Positions 1 to 64,000 of a stretch of 64,000 bases of DNA are shown one piece after another. Numbering within the stretch: position 1 is the first letter of the stretch; the number at the start of each line of letters is the position of its first letter. The stretch covers positions 1 through 64,000 of the forward strand of contig VCJN01002489.1 of the NCBI GenBank assembly GCA_006384855.1, in the 5' to 3' direction. The position numbers were made by a program, and so were the translations under genes. A model generated the notes under the pieces. That model had not been told where the DNA came from. It did not search any database and worked only from the letters and a program-made list of their open reading frames with translations. Source of the DNA: Tetraselmis striata (lineage: Eukaryota; Chlorophyta; Chlorodendrophyceae; Chlorodendrales; Chlorodendraceae).

Positions 1-1090
1 TTGAAAGCAGCGGTTTCCAAGAGTGTCCTGATTGTGAGGACCATCTGGGCATGACAATAGTAGCTCTTGTGTCAAAGGGTGATTATTGTCTTTGCATCTC
101 AAAATGTTGCAAGATGGGCATGGCTGTGTCATTATACACTAGATTGATGAACACAGTTTTACCTTTATTGATGTCATGTTGCATGATTGGTTTTCAGCAC
201 TGTAATAATCTGAACAGACAGCATCATATGCTGAGGCACTGGCATCATAGTGACTGGATCATAGGCACAATTCAGTCACTTGTGCTCTGCTTGGTCAAAC
301 ACAACAGAGTCACTTGGACATGCATTTGGTTTTGCACATTTCTCAAATTCAGTGTAATTCTTTCGACTGTTGTTTTGGGTACGCATTCTGCGCACTCGCG
401 ATCTCTTTTGCATGCATGACAGTCAGTTTGGCATGCATTCCAGCATGCGTCTTTTTGTTTTTGACATTTTTGTCGACATTTTCTCTGCACCCAATCTTTG
501 CTCACTGAAGTAGCTCTGCCAACGCGAGGTATACGTAGTCGTCCTCGTCACTCATGGATTTTGCTCCGACACGGCCGCTCTGGGCTAGCTCTAGCAAGTC
601 GGGGTGCCTTGCGGCTCCACCGCTGCATGTCGGCCTGTCCCGCGACGCGCTACCCGGAACCATAGCCATGTGCTCCGTCTTCGTCATCAACACGGTCACG
701 AGCCGTCAGTTGAGCTAACGATGTTGCAAGCTCGCGCGGCAATGTAGGCTGGGCCTTCGTGCATGCTTGTAGCGATTCGAGCGTCGGCTCAACAACGGGT
801 TCTTCTCCATCTGGCATGATGACGCAAGGACGTAAGGATGAGAATTTCACACACGGGTGGTGAGCCGGGTGTGGTCTTGAACAACCTGGGGTGACCTTCC
901 TCGCAACAGGTAGGTTACGGGACAGTTAATCGCTGCGTGTATCGCAGCGAAACTGGAAGATGGCATGCTAAGCTGTTGTGTCTGCTTTACTGTCTACTCG
1001 TGCTGGACCCAAAGAGGGCGCAACGACAGGTGCCTAGTAACACGTACCACTGAGCAGCACGGTAGCCGGAAAAGCGGCTAGGGAAAGGAG
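1..1090. other. Unassigned left flank
   Basis: Apart from the small cysteine-rich frame at 272-505 on the minus strand I recognise no gene here. Positions 506-1090 hold only short overlapping frames of no recognisable family. A TATAAATA box at 1098-1105 lies just beyond and probably belongs to the DIRS-like element that follows. Confidence 0.4.
272..505 (-). CDS. Small cysteine-rich frame, unknown
   Basis: An open frame of about 77 codons with no ATG at its start (it opens at GTG), so it may be an exon or remnant rather than a whole gene. Its first half has eight cysteines spaced C-x3-C-x6-C-x3-C-x3-C-x2-C-x5-C-x2-C among many Lys, Arg and Gln residues, which looks like a zinc-binding or disulfide-rich module. 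The second half is ordinary sequence. An acidic stretch ending in a stop overlaps its start in another minus frame (502-699), so the two could be pieces of one broken or spliced protein. A transposase C-terminal zinc finger is one possibility, but I cannot match it to a family. Confidence 0.2.
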   Translation of the reverse strand: MSKDWVQRKCRQKCQKQKDACWNACQTDCHACKRDRECAECVPKTTVERITLNLRNVQNQMHVQVTLLCLTKQSTSD

Positions 1091-1097
1091 GAAACCC

Positions 1098-1105
1098 TAT
1101 AAATA
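1098..1105 (+). promoter_or_regulatory. TATA-like box of DIRS-like element 1
   Basis: The sequence TATAAATA follows an ACCC run. It sits upstream of the terminal repeat of the DIRS-like element on the same strand. The same octamer occurs twice in the LTR of the Gypsy element near 54.7 kb. Promoter function is inferred only. Confidence 0.3.
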
Positions 1106-1203
1106 GCGAGTTTATAACATTACAAAGCGGCCAATAACTACACATAACTAATGTGAATTACAAAAAGGCCAGTAACAAAACTGGCTTACTACTAAAAATC
1201 CAC

Positions 1204-1899
1204 CAGGGTTCGGCCGTTTTGGAATATCGCGAGCTCTGTTCCCGAATATTACCTGTACAACTCGCGAACTTGGGGGAAGGGCGACCTGCACTGCTGAGGG
1301 CATAGACCAAACCATGCGAGAAACCGCGAGTACATTCGCGAAGGGCTGGCGAACACTCCGCGAACCCAACGAGTCATGCCGGTGAGAAATTTTGGGGAGT
1401 AAACCCGCACGGTAGGGCGGTAGTGTATATGACAACTAAACTACAGTAAATCGCTGTAGAGGACCTTTCTTATTGTCCTTTTTTGTGATTTCCTGATATC
1501 GCCTTCTGCTGCTAGCTCTTGTAATTTTATACTACAGTAAATGTCAGTACGTAATACAAAATACTAAATAGGCTTCTGATCGGGCGGTAGTCGGACTCTT
1601 CGGCATGTAGTCGGAATTATAGTCGGACGCTGGCGAAGGGTGGGACGCTCGCTTAGAACAGTTCGCGTATGGAATTCGAGAGCCGTTCGCGCTATCCGCA
1701 TCGCGAACGCACTCGCGAAAACAGTTCGCGAGTCATTCGGGATTTGTTCGAGCTATTCGCTAGCATTTCGCGAACTGATATTCCGCGAAGTGGAAGTTCG
1801 CGAAAACATGGGTCTATCTCATCCCCACAAAACTCATGTGATTCCGCGAAGTGGGAGTTCGCGAAGGGTTCGTGAGTATGGATTTCGAACCCACCCCTG
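1204..1899. mobile_element. hAT-type MITE with TCGCGA array
   Basis: A 696-bp non-coding element. It is bounded by perfect 8-bp target duplications AAATCCAC at 1196-1203 and 1900-1907. Its ends are short inverted repeats beginning CAGGG (left CAGGGTTCGG; right, reverse complement, CAGGGGTGGGTTCG), the hAT signature. It carries nine copies of the palindrome TCGCGA (1227, 1262, 1336, 1701, 1713, 1726, 1768, 1798, 1859), clustered toward the two ends, with an AT-rich middle. No open frame of note. It lies inside the left terminal repeat of DIRS-like element 1, so it is younger than that element. Confidence 0.85.
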
Positions 1900-1979
1900 A
1901 AATCCACCGCTAAAAGCAGTACCAGTATTAGTCGCTACTAAAAGATCAACGCATCACTGCTGGTACGAGTATTGCTGGT

Positions 1980-2021
1980 ACTCTCCTTTGCTGTGGCACG
2001 CTCCATCGAGCGCACCACAGC
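1980..2021 (+). repeat. 42-bp direct repeat with hairpin, left copy
   Basis: Identical over 42 bases to 4769-4810. The core can fold as a stem: GCTGTGG with CCACAGC, and inside it GCTC with GAGC, around a CATC loop. It marks the inner edge of the DIRS-like element's left terminus. Confidence 0.8.
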
Positions 2022-2616
2022 AAAGTCGCGGCAATTTTGCCGCGCAGGGTGCCGGTCTTCCGCCATCGTACCATGTACGGTGAGCGACGCCTTTTCAGGG
2101 CCCCCTTGGGAGAAACCCGTTAGGGTTTGTGTGGTTAATGGACGCGCGCCGCTTGCGACGTGCTAACTACTACCCGCGAACGAGCTGATGATTACTCGCC
2201 AAACGCGAGGAGAGGACGAAGCTGCAGCGCTTCCCCATTCAGTGGAACAAGGTCCAAGACTTTCGACGAGTGTCGACCAACAGTAACCCCTGGCTGCCTT
2301 TTCCCGTGTGGGCATGGCTCGATCTAAACTGGCCCCTACCCGGCGTAGGTGTCGCGATGCGCTCCGACTGGGGCGTATGCCGGCGTATGCCCGTCGTCTA
2401 GTACAAATTCGAGTACTAAGTGAAAGTATACTGCCAGTGGCCAAGCCAGCGCCCAGTGGCACATGCATAGCTACTCCCACGCCGCGGCACTCCTACTGTG
2501 CCGCGCACCGTGGACCCTGACGCCGACGCGGGGAGGGCCAGCAGAGCGGCAGGGCGCTCTGCTCGCCCCCCTCGCGACATCCATCGCGCCAATTCCTGTA
2601 CTCCCGACTCCCCCTT

Positions 2617-4625
2617 ATGAGACATCGCGTTCGTCGTAATCTCGGCAACTGGCAAGCCGTTGGCGCGAATCGCGGTGTTCTCAACTGGATATCCCGAGGT
2701 GTACGCGTTCCTTTCTTGGACGGGCTTGCCCCACCTTCTTTTCATCAGGGTGTGTCAATGGGGGATGCTACTCCTGCTCAACTGGAGTTTATGGACGGTG
2801 AATTGGCTCGCTTCCTGGTCGTTGGGGCATGGGAGCGAGGCTACTGCGCAAAATGGGTGTCCCGGTTGTTCTTGGTTCCTAAGCATGGAACAAACAAATG
2901 GAGGCTCATCATTGACCTTCGCCCCCTGAACCGCTATTGCGAGACGCGCGATCTTTCGTTTGAGACGCTATCGCATTTACGCAACCTGGCGCGCCTTGGG
3001 GACTACATGTTGCAGATGGACCTGCATGACGGGTTTTACGCGGTTGGAATCGCCCCTGAGGACAGGGATTTTTCACTGTCGATTACCGTGTCACTCTACA
3101 TGTACCGACTGGCTAACCTTCCCATGGGCTGGTCTCTGTCCCCCTATATTACTTCTGCCACTTTACCAACGTCCTCACTAGGGCATTGCGTCGTAACCCG
3201 GCTGAAGCGGACGGCACACCTATTCCCCGGCGACGATTTGGCCTGCGCATGTTGCCCTACATGGACGATTTCCTGTTTCTAGCTCGGACTCAGGCTGAGG
3301 CCATCTGGCAGTGTGACTACATCGAACGCCACCTCTCGGGCTTTGGTCTGCTGCGCAACCCCAACAAGGGCGTGTGGAAGCCCACCCAGAAGCTCGTGCA
3401 CCTGGGGTTAGAAATTGACACATCGGGGTCGCCTACTCTTCGTACGCCCGCTGAGAAACTCGCCAACATTGCTCGCGCGGCCAAACGGCTAATCCAACGA
3501 GCAAAACGCGATCGTCGGTGGTTGCCAGCTCGCGAGTTGGCCGCTCTCGCGGGAAAATGCCAGTTTCTCTACTTGGCCATTGCCCCTGCCCGTTTCTACC
3601 TCCGTGAGCCGCATGATGTGCTCAAGACGCGCGACTCTTGGTCCGGCCGCGTCAAGCTTACCCGCCAGCTCGAACGCGATCTGCAATGGTGGGTGGTGTG
3701 CCCACCCAATCAACACAACGGCCGTCCCATTAACCGACCCGTCGAAACCGGATACCTACACGTCGACAGTTCGTCGTACGGCTGAGGTGCCGTTCTGAAC
3801 GAGCACCATGAAGCTCGGGGTTTTTGGTACGACAATGACCGCAATGCGCACATTACCCTGAAAGAGCTCAAAGCCGTCCGTTTGGCTATTGAGTCCTTCC
3901 TCCCCATGCTCCAGAACCGCCACATCCGCTTGCACGAGGATAACCAAGCGGTTGTCGGCGTCCTCACTAACCTCACCTCTCGCTCTCCACGCCTCATGGC
4001 TGAGCTACGCAAAACGTGGTACCTCATGGACACGCACGGCATCACCCTTTCCGTGCGCTACATCCGTTCTGCGGCGAATATCTGGGCTGACCGCCTAAGT
4101 CGCGAGATTGACTGCGACGACTGGCAGTTCAACCCTCGTCGATTCGCCTCGCTCACTGCTAAATGGGGCGCCTGCACCATCGACCGCTTCACGACTTCTG
4201 AAAACGCCCTCCTACCCCGCTACAACGCCCGCTGGCGTGACCCGCGGTGCGAGGCCGTCGACGCCCTGCGCCTCTCCGACGCTGCATGGCGTTGCGAACG
4301 TAACTGGTGTAACCCTCCGTGGAACCTCATCATCGGCGATCTAGTCTCCAAACTTGAGTCCAGTGGTGCCCCAGCCATCGTCATTGTTCCCTACTGGCGT
4401 GACAAAGCTTGGTACCAGCTCCTCTCGGAGATGTGCTCCGACATGCGCTCTTGGAAGCCGCGCCACGACCTCTTCAATTCTTCATTTCTGGCCGTACAGG
4501 CGGCCGCCTTCCCGTGGGCGCACCCCGCTGGCCTGTCGTCGCCTTCAACATTCCCGCCCGTGACCCCCGCCCATGGCCTGCTGCGCCCGGCATTTTCTAG
4601 TCGGCAAACCAGACGTTCCTTGTGA
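2617..4625 (+). pseudogene. DIRS-type reverse transcriptase/RNase H, broken
   Basis: Encodes the reverse transcriptase and RNase H of a DIRS-like retroelement. In order there are a leader with FMDGELARFL, the palm segment WRLIIDLRPLN, LPMGWSLSPY, the catalytic YMDD at 3258-3269, then an RNase H with the aspartate in HVDSSSYG, the glutamate in KELKAV and the aspartate in HEDNQAV. The C-terminal part (WADRLSREIDCDDWQF and on) matches the other DIRS copies here. It is broken twice: a small insertion near 3151 (TATATTAC where the relatives have TATTAC) shifts the frame, and an in-frame TGA at 3783-3785 sits where relatives have tryptophan or arginine. The active-site residues themselves are intact. 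No recombinase frame follows. Confidence 0.8.
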
Positions 4626-4768
4626 AATGTTCTAAACTAGTTTATGTGGTTTCTCTACATGTACGAGATAGCCCTAGCGCGGCGCCCGTGCGTAGCGCGT
4701 GTGTGCGCGCGCACGATTGCGGGGGCCGGTCAGAGCCACCACCTGCCTTCACGGCGGACCGACCGGTC

Positions 4769-4810
4769 ACTCTCCTTTGCTGTGGCACGCTCCATCGAGC
4801 GCACCACAGC
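4769..4810 (+). repeat. 42-bp direct repeat with hairpin, right copy
   Basis: Perfect copy of 1980-2021. Between it and the RT frame a further short pair occurs, AACCAGACGTTC(C/T)TTGTGAAA, at about 4606-4627 and 4897-4918. Confidence 0.8.
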
Positions 4811-5100
4811 CCGCCCAACCCTCCCTGGCTGTGGGATTGTATGCCTGCAAATTCCTGAATATCACAACCTGTAACCAGACCTGGCATTCTTCGGCTAACC
4901 AGACGTTCTTTGTGAAACCCGTAGTCTCTACGAACGTGGCGACCACTGATCAATATAACGACTAGTCGCTACTGTTGTGAATTACAAGAAGGGCAGCAAA
5001 AATAAATCCACCGACTAGCGGGTTCGTCCCGCTAAAAGTATAGCTCTAATTAGATAGCTTCTAGAAGTATTACTTAAAAACGACTATACTGGTACGACTG

Positions 5101-6423
5101 GCTATTCGTACTGTCTGACTCGGCGGCATCCCGCGCGCGCCCCGCTCCGACGGCTCCGCGCCGGCTACTCCACGTTCGCATCGCGTCACGGTCGCCGTAT
5201 TTGTGATCGAAGCGGCCCGGCGGCACAACAACAGTCACGTCGCGCCCGCCGGTCCTCAGGTATCGAGGTGCCTGTTCCCAAGCTCTACTTACCCCGACAC
5301 GCTCCGGTCCCTGGCCGCATCGCGTTCTTGCTTGCCGGCACCTTTCCCAACCTCCCGCCCAACACCCAACAGGTTTGTATCGCTATTGCTAGTTCAGGCG
5401 ATCCGCGGCAAGAACAGCGCCAAAAGCGACTCCCGCCATCGCCGCCTCCTACACAAAGTAGTTGGAATATCATACTTTAACTTCCACCGGGCTTGCACGG
5501 CGCACCGGTGCAAACCGCGTTGGGAACCGCGCCGCCTGCTGCAGTGCAGGTGCCCTCCCGGCCCCGCTTTCGTCTTCCCGCTCCTTATTTTCTCATATTG
5601 CGCGCGTGCCGTGCTCGCCCTAACAAAATTGGCCGCTGCGCCCCTCGCGGCAGTGGTACCCGTACACACACACACACACACTCCCCCCCCCCCCCCCCCC
5701 CCCGGCCACACACACACGAGCACACACACTCACTCACCCCCTCCCCCCGCCCCCAACACACACACAAACGGGCAACTCCATACACCCTACACAGAGGTTG
5801 TTATATTATCATTGTGAAAATTGAAATTTCCACTTCATGTAGTAAGTTTCACTGCATGTGCCCCGCAATCTGCATCAGAAGCACATCACAACATACATGC
5901 TCTGATGCAGTATCTCGGCTCTGGAATTAACTCCTGACCTGCGGCACTTGCACAGCTTAGTAGTGTTGCATTGGCACCGGTACAGCACGTCAAGACTGCG
6001 GTAATTCCTAACTGTTCCCGACCAGCATGGGGTGTAGATAGTTGGGAGAATGGCACGCTTAGTTTACCCATGTAGTGCTGCTTACTATAACATTACACAC
6101 GCACAACACGCTCATCTTGCACACCGCGCAGGGCCCAGCACTTTTCCCGCCAGCAACACCACTGCCACCGCTGCGCTTCCATTTCCGCTCTCTGTCGGTT
6201 CGCTCGTCAGACTGTACCACAAACCCAGCGCCCAGACCACCAATGACGCCCGTGAGCTGCCGCAAGTGACAAAAAACTATCTCATCAGTATTTGTGCCCC
6301 CCTCCCCCACCCCCACCCCCCGGCCCTTCCGCAGCTGTGCTGCTTGCATCTACACATTTACGCTTTCCGGTGACGCTCGACATCTTCAGAGGTGGCCGGC
6401 GGGTGCAACTCGGCTCTGTTAGC
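5101..6423. other. Intergenic region with CA and poly-C tracts
   Basis: No supported gene. A short CA repeat and a run of about 20 C lie at 5664-5702, followed by further CA-rich sequence to 5765. C-rich tracts recur at 6299-6320. It should contain the promoter and 5' UTR of the sulfotransferase gene, but I see no clear TATA box. Long frames through the CA tract are low-complexity artefacts. Confidence 0.5.
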
Positions 6424-8372
6424 ATGAAGCCGACCGGTGCTGGAAGCTTGGGTCTTCTGCTCCTGGCAACCACCTTGGTGATAGCTCTGCAGCCCTCGTC
6501 TGCTCAGCACCCTATGGCAAGAGCATCTGGCAGGGTGAGCTACAGACGGATGGCAATGCCACGTCATTCGTATGCCAACCGAGGAGCCAGCAATCTCGCA
6601 AGATCTCTCCGGCCTCGGCGGCCTCGGCGGCCTCTACCCATCAATCGATCCGCGGCTGCCTTGGAGGCTCTACCTTATGACCCGTTGGCTTACCCGGGTC
6701 TTCATGCCATGAGGAACACATCGGATGACCGCCCGTTAACAGCCGCAGGTGCGGCTGCCCCCCAATGGCTGGCCTCAAAACTTGGCCTCTGGCGTTGTCC
6801 AGGCGCGGGCGCGCTAATGCCGCACCATACTGTGTTGTCCGGCAGATGCTCAGAGGCTTAGCGACCTTTACAAGGCCGTGGCGGGACCCGACGGCAAGGC
6901 GCCCTTGAGCTGGAGGCCTGCGTATCATACCCTGGTCCCCACTCCCAGCGGTAAAAATATCTACTTCTGCTTCCCGTGCAAGACCGGGAGCTCGAGGTGA
7001 GACTGCCCGCCCACTCTGAGGAATGCGAGCAGGACGTGCCAGCTGCAGGTGATGGTGTGAATGGGTACATGCTTCCAAGTTGATATCGTCAACACAATTA
7101 ATTACACATAGCAGTTGTGCATGACGTTGCTGCTCGCTAATGCAATAAGTTATGCTTTCTGCGGCAGCATTTGTGCGCGGTCTATAGTAGCAGCTCTGGC
7201 CCTGATTGCATACGTGGGTTCCCTGTGTGCAGGTGGAAGAACTGGCTGATTCAGCCGACCTTCCGCAAGGACAAATCAAAGAAAATCAATGGCGGAATCA
7301 CAGGTACCCCCTCATGCGTACCTGCGTGTCACCCCCAGGCTGTTGCGGTCTGCTGTACTGAGCAGGGTTCTCTTGTGATTGGTGGCTTCAAGTACAAGCA
7401 TGAGCAGAAGGCCACCTCCTCCCCCCACCACCACCATCCTTGACTCCTCCCAAGCCCCTAGTGTCCAATCGTTGATGAAGGTGGCCAATTAAAAGCACTG
7501 CTGTACCCCTTGCAGATATTTGGCCCGACTCAAGGCGCGAGCAGTGGCTTGATGTGCTGGCGGAGCCAGCTACCCTCCGGCTCATGTGGGTCCGCGACCC
7601 CTAGCCCGATTGCTGTCTGCGTTCCTGGACAAAGCACTGCATCAGTTCAGGGACCTTCCATTTATGATCCGCCTCGGAGGGCCGTACGATGACAGCCCCA
7701 GCGAGTTTGCGCGCTTTGTGCGCACAATGTTGGAGAAGCGCCGGGAGGCTGAGAGCGCTGGGAAGCGATTTCTTATGGATCCGCACTTCATCCCGGAGTC
7801 GCATACATGCGGGCTCCTCGAAGGAGTGAGGTACCACCTCTACCTCCAGGTGGAGCGCACCGCTGAGTGGTATGTGGAGCTGATAAGCTTGATGGGGCTT
7901 GATGACAGCGTCGACCCCGGCCCTCATGCAAAGGTGAGGCAGCGGGAATGATGTAAGAGGGCTGCAGGGGCGTGCATAAGGTACCCTGGTACACCGTCTA
8001 TCAGCTGCAATATGACACGATGCTGTTGTGTGCCTGCTGGACGCCTGTGTGTTCCAGGGTAAGGCAGACTGCTTTTTCAAGCTTCCTGGTCACGACTGCG
8101 CCAGCATGGCTGCTCTCATCGCAAAGCACATGCACAGCGTGCGTAGCGGCCAATTCTCGACGACTGCGGCGCGCAGCTTCCCTGGTGCTGCCGGCAAGCT
8201 TGGCGAGGCGTTAGAATTCATGCAGGCAAAATACACCCATGGTCATGGGCAACTCGCCTCAATGAAAGTCAAGGAGTACTATTCCACTCAGGAGGTCATT
8301 GATGACGCGACGGAGTACTTGCGTGATGATCTGCAGATGTTTGGGTACCCAGAGCTGCGTCTAGACGCGTAG
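6424..8372 (+). CDS. Carbohydrate sulfotransferase, 5 exons, frameshifted
   Basis: A Golgi-type sulfotransferase (Sulfotransfer_2 family) that would transfer sulfate from PAPS to a glycan. Exons are 6424-6748, 6846-6996, 7233-7303, 7516-7933 and 8058-8372; all introns are GT-AG and the phases agree. The N-terminus has a hydrophobic segment (LGLLLLATTLVIAL) fitting a type II signal anchor or signal peptide. The PAPS 5'-phosphosulfate loop is IYFCFPCKTGSSRWKNWL, split by intron 2. The 3'-phosphate motif MWVRDP...RLLSAFLDK is in exon 4. The summed exon length is 1280 nt, one short of a whole number of codons: within the motif, at 7596-7599, a run of four C puts TAG in frame, and one more C would continue the conserved reading. 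So it is either a recent pseudogene or a homopolymer sequencing error. The expected length is about 426 residues, normal for the family. Confidence 0.8.
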
Positions 8373-9330
8373 GCACCAGGATTCCGCTGCAATTCTATGT
8401 GTACGCGTATTAGGTTCTGCACAGGGTCTGCGGTTTTCCGCAGATCAGCATGCAGTGCAGATACTAGGAAAGTATGGCGGTACAACATTGGGTTATCACG
8501 AGCAGTAAACCATGTAACAATGAAGCCTGCGCCTAAAGTACACCTTGATATATATGTGCCTGGTCACAAGCTAGGTAGGTGTCGCACGGTACTCATGTTG
8601 AATCGCGCTTAAACATATTGAAACCTTAAATTCTAAAGCCGCAGCCGCCCTATGCTCGGGCATGACTTGGCCATGGGTACCAACCTTAGCTGACTGCCTG
8701 CGGTCATTGTGGGCGACCTCCATGTCGGCGGCGCTACCCAGGCTGTGCCTCCAGGCTGCACGGCATGCCAAATGCGCGGCCCTGCGGGCATTTGCAGAAC
8801 AATATAGCCCAGCATCAGCCTCCTCCGCATCATTGTCAGCAGCACCACCATCAGTGCAATCAGCACCATCACCATCACCAACTGTCAATACCACCCCAAT
8901 CCCAGCATCCACCTCCCCATGCCCATGCCCATGCTCATGCCCATGCTGCCGCCGCTCTTTCGCAGGGAGAGGGGGAACCTCCTCCAGCGCTCCAGGGCGG
9001 AGCCCAGGCGACTGCCTCCAGAGGGGGGAGGGGAGCATACACACACCTATGATGAGTACGACAGACAACTGTTTGCGCAGCACCAGGTTGTTAACCAGCA
9101 TGGAGGAGTGGCCCTGCTGCGCACGGCTAAGCAAGCGCCTTAGCGACCCCCCCCCCCCCCCCCCTCTCACCAACACGGCGCACACGTTCACGCCCTAGAC
9201 GGCGGCCACCAGCAGCGGGGCGGGGCGCCATAGAACAATGTCAAACCCGGCCAAAAGGACACGGCTCTCAATAGGAAAGGCTGGAAGGCTGTGCTCTCCC
9301 TTCCAGCCATAGAGGGCTCAGCTTTCCGCG
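8373..9330. other. Intergenic, simple-sequence rich
   Basis: No gene supported. CACCAT-type and CCCATG-type hexamer repeats at about 8860-8945 and a run of about 18 C at 9147-9164 create open frames on both strands that look like His/Pro-rich proteins; I regard these as artefacts of the repeats. The 3' UTR of the sulfotransferase gene should lie at the left. Confidence 0.45.
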
Positions 9331-9751
9331 CGCACATGTGTGTGTGTGTAAGTGTGTAAAAGGGTGTGTGTAAGTGTGTGTGGGGGGGGGCGGGTGGGTG
9401 TGTATGTGTGTGGGTGTGATGTGTGTCTTGGTGTGCGTGTGTGTATGTCTGTGTGTGAATCTATGTGGGTGTATGGATGTGTGTGTGCGTGTGGGGGGGG
9501 GGGGGGGGGGTGCGTGCGTGTGTGTGTGGGGGGGGGGGGGGGGGGGGCGGTGAGGGTGTCGGTGTGTAAATGAGTGTGAGTGTGTGTGTGTAAAAGGGTG
9601 TGTGTAAGTGTGTGTGTGGGAGGTGGGTGGGTGTGTATGTGTGTGGGTGCGATGTGTGTCTTGGTGTTTGTCTTGGTGTGCGTGTGTGTAAGTCTGTGTG
9701 TGAATCTATGTGGGTGTATGGATGTGTGTGTGCGTGGGGGGGGGGGGGTGC

Positions 9752-9786
<35 letters not shown>

Positions 9787-9874
9787 TGTGTGTGGGGGGG
9801 GGGGGGGGCGGTGAGGGTGTCGGTGTGTAAATGAGTGTGAGTGTGTGTGTGTGTGTGGGTTTTTGTAAGTGTGA

Positions 9875-9942
<68 letters not shown>

Positions 9943-10101
9943 ATGTAAATGTGTGTGTGGTGGGGGGGAGTGGGTGTGCGGGTGTGTGCGTGGTTATGTG
10001 TGGGTGTGTGCGTGGGTATGTGTGGGTGTGGGTGTGGGTGTGGGTGTGCGTGTGGGTGTGGGTGTGGGTGTGGGTGTGGGTGTGCGTGTGTGTGTGCGCG
10101 C

Positions 10102-10132
<31 letters not shown>

Positions 10133-10200
10133 TGTGTGTGCGTGTGCGTGCGCGCGTGCGTGCGTGTGGGGGAGGTTCTGGGTGTGGGTGTGCGCGCGCG

Positions 10201-10272
<72 letters not shown>

Positions 10273-10380
10273 TTTGCTTGCGTGCGTGCGTGCGTGCGTG
10301 CGTGGGTGGGTGAGTGGGTGTATGGGTTTGTGTGTGTGGGGGGGTGTATGTGCATTTGTGTGTAAGGGGGGGGGGGGGGG
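9331..10380. repeat. 1-kb TG/poly-G microsatellite
   Basis: Nearly pure TG dinucleotide runs broken by GGGTG units and several poly-G runs of 12-22 bases (for example 9493-9510 and 9529-9547). A unit of roughly 240 bp appears to be duplicated (9340-9580 resembles 9590-9835). It abuts exactly the truncation point of the left Copia copy at 10381. Confidence 0.9.
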
Positions 10381-10762
10381 GCGTCGGCGTCGGCGAGCGG
10401 GCAAGGGCGGCGTGAGGCAATGGCGGTGTGGAGGCGATGTCCGGCAGCGTTTGGGCGGCGAACGCAGCAGTATATCCACATGGATGGAAGAAGGGAACGG
10501 TCTTGGTAGGAGTGAGGTAGGCCGGGTAGCACACACCCGGGCGATGAGACGCAGTGTGGCGCCAGTGGAACGCGCGCTCCAGAGCGTCATGCTCGCACTC
10601 GCTGTCACTGTCGCCATTGCCGTCATCACCACGGACATCCACATCGCTGGTGGTATCGCAGAAGTTGTCGACAGCAATCATCATGATCAGTTGATCAATG
10701 GCATCCGGTGTAGACGGAGGGACGGCGTCCGGGTAGTCAGCGGCATCATGTGTGGGAGGTCG

Positions 10763-12350
10763 CTACTGTGGCGGGCTCCAGTCACACGGTGTGCAGCTGC
10801 CGCCAGACGAGCTGTCAGGCACCGCGCCTGGCATGTTGTTGTCGCTCGAGGCATCGTAATCACCTTCGCTGATGCGTAGGAAGGCGCATGCAGCCTGGCG
10901 CGCCGCATGGTTGCGGCGGCGCACAGCATGGTTGCGGCGGCGGCGCAGATGGCGGTTGCGGCGATGAGGTGACTTGGGCTCGGCGTCAGGATCCTCAGCG
11001 GACGCCTCCAGCGCGTCAGGCTCCGCGGCATGCTCGCCCGACTCCTCGGGCTCCTTAGACTCATGACACGCCGCAGCAGACTCCACTGGCTCCGCGGGCG
11101 CCTTAGACTCATCAGTCTCCTGCTCAGCACCCATGGCAGGCTCCGCAAGTGGCATGATGGATGTTACCACCACATCAGCCTCGGGGAGCATGGGACGCTT
11201 GCCATCCGCAATATCCGCCCGGAGCTTGTAGCACTCCTCGCGCATGTGAGAGCGGCTCCAACAGAAGGTGCAATGGGTGATCACGTTGAAGTCGGTGGTG
11301 ACTGGCGCCAGACGTTCTGCTGATGTGGGGCAGCTGGGCAGGTTGAGGTGAGAGGTCGCCACAAAAGCAAATTGATTCCTTGGCCACGTGGGCATGCTCC
11401 TTGTCGCCAGCGGCGTCAGGGCGGCCGCGGCCGTCTCTTGCAGGTGGGTTGCGATCAAGGTGAACACGGCCCGCGGCCTTGTCCCGGGCGTAGCTTCGGC
11501 AGTCACGCTTCGGGTGGCCAGGGATGCCACAGTAATAGCAGCGGCGCTTGTTGACGCCGGGACGGTCTGACGGCTGCGTAGACGAGTGGCCAGCGCCGCC
11601 GGACGCCAAGGAAGACAGCATGGCGGCGAGCTTGGACATGGTTGCATCTTCAGCGCCGGGCTGAGGAGGAGAGAGCTCCTCTTTGAGTCTTGCGACCATG
11701 GCAGTGAGATCAGCCTCACTCAGTTTGCCATCCTTCACGGCGCTCGGCTGCGACGGGGGCGGCGCGGCCAGGAATGCTGCAGCAGTTGACTCGGCGGCAG
11801 GCGCACGGGAGGTAAGACGGACAGCCTTCGCTGCCTCAAGGAAGGTGTCAGGCCTGCTGCGAAGGAGGTGATCGTACTCAGACTTGAAGTCAGGTTGACG
11901 CAGACCATCACGGAAGTGGTTGATCAGCTTGGCGTCAGTGACAATCGTGCCGGCTCTGTCAAGCATCATGCGGGCAAGCATCAGGCGGGCGATGAACGAT
12001 TCGAGGTCCTCGTGAGGAGATTGCTTGGTAGACAGGGAGCCCTCAAGGGTGGAGATGTAGGTCTCAGGTGGCGGAGCAAAAGCAGCCTTGAGGGCTTGCA
12101 GGGCGTGGTAGCCCTTACGGGTGTTGTAACGGTAGCTGACGTCCAGGAGGTGAGTCGCCGCGGTCCTGCCAGGAAGCAGGTTGAGCAGCAGGTGGAAGAC
12201 TTGGGCGTGGCAGTCGTCAGAGGTTGTGGTGTCATCAGCGACAAAGATATTAGAACACCCCTCCTCGCTGGTGAGACGACTCTCAAGCTGAAACTGCCAC
12301 AGCAGCCATGAGGCAGCATCAAAATCACCAGGACGAGCGAAGGACTCCAT
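10763..12350 (-). pseudogene. Copia gag, frameshifted copy
   Basis: Gag of the truncated Copia copy, beginning about at 12384-12350 and ending at the TAG next to 10763. It reads MESFARPGDFDAASWLLWQF and onward in one frame to about 11375, then a 4-base insertion moves the rest into another frame. Its zinc knuckle is complete, CYYCGIPGHPKRDC (C-x2-C-x4-H-x4-C), whereas the full-length copy has lost the first cysteine. The second knuckle CTFCWSRSHMREEC is also complete. The TAG that ends gag is the same as in the full-length copy. Confidence 0.8.
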
Positions 12351-12534
12351 AGTCCTTGGTCTTCAAGCGCGCATGGGACATGGTAGCAAGGATTCCAACG
12401 AGGGGTGACGGAGGACGCCAGAGGACGACGAGGATGAGACGAGCGGAGAAACCCAGAGGTTGAGAAACCTAGGTGGAAGCGAAGACGAAACAACGACGAG
12501 TGGCGCAGGGACATGCGCGATCAGGCCCATAACA

Positions 12535-12982
12535 TGTTAGTGTTGACACAAGGCGGCTGCAGCTGACAGACAAGCAGCAGCAGGTGAGTGTGAGTGCACA
12601 GGACGGCAACACGACCTTGCAGGTCGAGTGAGGAGCTGGTGGGAAGAACGAAGTGATTTTCAAAGGCTAGGTTTCTCCAACTTGGCTGGTGGGCATGTTT
12701 GCAACATGCATGCCTAGCCGGTCTGTGGCATCCTGGCCACTGAAATGGCCTCTAGTAGTTACCGTTGTACCTTGGTTTTGGTACGTTTGATGTAACTTTT
12801 CTAGTACTTTATGCTTTGTTGGCGTGGACATAAATGGTCAACAGTCACTTGAGCATGTTGCCCATCTGGGCGCAATCCTAAATGTACCCAGGTGCAGTAC
12901 CACTGTGGCAGCATGTTAGAGCAGCAAGAGCAGCTACAAGTCACAGCAGTTCAGCGCTCTCATCAGCATATTAGTATCAACA
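12535..12982 (-). repeat. Copia LTR (truncated copy)
   Basis: On the minus strand it runs from TGTTGATACTAATATG at 12982 to ...CACTAACA at 12535, about 448 bp. It is clearly homologous to the LTRs at 14433-14876 and 21377-21820 but more diverged from both than they are from each other. The primer-binding site next to it (12524-12534) reads TGTTATGGGCC, close to the anticodon region of initiator tRNA-Met. Confidence 0.85.
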
Positions 12983-14432
12983 CCCCCCCCCCCCCCCCCC
13001 CCAACCTCAGAAGCGCCGGTCAGAGGAAGCCGTGGGGTTCTCATGTTCCCCGATTCAAACGCGTCCGACACGGTCACAGAATTACAGCACGAAAACATTT
13101 TCGATGCGGCATCAAGGGGCTGGTTGGACGCCGTGCATGGGGAGGCAGGCTTTGACAGCTATGAACATGTTGAATATGACATATTTCAACATGGCGGCAG
13201 TTCAGTGTCGGTATCTATATACACTGGGAAGGCATACAACTATACAAGGTGGGAGTCTGCAAGCAGACGATTACGCTTTGGATAGAGTGTCGTCTGATCT
13301 CCGCTGTTGACACACCGTGTACGCAATGGGCGAGTGGCGGGTGTGTGTTGTTACACGCACGTTGGGTGCCCCGCCATGCTCGCGTGGAACGTAACGACAA
13401 GTCCGGGCTGTGGGAAAATCGGCACAACGGCCTTGAGCATTTGCGCGCCTCCGTGCCCTTCGTTCGCCTAGTACAAGGCTGCCCCGGAAGGTCTCATGAA
13501 TAAGACCCTTCTCCATTTGCTTCAAAAGGGGTCGACGCCACTGAAGACCATGCTGCAATTTTCCGAGCGTGACATACATCCATGCGGGGTGTTGGAGTCC
13601 CGTCGTGCTCGGGAGAGAAGTGAATAAGAGGGTTCGTCGTTTGAAGACAAGCATGTCACAGCAACGGGTGCGGTTGGAGCTCTCGAGCTTCCACGACTTG
13701 CAAGAGTGGGCTGATTCCCACATGACGCCGGAGGTCGAGTACCTCGATGACGTGGAGCACACGAGGCTGCTTGTTCTCCGTGGTAGGATCCATCGACAAG
13801 TTGTCGCGGTCGCGATTTCCAGTCTCTCTGGCTTAATCGCGTAGGACGAGGCGGGCGGGAGCGATTCAAAAGCCGGAACTGAACCGGATCTTGCAGACCT
13901 TCTAACTATTTGTAGTGGGATTGCCGAGGTTCCTACGCCCCCCGCGGCCCACTACACCTGACCTAATGTCGCTTAATCTTCCTCTTCCGTTCGCTCCTGC
14001 GGTTGCTGCCCGTTGCGATCTTGTACGACGTTGAGAGCGAAAGTGTCGCCGTGGTGCATCTACGTATCCCAGCGCTTGCGGAGGTACGCCATACGGAACC
14101 GATGGCCGTCGTCGATGGCCTGCATGTTGTTATGGCCTCGAGCCGCTGCCCAAAGACCGGAGTAGGTCCCTCGGTGACGCATGCCACCGCCAGCAGCTTC
14201 CGCAGCTCGACCGTCGAGCCGGCAATGAAAGCCCCGTAGCACGTGGCGTGGTAGTAACTATTCACCTGCTGCCGGCTGGAGGCGGGGGTTACCAAGCAGA
14301 TACTCGAGGACACGGTCGAGGGCAATGGGCGGGGAAGAGCCCGAGGCGTCGCACACTAGCTATCGGGATACATCCCGTTCTCAAAACCAGGCAGACCCGT
14401 AGCGAGGGCGGTTTTTCGATCAAGGTAGTGTC
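12983..14432. other. Spacer between head-to-head Copia copies
   Basis: No recognisable gene. It starts with a 20-base C run. Short frames (for example plus 13617-13844, minus 13963-14325) are of unknown family and uncertain coding status; the minus frame contains a plausible stretch CYGAFIAGSTVELRKLLAVA but nothing I can identify. Confidence 0.4.
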
Positions 14433-14876
14433 TGTTGATACTAATATGCTGATGAGAGCGCTGAACTGCTGTGACTTGTAGCTGCTCTTGCTGCTCTAAC
14501 AAGCTGCCACAGTGGTACTGCACCTGGGTACATTTAGGATTGCGCTCAGATGGGCAACAGGCTCAAGTGACTGTTGACCATTCATGTCCACACCAACAAA
14601 GCATAAAGTACTAGAAAAGTTACATCAAACGTACCAAAACCAAGGTACAACGGTAACTACTAGAGGCCATTTCAGTGGCCAGGATGCCACAGACCGGCTA
14701 GGCATGTTGCAAACATGCCCACCAGCCAAGTTGGAGAAACCTAGCCTTTGTAAATCACTTCGTTCTTTCCACCAGCTCCTCACTCGACCTGCAAGGTCGT
14801 GTTGCCGTCTTGTGCACTCACACTCACCTGCTGCTGCTTGTCTGTCAGCTGCAGCCGCCTTGTGTCAACAATAACA
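14433..14876 (+). repeat. Copia 5' LTR
   Basis: 444 bp, TGTTGAT...AATAACA. Identical in length to the 3' LTR and about 98-99 percent identical by my count. It should hold the element's promoter; no canonical TATA box is obvious. Confidence 0.92.
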
Positions 14877-14887
14877 GGTTATGTGCC
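14877..14887 (+). other. Primer-binding site, half-tRNA-iMet type
   Basis: GGTTATGTGCC lies directly after the 5' LTR. It matches 10 of 11 bases of the complement of the anticodon stem-loop of plant-type initiator tRNA-Met (GGTTATGGGCC), the half-tRNA primer used by Copia-group elements. The truncated copy has the G at the mismatching position. Confidence 0.6.
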
Positions 14888-15030
14888 TGATCGCGCATGT
14901 CCCTGCGCCACTCATCGTTGTTTTCGTCTTCGCTTCCACCTAGGTTTCTCAACCTCTGGGTTTCTCCGCTCGTCTCATCCTCGTCGTCCTCTGGCGTCCT
15001 CCGTCACCCCTCGTTGGAATCCTTGCTACC

Positions 15031-16644
15031 ATGTCCCATGCGCGCTTGAAGACCAAGGACTATGAGTCCTTTGCTCGTCCTAGTGATTTTGATGCTGCCT
15101 CATGGCTGCTGTGGCAGTTTCAGCTTGAGAGTCGTCTCACCAGCGAGGAGGGGTGTTCTAATATCTTTGTCGCTGATGACACCACAACCTCTGACGACTG
15201 CCACGCCCAAGTCTTCCACCTGCTGCTCAACCTGCTTCCTGGCAGGACCGCGGCGACTCACCTCCTGGACGTCAGCTACCGTTACAACACCCGTAAGGGC
15301 TACCACGCCATGCAAGCCCTCAAGGCCGCTTTTGCTCCGCCACCTGAGACCTACATCTCCACCCTTGAGGGCTCCCTGTCTACCAAGCAATCTCCTCACG
15401 AGGACCTCGAATCGTTCATCGCCCGCCTGATGCTTGCCCGCCTGATGCTTGACATAGCCGGCACGATTGTCCCTGACGCCAAGCTGATCAACCACTTCCG
15501 TGATGGTCTGCGTCAACCTGACTTCAAGTCTGAGTACGACCACCTCCTTCGCAGCAGGCCTGACACCTTCCTTGAGGCAGCGAAGGCTGTCCGTCTCACC
15601 TCCCGTGCGCCTGCCGCCGAGTCAACTGCTGCAGCATTCCTGGCCGCGCCGCCCCCGTCCCAGCCGAGCGCCGTGAAGGATGGCAAATTGAGTGAGGCTG
15701 ATCTCACTGCCCTGGTCGCAAGACTCAAAGAGGAGCTCTCTCCTCCTCAGCCCGGCGCTGAAGATGCAACCATGTCCAAGCTCGCCGCCATGCTGTCTTC
15801 CTTGGCGTCCGGCGGCGCTGGCCACTCGTCTACGCAGCCGTCAGACCGTCCCGGCGTCAACAAGCGCCGCTCCTATTACTGTGGCATCCCTGGCCACCCG
15901 AAGCGTGACTGCCGAAGCTACGCCCGGGACAAGGCCGCGGGCCGTGTTCACCTTGATCGCAACCCACCTGCGGGAGACGGCCACGGTCGCCCTGACGCCG
16001 CTGGCGACAAGGAGCATGCCCACGTGGCCAAGGAATTTGCTTTTGTGGCGACCTCTCACCTCAACCTGCCCAGCTGCCCCACATCAGCAGAACGTCTGGC
16101 GCCCGTCACCACCGACTTCAACGTGATCACCCATTGCACCTTCTGTTGGAGCCGCTCTCACCTGCGCGAGGAGTGCTACAAGCTCCGGGCGGATATTGCG
16201 GATGGCAAGCGTCCCATGCTCCCCGAGGCTGATGTGGTGGTAACATCCATCATGCCACTTGCGGAGCCTGCCATGGGTGCTGAGCAGGAGACTGATGAGT
16301 GTAAGGCACCCGCGGAGCCAGTGGAGTCTGCTGCGGCGTGTCATGAGTCTAAGGAGCCCGAGGAGTCAGGCGAGCCTGCCGCGGAGCCTGACGCGCTGGA
16401 GGCGTCCGCTGAGGATCCTGACGCCGAGCCCAAGTCACCTCATCGCCGCAACCGCCATCTGCGCCGCCGCCGCAACCATGCTGTGCGCCGCCGCAACCAT
16501 GCGGCGCGCCAGGCTGCATGCGCCTTCCTACGCATCAGCGAAGGTGATTACGATGCCTCGAGCGACAACAACATGCCAGGCGCGGTGACTGACAGCTCGT
16601 CTGGCGGCAGCTGCACACCGTGTGACTGGAGCCCGCCACAGTAG
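15031..16644 (+). CDS. gag: Copia Gag
   Basis: A 537-residue capsid/nucleocapsid protein starting at the ATG in CTACCATGTCC. The first half (FDAASWLLWQFQLESRL ... LRQPDFKSEYDHLL) is the usual Copia-type Gag fold (UBN2-like). Two CCHC zinc knuckles follow: YYCGIPGHPKRDC near residues 287-300, in which the first cysteine is replaced by serine (TCC; the truncated copy has TGC), and CTFCWSRSHLREEC near residues 371-385, complete. The C-terminal tail is acidic then Arg/His-rich. It ends with TAG at 16642-16644, beyond which the same frame stays open into pol; the same TAG exists in the truncated copy. Confidence 0.85.
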   Translation: MSHARLKTKDYESFARPSDFDAASWLLWQFQLESRLTSEEGCSNIFVADDTTTSDDCHAQVFHLLLNLLPGRTAATHLLDVSYRYNTRKGYHAMQALKAAFAPPPETYISTLEGSLSTKQSPHEDLESFIARLMLARLMLDIAGTIVPDAKLINHFRDGLRQPDFKSEYDHLLRSRPDTFLEAAKAVRLTSRAPAAESTAAAFLAAPPPSQPSAVKDGKLSEADLTALVARLKEELSPPQPGAEDATMSKLAAMLSSLASGGAGHSSTQPSDRPGVNKRRSYYCGIPGHPKRDCRSYARDKAAGRVHLDRNPPAGDGHGRPDAAGDKEHAHVAKEFAFVATSHLNLPSCPTSAERLAPVTTDFNVITHCTFCWSRSHLREECYKLRADIADGKRPMLPEADVVVTSIMPLAEPAMGAEQETDECKAPAEPVESAAACHESKEPEESGEPAAEPDALEASAEDPDAEPKSPHRRNRHLRRRRNHAVRRRNHAARQAACAFLRISEGDYDASSDNNMPGAVTDSSSGGSCTPCDWSPPQ

Positions 16645-19389
16645 CGACCTCCCACACATGATGCCGCTGACTACCCGGACGCCGTCCCTCCGTCTACACC
16701 GGATGCCATTGATCAACTGATCATGATGACTGATGTCGACAACCTCTGCGATACCGCCAGCGATGTGGATGTCCATGGTGATGACGGCAATGGCGACAGT
16801 GACAGCGAGTGCGAGCATGACGCTCTGGAGCGCGCGTTCCACTGGCGCCACACTGCGTCTCATCGCCCGGGTGTGTGCTACCCGGCCTACCTCACTCCTA
16901 CCAAGACCGTTCCCTTCTTCCATCCATGTGGATATACTGCTGCGTTTGCCGCCCAGACGCTGCCGGACATCGCCTCCACACCGCCATTGCCTCACGCCGC
17001 CCTTGCCCGCTCGCCGACGCCGTTCCAGCCTCTTCCGTCTGTTACTGATGTCAAGGCCGACCCTGCTGCTTTTACCAAGGGCAAGCCGATTCGGATTTTG
17101 TCACTGTGTGCTGGCGCCCTTCACTCCATCGCGGAGGGCCTGGCCGAAGCTGGTGTCCCCATTGGCGACATGATCTGCTGCGAGACCGACAAGCACGTGC
17201 GCAAGGCCGGCCGGGTGGAGCAGGAGCGCAAGCAAGCCCGCCATCCTCATCAGATCCCTGCCAGCACCATCCACGACTCCTACGGCCGCATCAACCCTGA
17301 TGTCCAGTCCATCACTGACGACGAACTGGCGTCTCTTGGGCATGGCGACCTAGTGATTGCCTCACCGCCCTGCGCCCCGTTCTCAGCCGCCAACCCTCAT
17401 CGCCTCATGCTCGCCGACCCGCGTGCTGGTGGGCTGTACGGTTCTATTGATGTCGTCAAGCGTCTGGCGTCGATGCAGTCTGGTGGCGTCAACTTCATTC
17501 TCGAGAACGTCCCCGGTGCTGCGCGCTGCCATGAGATCGTTGAGGCTATGGGCACGCCAATTCTGGTCCGAGCGCACGAGCTTGGGTCAACAGCCAGACG
17601 CGATACAATGGTATGGAGCAACATCCGTGACATCGATTTCTTTCGCGCTCACTATCAGCAGGCCCAGCGGGCACCGCTGTCTGTTGGGGAGCTCCTTACC
17701 ACACATGGCTTCTCTCCACGGTGGACCGCTCCTTCTCATCTGCAGCATGGCCTCTTCTCGAAGTTCGTCTCCCGCCGGGGCAGTTACGCCTACCGCATGA
17801 CCACCGCCACGACAGACGCACCTGCGGTGCCCGGCAAAAGCATGCTTCTACTCGACGGCGAGCCTGAAACCCCCTGTTTGGACATCGTGGCTGTGAGCAT
17901 GGGCTTCCCGGCTGACACATTGAACATCCCTGGTCTCTCGCTTGATCAGCGCCGCATGATGCTGGGCGCCTGCATCGATGCCAACATCGGCAAGTGGCTG
18001 GCACTTGCCATCGTTAAGGCCAGTGCGTCAGAAGTTGCGCTACCCAGCATCAAGTCGTTCCCGCAGTCGTGGGTGCTTGACACCGGCGCCACCTCTCACA
18101 TGGTGGCCAACATCTCTGACTTCGCGGACTACAAGCCCATTTCCCCGCGCTGGATTCACGGACTGTGTGCACGAGCCGTCGGCATCGGCACTGTGCGAAC
18201 CACCATTCCCGACGACAACGGCACTGCTCAGACAGCCGTTCTTCGCAATGTGTTACACGTGCCAGATCTCGCGTTCCGCTCTGACAACCAGATCTATCGT
18301 CTCTTCAGTAGCCGGCAAGCTGAGGAGCAGAATGCCCATCTCCAGATCATCATCAACTCCCGCGGCAGCCGCCTCGAAGTGGGCGATACCGTCTTCCCGG
18401 TGGAGAGCGTCGACCGCCTGTACGTGCTGCACAGCCGCATTGAGCGGTCTGGACCCCCAGCGGGCATCTCCCTCGTCTCTGCAGTGAAGCAAGACTCCAA
18501 GTATCTGTGGCATGCCAGGCTCGGTCACATCCATGAGCGCGCCATGGACGCTCTGCGCGGCACCGCAGGCACGCAGGTTGACTACTCCACGCAGACGCGT
18601 CTACCGTTCTGCCACGCCTGCGCCATGATCAAGGCTACTGCAGCCCCGCGACCGCGCACCTGTCATCCTCGACCAGATGCACCATGTCACATGCTGGGCT
18701 GCGACTTCTGGGAAAACCCCACCAGATCGTTGCAAGGCAACTCCTACGTGTTTGGAGCTGTTGATTACGCCAGCAGCTGGTGCTGCATTCTATTTGTCCG
18801 CTCCCGCGCCGCCGCTGTCGACTGCCTGCGCCGCGTCCTTACGATCGCCCGCAGCATGGGGCACACCGTCCGTGCCCTACGTCTCGACAACGACAGCGTG
18901 TTCCACAGTCGCGCCTTCATCGCTGAGTGTGACGCTCATGCACTGCGACGTGAGTATTCTGCTCCCTACAGCCAGTTTCAGAATGGGCTGGTGGAGCGTA
19001 CCTGGCGCACCTTGTGGACCTGGGGCCGCTGCATGCTGGCCTATGCTGCCCTTCCTACCCCGTACTGGCAGTTTGCCATGGCTACCGCTGCCTACCTGCA
19101 CAACCGCACCCCCAGGAGCACCGGCGCTGCACCCATGTCCATCGTCGCCGCAGCCGCCCCTGATCTCTCCCATTTGCGCGTCTTCGGCTGTCCAGCGTAC
19201 GTTCATCAACAGCGCGCTCAACGCATCAAGTCGGACCCCTCTGCTCGACTCGGCATCTTCGTGGGCTACGACGCTTTGCATGCGGACGACTGCTACCTCG
19301 TCTATTTTCCTGATACCAACACCACCGTGGCAACGCGCAACGCTCAACGAGCATTGGGTTCTGCCGGCTACCCCTTCACCTGCCACTGA
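16645..19389 (+). CDS. pol: Copia Pol part 1: DNMT, protease, integrase
   Basis: Same frame as gag. Numbering from Met at 16723: a linker (1-120), then a cytosine-5 methyltransferase (about 121-430) with motif I RILSLCAGALHSIAEGL (124), motif IV SPPCAPFS with the catalytic cysteine at 217 (17371-17373), motif VI LENVP (261-), motif VIII ARRDTMVWSN (~292) and motif X MGFPADTL...RRMMLGACID (393-). The layout resembles DNMT3-type enzymes. Protease follows with LDTGATSH (453), then the integrase zinc finger (WHARLGH, CHAC at 597-633) and catalytic D661, D722 and E758 (35 residues between D722 and E758). All catalytic residues are present. The frame closes at 19389 where RT continues in another frame. 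By inference it could methylate element or host DNA. Confidence 0.88.
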   Translation, partial: RPPTHDAADYPDAVPPSTPDAIDQLIMMTDVDNLCDTASDVDVHGDDGNGDSDSECEHDALERAFHWRHTASHRPGVCYPAYLTPTKTVPFFHPCGYTAAFAAQTLPDIASTPPLPHAALARSPTPFQPLPSVTDVKADPAAFTKGKPIRILSLCAGALHSIAEGLAEAGVPIGDMICCETDKHVRKAGRVEQERKQARHPHQIPASTIHDSYGRINPDVQSITDDELASLGHGDLVIASPPCAPFSAANPHRLMLADPRAGGLYGSIDVVKRLASMQSGGVNFILENVPGAARCHEIVEAMGTPILVRAHELGSTARRDTMVWSNIRDIDFFRAHYQQAQRAPLSVGELLTTHGFSPRWTAPSHLQHGLFSKFVSRRGSYAYRMTTATTDAPAVPGKSMLLLDGEPETPCLDIVAVSMGFPADTLNIPGLSLDQRRMMLGACIDANIGKWLALAIVKASASEVALPSIKSFPQSWVLDTGATSHMVANISDFADYKPISPRWIHGLCARAVGIGTVRTTIPDDNGTAQTAVLRNVLHVPDLAFRSDNQIYRLFSSRQAEEQNAHLQIIINSRGSRLEVGDTVFPVESVDRLYVLHSRIERSGPPAGISLVSAVKQDSKYLWHARLGHIHERAMDALRGTAGTQVDYSTQTRLPFCHACAMIKATAAPRPRTCHPRPDAPCHMLGCDFWENPTRSLQGNSYVFGAVDYASSWCCILFVRSRAAAVDCLRRVLTIARSMGHTVRALRLDNDSVFHSRAFIAECDAHALRREYSAPYSQFQNGLVERTWRTLWTWGRCMLAYAALPTPYWQFAMATAAYLHNRTPRSTGAAPMSIVAAAAPDLSHLRVFGCPAYVHQQRAQRIKSDPSARLGIFVGYDALHADDCYLVYFPDTNTTVATRNAQRALGSAGYPFTCH

Positions 19390-21382
19390 TGTGTGGCGGT
19401 ATGCCACACAGGAGGGGATGATGTGGCGGGAAGGGCATGCATCAACTTCAGGAGGGGCATCTACCTCCGGAGGGGCATCGACCTCAGGAGGGGCATCCCG
19501 CCCACTGCGCCGTCCCGACAGTGACAGTGATGCCAGCGAAAGCGACGAAGATTTCTTCCCAAACGCCCAGCCTGAGCGAGATGAGACGCCCGACCCAGCC
19601 GGAGCCGGTGCCCCGCAGCCACCAGCAGTGACTCCCCAGCCTCCTACTCCTGCCGTCCCTGGTCCAGCACGCCCTACAGTGCCAACCGCCCCGACGTCCA
19701 GCGGACCGCCACAGCCTGCCGGCTTGTCCCGATCAAGCCGCCCGCGCATCGACTACCGCAACCCCGTCAGCGCCCGCCACCAGGCATGGAGCAATCGAGA
19801 TCATGCCCATCTGGCAGGCGAGGCACCCGGCGATCCGCAGACGCACACGGAAGCTCTGACCGGTCCAGATGCACCACACTGGCTGGAGGCGATGTGGGTA
19901 GAATACCGATCCCTCATAGCCAGGAAGACGTGGGTACTGGTCACCCTACCATCCGGCAGGAAGGCAGTCAGGTGCAAGTGGGTATTCAAGACCAAGCGCA
20001 ACGCCGACGGCAGCCTGGCACGCTACAAGGCGCGACTGGTGGCCAAGGGCTTCAGCCAAGTGCATGGCATCGACTACAACGACACCTTCGCACCTACCGT
20101 GAAGTTCACCACGCTACGCATCATATTTTCCCTGGCAGCACATTACGGCATGGAGCTCGAGCAGACCGACATCGACCGTGCGTTCCTCTACGCAGACCTG
20201 GAGGAGGATATCTACATGACACAAGCCCCTGAGTTTGAACAGCAAGGCCCCAACGGAGAGGAGCTGGTCTACCACCTGAAGAAGAGCGTCTATGGCCTCA
20301 AGCAGGCGCCGCACGATTGGTACCTCAAGCTGCGCGAGCACATGCTGGGGCAGGGATTTACTCAGCTCAAGACCGACCCCGGCGCCTACATCTACCGATC
20401 CGGCAACACCTTCAGCATTGTGGCGATCTACGTGGACGACATCCTGATCTGCAGCAACTGCACCACCTGGGTGGTTCAGTTCAAGCGCAACCTCGCTGAC
20501 GAGTTCGACATCAAGGACCTGGGAGCCTGCACCTGGATTCTAGGCATGAAGGTGGAGCGCGACCGAGACGCGGGCACCATCAAGATACATCAAGGGAAGT
20601 ACGTGACCGACCTGCTGGAGCGTTTCAACATGACAGACTGCAACCCTGCTGATATTCCCAGCGTCGGCAACGATGCTCGCGACTCACCTGCGCTAGACGA
20701 TCCAAGCATTTTCAGGAGCCTCATCGGCGGACTGCTGTACGCCTCCACTGCCACCAGGCCTGACATCACTGAGGCCGTCAACCGCCTGTGCAGAGCTATG
20801 TCAGCCCCAACTCGCGCACACATGGAAGATGCAAAACATGTTTTGCGCTACCTCAAGAAGTACCCTGATCGAGGCATCACCTTCAGCGGGAGCGACATGC
20901 TGCAGCTAGCTGGATGGTCTGACTCAAACCACGCCTCGATGACCAGCCAAGGCAAGGCCACCTGCGGATTCTACTTCACCATCTGCGGAGGAGCAGTGAG
21001 CTACAAGTCGCTGTTGCAGTCTATCGTCACCCTATCCACTGCGGAGGCGGAATACGTCGCCATGGCAATCGCCACTCAGGAGGTGATGTTCATCAGGCAG
21101 ATGTTGCAGGAGCTGGGACTCGCACTTGACGGCCCTACCCCTATCGGAGAGGACAATCAAGCATGCATCGCTATCGCCACCAATGACGTGACATCCAGCC
21201 GTACCAAGCACATGGACATCCGCTACCACTTCGTGCGCGAGGCATGCAAGAATGGCGACATCAGTATCCACTACGTGGAAACCAGGGAGATGGCCGCCGA
21301 CATGTTCACCAAGCCTCTACGCAACCCTCTCTTCGCCAAGTTTGCTGCAAAGGTCATGCAGTTCATCGAGGAGGGGTGTTGA
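19385..21382 (+). CDS. pol: Copia Pol part 2: reverse transcriptase, RNase H
   Basis: Frame +1 relative to the integrase frame; no start codon is needed if made by frameshifting near 19340-19385. Low-complexity hinge (SGGASTSGGAS repeats), then the Copia RT core: WVFKTKRNADGSLARYKARL, QTDIDRAFLYADL, the catalytic YVDD at 20429-20440, and LIGGLLYASTATRPDI. RNase H follows with WSDSNHA, STAEAEYVAM and EDNQACIAI, ending TKHMDIRYHFVRE ... DMFTKPL. No internal stop. The stop TGA at 21380-21382 lies inside the first bases of the 3' LTR. Together with part 1 this looks like a potentially functional polyprotein except for the frame change at the INT/RT junction. Confidence 0.9.
   Translation, partial: TDVWRYATQEGMMWREGHASTSGGASTSGGASTSGGASRPLRRPDSDSDASESDEDFFPNAQPERDETPDPAGAGAPQPPAVTPQPPTPAVPGPARPTVPTAPTSSGPPQPAGLSRSSRPRIDYRNPVSARHQAWSNRDHAHLAGEAPGDPQTHTEALTGPDAPHWLEAMWVEYRSLIARKTWVLVTLPSGRKAVRCKWVFKTKRNADGSLARYKARLVAKGFSQVHGIDYNDTFAPTVKFTTLRIIFSLAAHYGMELEQTDIDRAFLYADLEEDIYMTQAPEFEQQGPNGEELVYHLKKSVYGLKQAPHDWYLKLREHMLGQGFTQLKTDPGAYIYRSGNTFSIVAIYVDDILICSNCTTWVVQFKRNLADEFDIKDLGACTWILGMKVERDRDAGTIKIHQGKYVTDLLERFNMTDCNPADIPSVGNDARDSPALDDPSIFRSLIGGLLYASTATRPDITEAVNRLCRAMSAPTRAHMEDAKHVLRYLKKYPDRGITFSGSDMLQLAGWSDSNHASMTSQGKATCGFYFTICGGAVSYKSLLQSIVTLSTAEAEYVAMAIATQEVMFIRQMLQELGLALDGPTPIGEDNQACIAIATNDVTSSRTKHMDIRYHFVREACKNGDISIHYVETREMAADMFTKPLRNPLFAKFAAKVMQFIEEGC
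21368..21376 (+). other. Polypurine tract
   Basis: GAGGAGGGG directly before the 3' LTR, the expected primer site for plus-strand synthesis. It also codes for the last Gly-Glu residues of RNase H. Confidence 0.7.
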
Positions 21383-21820
21383 TACTAATATGCTGATGAG
21401 AGCGCTGAACTGCTGTGACTTGTAGCTGCTCTTGCTGCTCTAACAGGCTGCCACAGTGGTACTGCACCTGGGTACATTTAGGATTGCGCTCAGATGGGCA
21501 ACAGGCTCAAGTGACTGTTGACCATTCATGTCCACACCAACAAAGCATGAAGTACTAGAAAAGTTACATCAAACGTACCAGAACCAAGGTACAACGGTGA
21601 CTACTAGAGGCCATTTCAGTGGCCATGATGCCACAGACCGGCTAGGCATGTTGCAAACATGCCCACCAGCCAAGTTGGAGAAACCTAGCCTTTGTAAATC
21701 ACTTCGTTCTTTCCACCAGCTCCTCACTCGACATGCAAGGTCGTGTTGCCGTCTTGTGCACTCACACTCACCTGCTGCTGCTTGTCTGTCAGCTGCAGCC
21801 GCCTTGTGTCAACAATAACA
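21377..21820 (+). repeat. Copia 3' LTR
   Basis: 444 bp, same ends as the 5' LTR. Differences seen by eye are at about six positions (for example AACAAGCTG/AACAGGCTG and GACCTGC/GACATGC). It is followed by ATGTC, one mismatch from GTGTC upstream of the 5' LTR. Confidence 0.92.
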
Positions 21821-22968
21821 ATGTCGTTCGCTCGAAGGGGCGACGGGCGCACGGGCGTTCCGGTCGTGACCACCGGCGCGGGACTCGTTTCCGCCCGGAA
21901 TGGCGTCCTCTTCACCGGTGGTCGCCGGCGGCATATGAGTCTCTTGAGTGGTGAAGAACATGGAGAGCCGATCCTCGATGACGAGTTGCTTCAATAATAT
22001 CTTCCGCCTTACGACGCGCCGCCTCGATGGAGCCTTGCTCAGTAGCCGGCGTCCCGAGGCCCCGAGAGCCGTCGCCTTGCCGGCATCGACCATCTTGGGG
22101 CGGTAGGTGAGCCGCTGTCAGACATCGCAAATGGGTCGTCGGGAGAGAGCCGCGTGGAGAAGAAAGAAAAGAAGAGTCTCGGCTTGAGCTGGTCATGTAG
22201 CAGCAGCGCAAGCGGAGGGTGGAAGCGGTTAGTACGAGGGCATGAACACTCCGCACGGTTCTAAACCGCGAGTTAGTGTTGTGCGGGCAGGAGGTCAGCA
22301 CAAAACTAAGAGAGTGGTCCAGTCTAGCGGACGATGACTGTTTTATAAGATTTGATGGTACGGGGGTGACCGCTGCCCTGGCCGCGGGCGGCTCGCAAAG
22401 TGCCGTACATTTCGGCTTCTCTGTGCTAAAACTGCTAGTAGGTTAGCACAAGTCGCTAAATCACGCACCAGTGCTGCTCGATGTCGATTCCTGGCGTAGC
22501 GCCAAGATCGCGGGCTGCAGCTGGTGCTGTCGACACCCGCATACCCTAGGTGCAGGGTGCCAAAATGAAACCCCAAGAATACAGCTCGAAACAAAATAGA
22601 CCGTAGCCCGGACGCCACTGCTGCCAGGGTACGACGCGCCCAGTTCCGCGGCCGGTGCCGGCCGGTACCCGCACCACCGCTGGCATCAAGGCGCCGCAGA
22701 CAGCTTTCCGTGGGTAGTAGAGTGGCGCGACCGTTTGCACGTCGAAGTCAGCGGTTGGGTCGCGAGGGGGCTGGGTGCGGGCGGCGACACTCTTGCGAGA
22801 CAGCAGGTACTCTTTTACTCGTTACATCAGCACTGAATCTGTCAACCCTAGCTGAATCACTGCCCCTCCGAAGCAACAGCGACTACCTGTAGCGGAATCC
22901 TAAACACAGCACATACTCGCAGGCCCTACCGACCGGGCGGAAACGGCGAACAGGCCGCAGCTGGCACG
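21821..22968. other. Intergenic, upstream of Derlin
   Basis: No supported gene. Short frames at 21822-21997 (plus) and 21912-22301 (minus) have no recognisable family; the plus frame would begin exactly at the ATG in the target duplication. The right part should hold the Derlin promoter. Confidence 0.4.
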
Positions 22969-25384
22969 ATGCCGCCGCGGGTGGCCACGCGCACAGACGG
23001 CCCCAGTGCCTGGTTCGAGGCGCTGCCGCCGGTAACCAAGCTATACATGTGTCTGCTATTCGGCGCCACGCTGGGCTTCACGATGCAGCTGGTATCGCCG
23101 GCGTTCATGGCGCTCCTATGGGACCGCGTCATCCACAAGTTTGAGGCGCGCACCCCCTTCCCCCCCCTTCCCCTCTCCACCCCGTACCACCAACCTCCTA
23201 CCGGGCGGCTCGGCGGCTTCCAACACATAACTTTCAACCACCACCCGTACTCCCGCCCCTTCCACTCCTTCCACTCGTGCAACTTCTCTGGCAGCACGCT
23301 ACCATACTGAGTGCAGTAACCCTCAAACGCTGTCGCTGTCGCTGTCAGGCAGCTCGAAGGTTCTGAGGATATTTGTGGTGGTGGTGGTTGGGGGGGGGGG
23401 GGGGGGGGGGGGGCTTGCACGGGCTCAGCTGCTGGGGCTGACAGCTTTCCTCCCCCAACCCCCCCTTCCTTTGGCACCCCTCCCCCTGGGCACAGGTCTG
23501 GCGGCTGGTCACCAACTTCCTATTCCTGGGCCCCTTTGGCCTGCACTTCTTCTTTATGCTGCTGTTCCTGTGAGCCCGTCCCCTCACCCCCTTCCCACCC
23601 CCATCCGCCCTCTCAGCCATCACCACACTCGCACTCCCCTCAAAGTCACCACCATCACCGCCATCCAGATGGGACACCCCCCATGGGCCAACGCATGCGA
23701 GCCGCCGGGGATCACTGAGGCGCCCATCTGCCTATCCGCAGGCACAACTACGGCTGCGCGCTGGAGGTGGGCACCTTTGTGGGTCGCAGCGCAGACTACG
23801 TGTGGGTGTACGTGTTCGCAGCCGCCATCCTTCTGGTGGCCAGCCCCTCCCCCCCCCCCCCCCCCTGAGACCCCACCCAACCCACCCAGCCGGGTCGCGC
23901 CGCCACAGGTCAGGTCTCAGCCTAGGAGAAGATCAGCCCTATCCATCTACGTAGCAAGTGAGCACCGTGTCCAGCGCATCTACGGAAGTATAGACATGTG
24001 GATCTTATTCGATGGGCTGTTCGGGGTTATCTACGGCCACCGAGGCGCAACCCGCTTGCTCCTGCAGCTGCTCCTGGTGGTGGTAAGCATCAGATAAGCC
24101 ATCAGTAATTGAGGCTCGCGAGCTCTTCTAGGACCAAAACCTGCATGAAGATAAGCCTTAGAGATGAGTCCTATGATGGAGCTACAGATGCTGGCACTAG
24201 AGCCCATTGGATCTGAGCAGCGCTCTTCCTTTATCCAGGATAGGCAAATCCAGATAAGTCCTGTGAAATATGGGGTCCTTTTGCGATGAGGTGCTGGTGC
24301 TCACCCGCCTCCCCCCCCGGCCTCCGGCAGAGCTACAGCTTCCTGGGCTACATGCGCTGGGTGCCGGCGCTGGTGGGCCCCTTCAACGCGGAGCCCATCA
24401 TCTACACGCTCCTCTTCGTGTGGAGCCGCAACTTCGCGGAGCAGAGTGTCAGCATCTACGGCCTCTTCAAGTTGCAGGCCTTCTACATGCCGTTCGCCAT
24501 GCTGGCGCTGTCCATGGTCATGGGCGCCAGCCCTCTGCCCGCCATCACCGGCATCCTCATCGGCCACCTGTGCGTCCCCCCCCCCCCCCTTCCCCCCCAT
24601 GCCAGCGAAGCCCTCGGCGCCCCCAAGCCCGCTTTCCCCTCGGCGCAAGCAGATGAATGGCCGGTGTTTCCCCGCATCTGCCTATTGATGATGAAGGCAG
24701 AAGCTCCCCGTATGAGTCCCATCCTATCTCAGCCCTGGCCCGCTTGACCGGCTCCTGCCCCTTGCCATGACCCAGGTACCACTTTGCGAGCTCCATTGTG
24801 CCGCGTGCCGGAGGCACAAACTACCTCAGCACCCCGCAGTGGCTGTGAGTGACCCCCCTCCCCCCCCCCCCCCCCCTCTCCCCCCCAGGGCCCCATCCTC
24901 TCCTGACAAATCCCATCTCCAAACCCTAAATAACCTAATACCAACATAAGGATCCAAAGCCCTTCAAATGATTCCAGACCTTCCCTGCGCACGAGGCAGG
25001 ATTTTATCCATGGGTGCTGCGGAGCCTGGGTGGGCACAGGGCTTCAGAAACATGTACCTGCAAACCCTAAAGCAATTCCTCCCAAATACCCAGGAGGCAT
25101 GATCTTTCATATGGGTGCGGCGGAGCGAGGGTGAGTGAGGGTGGGCGCAGGATGTCAGGGTTGATCAATTAACCCTAAACGGTTGTGGCGTAGGGTCTGA
25201 GGCATCCGCGCGCGCGTGCTTGGTCCTGGCTGACCGCGAGGCGTGCCCTGCTCTGTTGTGGGCAAGCAGGAAAAACGCGGTGCACCGCTCGGGCATCGGC
25301 ACCGTCAACCCCGCGGAGGTGACCGCCGCCACGGGACCGCAGGCGCGCGCCTTCAGCGGCCGCGCTCGCCGGTTAGCCGACTAG
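22969..25384 (+). CDS. Derlin (DER1-like ER protein), 6 exons
   Basis: A Derlin, the rhomboid-like ER membrane protein that helps retrotranslocate misfolded proteins for ER-associated degradation. Exons: 22969-23145, 23496-23569, 23742-23835, 24331-24569, 24776-24844, 25270-25384; total 768 nt, 255 residues plus stop, the usual Derlin size. Phases are consistent throughout. Conserved stretches: WFEALPPVTKLYMC and LVSPAFMALLWDRVIHKFE (exon 1), VWRLVTNFLFLGPFGLHFFF (exon 2), HNYGCALE (exon 3), PIIYTLLFVWSRNF and GLFKLQAFYMPF...GILIGHL (exon 4), YHFASSIVPRAGG (exon 5), a basic C-terminus (exon 6). Intron 1 uses GC-AG (GAG/GCGCGC); the rest are GT-AG. Several introns carry C runs a few bases after the donor. 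No defect seen. It is convergent with UPF1, 1.7 kb apart. Confidence 0.92.
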
Positions 25385-27062
25385 CCCGGTGCGGGCACGC
25401 ATTCACACCTGCACTGCGCCGGGGTGTAACGACTCACGTATGGCCGCCGCACCCGCGTTGCATTGATTGCATTGCCTCCGTGCGGGCGGCGTGGCAGATG
25501 GTCGACTGCGCAGCGGAGTGATGACACCCCGGGCAGTAGAGGGTGTGCGCGCCATCCGCAAATCCCGCTCCGTGGAGCAAGCCCCTGCCATCGCTGACTT
25601 GGCCTTTAGGGTTTTACAAGCCCTGTCATGCGCATTTGGGAGGTGAACCGCGAAGGGCTGCGCATGAACAATACCACAGACAGTACAATGTGCGCCGACG
25701 CACTGGTAACAGCTCTGCATATGAGGCAAAATGCATGCAGGCGTGCATGTGTGTCTGTGTGAGAACGTGCCCATATGAGTCAGGAATGTGTGTGTGCTAG
25801 GGGTGGGGGGGAGAAGGAGAAGGAGGGGAGGGGTGGGGGTGGGGGGGGGGGATGCTGCGGGGACCGGCCCGGCGCGCTCCGCATGATCCGCCAGCATATC
25901 GCAGCATCGGAGTCATTACACGCGGTGCATGTGTGTCCGGGGCATGGCGTGGAGTGGTATCTCAACGACGAAGGAGAAAGGGGGTTGGAGGTCCACAGAG
26001 ACACAGGGTTGCGGCCCGCCGGGTGCGCGTCTGGCGACCCGCCCGGGGGGTGGTTCAACCGGCCAGCGCCGAGACACCCTGCCAAGCAGGCATCCGGGAA
26101 CAGCCGCCGCCATCATCTGCAAACGGCCAGCATCCCCAACTCCTGCCCGCCTCTTCACCCTCCGTTGCATGTTTCGCCGCCGCACTCCCCTCTGCTCGCC
26201 ACATGGCGCCGCCCGACCGCTGTGACTCCACCCCGCCGATGCGCCGCACCCCGCCCCGTTGTGGCCGGGGCCGCAGGGTGGGCAGGCGCCAGTAACGAGC
26301 GGACGCGTGCGCACGAGTGCCGGACATGCCCGGACGGACGGTCATCGCCGGTGAGGATAAACGCGCGTTGCCACACATCGGGTGGGCTCGCTCTCTTCTA
26401 CGGGTAGGGCGGCAGGTCCTGCGCACAGGGGGCAGCGTTGCGGGTGGGCAAGGCTGAGCACCGACGATTTTTTTCTGCCATCCCTCAAACGAGACAACTC
26501 TCGGCCAGTTTTTGGCGAATCTAAAAGTCTACCAGAAGCGACGGCTACGCATCCATTCATTCAGGGTGAACCAGACCAGAACTGAACCAGAGCTCGGCGG
26601 AGAGATCAATGGGAGGGAGAGGGCGGGGAAGGAGGGGGGGGGGGGGGAGAGGGGGAAAACTAGGAATCAAGTTGTCGCGGGACAGACCCAGCGCCAAGCC
26701 GCCAACACATGATCAGGACCAAACCTCGGATCTCGTATCGGCGTGACTGTGGGACGGATTTTAGCAGGGCCTGAAACCCTAGACCCGAGACGGGTATATT
26801 GGGGACTTCTACAGGGAAGAGAGGGTTGTTCACAGTGATATCGGACTAACATTGTCCACAATGGACATCAGTAGAGAACGACAACCAACTGTGAAAATGG
26901 CATCGCTCGCCCGTGGCCATAAAGTATCGGCCATAGTGCGGAAAGAGTACAAGCGCTACTGGCTGAAAGTTCTACATCTTAAAACGGTGGCAAGACTGCG
27001 CAATGGACTTGACATGTACATTGCCCTCATAGCTCAAGCTGTGACTAACCCATATGAATAAT
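25385..27062. other. Intergenic between convergent Derlin and UPF1
   Basis: No recognised gene. G-rich tracts at 25800-25855 and 26630-26655. A 69-codon plus-strand frame at 26852-27061 (MDISRERQPTVKMASLARGH and on) is the only stretch with a balanced composition, but it has no family match and abuts the end of UPF1 on the other strand. Confidence 0.4.
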
Positions 27063-30000
27063 TTAGTAGCAAATTCCAGGAGCACTTGATGCGCCGTGAC
27101 GTGCATTCCAGGTACAACAAGGGGGTCCATACACCGCACCGTTTAATTGCGGTTGCGGCTCCGGGAAATGTATCGTAGAAAAACTGTCATGCGACATATT
27201 AGGTTGGACTACAGCGGGTGATGTACGGTACTGGGATGGTATCCCCGAATGATGTGGTTTCTCAGGTAACATGGACCCAGAGAGGGGGTGGTGGCGAGGC
27301 CGGGGGGGGGGGGGGGGGGGCAGAGGAGGGGGTGGCAGCCCAACCTGGGAGGCGAGGCCGGTGAAGTCCTGCGTGCCCTGAGAAGCGAACGCGGCCCCGC
27401 GGTCGTCGTACAGCGCGCTGTAGTCCAGCGCGTCCAGCGGCGCGGTCGGCCCGCCAGCCGGCGCGGGGCGGTCAAAGAGGCCGCCGAGAGAGGCCTGGGT
27501 GTGGAGGTCGTCCGGCATGCCGAAGGAGGCCTGCGTGCCGAGGTCGGCGAAGGTGTAGCTCGCGCCAAACTGCGACGCGCCGCCGCCCAGCTGGCTCTGG
27601 CTCTGCCCGCCGCTGGCGCCGCCCTGCAATCCATACCCAGGGCCAATATCAGGGGTGTTGCTCCGGGCTGGTGCATCCGCCGAATCAAGACATGATTCAA
27701 CGCAGCATCTGAACATCGATTTCGTGCCAGTGAAGGTATCGATTGCATCGATTCACTGCAATCCAGGAGATGCCTCCAACCTTGATGACACAAAGGTATA
27801 TCCGGGGTGGTAATCAGTGCACCGCAAATTAGAGCTTGCCCTACCCGTCAGAGGCTGAATGGAAAGGAAACATTAGCGGAGGTACAGGTGTCGGCACGGT
27901 TATCAGAGCACTGCGAATAAGACCCCGCCCCTACCTGTCAGAGGTCAAATCCAGGCGAACTAAAGCAAGTGTTCTAGGTTGCATGCAAGCCCAAATCCAG
28001 GCTGATGATAAGGGCTCTAATGAGCGAGTCGGCAACCGTGTCGGGTCGGAATGCGGATGCTGACCTGCGAGAAGGGCTGCGTGTTGAGCTGGCTCGCCGG
28101 GATCTGCATCGAGTACGGGTCCATGCCGGGCCCGGGCGCGCGGCCGCCGCCCCGCTGGCGCGGGGGCGCGTGGTGCGGGGGGTATGCCATGGGGTCGGTT
28201 CCGGGGATGGAGTAGGGCAGGGCGCCCATGTAGGACGCATGCGGCGGCAGCGGCGGCGGCCCGAAGGCCCCCCCTTGGTGGCTGCCGGCGCCGCGCGTTA
28301 GCCCGCCCCGGCCACCCGCCGGGCCCCCCTCCGCGCTCTTGGCGGCTGCCTTGGCCGCTGCCGCCTCCGCCAGGGTGGTGTGCGGCATGAAGCGGCCGCC
28401 CATGCCAAACGCGCTGTGGTTGAACATCTGGAAGGGAGGGGCAGAGGTGCAGAGGCGCAGAGAAAGCGGGTGGGGGGGAGGGGGGGGGGGGGGGGGAATT
28501 AAGAGGTACATATCGGATGTGCCAGGGGTGTTGATGTCCTTTGCGACTGCCCAGGGGCATCATGCACACGCTCACAACATGGGGCAGGTTGCGGCTGGCA
28601 CGGGCCTCCATGCTATGGTAGCGGCGACTCCTATACATAAGAAATCGCAACACCTTTCCGAGCGGCCCACATAGCATAGCACAGCATGGCAAAGTGCGGG
28701 TGGTTTCGGAGCATCTTGCATCCGCACCACGCCAACAGTTGCCCAAGGACAATCGCACGGGCGCCCTGGCTGCATTGGACCACGAAAACACTGTTTTGCT
28801 GCGCACTCAAGATTGGCTTTGTTAAGCGTCGCAGTAGCCAAAGACCGCCTCCACTACCGAGAAGTTTCGAAGAAGCTGTGCTACCTGTACTGCGAAGCCG
28901 CTCAGAGCGCTTGTATGTACACGGAGCAAAAGTTTGGACTGGCCGCTGATTGGCCCGCAAATACTTTACCGGAATCAAACCGGATCGTATCCCATTCCTG
29001 CCTCGGAGCACTATATTACGTTTTTATGCCAGTCTTATGTGCTAGCGATATCGATCCAGAATCCAACCGAATTAAAGCACCGCTTCTCGTTGCGGATGCG
29101 CTCAAACATATCAGCACCGGCACGCATGGTGCAGGGAGGAAGGAGAGCGCCGACCGCCGATACGGCTGGCGGATCGAGGCATGTGGCGTTGATGAGGGAC
29201 ACGGTGCCCGGACTAGCGCCGCGCCCTGCATCGGCAAGTGCAGGCCCTTGGTTGCGTATTAGCAGGACACGGGGGGGGGGGGGGGGGAGGGAGGAGCAGC
29301 CGCCGGACCTTCCTGGGGCGCGCAAAGGCGACGTTGGAGTGCTTCAGACTGTTGAGCTGCCCCTCCACCAGGCAGTCATTCTCCTTGTAGTGCGTGAGCA
29401 GCGAGTTCCAGATGGCTTGCTTGGACAGCACCTTGGGGTTGCCCAGCACGACGACGCCGTACTTGGCGCGCGTCAGCGCCACGTTCAGGCGCCGCGGGTC
29501 GCTCAGGAAACCGATGCCCTGCGCCATTGTGTGTGTATGTGTGTGCGTGGGTGAGAGTGAGGGCGGTCGGCAAGGAAAATATTCGAGTTCCGGGCCACAA
29601 GCACAGGCAGGATGCGACAGCTGGGTGCTCATGGCTTGCCATGGGGGTGCGCATGGGGGCGTGCCTGGTGCTCGTTGGATCGGACGCAGGAGAGGATGAT
29701 GTAGTCCTTCTCGCGGCCCTGGAACGAGTCCACGCTGGCGACCTCGATGTCCTGGTACAGCTTCTGGCGCAGGCTGCCGTTGCGCAGCATGACGTTGATC
29801 ACGTGCAGGCGCTGCCCCTCGTAGGGGGTGATGACGCCGATCTGGGCGGGCGTCACGCCGGCGCGGAGGAACCTGGTGGGGTGACCGACATGGTTTCAGG
29901 TTCAAACCCTGGTACCACTGAGGGCATCGGCAAGACGCGCACTGGGCGTCGCGACCTTGTAATGGCGCGCCAAGCCTCACCAGGTGACGATTTTCTCAAC

Positions 30001-33000
30001 GTTGGTGGCCTCTGTGCGGTTGAGGTAGGAGGTGCCACTGCCGCTGATCTCCTCATTCCCCAGCTGGACGTAAAACATCATCGGCTTGGTGGGCACCGGC
30101 CACGGGAAGTTGACCGCCAGCTGGGTGCGCTCGCTCACAGTCACGCCGTTCTGCAGGCTGCCCTCGTAGAAGGTGTTTGAGGGGAACTCGGAGAGGCAGG
30201 GGTGCATGCGGTACTGCACCTGCAGAGATGGACGGGCCGGCATCGGCGCTGAGAGAATGGAGCTGCTGCAATGGTTTGAGCCACAGCCCCACAGCATTTT
30301 CTATACCACTGTGCGCCCATTGCAGCTGCGGCAACTGTTGCTGCCAAGTTAGCAATTATACATTGCTGCAAATTCCATGTGATGTGGCACCCTGACCCGA
30401 CCCTGGGCCTAGTGGCTATGGATGATGTCATCTAGCGACTTCGCAAGTGGAAAGGTCAATTCTACAGGACAACACCGCAGCATTACTATAACCACTGCCG
30501 TGTACAGGTGCCAGCGCGGTGAAAGAACGCTGCGCACAAGAGCCTGCCCTGCATGCAACAGGTCAAGCAAAGACAAAGCTAGCACATGTTCTTATAGCTT
30601 GCATGCAAGCACAACTCGAGGCATATAATAAGGGCTCTTAAGAGGTGCCTCCGCATCCATAATGCTACAGATACTAGCACTACCATCACAGCATCAGCAT
30701 CAACAAGTTCATGCGATGCGAAGAGGGACAGACAGAGATAGAGAGAGGGCGGCCTGCATAGCTGGAATGATGTGCTTGGCAAGTGCTATTCCTTCATGCA
30801 CTGCAGCTGCCGACACGGCAGTTGTGTGCTTACCTGCAGGCGGATTGGCTTGATTCCCAGCAGCACCAGGCGCTCAAAGAGCGACTGGCTGAGGCCGAGT
30901 TTGGCGGCCTGCTTGCACATGATAACCGGGCCCAGCTGGCAGTGGTCGCCCACCAGCACCACCTGCTTGGCGCCCATGACCATGGGGATGAGGCACTCCA
31001 CCTCCGTGGACTGCGTGGACTCATCAATCAGGACCTGGCGAAAGCGGAAGTTGGCCAGGCGAGGGTCGCCCGCGCCCACGTTGGTCGCGCACACCACGTC
31101 TGCGTTCTCCAGAATCTCCCGCTCCGCGAGCCGTCGCAGCGCATTGTACTTCTTCTCGTCTGCACTCGACAGCTCGCCCAGCTCGTCCTTCAGCTGCTGC
31201 AGCTTCTTCAGCTCCTGGCGCTCTGGCAGGTCCAGGTTGGCTACCTGTGCGTCACACACGGCTCGTGAAACCAGAGGCAGGAGTACACCTCAACTGAGTC
31301 TGCTGGATGCCTGGACGGCAAAGGGCAGTGGGAGGCGGCAGCACCTGGTAGTGCAGCGTGAGGTGCTCCACAGGGGACGCTACCGACTCGCGGCTCTTGG
31401 CGCAAAGGCGGACCACCTGGTACGGTGGGTGCAGGTTGCACACCATGTTGGAACATAAGACGTGGCAATCAAGAGCAGGCCGGGGGGGGGGGGGGGGGGG
31501 GGGGGGGGTCACGCAAAAAAGCAAGAAAGGGAGGGACGGAGGGCACCTTCAGGCCTGCCTGGTGGATCTTCTCTGCGAGCTGGTCGACGGCCACATTGGA
31601 AGGCGCCGACACCAGCACCTGCCCTTGTCCCATCTTGGAGAGGTGGTACACGATGGAGGCGGACGTCACGGTTTTGCCGGTGCCCGGAGGGCCCTGTCAC
31701 AGCCGGCATGTGCACAGCCAGCGTGAGCAAGGCAGACAGCGACGCTGGTAGAAGCTCTGACGCCGCGGCCAGAGGATGCGTGTACAGGGCAAAGAGGACT
31801 GGCGGAATGGAGTATTACTGGAAGGGTGAGAGGGGGAAAGGGACCTGGATGAGGCTGATGGGCTTCTGCAGCACCGCCTTGACAGCGTTGGTCTGCGAGT
31901 GGTTGAGCTCTGGCAGGCCTGGCACAGAGAAGCGGCGCGGCAGCTGCACCTTCAGCACAGGCTCCTCCACCTCATGGCCGCACAGCTTGTGGTACAGGTA
32001 GCCGCTCACGCTAGTCTCGTCCACTGCAAAGCACTTCATGGCCGCCTGCATGCGGTCAAACGAGGTGGACTTCCAAACAAAGTCCACCGAGAAGCCGGTC
32101 GTCACGTCCTGCGGCACCGCCTTGTGGCCGCGCAGTTCCAGCACCACCTCCTCCGCGGCTGTGAACTTTATGACTTGGCCAACAGCCTCCCACTTGGTGC
32201 CGCCCTCGCCAGCCGTGGCGTGCCTCAGCTGCAGCTCGTCGCCCGCCATCAGCCGCACGTCATTGTCCTCCTGCACGTTGTAACACCAAAGCGGGGCAGC
32301 GGCAATGGGGTTAGACCAAGAGGAGGCAATTCTTCCACCACCCGACCAGCCGCGATCCTGCCACAATGGGGCATAATGTCGTCACGGCCCTCCGCAAAGC
32401 ACTGCAGCGCTGCAGCACTTGCATTAGAAGGCGATCCGGGGTATATCCATGCATGTCATCACTGCGGCCAGATTGCCCTGCTAAGGGCCGAGAGGCCGTC
32501 ACAGCATTCCAGCGCAGGCACCCAGCCAGCACAGCAACCTGCCCGGCCCATCACCTGACCCGTGGAGGGGCAGCCCACCTTGGGGAACACAAAGTAGATT
32601 ATGCGCTTCTTGTTGAGCCCCACGTCCCAGCGCACCGTGATGTTATCACGGCCCTGCTTCTCCTTCATCTCCTACGGGAGCGGTGTGCCGGCTGTGTCAG
32701 CCCACAAGGTGCATCTGATACTTGTGACGACCTCGCGGTGACTTCATGCCTGCCTACTGGGAACATGCGCGGCCCCATCGTGCGCACCTTGTCATACTTG
32801 GCCTCCATGTCCACCAGCGGCCCAAAGGCGTTTTGATACTGATACGCATCGTCATAGGTGAGCACCACCGGCAGCGGCTCCTCGTCCTCCTGCTTGAGCT
32901 TGATCTTGCCGATGTCGTCCACCGTCGCGTCAGGGTTGGTCTTCCAAAGCTCCTCCAGCGCCACAATGTCCTGCGACTTGATGTGGCGCGCGCGCAGCAC

Positions 33001-33430
33001 CTCTTGCTCGCTGGGGATCTTGACCAGCCAGGACAGGAAGCAGCGGTCCTCGATCAGCGGCTGCCACTGGCTCATGTCCAGGTTGAGCTCCTTGATGCCC
33101 GGCGCGTTGGCGGGGTGGTCGCGGCACAGCAGCACCACAGTGTTCTCCGACTTGACGGGCACAAAGCCTAGCACAAACGCGTTGCGGCACGCGCATGAAT
33201 AGCACTCCAGCAGCGTCTCACCCAGCGGACTGTCCCGGTGCAGGCAGACCTCCTTGTTCTTCGACCGCACCTGCGCGGCAGCTCACCCCGTTCAGAAACA
33301 ACCGCGCTTTGCTATCGTGGCACAGGGGGGGGGATCGAGGCGGAGCATCTGTGCGCGGTCCCTCTCTTGACTGGCTGGCGGGTGGGGAGAGCGTTTGGTT
33401 GCTTTCTGTCTGGTGTGAGAGCGCTGCTCT

Positions 33431-33469
<39 letters not shown>

Positions 33470-34434
33470 CTGCGGGACACTTGCCAGATGGTTGACCATG
33501 CACGAGGCGGATGAGTTTATGCGGGCGTTGCAGAACCACTTGCTGGTTGTCACGCACTTGGCCACGCTGGCTGGGTTGTGGATGCCGCAGTAGCTGCATT
33601 GGCAGAGGGGGGAGCCCGGGGGGGGGCGGGGGGGGGGGGGCGGGGGGGCTGCCTGTCAATGCCCCATTAGTCTGGGGCAAAGATCAAGAAATTGGGGAGG
33701 ACGTGGCAGGGTGGGTGAAAGGGGGCTCACGCGCAGGCATGCTCGGGGAGTTCCTTGCCCTGCCCATCCGCAGGCTCCTCATCAAAGTTGTCCTGAAACT
33801 CGAGGTCCTGCATGCCCAGCCCCAGGCTGTTGATGCCAGAAGCAGCAGCATCTACGCCGCGTGCCTGCAGGCCAGCACTTGGTCTCAGGAGGGGCAGTCT
33901 GCCTCAGGCGGGGCAGCCTATGCCCCCCCCCCCCCCCCCCCCGCCGCCGCCTCCGCGCGCGTGTCCTGCCCTCCTTTCCATCTCATGCCCCTCATAAGAT
34001 GCCTTGGACTTAATAGACTCCAGGCATGAGGGAGCAGTAGCTGCCGGATGCGCATAATACAGCCACAGCAGTTGGCCGGAGCAGGACAGGCAGAAGGCAG
34101 ATAGGCTGAAGGATGAGGAATGATGGAAAGGTGGCGGCGGCAGGCGCGCGCGCGGGGGGGGTTGTGGGGGGAGGGAGGATACCGCGAGGGGATCCAGAGA
34201 CTCCGGCCAGCCGCCATGCTGCTGGCTCTGCCCGCCCGGCGCGCTCGGATCAGTGAACTGCAGGTACGCGCTATCGTCGTACTCCGAGCCCTGGGTGGCA
34301 AAGTCCAGGAAGCTGTACTGCCCCGCGCCCACGTCGCCGCCAAAATCGCCTTGAGTGGCCCTCCCTCCCGACTGGGTGAAGCGCCCCGCTTGGGTGGCCG
34401 CCTGCGTGGCGGGCTGCTGCGAGGATGAGTGCAT
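27063..34434 (-). CDS. UPF1: UPF1/RENT1 RNA helicase, 14 exons
   Basis: The ATP-dependent SF1 helicase of nonsense-mediated mRNA decay. Exons (minus): 34434-34183, 33864-33731, 33593-33485, 33270-32788, 32671-32579, 32270-31845, 31693-31547, 31416-31345, 31244-30834, 30219-29981, 29872-29665, 29518-29309, 28427-28065, 27623-27063; 3708 nt, about 1235 residues, in phase throughout. TQ-rich N-terminus; CH zinc domain from residue ~126 (HACAYCGIHNP) through [12 protein letters not shown]; 1B region; Walker A GPPGTGKT at 500-507; motif [39 protein letters not shown]. The C-terminus is rich in TQ and SQ ([22 protein letters not shown]), as expected for kinase-regulated UPF1. Introns 3 and 11 are GC-AG. 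The last exon may instead splice at the GTTGGG after SQ; its end at 27063 is the least certain part. Confidence 0.93.
27880..28023. repeat. Dispersed intronic repeat, copy 1
   Basis: About 145 bp in UPF1 intron 13 that aligns with 30503-30645 in intron 9: both start GTACAGGTG and both contain TTGCATGCAAGC(C/A)CAA(A/C) and ATAAGGGCTCT(A/T)A. Identity is moderate. The function and class (SINE or MITE) are unknown. Confidence 0.5.
30503..30645. repeat. Dispersed intronic repeat, copy 2
   Basis: Partner of 27880-28023, same orientation, in UPF1 intron 9, which is unusually long (614 bp) for this gene, probably because of this insertion. Confidence 0.5.
33431..33469. repeat. Homopolymer G/C tract in UPF1 intron 3
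   Basis: An uninterrupted run of about 39 G on the plus strand, that is poly-C in the UPF1 sense strand, starting about 15 bases after the donor of intron 3. Similar but shorter runs occur in UPF1 introns 2, 7, 12 and 13 and Derlin introns 3, 4 and 5. Confidence 0.9.
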
Positions 34435-35505
34435 CTTATTAGCGGCTCAGTAGAAGCCCGCGCGTGGGGCCCTCCCGCTGGACTTGCGGGGGCGCCCACG
34501 GTTACAGCCGCCGCCGACACGAGGATAGAAAACTGTGAAGAGGCCTGCGTGTGTTATAAAACAGCTCGCGCATCGACGCCACGTCTGCTGGCCTGGGAGG
34601 GTGGGAGTGGAAAGGTGGGGGGGAGAGGGGCAGGTTGAGGGGTGGGGGCGGGAGTCCGTGCTCGCGGAATTATTTCATTCGGTATATTCGCTGCTGAGAG
34701 CGGATGTCGGCATCTGGGGGTACCTGTACCCGTAGTTAACTACCAGCACCAGCATACCGGATGATACAGCACTACGATAATGCTGCCGACGATGATGAAC
34801 GACGATGAGATAGCGACCTTTTCACGACCTTTTATTAACAGAGCTGGAGCGGGGCTGCTACAACAAGCACGCGAAAAAAATAGAAAACAAGCACGCGGCC
34901 ACACCCTGTAAAAATACCATTCAATCGGCTTTTTTTAGAACTCGGAGCTGATATCGAAAAGTCTCAAACTGTCTGTATCTTTTCTCAGCTGCGTGTTGAG
35001 CTCATCATGTATGATTTATGCGAGGACAGAATCCTTGTAATCGGGCGGTCGTCCTTTTTACTGTAGTTTGCTGCTGCTCGTCTGTGAGTCGTATGGTCCT
35101 GTGTGACCGGACCGCCCCTCTCCTTTATTTGCGCCTGAGTTAAAACCTGGACGCTTCGAACCAGAACCGCATCGAAGACAGTGCACCGTAGCGGACCGTC
35201 ACGCACGGCCGTGGCGTCGCAAGATAATTCGGACATCCGGCCGCTACGCCGGCATCAGGCGACGCAGCTTGAAGGCGCATCGACCTCGCGATGGCGTAGG
35301 CGTCGCCCGTTTGTGGTGGGCTGTTGAGAGGCGTCGGAAATCGGATAGTTAATGACAGACGGCGACTATCGCGACGAAATTCGCGAAAGTGGCGGCCCCG
35401 TACGTCTAGACTGAGTTGAAATTTCATTCGGTGTTGCGACCATTTTAGCGCTGTTTTGACCCCCATTAACGTTAAATGGGTCTGAATAATCCGAGTAACG
35501 TATTA
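34435..35505. other. Intergenic, upstream of UPF1
   Basis: Contains the UPF1 5' region; no TATA box or other motif that I can support. Short frames on both strands are not convincing. It ends at the left terminal inverted repeat of Harbinger element 1. Confidence 0.4.
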
Positions 35506-35665
35506 CGGGGTATTCGCGGCAAATTGGAGAGGATTTTGGAGTGGCACGTCAGCATCCCCGCTCCACGTAAGCGTGTACACCCTCGCGTTCGCCAAAATTG
35601 GAGAGGCTGGCCTCTCCAATTTGGCGCGATATCGGAGAGGCGCGACCAAGTTGGAGAGGCGTTAG
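35506..35665. repeat. Harbinger 1 left TIR and subterminal repeats
   Basis: Terminal inverted repeat followed by several GGAGAGG motifs in both orientations (35525, 35600, inverse 35611, 35634, 35652). The pair around 35599-35622 forms a stem, AATTGGAGAGG / CCTCTCCAATT with a CTGG loop. These may be transposase-binding sites. Confidence 0.6.
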
Positions 35666-35937
35666 CAACCGGTGATTTCAAATTGGGCTGGCGGATCCCC
35701 GTCCTGCTGTCACGGCCCGCGCATCCTCTTTCCCGCGTTTCAAAAACCGGCCCATCACCTCATCCTTGCAGCGACTACCCTATTCGCACGCCCCTCCGGT
35801 GCCGCCTGACTATGGCGGGCATAGACGAAGTCCCCACGACTGAGGGGGCGAAGGCTACCGCAGTACCCTCGCTAGAATGGAAGCGCCGGTGGGAGCGGGG
35901 CGTGGAGTGGATCTCGCTCGGCGCTGATGCACGCGGC

Positions 35938-35949
35938 GGGTGCCGCGGA
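35938..35949. repeat. 12-bp target duplication, left
   Basis: GGGTGCCGCGGA, identical to 39343-39354. Target-site duplication of the nested non-LTR-type element. Confidence 0.85.
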
Positions 35950-38900
35950 AATTGAAATTGAAATTGAAATTAGTTACAACGTCTAGTCTGCTGCATCCGC
36001 TCGCTTAGACTGAGTTGTTCTCAGGACCTGCTATCTCTAACCACAGTGGGGAACACGAAGTGTTATCACAGTTCAAGCTACCGGCCATCCTCCAATGTTT
36101 CCTAGCCCCTCCTCCTTCCAGTGGGCTATAGCTAAGGCAGCAGCGCCCCCCTGTTGTCCCTACCTAAGTCAGGCCTATCCCATCCAGAGCTCAGCAGGCA
36201 AGCTGAGGCAGCCGAAGCGTCCCGCCTACAGCTACCAAGGTATGATGGGGGAAGGGGGCTGACCAGAATAGCTATGTGGTGCTCAGTATTTATGCACCGC
36301 TGAGCCGGCTAATATGATTGGTGGGGGCTGCGATGCCCTCCAACATGGCATAGGGTGGGTGTTGCTTGTGGTGGTGGTGGGAGTCAGACTGTGTGCTCGG
36401 GGTGTGTGGTGAGTTCCGGGTGTGTGTTGGTGTGTGAGCTACACCGGGCACAGGGTTAGTGGTGGGCGGTGTTCTTGAGTCAGCTAGCTGGGTTGTTGCT
36501 GCATTGGCTCGCTCAGCAGCTTACTAGTGTGAGCTGCTGGCCGGTTGGTCAGCTTCATCGTATGTTTCCCAATCGATGTCTGAGCCGCGTGTGCCAGAGA
36601 GGCGTGGCTTGCTCCTGCTGCGGTTGCAGATGGCGCCGTCTGAGCGGCTGCGGCCCCTGGGCTGCTTCTTCTTAAGTTGAACTGTTGTGGCTGTCTTGCC
36701 CTTGCTTGCTGGGGTGGGCTGGCTGGGGTGGCGCTCCAGCTGGATGGAGATGCGCTGTGGTCTGCTCAGCTGGTGGGAGTCCGCTGTGAGGCTGGCCAGG
36801 TTGGCGGCTATTGTGGGTTTGCTGGCAGGAGAGGATTGGGCGAGCAGCTCTTTGGCTGCGGTGATGAGGTGGTGTAGTTTTGCCAGTCTCTCTGTTGTGC
36901 CATTGGGTGTACCCTCCCGGAATGTGCGGTGCACTGTTGAGCGCTGGGGGGAATCGAGGGATATGTCTGCCGGACCTAGTGTCTCTGCTGCCTCGCCCTG
37001 GGTGGTGTCCACCTCCATGGCGCTGTCGTTCTCCTCGTAGTTGAGCTCCAATTCCTCCTCGTTGTCCGCATGTGCTCCAGTCGTGGCAGTGGCCGCCGGG
37101 GCTGTGGTTGTAGGCGCAGGGGCTGGGGGGGCTGCTCCGGGGGCTCGCTCCGTTACAGCTCCTCGCTGGTCGATGGCTGCCACTGCGTCCGCAACCGCTC
37201 CGCGTCGGTGGGACGTGCTCGAACCCTTGGGGGGGAGCGTCGCGGACCAGGGGTGCGGTATGTGCTGCTGGGGTCGCTGGATGAGGCAGTGCGATTGGGC
37301 CTGCCGGTGGCGGGGCTGCGGATGTGTCGGCAGGGTGCCTCTCGGCTGGTGCCGGAGCTGGCGCGGCCTTGATCTTCCCGCACGTTGTCGACACTGTCTT
37401 GCGCCATTGCTCTGTTCTGTCGGTGATGCTGGTGCCACCAATGATACTGTGGTGGTGGGCGGTCAGCTGCAGCGTGAGGGTGTAGATGGGGCGTCCGGTG
37501 GCTCGTAGGGCGAGGGACGCGGGGGCGGTCTTCCGGGGCTTCTTACGCATGCCTATCGCAGTTCGTCGGATCTGGTTGTGGCCAGTGTTGCCACCCAGTT
37601 CTCCCGCGTCGCGGATTGTCTGGCTGAAGGGGTGGATGAGCAACTCCGAGGGGTCGAACTCGGGCTCCGTGAGGTAGATGACGATCCAGCGCAGGCGTAT
37701 CGCCCGCAGTAGTAGTGCGACGGGTGAGGTGAGGGCCACTGCCAGGCGCAGGGTGTCCGCGAACTCCTCGTCTTCTTTGCCGAGGGAGATGGCGCAGAGG
37801 TTGTTGTCCCCCACGCGCAACAGTGTCGGCTCGGTGTGGTAGTGGTGCATCTCGACGCCAGCAGCTGTCATGGTGTATGTCAACCATTGTGCGTGGTGCA
37901 GCTCCGGGGGTGTGTTGGTGCGCTGGCTGATGGTGGCCGCGATGGCCTCCGCTAGCTTCTCCACCGTCGGCATCTCTAGGTTGGCCAGGGGGGCGGTGCA
38001 GATCGCCTTGGCCGTCAACGCGCATCGGAAGAACTGTTTGGACAGCGCCGGGGGCAGTACTCCTAGGAGCGGGGTGGTGGGCCGGTCCTCGCGGTCCTCG
38101 CTGTGTTCGACTGTGACTTGGATCACTGCTCGGCCCTGCGACTGGTCGCCAAACGGCAGCGCCAGTACCGCGTCGCGGCACACATCCTGTAGTAGACGCG
38201 CCGCTTCGGGATCGAGGAGTTCGAGGCGAAACGAGCCTGCCGAGCGGCGGGCTTTCCATATATCTCGGACTTCCATGAGGGCCAGTAGTGGTGTGCGGGT
38301 CGGGGGGCAGATGACGGCGTCGTCTGCGTCTGTGTCGGCCTCATACTCGGCCCGGGCTCTCATTCCGGCGAGTGCCAGGACGTCCGCCGGTGTCGCCGCT
38401 GGTTGGTCTGCCGCCGCTTCGCATGGCTGGGGTTGGTCGTATGCTGGGAGAAGGCCCTCCGCCAGGCGCAGCCACATGTCGGCCTCCGTGAGGCCTCTGA
38501 ACGAAGGGGAGCGAAGCCACACCTGGTGTACCGGGCGTTCGATGTCGTCGAGGTGTGGTGCTCCGAGCAGGCGGGTGGAGCAGCGGCGGCCCTGGCGGTC
38601 GAGGATCGCTGTGCCTTCTCCTGTCCATTGGGTCTGTAGAACGCTCTCGGCTGTGTCTGTGCGGGCCAGTCGCATGATGACTGACCCTGTGGTGGTGGGG
38701 AGCCTAGTGCCCATCGGTCCAGCGGTGTCGGCGGCGGCTGGCTTGGGGGGGCGGCGGGTCACCACCCTGACGTCTGCTGGTAGGATTTGAACGCCGATTT
38801 TGGGGCTGAGGGTGCGGATCAGGTTCGTCACAGTCCGGCTGCGCGACTCCTCGTCCATGGCTTGGTGCTGGGCCACCAGATCGCCGAACAGTAGGGCCAC

Positions 38901-39342
38901 ATGGGGGGCGTCGTCCGTACCGGCGGGGAGGCCGGTCAGAAGTAGGTGAGATGGGCGTTGCATCACGAGTACGTGGCGGCGGGTTGCTGGTGCGAGTTGG
39001 GTGCCTCCGAAATTTTTTGCGATGGCGACCGTTTGGATCGCTGGTTGTTGCACTCCGCCGCCTCGGAGTGCGGCCAGGAAGGTGCCGGCTCCGGCGTCCT
39101 GTTGCTTCTCAGGGTTGTCTGTTTCCATGCTGGCTGTTGTGGTGTCCTCCTGGAAGGCCTGATCTTCGCGCCGCTGTGGGCGCATGCCGTCAGTTGGCCT
39201 GGTGGTGGGTCGTCCGGTCGTCGGACGATCCGCCGTTTCACAGGAGGATCACGCTACCAGTACCAGCAGCCGCGCCCGCTCGCCCGGATTCAGTACATAC
39301 GCAGTACTTCGCCCATTGTTAAGGGCCGGCTGGAAAGTGAGA
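35950..39342 (-). mobile_element. Non-LTR-type insertion, single ORF, AATTTC tail
   Basis: A 3.39-kb minus-strand element. Its 3' end is a tail of about four AATTTC units (35950-35973) directly against the target duplication, and a perfect 12-bp duplication flanks it, the marks of target-primed reverse transcription. It holds one long ORF and a 3' UTR of about 570 bp, but no endonuclease or reverse transcriptase. It appears complete at the 5' end, about 157 bp before the ORF start. It is best described as a non-autonomous LINE-like element that encodes only an ORF1-like protein. Confidence 0.75.
36524..39185 (-). CDS. Unknown ORF1-like protein of the nested element
   Basis: Starts at ATG 39185 (MRPQRREDQAFQ) and runs about 650 codons in one frame, then, near 37220, the sensible reading moves to the next frame and ends at 36524 (WETYDEADQPASSSH). 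The total would be about 890 residues. The N-terminal third has HVLVMQRPSHLLLTGLP and a charged region; the middle has FRLELLDPEAARLLQD and LRAIRLRWIVIYLTEPEFD; the C-terminus is acidic (NEEELELNYEEND) and then Ser/Arg/Lys-rich. No zinc knuckle, RT, endonuclease or helicase motif is visible. By position it should be the RNA-binding protein of the element, but I recognise no domain. Confidence 0.5.
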
Positions 39343-39354
39343 GGGTGCCGCGGA
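39343..39354. repeat. 12-bp target duplication, right
   Basis: GGGTGCCGCGGA, identical to 35938-35949. Confidence 0.85.
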
Positions 39355-41299
39355 TATCTACGACTACTGGAAGGCGGACAATCAACACGGGAAGAAGGGC
39401 AAGCTGCAAGACAAGCTGCGAAAGGAAATAAGGCAGTTTCGCCTTGACTCGGTACGGCGGTCTTGCCCGAGGGGCGGGTGCTGGTCAAGCGCGTCGAGCA
39501 GATCATCCGCGCCTGGTCGGCTGGTGATGCTCGAAAGAGCAAGAACGGCCTGAACTGCAGCATGTGGCAGGCGTTGTTGCCGCAGCTGTGCACGGAGGAT
39601 GAGTTGCAGAAGGGCGAGGCAGGGTACAAGCAGTGGTCGGAGCTGCGAGAGTACCTCTTCCTGGTGGGCTGGGTCGGGGCCGATCTGCCGGACGGCCATC
39701 CGCTGCAGCCGGATGATGCCGTCACCGAGACGGTGGAGGGATACCTGGAGCTGTTGCCCAAGTTTCCGGAGGCTCTCGCGAAGCTGGACGGCAACGCGGA
39801 GACCGCAGACAAGGGGAAGAAGAAAAAAGCTAAGGAGGGAGCTATGAAGGATGCTCACGGCCTGGCGATTGAGCGGTGAGTTGGAGCTGCCGATGCTGTG
39901 TATGTGCTGCTGTCTTCCCACACTTTCCGGTTCTGATTTACTGCCATTTCTCCCCTTTTGCAGACTGGCGCAAAGCTTACGCAATCGCTGTAATAATTTG
40001 CAGGCTATGCGGGGCGCTGCAGATGGCCAAAGCATAGTCAGTAGCGCTGATGAGGCACCCAGTGGCTATGATTCGGACGAGCTGCCGGACAAGCTGCCTG
40101 TGTCTCCGGACGTCGCTGACGTCATACAGCTTAGTGCGGAGGAGAAGGAGCAGCGGGAGCTATGCACATGGCCCTCTTTTGCTTCCCCGCCCCTTCTATT
40201 TCCTGGCTGCACGGAGCTGCCGGAGCCGTGGAGCTTTTTGGACTTCAAAGAGCTAGGTGAGCGAGGACGCTGAGGTCACTTGGGCGCGGGATGTGAAGAT
40301 GCTGATGGCGTGCATTATCTTGCAGCATCAGGAGGGCGGCACCGGCGCAACGGACGAGCGAGGCTGGCATGGGCTGCCTCCATGACATGCTGGAGGCAGC
40401 GGAGCGGCTGCTGCATTTCCCCCACATGCATATGCTGGATGACGGCGGGCCATCTGTGAGGGGGAATGAGGCATGTGCCGACCGCCTCAGCAGTACTTCT
40501 AGGCCCGCAGGAAGGAGGTGGAGCGTCTAATCGGAGTGCTAAGATTGATGAGGAGCGGGTGCAAGCCGTAAAGTATGCTGGCATGGCCATAGCCGGTAAC
40601 GCCCTCCGCGTGCGCGACAAAAGGTGAGGCCATGTGCCACTGCATGCGCTATGCATGGTAATTCATGTGTAGCTGCTGGATATGTAATGCAAGTTTGCCC
40701 CCCCCCCCCGCCCCCCCTCTCCCCCAATATAATGTTGTAGAAGCATAAATAAAACTCCGGAGCGGGCACAGCAATACTAAGAAGCTGTGGATGCGGCAAA
40801 GGCTGAGCATGCGGAGATGGTGCTTGAGGCACGCAGCAAGAAGCCAACGCGGAGGGCTTCGGGGGGATCTACTAGCAGCAGGCGCCCATCAAGTAAGTAT
40901 GACCTGTCCAATGTTGCTATCATGCTGGAGACAGCGATGCTGCCGGATATGCGCAAGTACATGAAGAAGGATGAAGAGAGGGGCGAGCGGTAGATATAAT
41001 TGTTGACCGAGATACGACATGGCATGAAGGGCCTAGCAGAGGCGCAGAAATAAATAGCAACAGGCCATAAGGATATGACAGCGGCACATGAGCGCATGTG
41101 CAACATTCAGAACCAGAGAGGGACATTGCTTGGCATGATGATACAACAGATGCAGAAGGGAAAAGGGAACTAGAGTAGATATGTAATTACATTCTTCGTT
41201 GTTGTTGAATTTAATTCGCAAATGGGAAAATCCAGATAGAGACATGATGTTGCATTGGCAATTGCTGTGAAAGCAGCGGCAATATGGAAACTACACAGT

Positions 41300-42660
41300 T
41301 GCAAATAATGTTTACAAACTACTTTATGCGCTCAGGTAGCTGGCCAGTGATGGTGGGGGCATTTCAAAGTAGTAAAAAACTGATGCCTGACCCAAAGCGC
41401 ACGTGATGCAGACAGTGAGCAGCACGGCGGCCTGGTAAAACAGACCCACAGGGGTGACGGCCACATTGCTGGCAACAACATCATCCACCAAGGGGAATAG
41501 CTGTTAAACAAGGCCAAATGCCTACTCCACTGATGTGCGGGGGCCATTCATTGCACGGGCATACTCATCCTTTGCAGCGTCCATGCGGCATTGCACTTTG
41601 TTGTACCCCGTGGCAAGGGTCATTGTCTCTGCATACGCAGCATCTGCATACGCAGCATCTGCATATATCATATACTTTATGCATGTCCTGCGCTGGATGC
41701 CCAACACATACTCCTCTAGCCCTGACTCCTCTAATATCATGTTGTCCCCTCTGCGGCCTTGCACCGGGCCAGCTAGGCAGCAGATGAGTCCGTCCGGCAC
41801 CGCCACTATCTGGTATTTCATGCCATGCTTCTTGTTGTGGCCGGAGTAAATCGCAGCCTGTCCGTACTTGACGCGCCGACAACCTCGCACGGTAACGTCT
41901 ATGAAGCCAAAAACAGGCAGGTCCACGCATGTGCGCGCCTGTATGGCGTCTCCATACTCCGGCAGCCGAGAGATGTCCAGCCCACATGCCAGAGCTGCCG
42001 ACCAGCGCTGCCGAAGCCACCTCACCATCGTGATGGATATCTTAATAATTCTGTCCGGGTTCATACGCAGCTTTCTCCCTAGTCCAGCCAAGGTGCCAGC
42101 AGTCCCGAGGCGAACCAGCAGAACGAGCAGCCATGTCGTGCATGTAAACCTCCCGCCACGATTGGGGTACCGAAGCACACTCGGTACGTACCTCCGCGCC
42201 TCCAAAATCTCCTGGAAATGCTCCGGTTTCATGCGATAGGTATCCCGGAATACGCGCTCGCTTTGTCGCTGCTCCTCTCGGTCGAGGTTTAGGTTGTTCA
42301 ACTACTCATGTGGCCATGCTCTACTCGCCACCCGCCGCATGAGCTGGTAGTGTCGGTTGCTGCGGATAACGTGCGGCAGGCAGATGGCGGCGAGCGGAGG
42401 TTTTCGAGTGCTGAACTCAAACAAGGCGACGGCCGCCTGCACCCCACGTTGAGCATCAATCTGCTGTCGGCCCGTGCCGACCCGGCGCACCATGGTGATG
42501 CACGATGCCGCATGCTCGTGTCGGCAGGCGCAAGTGTGAAGCAGCGACGGCGCCCGGGTGGCTGGAAGTGCAGCCGGTAGTGGGACGCGGTGGGCCGCAG
42601 CTTGCGGCATGCGGGCGGTACCGTGCCCGGGCGATGATGACTCACATGTAACGATTACAT
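41300..42660 (-). pseudogene. PIF/Harbinger DDE transposase 1
   Basis: Transposase of the HARBI1/DDE_Tnp_4 family; the main frame is 42301-41522. Visible segments: RVFRDTYRMKPEHFQEILEA, LGRKLRMNPDRIIKISI, the first aspartate in VFGFIDVTVRG, IYSGHNKKHGMKYQIVAVPD, GPVQGRRGDNMILEESGL, the second aspartate in KYMIYADAAYADAAY, and the glutamate in RTSVE. Immediately after that glutamate the frame has TAG where a tryptophan is usual (VEWAFG type), and the same frame then runs on AFGLV. A 15-base tandem duplication produces the ADAAY repeat next to the second aspartate. An upstream frame (to 42660) may be the N-terminus. Likely inactive. Confidence 0.75.
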
Positions 42661-42783
42661 ACTGACGTAGGCCGGTGCGCGACGTGGCAGTATATCCAGC
42701 CATTCCAATATCCTCTCCAATTTCCCGCAAAGACCCCCTAATTGGACCAATTTCACTGGATATTGCGACTTTCCCGGTGCAAT

Positions 42784-42952
42784 CGGCGCTAAGATGCTCC
42801 GGAAGTTTCCGGAATCATCGTGCGCCAATTCGTACAACGGCCACTGGCATCCCCGGCACCGGAGGGTTGGTGGCAGCAACTTTAGACCCTTCGACAGCAC
42901 CGGTTATTTAGACGGGACACGGACTCGGCACAGTCCACTCCTTTTGTTGTTG
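42784..42952. repeat. 169-bp direct repeat, copy A
   Basis: Aligns without obvious gaps to 43891-44059 (CGGCGCTAAGATGCTCCGGA at the start, CTTTTGTTGTTG-like at the end), roughly 75-80 percent identical by eye. The 0.94 kb between the copies has no recognisable gene. Confidence 0.7.
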
Positions 42953-43890
42953 CTCACCGTGTGCTCGGCATCATCGGTGCACGTAAAACCTCCGCAGCGA
43001 TGGCGTTCCGCTGCTAGGTTGTTTACCGGCCGCATAATCGCGCAGATGGGCGGGCGTGCCAGCCGCGCCGGCCCGTATAGCGCGGCACGCCGGCGCTTTT
43101 CCATCGCTCGCCGGCTCCGCGATGCTCGCCCGCCAGCATGACGGCCGGAACGCATGTGGCCCGTCCCTTGTGCTTGCAACCCGGATCCCTCCGACTTCTG
43201 CGTGCTTCGGCGCGGCGGGAGTTCCGTCATCCTTGCGCGAGACGACACCCGAGCCGTCTCATCCATGCTGACTTTCCGGTGCGCCGTGAGTTGGCGGCCC
43301 GGTTTTCTACGGGCTCCGACGTGTGGCGGCGCCGGAGCCCTCTTTCTGAGATTATTGGCTACGTTATCGCGCGCGGCGTGTCGCCCCAGCGCTACTCGAC
43401 CGGGTCGGGGCCGTTGGTGGTGGAGACGTTGGACGAATTGGGGGCCAGATCGCATGTCCTTCCGCGTGTAGTCCATGCGCTAGCCTGGCGCCCCGCGATT
43501 GCATGCACGATCAGCTCCGCGGCGCCTCCGATGCGTCGCGCGAGTCGGCTTGTTGTTAGGCAGGTGGAGCGTCCATAGCATGCGCACAAGCGATGGACGG
43601 GGAGCGTGGGGACTGCCGCCGAGCTTTGTGGCCGGCCCGCACGGCCGCCGGTTTCTTTTCCACACACCGGCCTAGCGGGCACGTGGGAAGCGCGCGCCGC
43701 CATGCCGCTGTGGCCTTGCGGTTTTTCATGGCAAAACTGGCTGTGCTTCCCTCTACTTAGTCCCTACATGCCTGCTCATGCAAGTAGTTTAGTTTTCGTT
43801 AAGTATTAAATAAGGTTAGGAAACGACAGCCAAGTGATGCCCAAATCCTGTAGCGGTGCCAGCCCTAGTCGGCCTTGTAGTGCAATCGAT

Positions 43891-44059
43891 CGGCGCTAAG
43901 ATGCTCCGGACGTTTCCGGAATTATTGTGCGCCGATCCGTACAACGGCCACGGGTATCCCCATTATCGGAAGGTTGGTGGTAGCAGCTCGTATCCAGACC
44001 TTTTGACAACACTGGCTATTTCGGCGGGACACGGACTCAGCACATCCATTTTGTTGTTG
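43891..44059. repeat. 169-bp direct repeat, copy B
   Basis: Partner of 42784-42952, same orientation. Both contain a similar short frame (MLRKFPESSCANSYNGHWHP versus MLRTFPELLCADPYNGHGYP), but the variation between them does not clearly favour coding. Confidence 0.7.
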
Positions 44060-44259
44060 TTTGCGCAACACCCACCCTCCACTCCCATCTTGGTTGTCTT
44101 GTCATGCCTCGGCGCCGATGCAATTCACCGACTCTGGTCCTTTGGCAAACTGCTTGTGCCTCCCTCTGCCTAGTGCCACAAGAGTTGTGCGGAACTCGGA
44201 TATAACGTGTCCCATTCCGGCGAATCGGAATTCTGTAGCGGGTCCGCCTTGCCCCTTCT

Positions 44260-44514
44260 AGCCCACGGATACATGGAGAACATGCGGACGCTGACGGTGG
44301 CGCGGGGTGCGCCTCCTCCAGCAGACCTCGGAGACAACATGCTCAGCGGCGAGATCCCCGACACGTAATCCGCCATGCACCCCGACCTCCGCACGCTCAT
44401 CCGGCGGAACAACAGCCTCTCGGGCGCGATGCTGCGCGAGTTCTCCGTCTTCCATGAAATGTGGCGCATGCAATATGTCCGTCCGGTGCCCTCATCCACC
44501 CCCCGGCCCGCATC
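44260..44514 (+). pseudogene. Leucine-rich repeat fragment
   Basis: A short stretch reading MRTLTVARGAPPPADLGDN, MLSGEIPDT, stop (TAA), then MHPDLRTLIRRNNSLSGAML. The LSGEIP and N-x-LSGA segments are the plant-type LRR consensus (L-x-x-N-x-LSG-x-IP). Only about two repeats remain, with an in-frame stop at about 44366-44368, and the fragment stops at the terminal repeat of Harbinger element 2. It is probably a relic of a host LRR gene cut by the insertion. Confidence 0.4.
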
Positions 44515-44853
44515 ACCCCCTTTCTAGGATGAGAAATACCTGAGCCGTAGCGGTAGCTGCAGCCGTGCATTGTACTTTCCGCTGCACCACACTACACCGA
44601 TTAGCACCGTAGCGGTTACTGTCCAACGCGCGAAATGCTACAGAAACATGGCCCCATTTGTTCGAAGCTGAAGTGGCACAAAGCGGACGTCCCTGGGGGT
44701 CGCACGGCCATTTCTCTACAAGCCCCCCACCCCCTGGTTGGAGCCCCGTAGGTCGTCGGTCGGTTGCGCGCGCCTCACGAGCGTCTCACTCGCCGAGTCA
44801 TGCCGACCTGCTCTCGTCGGCGGAGCTATGGTTTTCAAACGGGAAACATCACC

Positions 44854-46144
44854 ATGTCACACCGCGCAGCTCGCAACCTCGTCGCACTCACTCAGCCTCG
44901 ATTCGACTATCGTCATCATATATCCGCAATTATGGGGGACACACCCACCGCCGATGAGGCTCGTGCTGCCACGCTCGAGCGAGAGAAGGCGAGTGCTCTC
45001 CCTTTCATGGGAGTCATCCCCGACCACGCAATCGACTCAGGCGGTCGCGCTGCTCCGCAAGTTTTAAACCAAGCGGTGGCGGCGCGCCAAGAACGCGCCA
45101 ACGCCGAAGAAGAGCACGGGCTGGAGTCCTTTCGCGATGTTGGCATCAACCTGCAAGTCGGCTTTGTCGGAGGAAGCGACGTCGACCAAGAACGCCACGA
45201 GCCGGGGGTGGGAGGACGACGACGAGCAAGACGCACCGCCATCTGGAGAGGCCGGCCCTTCCGCTCCCAAGCGCTCGACCAAGCAGGCCACCAAGGCGAC
45301 TAGTGGCAGCTCGACCAAGAAGGCCACCAAGGCGACTGGTGGCAGCTCCACCAATAAGGTTGACAAGGCAGCAACATCTGAGGAGCCGCTCAAGGACAGC
45401 GCCGAGGGGGAGCGCTACACACAAGCAGAATGCGCTTTACCGATTCGGCTCGTGAATGACGCCGACTCAGCGATGGCACGCATCATGAACCGCACTACCG
45501 AGAAGATTGACAAGGTGTGGACGTTCGCGGGCGAGAACTTCAACGAGCAATGCGAGGGCAGCGCGCGCTCACGCCAATCTATGCGTGACAAGTACGACAA
45601 CATCCTGCGCGCAGCGCGCAAGCACCGCCTCGCCCTCGCACGTGTCGACGAAACCCATGGAGGCTCAGGGAATGGCAGAGACACGGTGGACCGTCTGAGA
45701 GCAAGAGCTCTCTAATTCTTCGACGAGTTGCTTCAATACCGAGCGTTGGAGGGACCGCTTGGCGAAGGTGGATTCGTGCGTCACGGTGGCGTCATAAACA
45801 TTGGCGCTGTGGTGAACGCCCGCCGTCGCCCTGACCAGTTGGACAAGGATCCGGTGCCTGAAGCTGGCCATGAGGAGGCGGTGGCTGTGGCTGCGGCTGC
45901 AGATGAGTGGGATGGCCATGACCCTGCGGAGACCAACGAACCCATTGCCTGGAGATTGGAGTCGCGCAAGTTGGCGGCTAAACTAAAGCGGCGAACTCCC
46001 CAAGCGGAAATAGCCGATGGCGATGAGCCAATCGAGGAGCTAGAGAAGAAGAGAGGACGGCCTATGAAGGTGAACGAGATGAAGGAGATCGCACACCAAC
46101 AGGTAGATGGAGACCATGAAGGAGAGTTCCATTCACGCCGCTAA
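44854..46144 (+). pseudogene. SANT/trihelix-like accessory gene of Harbinger 2
   Basis: Starts MSHRAARNLVALTQPRFD at 44854. The first frame (to about 45160) contains GLESFRDVGINLQVGF. The continuation in another frame (45137-45715) has a Lys/Thr/Ser-rich linker (KRSTKQATKATSGSSTKKAT, a tandem repeat) and a helical region SRQSMRDKYDNILRAARKHRLALARVDETHGGSGN typical of Myb/SANT-like proteins of Harbinger elements. A third piece (45728-46144, ELLQYRALEGPLGEGG) follows after a stop at 45713-45715. At least two frame changes are needed, so it is either spliced or broken. Confidence 0.5.
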
Positions 46145-46841
46145 GGTGATGGCAGGTTCAGTTCGCAGTATGGTTGAGAGTCAGGCTGCCCTCGCTCGCG
46201 AGGCGATGGTACATTATAGGGCTGAGAAAGAAAGAGGTAGACAAGCATTTGCCCAAATAATGACCCATCTGATTGCAGGACTAGCTGCGAAAAAGTTGGA
46301 CGAAAGTGGCTAAAAAGTTCGGCCCATCCAGGTACAGTTCAATAGGCAAAGCATACATTATAATGCAGCCATATTTCCGCGGCGGCGGCGGCGGCGCAGG
46401 ATATGTAACAGTTTGAGGCTGACAAGCAAATGGATGTTGGCCCCGCTGCCCTGCGCATGCCGCGCACCATCATGCGGCGGCACTGCAGCAATGTTTCTTT
46501 TGCCGCGGAGGCGGCGCAGGATATCCAACAGTATGAGGCTGGCAAGCGATTAGGTGGCTGGCTAACAATGTGCAGACACGTGCTGAGGATGGTGTGACAT
46601 CATGCTAAGGTACGCAACAGTATTTCTTGTTGCGTGAAAGGGGATTAAATTTCAAAATTACTGATTCACAATGTTATGAGAACCAAATGCAGTCTCAATG
46701 GGCAAACCGCGTTGGATCCTGTCTTGAAAGTAATTAACCCATAGTTTATCAGCGATGATGTCGCGCCTTTTCAGCATGTCTAGATTTGCACTAGCCACTC
46801 GAGATGGTGGCTGATTGTGCACACAATGAATCATCACGTTC

Positions 46842-47784
46842 TCATATTGGCACGCTTTGCAGCGTGGCAGTGGATGTTTCTCCATGAATGTGACAATGTC
46901 TGCAGGGTCTGTTGTGAACTCCTTGGTTGTGAACTCCTTGTTGTGAACACCTGTGGAATACGCACATGTTGTGCAAGATCATGGTAGCATATGTCATTAG
47001 AGACATCATGCCCTGGGAGCATCGCTGCTCACGAATGCAAACTCGCCAACGATATTTCCACAATCCAAAGACTTGCTCCACATACATCCTTGTTGAAGAG
47101 AAACAGAAATTGAAGTATTGTTCCTTTGCAGACAAGTTGACCCCTGGGTAAGGCGAGAGGATGTAGTCCGCTCTTTCGAATGCTCCATCACTGATGAGGA
47201 CGCCAGAAGGTCCCAGCCATTTCTCTCTGTCAAGGGAGATTTTATGATGGAAATTTGACAACTGGCTTGCACGCCGTCGAGTCCGACATGCGGCCGGGGC
47301 GTCCGACATCAGCGTCCACATACATGTAGAAACTGTTTACGACAACCACCACCATGATGGAATACCAACCCTTGTAGTTATGAGAATGCTCCATGAATAG
47401 CTGTGTGCCAGCAGGCTGCCACGGGACGTGAGTCCCATCCGCAGCTCCTCCAATGTGCGCGATGCCACGCCGCTCCTCGAAACCTTTATGAACAAGCAGC
47501 GCCTCCTCCTTTGATGAAGGCGGGCGCATGTACTCGGGGCCAAGCACCCCAGCTATTCCGGTACATACTTCCTTGGTGTACATTGCAGCTAACGAGTCGC
47601 TGATTCCGGCCACAAAGCCAGTAGTAAACCATGTCCCGCCGTGCGCACAATGATATATTGCCACTGCCACCTTGAAAGACGCTGGCACTCTATGGAACGG
47701 GTTCTGGCACGCGTTGCTCCGAATAGCTCCGGCTGCCACAAGCTTTGTAACCATGCCGCCGAAGACGACGCGCTTGAGGCGCAA
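46842..47784 (-). pseudogene. PIF/Harbinger DDE transposase 2, frameshifted
   Basis: HARBI1-type transposase. The first frame (47784-47242) has NPFHRVPASFKVAVAIYHCA, then HIGGAADGTHVPW with the first catalytic aspartate and NYKGWYSIMVVVVV. A frameshift near 47265 moves the rest to 47321-46842: SNFHHKISLDREKW, LISDGAFERADYILSPYPG with the second aspartate, and STRMYVEQVFGLWKYRWRV with the catalytic glutamate. All three catalytic residues are present. The tail has a short tandem repeat (GVHNQGVHN). One indel is the only visible lesion, so decay is recent. Confidence 0.75.
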
Positions 47785-48468
47785 GCGTTTCTCAAACTCG
47801 TTGCATGGCCAGTTTGCCAGCGCATGCCACAGCGGCGACTTCTCCCAACCAACTCACCAAGGCAACTTCATAGCCCAATCATACATGTATAACTGGGTTG
47901 TTCCCTAGGCAGCCATAGGCCGCGCTAGACTCGCAGACACCCAACTGGGCGATAAGCGAGGGAATCATCACCACTAGTGGGATGGGCGCGACCTTGCCTT
48001 CGTCCATGCTGTGTCGGACGATAGCCGCACCGCCGAAAACCGAGCAGCAAGGCACAAGCCCCACGCAGGAAGCCGCGAGCAGCGTCACAAGGAACATCGC
48101 CAGGTTCATGCGACGTTTTGTGTCTGGATTTTTTGCCGAGGGCGCCATGGCGACTCAAATTGTGGGGAGAGGCAGTGCAAGCGTTTGGGGTGCCGTGTTG
48201 GCGGTAGTCGAGTGGGCGCATCAGGCGGAGCGGTTTGCTTGTTAGCTTAGAGTTTGAAACGGCTGCCACTCACGCGCGCTGGGACGCGCCGGTGACGCGC
48301 GGGGGTCCACGGGCGCGCGGATACCGGGAGTGTCGAAATATTCTATATTTCTGAAATACGGGGAACTCCCGTTGGGGCAGCTCTGCCGAATGCTGACGTG
48401 GAGCGGCATTGCGGGTGATAACCGGGCGGCAACCGAGAATCAGGTTTTTCTCATCCAAAAAAGGGGGT

Positions 48469-49943
48469 CACACCGGTGCCTTAATCCCGGGCGTGTCCCA
48501 GAAAATTGCTGATTGTTGTGTGGCGGGGGCGCAGGGGGCCGGCCAACAATCAGCTCACGGGGACATTGCCGCCAGAGTAAAATACCATGGAGCGGTTGGA
48601 GGGATTGTACGTTTCATCGGGATTCCGTTCCGCCGGAACGGACCCGCGGAATTCCGTTGCGGTGGCCCGGAACTGACTTATTCCGCCAGAACTGTATTCC
48701 GTTCCGATATAAACGTGTTTGTGGGGCTTCTCAACAATTTAACTGCCCTAGTGCGACCCATACGGTCTGTTGGTGGTTTCAGCCTGTTAGCTTACCGGTA
48801 CCATTGGTTTTCAGTACGGGCTGCCCCATCGCCCGCGAGCCATGCGCTCCCGGCCGGGGAGCTTTTTAGGACAGCCACCAGCATCTCGTCTGCCATCTTC
48901 CATCTCATTGCCTTCGGCTGCGGCTTCACGTACTTGTGCGCGCGAGGGTCGCAGAGGCTGAACAAGTCCGCACCGAGGCTCATTTTCCCGGTAGTGAGTC
49001 ATCGTGTCGCGCACATGCGATACATCAGCATCATGCAGTGACAGACAGGCCGTCGGCAATGTGGTTTTCCGTACTAGTGCGCCCGACGAAGTCGTTTTCC
49101 GTTTTTGCCATGGCTTTGCAGCTCGGACGTTTTCAAGTAGCGATGCGCACGGTAAAGAATTGAATCTGGGGGGTCCCCGTTGGGGTGGGGGAGGGGGGGG
49201 GGGGGGGTAAAACTTCAACAACCGAAGTCGAGTCGCAATACATGCCTTCGGGGCTCCCGCAGTGGAGCACCCTCTCGCAGTAGTAAACTCTTGAGGTTAG
49301 GTGGGGTGGACGCGCTCGGCACCATAACCGCTGCTCGTCACGGTTTTTAACGACAACAACTACGCCTACCGCAACAAATCGCGCGGACGGAGGAGGACGT
49401 CCGTATCGTCGGGGCGGCCACTCATTGTCCCGCAATACACTTCAATCCGGTCCGCGTGTCCTCCCAGCATGGCGTCGTGGCATCAACGCTCGTATTAGTA
49501 TGAGTTTAGTTCGATGGTCTAAACTGTCCAGCTCGAACCGCGTGGAAACTGGCAGAACCAAACTTTATTGCATGTTGAAATGATCTAAACGCGTTTACGG
49601 GGTTTCCCAAAAATCTAACTGCCCTAGTGCGACCCGGACGGTCTGTTGGTGGTTTTAACCGGTTAGGATACCGGTGTCGAATGTTAGTACGGGCTGCCCC
49701 GTCGCCCGCGAGCCCTGCGCTCCCGGCCGGGGAGCTACTTATGACAGCCACCAGCAGCTCGTCTGTCATCTTCCAGCTCGCTGCCTTCGGCAGCTCCCTC
49801 CCGTTTCCGCCTCCGCCATGCGGGCTCCTCCTCCGACTCTCCCCCCTTCCATTGAACCTTCCTAGCCATAAAACATCGCTTTTCCGTGTAAAACAGCCTC
49901 CGCACCCATTTTGGCAAAACCAGACTCGAATGCATGTTGAAAC
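48469..49943. other. Region with an internal ~200-bp duplication
   Basis: No recognisable gene. Positions 48705-48900 and 49578-49785 are diverged direct copies (shared CTAACTGCCCTAGTGCGACC, GGTCTGTTGGTGG, CGCTCCCGGCCGGGGAGCT). Near 48630-48705 there are GTTCCGCCGGAAC-like motifs resembling the ends of the hAT element at 49944-52103, perhaps from a related relic. G-run at 49191-49206. Confidence 0.5.
49936..49943. repeat. hAT target duplication, left
   Basis: GTTGAAAC, identical to 52104-52111. Confidence 0.9.
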
Positions 49944-52103
49944 CAGGGTTGGGCGGAACTCAGTTCCGTTCCGGCGAGTCCCGGAGTTCCGGCCCGGGTG
50001 GAACTGAACCGCCGGAATTCCGTTCCGCCGGAACTCGGCCAAAAACCCGGTGGAACTGACCCCCCCCCCCCCCCCCCCCCCCCCCGGAACTACATCGATA
50101 CTTATCCTAATCGACTCCAGCGTGTTTCTATCGCGTCGGCTCGTCGAGATATGGTGATATACAGTGAGAAAAACACCGCACCCGCCAGGGAGGCAGATAT
50201 ATCAGCGCCATCACAGCTTGCATGCCACACCAAAGTTGCTGACACCTAACTCACCCCTCGCTCCTCACCCTGAGCTATGGCTTCCGAAAACATTACCTTC
50301 CCTCTCGACCCGGAGGCGGAAGAGGATGTGCCTATGGATCAGGAGGAAACGGAAGGCGACGTAGAGGAGGATTCCGTCGCCGCCGACGGCGGTGATGCCG
50401 CCGATGACTTAGTGACGCCGTGCCGCCCCGGCTAGCGGACGCCCCTCCCTCGCGCCCGCCACTGCCGGCTCGTCCGCCCGACCCGAAACTTAGGGCACTG
50501 CTCAGCAGAGTACCGATGCTCCGCAGGACGAGAATGAACAAGCAGATACAACCGATCCTAGCTTTCGTTGTTGCGTCGAGATGCTCGTTCGGAACCACAA
50601 CAAAACCTGGGTATCCACTCAGAAGCGAGGGGCGGAGTGGGCCTTCTATGTCCCTCGTGATCCCGCTCCTGAAAATAAAATACGAAACGACTTGCACAGG
50701 GGCGGTGATCTACACGTCGAGTGCTTTCTCTGTCACGCTGCGAAGGAAGATAACCTGCACTTTTCGCGATTCCGGCCGCGGAGGACGAGGAGATGCAAGC
50801 GCATTACAACGCAAAGTCGTTATGGGCCCCACCGGTGCCGCGCACTAAAGACGGCGGCACACCACCTCCTACCATTCTAAGTCCGGCCCTAACTCGTTGA
50901 AGAAGCACTGCTAAATCCATCATACAGATGAGCTATTGGAGGTGCGTTTTGCTTGCGTGCCTGCCGCATAATGCGTGCCGCTGCCGACTGTTTGTTACCA
51001 ACTATTGCTTTTGATACATAATTATATGTTACTCGTCGGCAAACGACGCTTCGCCTCCCCAGGTAAAAGCATCTTTGGCGCCTGCTAGCGAAGCCCCCAC
51101 CACCTCAGCGGGTACCAGCGCCCCCGCCTCGTGCGGCGCCACCAGGCAGGCTGCCGATCACACCGTCAAGTCTCTCTCCCAGGCGACGAAGTGGCGGAAG
51201 GTTACCGACCCGAAGACCACGCTCTTTCGGCGCATGCTCGCCATGTTGGTGGTCTTCTACCGACTCCCCTTCTCGATCGTCGAGAACCCGTTTTTCCGTA
51301 GTGCCTTTGTGTGGTTCCTGGATCCTCGGCAGCCGCTGCCAAGCCGCAGGAAGCCGCTCCCAAGCTCGTTTTATATTCTTTGCATGCTTGCTAGTCAGAT
51401 AGAATGTGAGCGCGTATTGTCTTTGATTCGCAGGGCTGGTCACCGCGCACATGCGTAACAAAATGGGTGTGGAGATGATGTCCGATCAGTGTTGCATCAC
51501 CAAGAACGTGGATGCTGCCACGGAGATATCTTCCATCCTCAAGGAGAACATGGGCCCGGACACGTTCAAGGTTGCGTTCCCTGCCCAGCGGATGGCATCA
51601 TGATCCCATCGGAGCTGGATGAGGCGCGCGCCATCGAGGCAGTATCATGCGAGGGGGTGCTTGACATCAGTGAGCATGAGGGGTCGGCGCTAGAGCGCTA
51701 CTTGGCTGAGGTGGAGGAGCAGTTGGCCGCCTTGGAGCGTGCTGATGAGGAGGCGCCTACCAACAGCCGCTTTGTCATGTGATGTGTTCGAATGCATACT
51801 TAGCATGGTTGGCCCTGAGGCCGGGTGGGCATTAAGGGGCGTAGACATCACAACATGTAATATATTGGTTTCTTACAATCCGCAGCTCACACTGGTGTCA
51901 CCTGCCTGCACAACTGCACAGCTCATAGCAACCCAGCAGCCCAGTTCAAATAGCCAGTTCCGGCCCTGGATCCGGCGGAATTCCGTTCAGTTTCGGCGGA
52001 ACTAGTCTGTTCCGGCAGAATTCCGTGGTTCCGTTCCGGCGGAACTGATTAGTTCCGGCGGAACCGAACGGAACTCCTCCATTTGGAGTTCCGCCCAACC
52101 CTG
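49944..52103 (+). mobile_element. hAT transposon, internally deleted
   Basis: 2160 bp, flanked by perfect 8-bp duplications GTTGAAAC (49936-49943 and 52104-52111). Terminal inverted repeats begin CAGGGTTGGGCGGAACTC at both ends. Both subterminal regions are filled with GTTCCGCCGGAAC-type palindromes (49961-50060; 51957-52090). Coding remains are pieces of a hAT transposase N-terminal half only (see 50278-51782). A run of about 26 C lies at 50060-50085. Without the catalytic core it must be non-autonomous. Confidence 0.88.
50278..51782 (+). pseudogene. hAT transposase remnants
   Basis: Pieces in several frames. 50278-50436: MASENITFPLDPEAEEDVPM and further acidic sequence. 50581-50880: KTWVSTQKRGAEWAFYVPRD and a possible BED-like finger VECFLCHAAKEDNLHF. 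51060-51458: the hAT-specific segment MLAMLVVFYRLPFSIVENPF followed by LDPRQPLPSRRK. 51600-51782: a helical C-terminal piece (ISEHEGSALERYLAEVEEQL). The long catalytic region between the LPFSIVEN block and the dimerisation tail is absent. Some pieces may be exons of a spliced transcript, for example the stretch 50881-51062 between the second and third. Confidence 0.6.
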
Positions 52104-52111
52104 GTTGAAAC
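52104..52111. repeat. hAT target duplication, right
   Basis: GTTGAAAC, identical to 49936-49943. Confidence 0.9.
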
Positions 52112-52488
52112 GTTCAGCCGGATCGGCCGGAACCATAGAATTCGCCGTTTCAAAGGGGAGAGGGCTGTGTGGTTTGCCGAAAAGGTGCCTTGGCTTGGGT
52201 TACAGGGTTTTCTATAAGGCGGGAGTATGTTATTGACAGCCCGCAAGAACGGAAAGCACGAAGTGAGGGGGGGGAGGGATAGACGCGGCCCGCCACATGG
52301 TAGGCGGGGCGCGAAGAGGGAAGATGGGGACAGCAGATAGCCCGCTAGTTTTTATGATAATTCTACCTCGATTGGGGTCGACTCGCAGCGTGGTGCTGGA
52401 GTTGACCGAGCTTGTCGTTTGTAGGGTAGTTTCTCCTTAGGCGGTTTTCGGTTTTCGGGTGTTGAAGCATACGCGGACTACCGTGCTT
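52112..52488. other. No gene seen
   Basis: Contains one copy of a short repeat, TTTCAAAGGGGAGAGGG...TTGCCGA (52148-52180), that recurs as TTTCAAAGGGGAGGGA...TTGCCGA at 52607-52641. Probably 3' sequence of the DIRS-like fragment next to it. Confidence 0.4.
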
Positions 52489-54570
52489 TTAGTACGATGT
52501 ATAGCTGCGATCATCGCATGCGTGCCACATTTGTAACGCGTACGCAGGCGAACGCGCGCAGCGGTCGCCATGCGGAAAGGAAACCCAAACTACCGGTGGT
52601 AACCATTTCAAAGGGGAGGGATATGTGCGGGTTGCCGAGCAATATTTTGGGGCACGACGCAAGAGGGCTCCGGCCGGCTCAAGGGGCAGACGAGGGGCGG
52701 TTAAAACCCCGGGGCCGGACACCGGGCCCGAAAGGGGAGCCGGAAGTCGACCACATGCCACTTGGGAGTACCGACGCCGGCGCGCACACCGAGGCGGCCC
52801 GGCGCGAAGAGGTCCGGGGGGGGGGGGGGGGGGGGGGGGGAGGGAGACAACTACCTCGGATGCCATTCCCAAGTGGACCTGGTGCCAGCCGCGGTCGGGC
52901 CAGTAGGGCACGATGACGGTGGCCGCCGTGCTGGAGGTGTGGAGTTTGATGACGTGGTTTTCAATGAGGCCCCATGGGCGTTGCACCTGTTGTGCTCACG
53001 ACACCATGCGCCATCGGAGAGGCTTAGGCTGTCGGTAGCCTCATTGCAAGGGTCACGCCAGCGGGAAATGTAGCGCGTGAGCCTCGCGTTCTCCATGGTA
53101 ACGAATCGGTCGATGGTGTGATGCCCCCAGATGTTGTCAAGGTGGTTGAAGTGGCGTAGGTTGAACGCCCAGTCTTCGTAGTCAATTTCGCGGCTGAGGC
53201 GGTCAGCCCCACATATGTTCGACGTGGTCTTGATGGTGCGCGCGCGGATGGAGATGTCGTTGGAGTCAAGGATGAACCACAGTTGTCGCAGCTCCATCAT
53301 GAGCATAGGGGAGCGGGAGGTGAGGTTGGCGAAAACGTAGACCACCACCATGTTGTCCTCGTGAAGCAACACCGATCGACCTCGCACGAACGTAAGCACG
53401 GCGTACCGGACAGCCTTGAGCTCCTTGTAGGTGATGTGCAGCTTGCGGTTGCAGTCGTACCATAACCCGCGCGCCTCTGTGTCTCGTTGAGGATGACGGC
53501 GGCCCACCCGTGGCCGGAGCTGCCGACATGCATGTAGGCCGTCTCCACGGGTTTGTAGATACAACGGCTGTTGCTGTGGTTGGACCGCCAGCCACCACTC
53601 GAGGTCGCGTCGGAGCTGGCGCGTAATCTTGACGAGCCCGCTCCACGAATCATTCGCACGGAGCACGTCGTGCAGCTCGCGCAAGTAGAACCCCGCCGGG
53701 TTGATGGCGAGAAATAGGAATTGGGCACGTCCTCCCTGGGACGCGACCTCTCGCACAAGCAGCCATCGCATGTCTCGCTTAGCCCGGCGGATGAGGCCGA
53801 GGGCTGTAGCAGCGAGTGGATCGAGCTTTCGAGCGGGAGCTCGAATCGTACCGCTCCGCCGTGAGTCGATCTCCATACCGGGGTACTCCAACCGTTGCAC
53901 CAGCTTCCATTGGCCCTTGTCGGGTTGTCGGCCGAGCAAGGACGTGAGGCGGTCGTGCACAGCGTAGGCTTGCGTCCGGCTGGACGCAAAGAACATGAAG
54001 TCGTCCATGTAGGGAAGCATGCAGCGCCCACGGAAATGGATGCGCAGCGCTTGACGTCGCCCCATGTTGAGCTTGGTGCGACGCACTATAAACCTTGGGA
54101 GGTCACTGCGAAGTCGGGCGTCGGAGATGGCGGTCGAACGCCGCAGTGAGCGAGCAGAAGTAGTAGGGGCTCGGGCTTCACCACATGGGGAGCCCCGCCA
54201 GCCGGTGGAACTTGCCTCGGTAGTTGACGGTAAAATAGTACTGGTCTTCGGGAACGATGCCGACTGCGTAGAAGCCGTCCTATAGATCCGAGAGCATATG
54301 TAGTCGCCTGGCCGAGCCAGGTGACGCAGTCGCGTGAGAGTCTCGAAACTCAGGTATCGCTCCTCTCAGTACCGGATGAGGGGTCGTAGGTCGATGATGA
54401 GCCGATATTTGTTGACGGCCGGCTTATATACGAGGAACAACCGAGAAACCCATCAGGAGCAATGGCCCTCCTCCCACGCTCCACCAGCCAGAAAGCGAGC
54501 CAGCTCGCCGTCCATGAAGCGTAATTGGTCGGGAATCGCGTTGTTATACTCCATTTCCCTTTGGCCATAA
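52489..54570 (-). pseudogene. DIRS-like retroelement 3: RT/RNase H, cut by Gypsy LTR
   Basis: A third DIRS-type copy, minus strand. From right to left: a relic of the RT N-terminus (RFMDGELARFL-like, 54553 down) with several stops, the catalytic YMDD at 54011-54000, AGFYLRELHDVLRANDSWSG, an RNase H with KELKAV and HEDNMVVV, and a C-terminal part ADRLSREIDYEDWAFNL to about 52851. The 411-codon frame 54086-52851 is the best preserved. Homology to the other DIRS copies stops within a few bases of 54570, where the Gypsy LTR begins. No recombinase is visible. A poly-G run at 52818-52839 lies near the downstream end. Confidence 0.75.
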
Positions 54571-54953
54571 TGTTCTGCTATACTAGCAGGTATAACTCCC
54601 CGCAAAGGTAGTACTCCTACGCATCCGCGGAGTCGCTGTATATATTAGTATTGCGGGTATAAATACTAGTAGTATAATGCCGAAGACTGTTCTGGAATTC
54701 TCTAGAGTTCTCTGACTCAAGCCTTACGTGGCTACCACAGCACGGGTATCCCATGACACCCGGCTAACATAGCACAGGTATGACTATGACCTCGGCGGGT
54801 ATAAATACCGCCTCGGACAAGTTTACTAGGTAGAATTCAGAGACAGACTATAATCCAGGAACCCCTGTAACCAGAAGAGATTGGCCATACTTTCTAAATC
54901 CTTCCGCTGCATCCTAAAGGGCCTAAAGAACAGGCTTAAGCTAGAGCCTAACA
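54571..54953 (+). repeat. Gypsy 5' LTR (inferred)
   Basis: Starts TGTTCTGC exactly where the DIRS-like RT homology ends and finishes ...CCTAACA two bases before the primer-binding site, about 383 bp. The sequence GCGGGTATAAATAC occurs twice (TATAAATA at 54658-54665 and 54800-54807), so two TATA boxes are likely. The 3' LTR is outside the window, so the ends are inferred. Confidence 0.65.
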
Positions 54954-54955
54954 CT

Positions 54956-54967
54956 TGGTTTCGGAGC
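54956..54967 (+). other. Gypsy primer-binding site
   Basis: TGGTTTCGGAGC matches 10 of 12 bases of TGGTATCAGAGC, the complement of the 3' end of plant-type initiator tRNA-Met. Confidence 0.6.
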
Positions 54968-54992
54968 TTATAAAGCGGTAAGCGACGTAAAG

Positions 54993-56130
54993 ATGGCTAC
55001 ACCAGGAGAGACGCCACCTGAGGACAGCGGAAGCTTTCCGGTAGCGGCCACTGCCGGCGAAGCACAGCCGATTCCGCTCGAAGGAGGTCAAGAGGGCACG
55101 CAACCGACCCTCGCAAACATGATGAGCATGCTTCAACGACTAGCCGACCGAGTCGAGACTATATCGACGGAGCAAGCGAAGATGCAAGAAGTAGCGCAAG
55201 CTACAACGGCGGCAACGGCGGAGATTCGCCGCTTGGACGAGTACGTGCGACAAGGCTGTAGTCATTTCGACGACCGAGTGAACCGGAGCCGAGTTGTTGA
55301 GCAGCAGATGCGAGACCAGCTTCGTTCTGCTCGGACCGAGCGATGTGAAACCAGCGAAGATAAAGAAGCTATCGACTACGAATATCGACGAGTTACGGAA
55401 CTGGTTTCGTCATGCACGAGGCCACCTGAAATATCACAACGTAAACCCGGAGGAACCTCGTAGCGTGTACTGGGCATCTGGCTATTTTCACGGACATGTA
55501 TCCAAGTGGTGGTACGCGCAAGTGGCGAGTACGCACGACGAAATTGGCGGCGGTTTTACCGGTATTACGCACATGGAGGCGGCACTAATCACCGAATTCT
55601 GTGGACGTACACCGGCGAAGCAAGCTCGTATCAATCTGGATCGCGCGACACAACGGACTACAGTACAAAAGTACGCGAATTATTTCCGCGAGCAACTACT
55701 GGAGTTACCCCATCGTCACGAGGAAGATAATGTACATGACTTCCAGCGCGGACTGAAACCCCACATTCGAAAGGAAGTTGCCCTGAAACACCCTAGGACC
55801 ATGGCAGAAGCTGTACAGGCAGCCCTGGCTGTTGAAGCTGCGGAGCGGGAGATAGATGTACACCGCAAGATCCGTCGCGGGCGCCTAACCATTAAGGACG
55901 ACGATGGCGACGACGACGAGCCGTACTACATCAGTGCTGAGGGTGAGGCTACAGAACAAGAAGACGACCTGTTGATGGCGCGGCGATTGACCGAGGAGGA
56001 GTTTGAGAGATTTAAGAAGGAGGGACGCTGCTTTATCTGCAGGGCGAAAGGTCATGTTGCGTCCGCGTGCCCGAGTAAGAAGAAGAAGATTTCTGATTAT
56101 CGACCCATAAAGACCCGGCCGGGAAACTAA
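54993..56130 (+). pseudogene. gag: Gypsy Gag, one frameshift
   Basis: Starts MATPGETPPEDSGSFPVAA at 54993. A coiled-coil-like N-terminal region (MLQRLADRVETISTEQAKMQ) leads into a frame change between about 55330 and 55380. The second frame carries the Ty3-type Gag core (ELRNWFRHARGHLKYHN, FHGHVSKWWYAQ, VQKYANYFREQLLELP, DDFQRGLKPHIRKEV-like) and ends with the zinc knuckle CFICRAKGHVASAC (C-x2-C-x4-H-x4-C). The stop is at 56128-56130. Confidence 0.8.
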
Positions 56131-56156
56131 GACGCGAGTCGGCGGCGCGCGGCGCG

Positions 56157-57299
56157 CGACAGGGTGAAGGACTGTCCCCTAAAACGGCTCGCGAGACTAC
56201 AGAAGTACAGCCCTCGTATCCTCGAACGACACTGAGGCGTGATTTCCTCCACAAGGATTTCAGCGACTAGATGGTACATCGCGAATTATTTCACGAGTAC
56301 ACGAAGAAATACGGACCCTGCGACCTGGACGGAGCTTGCGATAATGACGGCCTGAATTCTCAAGTTCCTGGTAGTTCTTGCTGTCCGACGCGCCCATTTC
56401 TGGAACAAGATCTCGGAGAATATCGGCGTATTTGGCTAAATGCCCCGTATGACCGAATTGAAGAATTTCTGGGTCACTGCCTTCGGCAGAAGTGATTGCA
56501 TCCGCATCTACGAGCAATTATTGTGGTCCCAAAATGGTCGCGTAAGCCGTGGCTTCGACTACTTAGAAATTTTCGTCTGGTGGATGAGTTGCCAGCGGAG
56601 AATTCTGTGTTTACGTGTCCAACGAACGATGGCATAGAAGGTGCGAGACAAGATGTTGGCCCCACTCGATGGACGACACAGATCTACGCTGACGATGGCG
56701 CCGGCGTACGGTTTCTACCGCAGCACTTGAGAACCCCACCGAAGCCTGAGTGGACGCACTCGAAGGTTCTAGTCACCGATGGCAGACGAGTGCTTCTGAC
56801 TGTAGAAGACAGCGGACTGATTTGGTTTCCAGAAGGCAAGCGCGGCGACACGGACGCGACGCCGGAGACAACAGCAGTACGACGATTACTCGAGCAAACT
56901 GGGTACCGGGTACAGGAGAGCAATCTACGGTACCTCGGCACTCAGCGGACGGGAGACAACCGGTGTCATGTATACCTGTATCGCGTTCGTCGTAATACTG
57001 TACCTACGAAGACCCCTTTGAACCGTGCACTATGGACAACCTGGAAGAAATTATTGGAGGCACGAAGTACGGGTTATCCGGAGACGGAGACAGTACGCTA
57101 CCCACTACGGTACGAAAGCTTCGGCGAACAAATTGATGAATATGTCAACCGTAACGTCCGACTACCTGGCGAAGACTCCACATCGCGTTTGTGCAACGTA
57201 TCTTCACCGAGTGGTACCCGACTACTGACCGTTACTGGCGAATTGCGAGGACGACACTGTAAAATACTGGTGGACTCTGGTGCCACCGAAAATTTTGTC
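56157..57299 (+). pseudogene. pol: Gypsy Pol part 1: Dam-like MTase, Nudix-like, protease
   Basis: One frame broken by TAG (56268-56270) and TGA (56493-56495). Residues after 56271, FHEYTKKYGPCDLDGACDND then RRIWLNAPYDRIEEFL and AIIVVPKWSRKPW, match the layout of phage/retroelement Dam-type N6-adenine methyltransferases (LD-x-AxD-x-N, N-P-P-Y, then a VP...W strand). The catalytic tetrad reads NAPY (56439-56450) instead of N/D-PPY. Next comes a Nudix-like region, LIWFPEGKRGDTDA...TTAVRRLLEQTGY (56835-56906), with the REUXEE core degraded to RRLLEQ. Then the protease, ILVDSGATENFV (57264-57299), after which the YR element interrupts. The methyltransferase and Nudix names rest on motifs only. 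Confidence 0.65.
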
Positions 57300-57548
57300 G
57301 TTGTTAAGTACTTAAATGAGTTTAGTCAGACGACGGACCGAGTTGTGCGGTCAAACGACTACCACCCGGAAAATATAGCACAGTAGCTTGTCATCGGCTC
57401 TGTCTAGAATCTTTCAGTATGGGACAGTGAGCAGCGGACTCGCGACCGCACCAGCTCCCGACTTGTTTCCCTGCCTGCCTGCAGCTGCTACTTAGCCAAC
57501 TGTCTAGACCATAGCGCTCATCCCTCTTGTTGTTGTGCTTCACGCACC
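57298..57548 (+). repeat. Split direct repeat A1
   Basis: TCGTTGTTAAGTACTTAA... to ...GCTTCACGCACC; matches 61853-62103 along its full length with scattered substitutions. Confidence 0.9.
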
Positions 57549-57636
57549 AGCAATCGCGCGGCACCTGTTGCCGCGAGGGGAAGCGATCCTTGTCGATATT
57601 ATCCGCCTGCGCTAGCACGACGCCCTGCGCACGGCA

Positions 57637-58595
57637 TTGTCAGGGTACAGTATGCCTGACAACTCCGGTGACGCCCCTAGCGGCCTAGCCGAAGACCGCC
57701 TCGCCGCGCTGGAGGCCGGTTTCGCGGGGCTTACGGAGCTTCAGGAAGCCCTACGAAGTGACCTTCAGCGGCCTAGTGGTTCTACTCCTACCGAGCCCCG
57801 CGCGCCCGCTAGTAGCGCTGCCGCGGCGAGCTCCCAGCACGACGCACCGGCTCGCGCAGAGCAGGTTTCCGTGCCCGAGCCCCAGCGCGGTGGCCCTAGT
57901 GCCGCTGCCCCTTCCTTAGTCTGGGAGGAGTGGGCTCATTTAATTGGCCCCGGCTTTTCCATCCAGCCCAGTCCCGGCCTCTCTCCGATTCCCCAGCTGT
58001 ACGACATCTCATCTGACGAGACGCAACGCCAGCTCATCGCGCGTCGGCACTGGGCCACTTTGCATCAGTACCGCTCTGTACTGCTTTGGCTTCTACGATG
58101 CGGTGGCCCACGCGGCTCTCTGCGAGGCGCTCGCGTCGATTAAGAGAGCGGCAAGCGCGGCGCAGCCCCTTGGTGAGGAGGACCTTCGTCTCCTTGAAGC
58201 GGGCGTGGCGGCCTACGACGCCTCAAATAAACACCGGCGCGACTACCTGGCGTTTATCCGCCTCAACGTCGAACGATGCGGATGCGCGGACCAAGACAGT
58301 CGCACAGGTGGTTCGCCGCAGCCTCCTCAAGCCCGATTTCGCGGACTATGGTTCGGAAGCAGTGGCGCAGCTCAGCGACGAGCTTTTGCGCCGCGAGGCC
58401 GAGTACAGCGTCACGGCGGCGGCAAAGGCAGCCGTACAACAACGCTTCGGCGTGGGACCAGACCCCAACGAGGAGGAGGACAACGACGACGAGCCACCAT
58501 CCAGAGCGCGACGGCGCCGGCCCTCCGGACGCCGCCCACGCCCAGACTTCCGCCCCACAGCCGACGACGCCGACAAGGGCAAGGGCAAGGCCTGA
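57637..58595 (+). pseudogene. YR element Gag-like protein, frameshifted
   Basis: Starts MSGYSMPDNSGDAPSGLAED (57637 or the internal Met at 57652). The N-terminus is Ala/Pro/Ser-rich, then WEEWAHLIGPGFSIQPSPG. The frame changes near 58060-58080 (SVLYCFGFYDAVAHAALCEA) and again near 58270, ending in a charged tail rich in Asp/Glu and Arg (EEEDNDDEPPSRARRRRPSG) with the stop at 58593-58595. The position and composition fit the Gag of YR retroelements; no zinc knuckle is present. Confidence 0.55.
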
Positions 58596-60363
58596 CGGTG
58601 CGGCCCGCCGTTCCGCTTCGTTACCACGCCCCTCCACGTTTCTGCGCCATCGCGTGCGGCAAATCGGAGCGAGCGGGCGCGTGCTCCGGTGGGTTCGCGA
58701 GGGAGTGCCGCTACCTTTCTCTGGCGCGGCGCCCACGCCTTTCCACCGGGGCGTCTCTCTACATATACAACGCTACGCCTCAGCAGCTCGAGTGGTGGGA
58801 GCGGGAGAGCCAGCGACTAGTAACAGTCGGCGCGCTAGAACCTGGCGTGCGCGAGCACTACGTGTCGCGAGTCTTCCTAGTACCAAAGCCGGGCTGCAAC
58901 CAGTGGCGCCTTGTAATAGACCTGCGCCATTTGAACTCTTACTGCGCGGTCTATTCCATGCGATTCGAAACTCTGCGTCGCCTGCGGTACCTGGCGAAAC
59001 GCGGCGACTGGGCGTTTTCCTTCGACCTGCAGGACGGCTACTACGCCCTGGGCTTGCGTGAGGACGTCCGCGACTTCTTTACAATCAACGTACGTGGAAC
59101 CCTGTGGCGCTTCGCGGCCCTCCCCATGGGTTGGTCGCTGAGCCCTTACTACTTCTGCACTCTGATGGCGGTCATGGTGCGCTACCTGCGTCAACCAGAC
59201 TTCGCGACCTACAGCAGCTACGGCCGGCCCTTCCGTCGACGCTTGCGTCGCCGGAAGGCGCGCGGCGTTTGCCTCCTACCGTTCATCGACGGCTTCCTGT
59301 TTCTGGCACCTTCGCGCCAGCTGGCTCTACGCCTACGGGCCGAGGTCGAGCGAGTTTGGGGGCGCCTGGGCCTGGCCAAGCACCCCACCAAGGCGCACCC
59401 CGAGCTCACCAAGCAGCTGCATCACTTAGGCATGGACTTGGACCTGGTCACTATGCAGTTCCGCGCCCCAGCGGCGAAACTGCGTCGGCTCTCCAACCTG
59501 GACCGCGACCTCCTGTGCATCGCTGCGCGCCGCCGCCGCCACGCGCCGGCCAAACTCCTTGCGTCTCTCGCCGGGCAGGGCCAGTTCCTCTACCTCGCGA
59601 TGCCTCCGGCGCGTTTCTACCTCCGCGAGGCGCACACCGTCCTGGGCCGATGCTCCTCTCCGAGCGGCAAGGTCGTTCTGACGCGTCAGCTCATTCGCGA
59701 TTTGGAGTGGTGGCGCGATGTTCCCACGCGCCACAACGGCGCACCGATTCTGCGCCCGGTGGAGACAGCCTATCTGCACACGGACTCCATCCAGTACGGC
59801 AGGGGTGCGGTACTGTGCGAAACTACGGAGGCACGCGGATATTGGTACGAGGAGGATCGTCGACGTCATATATATAACGTACAAGGAGCTCAAAGCGGTA
59901 CGTCTCGCCATACATTCATTTTTGCCACGTCTGATGGGGCGCCGCGTACTTTTGTACGAGGACAATCATGCGGTGGTGCATATCTTGTCCAATTTGACTA
60001 CTCGGTCACCGGTACTTATGGCGGAACTTCGCAAGCTATGGTATTTGCTGGATGTACACGATATTCGTTTACGAGTACGGTACATTCGGTCTGCGGCGAA
60101 CGCATGGGCGGACAAGCTTTCGCGCGAGAAGAATTTTTCCGATTGGATGATCAATCCTCGTATATTCCGGTACGTCGATCGCATCTGGGGGACCGCATAC
60201 GGTCGACCGATTCGCAACTATGGAGAACGCTTTGTTACCTCGGTACAACTCCCTGGGGACGGTCCCAGGTACCGAGGCGGTGGACTCCTTGGCCCAGTCG
60301 GACGCCACGTGGCGCGCCAAAGTGAACTAGTGCAATCCCCCCTGGCAGCTGCTGGACGATCTG
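58596..60363 (+). pseudogene. YR element RT/RNase H, catalytic Asp lost
   Basis: RT of DIRS type: FHRGVSL, EHYVSRVFLVPKPGCNQWRL, VIDLRHLNSYC, FDLQDGYYALGL, LPMGWSLSPYYFC. The active site reads FIDG (59282-59293) where both other DIRS-type copies in the window have YMDD, so the second catalytic aspartate is missing. The thumb/connection has PARFYLREAHTVLG. RNase H begins with LHTDSIQYG, and after a frameshift near 59868 continues with TYKELKAVRLAI, YEDNHAVVHI and AWADKLSREKNF in another frame to about 60320. Not functional as read. Confidence 0.85.
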
Positions 60364-61787
60364 GTGCTAAAGCTGCAGAAATCGGGCGCCGCGGCGACCG
60401 TGGTCGCCCCGGCTTGGCACGGCCGCCCTTGGCTCCAGCAGCTACACGAGATGGCTACCGATCGAGGTACTGCACTACCCTCCTTCCCGCGATCTGTTCT
60501 TTCCCGGGCTGCTCGGGCGCCGCGCGGGCGTCGGGCCGCCGCCCTGGAGCGTGATGCTCTTCCGCCTTCCCTTCCGTCCTTCTTCTACCGGTCGCGACGC
60601 GCCGGTTACGGGGCGTTAAGTACTGCTGCTGCTACCTTGGACGTTTCCGCGGACGCTTTTCAGATCTCCCGTACAGATGCTCACAGCAGACAACACCGCC
60701 CGGCTGTACGGTACGGGTTGAAATCGAACGTACCGTCTGCACCATGGGCAGCGATTATGCGACCTGGGCTACTGCGGTTACTCGGCGACGACGAGGTTGG
60801 GCGCCGTGCCGCGAATTTCTTGATGTCTTCGCGCGCGGAACGTACCGTGCAGTCTTACGGATCTGAATTCAACCTATTCTGCGAGTTCTGCTCGCAAAAT
60901 GGGAGACTGCCGGACACGGCGGATCCGCCGCTCATCGTTCGGTACATCTCTTGGGTTGCGGCACGTGGCCGCAACAAGGCTGGTGCCTTTGGACCCTACC
61001 TTTCAGCGATCAACGCCTTTTTCACCGATAATTTCAAGGAGCCGCCGGCGCTTGGGCCTTTCGTCAACCAGGCGATGCGCGGTTGGGAGCTGGCTCAGCA
61101 GGTGCTGGACGCCCCGGACTACCGGGTGCCTTTGCCTGCGGACGTCGCCCTCGCCTGTGTTCGGCGTGCGCAGCGGCTGGTTTCTCACAGGTCCATCGCG
61201 TGCGACTTGCCCACATTCCGTGCCCTGCTCGTTACCGCGGGCAATTTCCTTTATTGTCAGCGCGCGGGTACTAGTACGGGGTGCGGCGTGCGCGATTTGG
61301 CGGTTGATTCCCGCAGCATTACGCTGTACCGTCGAGCCTTAAGGGCAAGCCTTCCGGGGCGCCTCGTCCGGTGCTGCAAATTTCCCGCAAGGCGCACCCC
61401 GAAATCGCGGAGCTTTTGGAGTTCTTCGTCAACTGCCGCGATCACGTGCTGCCCGGTGCTACTCGGTTTTGGCAGCTCCCTGCTGACGATCCCGGCACGT
61501 GGACCGCGGCTACTGTCTCCGAATGGGTAACTGCCGCTGCCTTGGTTGTTGACGCTACCCCGCCTGCTGGTTTCTGCTGGTCGTCGCACAGCCTTCGCAG
61601 TGGCGGGGCGTCCGCGGCCTCGGCCACGGGCGTCCCTATGCCTACGATTCGCTGGCTTGGCGGCTGGAAAGTGGGCAGCGGCGAGATCCTCAATTACATC
61701 GTGCCAGGCATCCTGCACTCCGCTGGGGCCCGCTACTTCTTCGGCTCCCTGGCACCGCAGCGTTCCGCTGCAAATCTTTCACAGTGA
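60364..61787 (+). pseudogene. YR element tyrosine recombinase
   Basis: Tyrosine recombinase (phage-integrase fold) that would insert the circular cDNA. The N-terminal arm-binding region includes FLMSSRAERTVQSYGSEFNL and IVRYISWVAARGRNKAGAFG. The first catalytic arginine is in GCGVRDLAVDS (~61281-61313). A frameshift at about 61335-61345 separates it from the second half, where H-x-x-R is in SSHSLRSGGASAAS (~61585-61625), the W/H position in RWLGGWKVG, and the nucleophile tyrosine probably in ILNYIVPG (61690-61710). The catalytic set R, H, R, Y is complete apart from the frameshift. Confidence 0.85.
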
Positions 61788-61826
61788 CTGGTTTTCACCG
61801 GTAACTGTGGCCTTCCGGGTTTGCCC

Positions 61827-61852
61827 GGCAACGTGACTCGCACTCTTTCTAA
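61827..61852 (+). repeat. Split direct repeat B1
   Basis: GGCAACGTGACTCGCACTCT then TTCTAA; matches B2 at 62166-62191 except T/G at the 21st base. Confidence 0.85.
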
Positions 61853-62103
61853 TCGTTGTTAAGTACTTAACTGAGTCTAGTCAGACGACGGACCGAGTTG
61901 TGCGGTCAAACGACTACCACCTCGAAAATATAGCACAGTAGCCAGTCATCGGCTCTGTCTAGAATCTTCCAGGATGGGACAGTGAGCAGCGGACTCGCGA
62001 CCGCACCAGCTCCCGACCTGTTTCCCTGCCTGCCTGCAGCTACTACTTAGCCAACTGTCTAGACCATAGCGCTCATCCCTTTTGCTGTTGCGCTTCACGC
62101 ACC
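61853..62103 (+). repeat. Split direct repeat A2
   Basis: Internal copy of A1 (57298-57548), directly after B1. Confidence 0.9.
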
Positions 62104-62165
62104 CACCCGTCCCACCCATCTTGTTTGGTGTGGCGAGGGGCTTGTAAGACAAGACACTCGCTTCT

Positions 62166-62191
62166 GGCAACGTGACTCGCACTCTGTCTAA
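62166..62191 (+). repeat. Split direct repeat B2, right end of YR element
   Basis: Second copy of B1; the element ends within two bases (62193) and Gypsy protease coding resumes with STEWVQLHQ at 62194. Confidence 0.85.
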
Positions 62192-62193
62192 CG

Positions 62194-64000
62194 AGTACTG
62201 AATGGGTACAATTGCATCAGTGCCCTACAGTATCCGGAGGAAAATACCGTATAAAACTGGCGAACGGTAGTATGAGTACCGGTACCAAACGGCTGAGGAG
62301 CGAAGTACTTACCGTAGGAGCTTTCGACTATAAATTGGACGCTATAGTTATAGACCTAGAGAAATTCGACATTATTCTCGGACAACCTTGGCTGGAAACA
62401 GTTAATCCTGACATCGACTGGACTGCTAAAATTATTAAACACCGGAAGACTGGACAACACATTGCTACAGCGGAACAGTATACAGTACCTACGACGGTTT
62501 ACCACCTGGACGCGGTTAGGATGGCGAAGGAGCTGAAGACGAGTCGCGGCGAGGAACTGTTTGCTATTGCGGTACGCGAGGTGTTCGATGCGGTAGCTGA
62601 GCTGCGCACGGACCAATCGACCGAGTGGACCGAGGAGCTCAAGGAGTCCCTTACGGATTTTGCAGACATCATCGCGGAGCCTACTGACCTGCCACCGGAG
62701 CGCGAGTTCGACTTTGAGATCAACCTGGAGAGCGATGAACCCCCCAAGGAACGAACGTGCCGTATGTCACCAGCGGAGTTGCAAGAGGTACGGTCACAAC
62801 TGGAGGAATTGTTGGCAAAAGGGTGGATTCGTCCGTCCAAGTCAAACTACGGCGCCCCAATTTTATTTGTGCGTAAGAAAGACGGCACTCTGCGTATGTG
62901 TGTGGACTACCGTAAATTGAATGACCTTACGAAGAATAACCGGACCCCGCTTCCTCGTATCGACGAATTATTGGACTCATTGCATGGTGCGACTACTTTC
63001 AATACTCTGGACCTGTACAAAGGCTACCATCAAGTACGAATTAAACCGGAAGACATCCACAAAACACGGACACACTATGGACTCTACGAGTACTGTGTGT
63101 TACCTTTCGGCTTGACAAACGCCCCAGCTAGATTCCTGACCATGATGAACCGTGTTTTGAGCCCATATCTCGGCCAATTCTGCGTGGTATACCTGGACGA
63201 CGTGCTGATCTACAGCAAGACAGCTGAAGAGCATCTCGAGCACATCAGATTGGTGCTACGGGAGTTGCAACGACACCACTTGCATATCAAGCTGTCGAAG
63301 TGTTCGTTCGGCCGTACTAGCGTGGAGCTTTTGGACCATATCGTCGAAGCAGGACAGATCAAGATGGACCCCCGGAAGGTGGAAGCAGTTCAACAGTGGC
63401 CCGTGCCGAAGACAGTAAAGGACGTACGAGGTTTTCTCGGCCTTGCTGGCTATTACCGCAAGTTCATCCATACCTTCGCGGCTATTGCGGCGCCACTGCA
63501 CGACCTGACGAAGAATCAACCGGAGTTTGTGTGGACGCCTCGTGCTGATGCAGCGTTTCGTGCATTAAAGGACGCAATGGTACGAGCACCCGTGTATGAG
63601 TATACTGGACACATCTGCGGACGCCCGTTACACATTGTATACAGATGCTTCTGGATTTGCAGCGGGAGCTGTGCTGCTGCAAGATCAAGGCTCAGGACTT
63701 CCACCTGTCGCGTACCATGCACGCAAGATGAACAAACACGAAGTTCACTACCCAGTACATGAGCAAGAGTTGTTAAGCGGTTCGTGATGCACTCATCAAG
63801 TTCCGATGCTACCTTGATGGAGCGGCGGGCTTACTTTACGGTCATCACCGACCATGACACGCTACGACACTTCTTTCGCCAACGCGATTTGTCGACGCGG
63901 CAAGTACGATGGCTGCAAGTGTTTACGCCTTACCAACGACATATGGACATCGTCTACAAGCGAGGAGCTGCCAATCATGCGGACGCCCTCTCTCGGCGAC
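62194..64000 (+). pseudogene. pol: Gypsy Pol part 2: protease end, RT, RNase H (partial)
   Basis: Continues the protease (YRIKLANGSMSTGT, KFDIILGQPWLETVNPDIDW), then RT: LLAKGWIRPSKSNYGAPILF, VDYRKLNDLTKNNRTPLPRI, LDLYKGYHQVRI, LPFGLTNAPARF, catalytic YLDD at 63190-63201, then GFLGLAGYYRKFIH. One frame holds from 62194 to about 63600. RNase H (TLYTDASGFAAGAVL) is in a second frame from about 63596, another change occurs near 63775, and the tail (VITDHDTLRHFF, RGAANHADALSRR) is in a third. The integrase lies past the window edge. RT residues are intact. Confidence 0.88.

Follow-up and report, generated by a model that had tools for sequence, protein, structure and literature searches.

A Ty1/Copia retrotransposon of the green alga Tetraselmis striata encodes, between Gag and the protease, a domain with the residues of a C5-cytosine methyltransferase, and this domain is a constant part of its Copia family. 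The element occupies positions 14433–21820 of the 64,000-nucleotide stretch that we analyzed (positions 1 to 64,000 of contig VCJN01002489.1, assembly GCA_006384855.1; hereafter the window). Taken as a whole, our best explanation, to which we give an even chance, is that the window element is a damaged member of a large Copia family, whose DNMT3-like domain within Gag-Pol would methylate the element's own cDNA.

Anatomy of the Window Element

Pfam matches and motifs place LTRs, Gag, protease, integrase, reverse transcriptase (RT), and RNase H in that order on the forward strand, an anatomy of which we are highly confident. The Copia identity given in the original prediction is borne out by matches to RVT_2, Pol_BBD, rve, and gag_pre-integrase, and its near-identical LTRs differ at 6 of 444 positions. 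The 444-bp 5′ LTR (14433–14876, TGTT...AACA) is preceded by GTGTC, and the 3′ LTR (21377–21820; 438/444 positions identical) is followed by ATGTC, so that the target duplication matches at four of five bases. A putative primer-binding site adjoins the 5′ LTR (14877–14899); it is assigned by position and presumably resembles the half-tRNA primer site of copia. A polypurine tract (GAGGAGGGG, 21368–21376) was read off the sequence.

The Gag frame (15031–16644) contains two zinc-knuckle places, one at 15871–15912, which has lost its first Cys, and one at 16135–16176; a Pfam search with Gag of the window copy returned no family, and zf-CCHC was found in relatives. A further open frame (16723–19389) encodes a linker, the methyltransferase, the protease, a GAG-pre-integrase region, the integrase, and an SH3-like domain. 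Within it, the 315-residue methyltransferase domain (17077–18021) is supported by Pfam, alignment, and trees, the protease region (18067–18273) contains DTGA at 18076–18102 and matches Pol_BBD over residues 450–517, and the integrase (18511–19344) displays an HHCC region, the D, D, and E motifs, and the SH3-like domain (Pfam rve and SH3_retrovirus). RT and RNase H motifs follow at 19925–21379 in a frame different from that of the integrase (YVDD at 20423–20446; RVT_2, 231 bits).

This copy is broken. A TAG at 16642–16644 ends the Gag frame and separates it from what follows, integrase and RT lie in different frames, with the change near 19.34 kb, and the Cys missing from the first zinc knuckle is present in copy L039. 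The ATG at 16723 is merely the first Met downstream of the TAG; L039 reads through from Gag uninterrupted. The window copy therefore lacks the unbroken Gag-Pol frame by which we judged autonomy, and open frames of 2147 residues exist in other genomic copies of its lineage. The original prediction had placed the methyltransferase motifs in one uninterrupted frame between Gag and protease and had described the protease, integrase, RT, and RNase H residues as intact: methyltransferase and protease do share a frame, and the motifs of all four enzymes are present, but the TAG cuts off Gag and, together with the frame change and the lost knuckle Cys, contradicts intactness of the element as a whole.

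The window also contains a second, partial copy of the element in inverted orientation (10385–12989, reverse strand); it covers an LTR, gag, and the first part of the following frame and matches at 98% identity over 2599 bases. Elsewhere, 251-base direct repeats that are 95% alike flank RVT_1 and phage-integrase SAM-like frames at 57298–62103, probably a tyrosine-recombinase retrotransposon; a Ty3-type Gag (55294–56127) and a NUDIX frame (56496–57383) lie in the 54–57 kb region, a further RVT_1 frame (111 bits) at 62212–63759, and a long, degenerate GT-rich repeat tract at 9325–10300. Scans of the window with Rfam at gathering level and for tRNAs found nothing.

Constancy of the Domain and Its Carriers

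Among solved Rubiscos, the rbcL of the 224-Mb assembly (2903 contigs) matches best 1gk8, from Chlamydomonas reinhardtii, and chains of equal score, in keeping with a chlorophyte host. We searched this assembly with the domain, scoring 126 of 419 first-look candidates, and the 126 rows correspond to 119 distinct places. The union with rows found only by the LINE-like domain query described below brings the number of distinct places encoding the domain to at least 160. Of the 33 RT matches of at least 95% identity, 30 are preceded by the domain at a distance of 1000–6000 nt, in most cases 1909 nt; another is preceded by a domain fragment at 984 nt, and for the remaining two the scored rows contain no domain. 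At 55–62% RT identity, the domain occurs at the expected upstream spacing in 14 of 17 matches.

Five Copia lineages carry the domain in the same position within open frames: A, which includes the window copy and L039 (2147 residues), B (L040, 2299), C (L042, 2483), D (L043, 2152), and E (L041, 2162). Between lineages, the domain is 31–51% identical and RT 36–72%. A relative, L045, whose RT is 47–50% identical to those of A–C, has a 1561-residue frame in which Gag is followed by the protease region with no match to the domain. This family is abundant (38 of 88 RT-search rows lie at L045-like identity), which means that Copia thrives in this genome without the enzyme, a point that we count against our explanation.

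In the protease-integrase-RT tree, ((B,C),A) and (D,E) stand at opposite ends of a branch from which L045 departs, and the domain tree agrees in shape. This likeness fits long co-evolution, together with either two gains or a loss on the way to L045; we sought an outgroup to root the Copia tree and found none, so one gain with one loss looks the same as two gains. We considered whether B and its near relatives have swapped the domain; this is unsupported, as nucleotide divergence changes little from one part of the frame to another, although the domain has the higher dS in each of three pairs of B with near relatives, clearly in two. The two LTRs share 99.4% identity over 470 bases in one lineage B element and 100% over at least 393 bases in one lineage E element, indicating that domain-bearing elements moved recently.

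A related domain is also carried outside Copia. L044 is one open frame of 3505 residues with Pfam matches to RVT_1, PCIF1_WW (55 bits), DNA_methylase, and RNase_H; the PCIF1 family is one of mRNA-cap methyltransferases. An endonuclease upstream of the L044 RT was unconfirmed by Pfam, and endonuclease-like motifs are visible only by eye. Both L044 and L093 (G000:C2687:12000-25499) are LINE-like and combine two nucleic-acid methyltransferase-type domains in one retrotransposon, and a methyltransferase of the L044 type is carried at no fewer than four places. In two trees the L044 domain is nearest to those of lineages D and E (support 95/78 and 93/84), and an alternative tree uniting the Copia domains without L044 is not rejected (p-AU 0.277). 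The DNMT3-like domain may thus be a trading module, gained by Copia, kept across RTs only 36–41% identical, and swapped with a LINE-like element, such that two modes of replication converge on marking their own nucleic acid; this is a possibility that we lean slightly against.

Motifs and Class of the Methyltransferase

The methyltransferase motifs lie where the original prediction had put them: motif I at 17092–17118, PPC at 17362–17385 with the catalytic Cys codon at 17371–17373, LENV at 17500–17511, the RRD of motif VIII (GSTARRD) at 17584–17604, and motif X (LGACIDAN) at 17962–17985, all sharing one open frame with the protease DTGA. The domain therefore has the catalytic Cys, ENV, motif VIII Arg, and motif X by which C5-cytosine methyltransferases are recognized. 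Its Pfam DNA_methylase match (PF00145) scores 19.8 bits, below the curated cut-off of 22; three relatives in the same genome pass that cut-off (L026, 50 bits; L044, 35.5–40.5; L043, 30.9), which speaks against a chance match. An alignment of nine domain sequences has 30 invariant columns. The catalytic Cys, ENV, motif VIII Arg, and other key residues are present in 27 of 27 full domains from fetched loci, a set that leans towards whole domains because split or cut ones, along with duplicate places, were excluded; the PP preceding the catalytic Cys is altered in two of the 27, to S in one and to C in the other. Motif VIII reads GSxARRD...WxN (GSAAHRD in lineage E). In the alignment its counterpart is SAAHRARYFWGN of DNMT3A; the bacterial rows and M.HhaI have the YG.PQ form instead.

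The original prediction also called the domain DNMT3-like and named a profile search that failed to find a cytosine methyltransferase fold as grounds for abandoning it. Our nine-sequence profile finds C5 methyltransferases among solved structures, with M.HaeIII (1.2e-9) and DNMT2 (2.9e-8) scoring at or above DNMT3A (8e-8); the profile scores leave the class undecided. With single sequences, the best match of the window domain is DNMT3A (E 0.011), that of lineages B and E is M.HaeIII, and that of the LINE-like domain is M.HhaI.

Our trees combined the domains with enzymes from phages, Asgard archaea, bacteria, and the same genome and with reference enzymes, among which the DNMT3A sequence is in part approximate. 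The retrotransposon domains form one group in two trees (98/96 and 100/99), and DNMT3A, on a long branch, is placed as their sister (97/98 and 92/97, with bootstrap values of 97 and 92). Holding the retrotransposon domains elsewhere gave p-AU values of 0.024 with DNMT2, 0.034 with M.HaeIII, 0.037 with M.HhaI, 0.002 with DNMT1, and 0.008 with an Asgard row, which serve as a guide only, because several tests were made and were picked after the first tree. The tree support for a DNMT3 affinity is moderate, given the long branch and partly approximate sequence of DNMT3A. The DNMT3-like label thus gains from the trees, motif VIII, and the best match of the window domain, and loses from the family profile and the matches of B, E, and the LINE-like domain; we regard the domain, with moderate confidence and from sequence comparison, as DNMT3-like, and the modest strength of this affinity is a further point against our explanation.

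Other sources for the domain were considered. Phage, bacterial, or Asgard-archaeal origin is not favored by the tree, in which 7 phage, 4 bacterial, and 3 Asgard rows lie outside the retrotransposon group; the prokaryotic and viral relatives comprise 30 viral-contig and 8 genome-contig loci, at 25–42% identity over part of the domain. The three best of the eight prokaryotic profile matches (L079–L081) are from Asgard archaea, with motif IV reading SPPCEPFSxAN compared to SPPCAPFSAAN in the window. Descent from the alga's own DNMTs was rejected for L009, L015, and L024, which fall outside the group in a tree that left out the exon-type L021–L023. L009 belongs to a separate multi-copy DNMT frame of 325 residues (L009–L014, L016–L020, and L025) with EQS for ENV, also outside the retrotransposon group; two contigs bearing this frame (C776 and C1230) also hold copies of the 1561-residue Copia family. 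L024 (G000:C2009) is an intronless 630-residue DNMT frame of bacterial look, and its contig may have entered the assembly as bacterial contamination.

Selection and Substitution Footprint

The domain is under purifying selection, with dN/dS of 0.32 among young lineage A copies (28 pairs) and 0.21 within lineage B and its near relatives (45 pairs). In three pairs of L040 with near relatives, dN/dS is 0.20–0.22 in the domain, 0.52–0.64 in linker plus Gag, and 0.30–0.54 in protease-integrase, part of the domain's lower ratio being due to its higher dS. Compared to lineage C, where dS is saturated, the order differs (domain 0.28, protease-integrase 0.20, RT 0.11), which counts against our explanation.

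Transitions outnumber transversions in lineages A and B by 40:9 at CG sites and by 77:59 at other C/G sites (Fisher p 0.002), in counts that inherited variants enter more than once. CpG observed/expected ratios are 0.79–0.96 for domain-bearing elements, 0.84 for L045, and 0.94 for the remaining window sequence; CpG is hardly depleted, and this too we set against our explanation. The footprint is compatible with some CG methylation and does not establish the element as its writer.

Proposed Role of the Domain

Cytosine methylation is the host's usual weapon against retrotransposons, and an element that wrote the mark itself would reverse the usual picture. We suggest, with reasons for and against nearly in balance and on sequence grounds, that the element methylates its own cDNA. 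The methyltransferase would be made as part of Gag-Pol and packed into the particle, where it could be released by the protease or act as a fusion, and would mark the double-stranded cDNA prior to integration. New copies might thereby pass as host-like DNA, or might soon be silenced, with less harm to the host. Support for our explanation as a whole comes from the position of the domain next to Gag inside the polyprotein, its constancy, its catalytic residues, its dN/dS, the near-identical LTRs, the excess of CG transitions, and a published assay of a Symbiodinium Dnmt3 (PMC5890265).

The main alternative, which we consider fairly unlikely, is that the enzyme methylates RNA (element RNA, a tRNA primer, or host RNA) instead of DNA. 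The profile scores the tRNA methyltransferase DNMT2 as well as DNMT3A, a PCIF1-like domain adjoins the methyltransferase in the LINE-like carrier, and PMC5890265 proposes RNA as the substrate of a LINE-borne enzyme that did not methylate DNA in yeast, a result that also weighs against our own explanation; the trees, on the other hand, place the domain with DNMT3A and disfavor placement with DNMT2. An unlikely second alternative is action in trans, by which the enzyme would raise host methylation or silence competitors such as the domain-less family. A related family of that kind is indeed present in the same genome, but it is common there and has a CpG ratio similar to the one seen in carriers. 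It is very unlikely that the domain has a structural or binding role in the particle and that catalysis no longer matters: lineage D, with PCC for PPC in motif IV, would suit such a role, whereas the catalytic Cys and ENV persist in all 27 full domains and dN/dS is low. Finally, there is a negligible chance of a one-off event in which a gene of the host or of a contaminant entered a single element. The original prediction had named a one-off insertion as a possible refutation; we found no point in its support, and it is ruled out by the spread of the domain over so many places and its presence in place in 30 of 33 close copies.

Cytosine methyltransferases have been described in retrotransposons before. 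PMC5890265 reports DNMTs from two types of Symbiodinium element, LINE and DIRS, and from a Klebsormidium Gypsy element; in an assay described there, the DIRS-borne Dnmt3 methylated CG de novo. PMC12344493 cites that paper in placing some DNMT3s of streptophytes and dinoflagellates in “LTR Copia and DIRS” elements, where the cited paper gives Gypsy for the LTR element, and describes ChloroDNMTs of chlorophytes and charophytes; PMC12477816 and PMC6338049, in the parts consulted, deal with other enzymes or general hypotheses. Among the titles and abstract openings covered, which include few subscription papers and preprints, none mentioned a chlorophyte Copia or LINE element with a cytosine methyltransferase.

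A chlorophyte case would add to those reported, as far as these sources go, from dinoflagellates and one streptophyte. With at least 160 places, lineages with whole frames, near-identical LTRs, and a domain-less family as a natural control, the alga offers a system for testing which part the enzyme plays in its carrier. Whether this capture is the same as the published ones, which the original prediction had left open, is now narrowed: superfamily and algal group both differ, compared by descriptions.

By the published descriptions, a close counterpart is KnitGypsy-Dnmt3 of Klebsormidium nitens (PMC5890265), likewise an LTR element from an alga of the green lineage whose Pol frame includes a Dnmt3-related domain under purifying selection; it is a Gypsy element of a streptophyte with the domain as part of Pol, whereas the window element is by Pfam a Copia element of a chlorophyte with the domain between Gag and protease. 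SymbioDIRS-Dnmt3 of Symbiodinium, as described there, shares a Dnmt3-class domain in a retrotransposon polyprotein and many copies, but is a DIRS element with a tyrosine recombinase in a dinoflagellate host. The DIRS elements with Dam-like methyltransferases in the same account resemble ours in carrying a DNA methyltransferase and differ in that theirs is an unrelated N6-adenine enzyme, and the eukaryotic DNMT3s and ChloroDNMTs described in PMC12344493 are, like our domain, C5 methyltransferases of eukaryotes, but are host genes. SymbioLINE-Dnmt of Symbiodinium (PMC5890265), finally, is the published counterpart of L044, since both are non-LTR elements with a DNMT and L044 has RVT_1. The domain orders differ: in SymbioLINE a DNMT of an orphan class is described from an ORF that precedes the one for RT, whereas in L044 the DNMT follows RT in one frame, beside the PCIF1-like domain and before RNase H.
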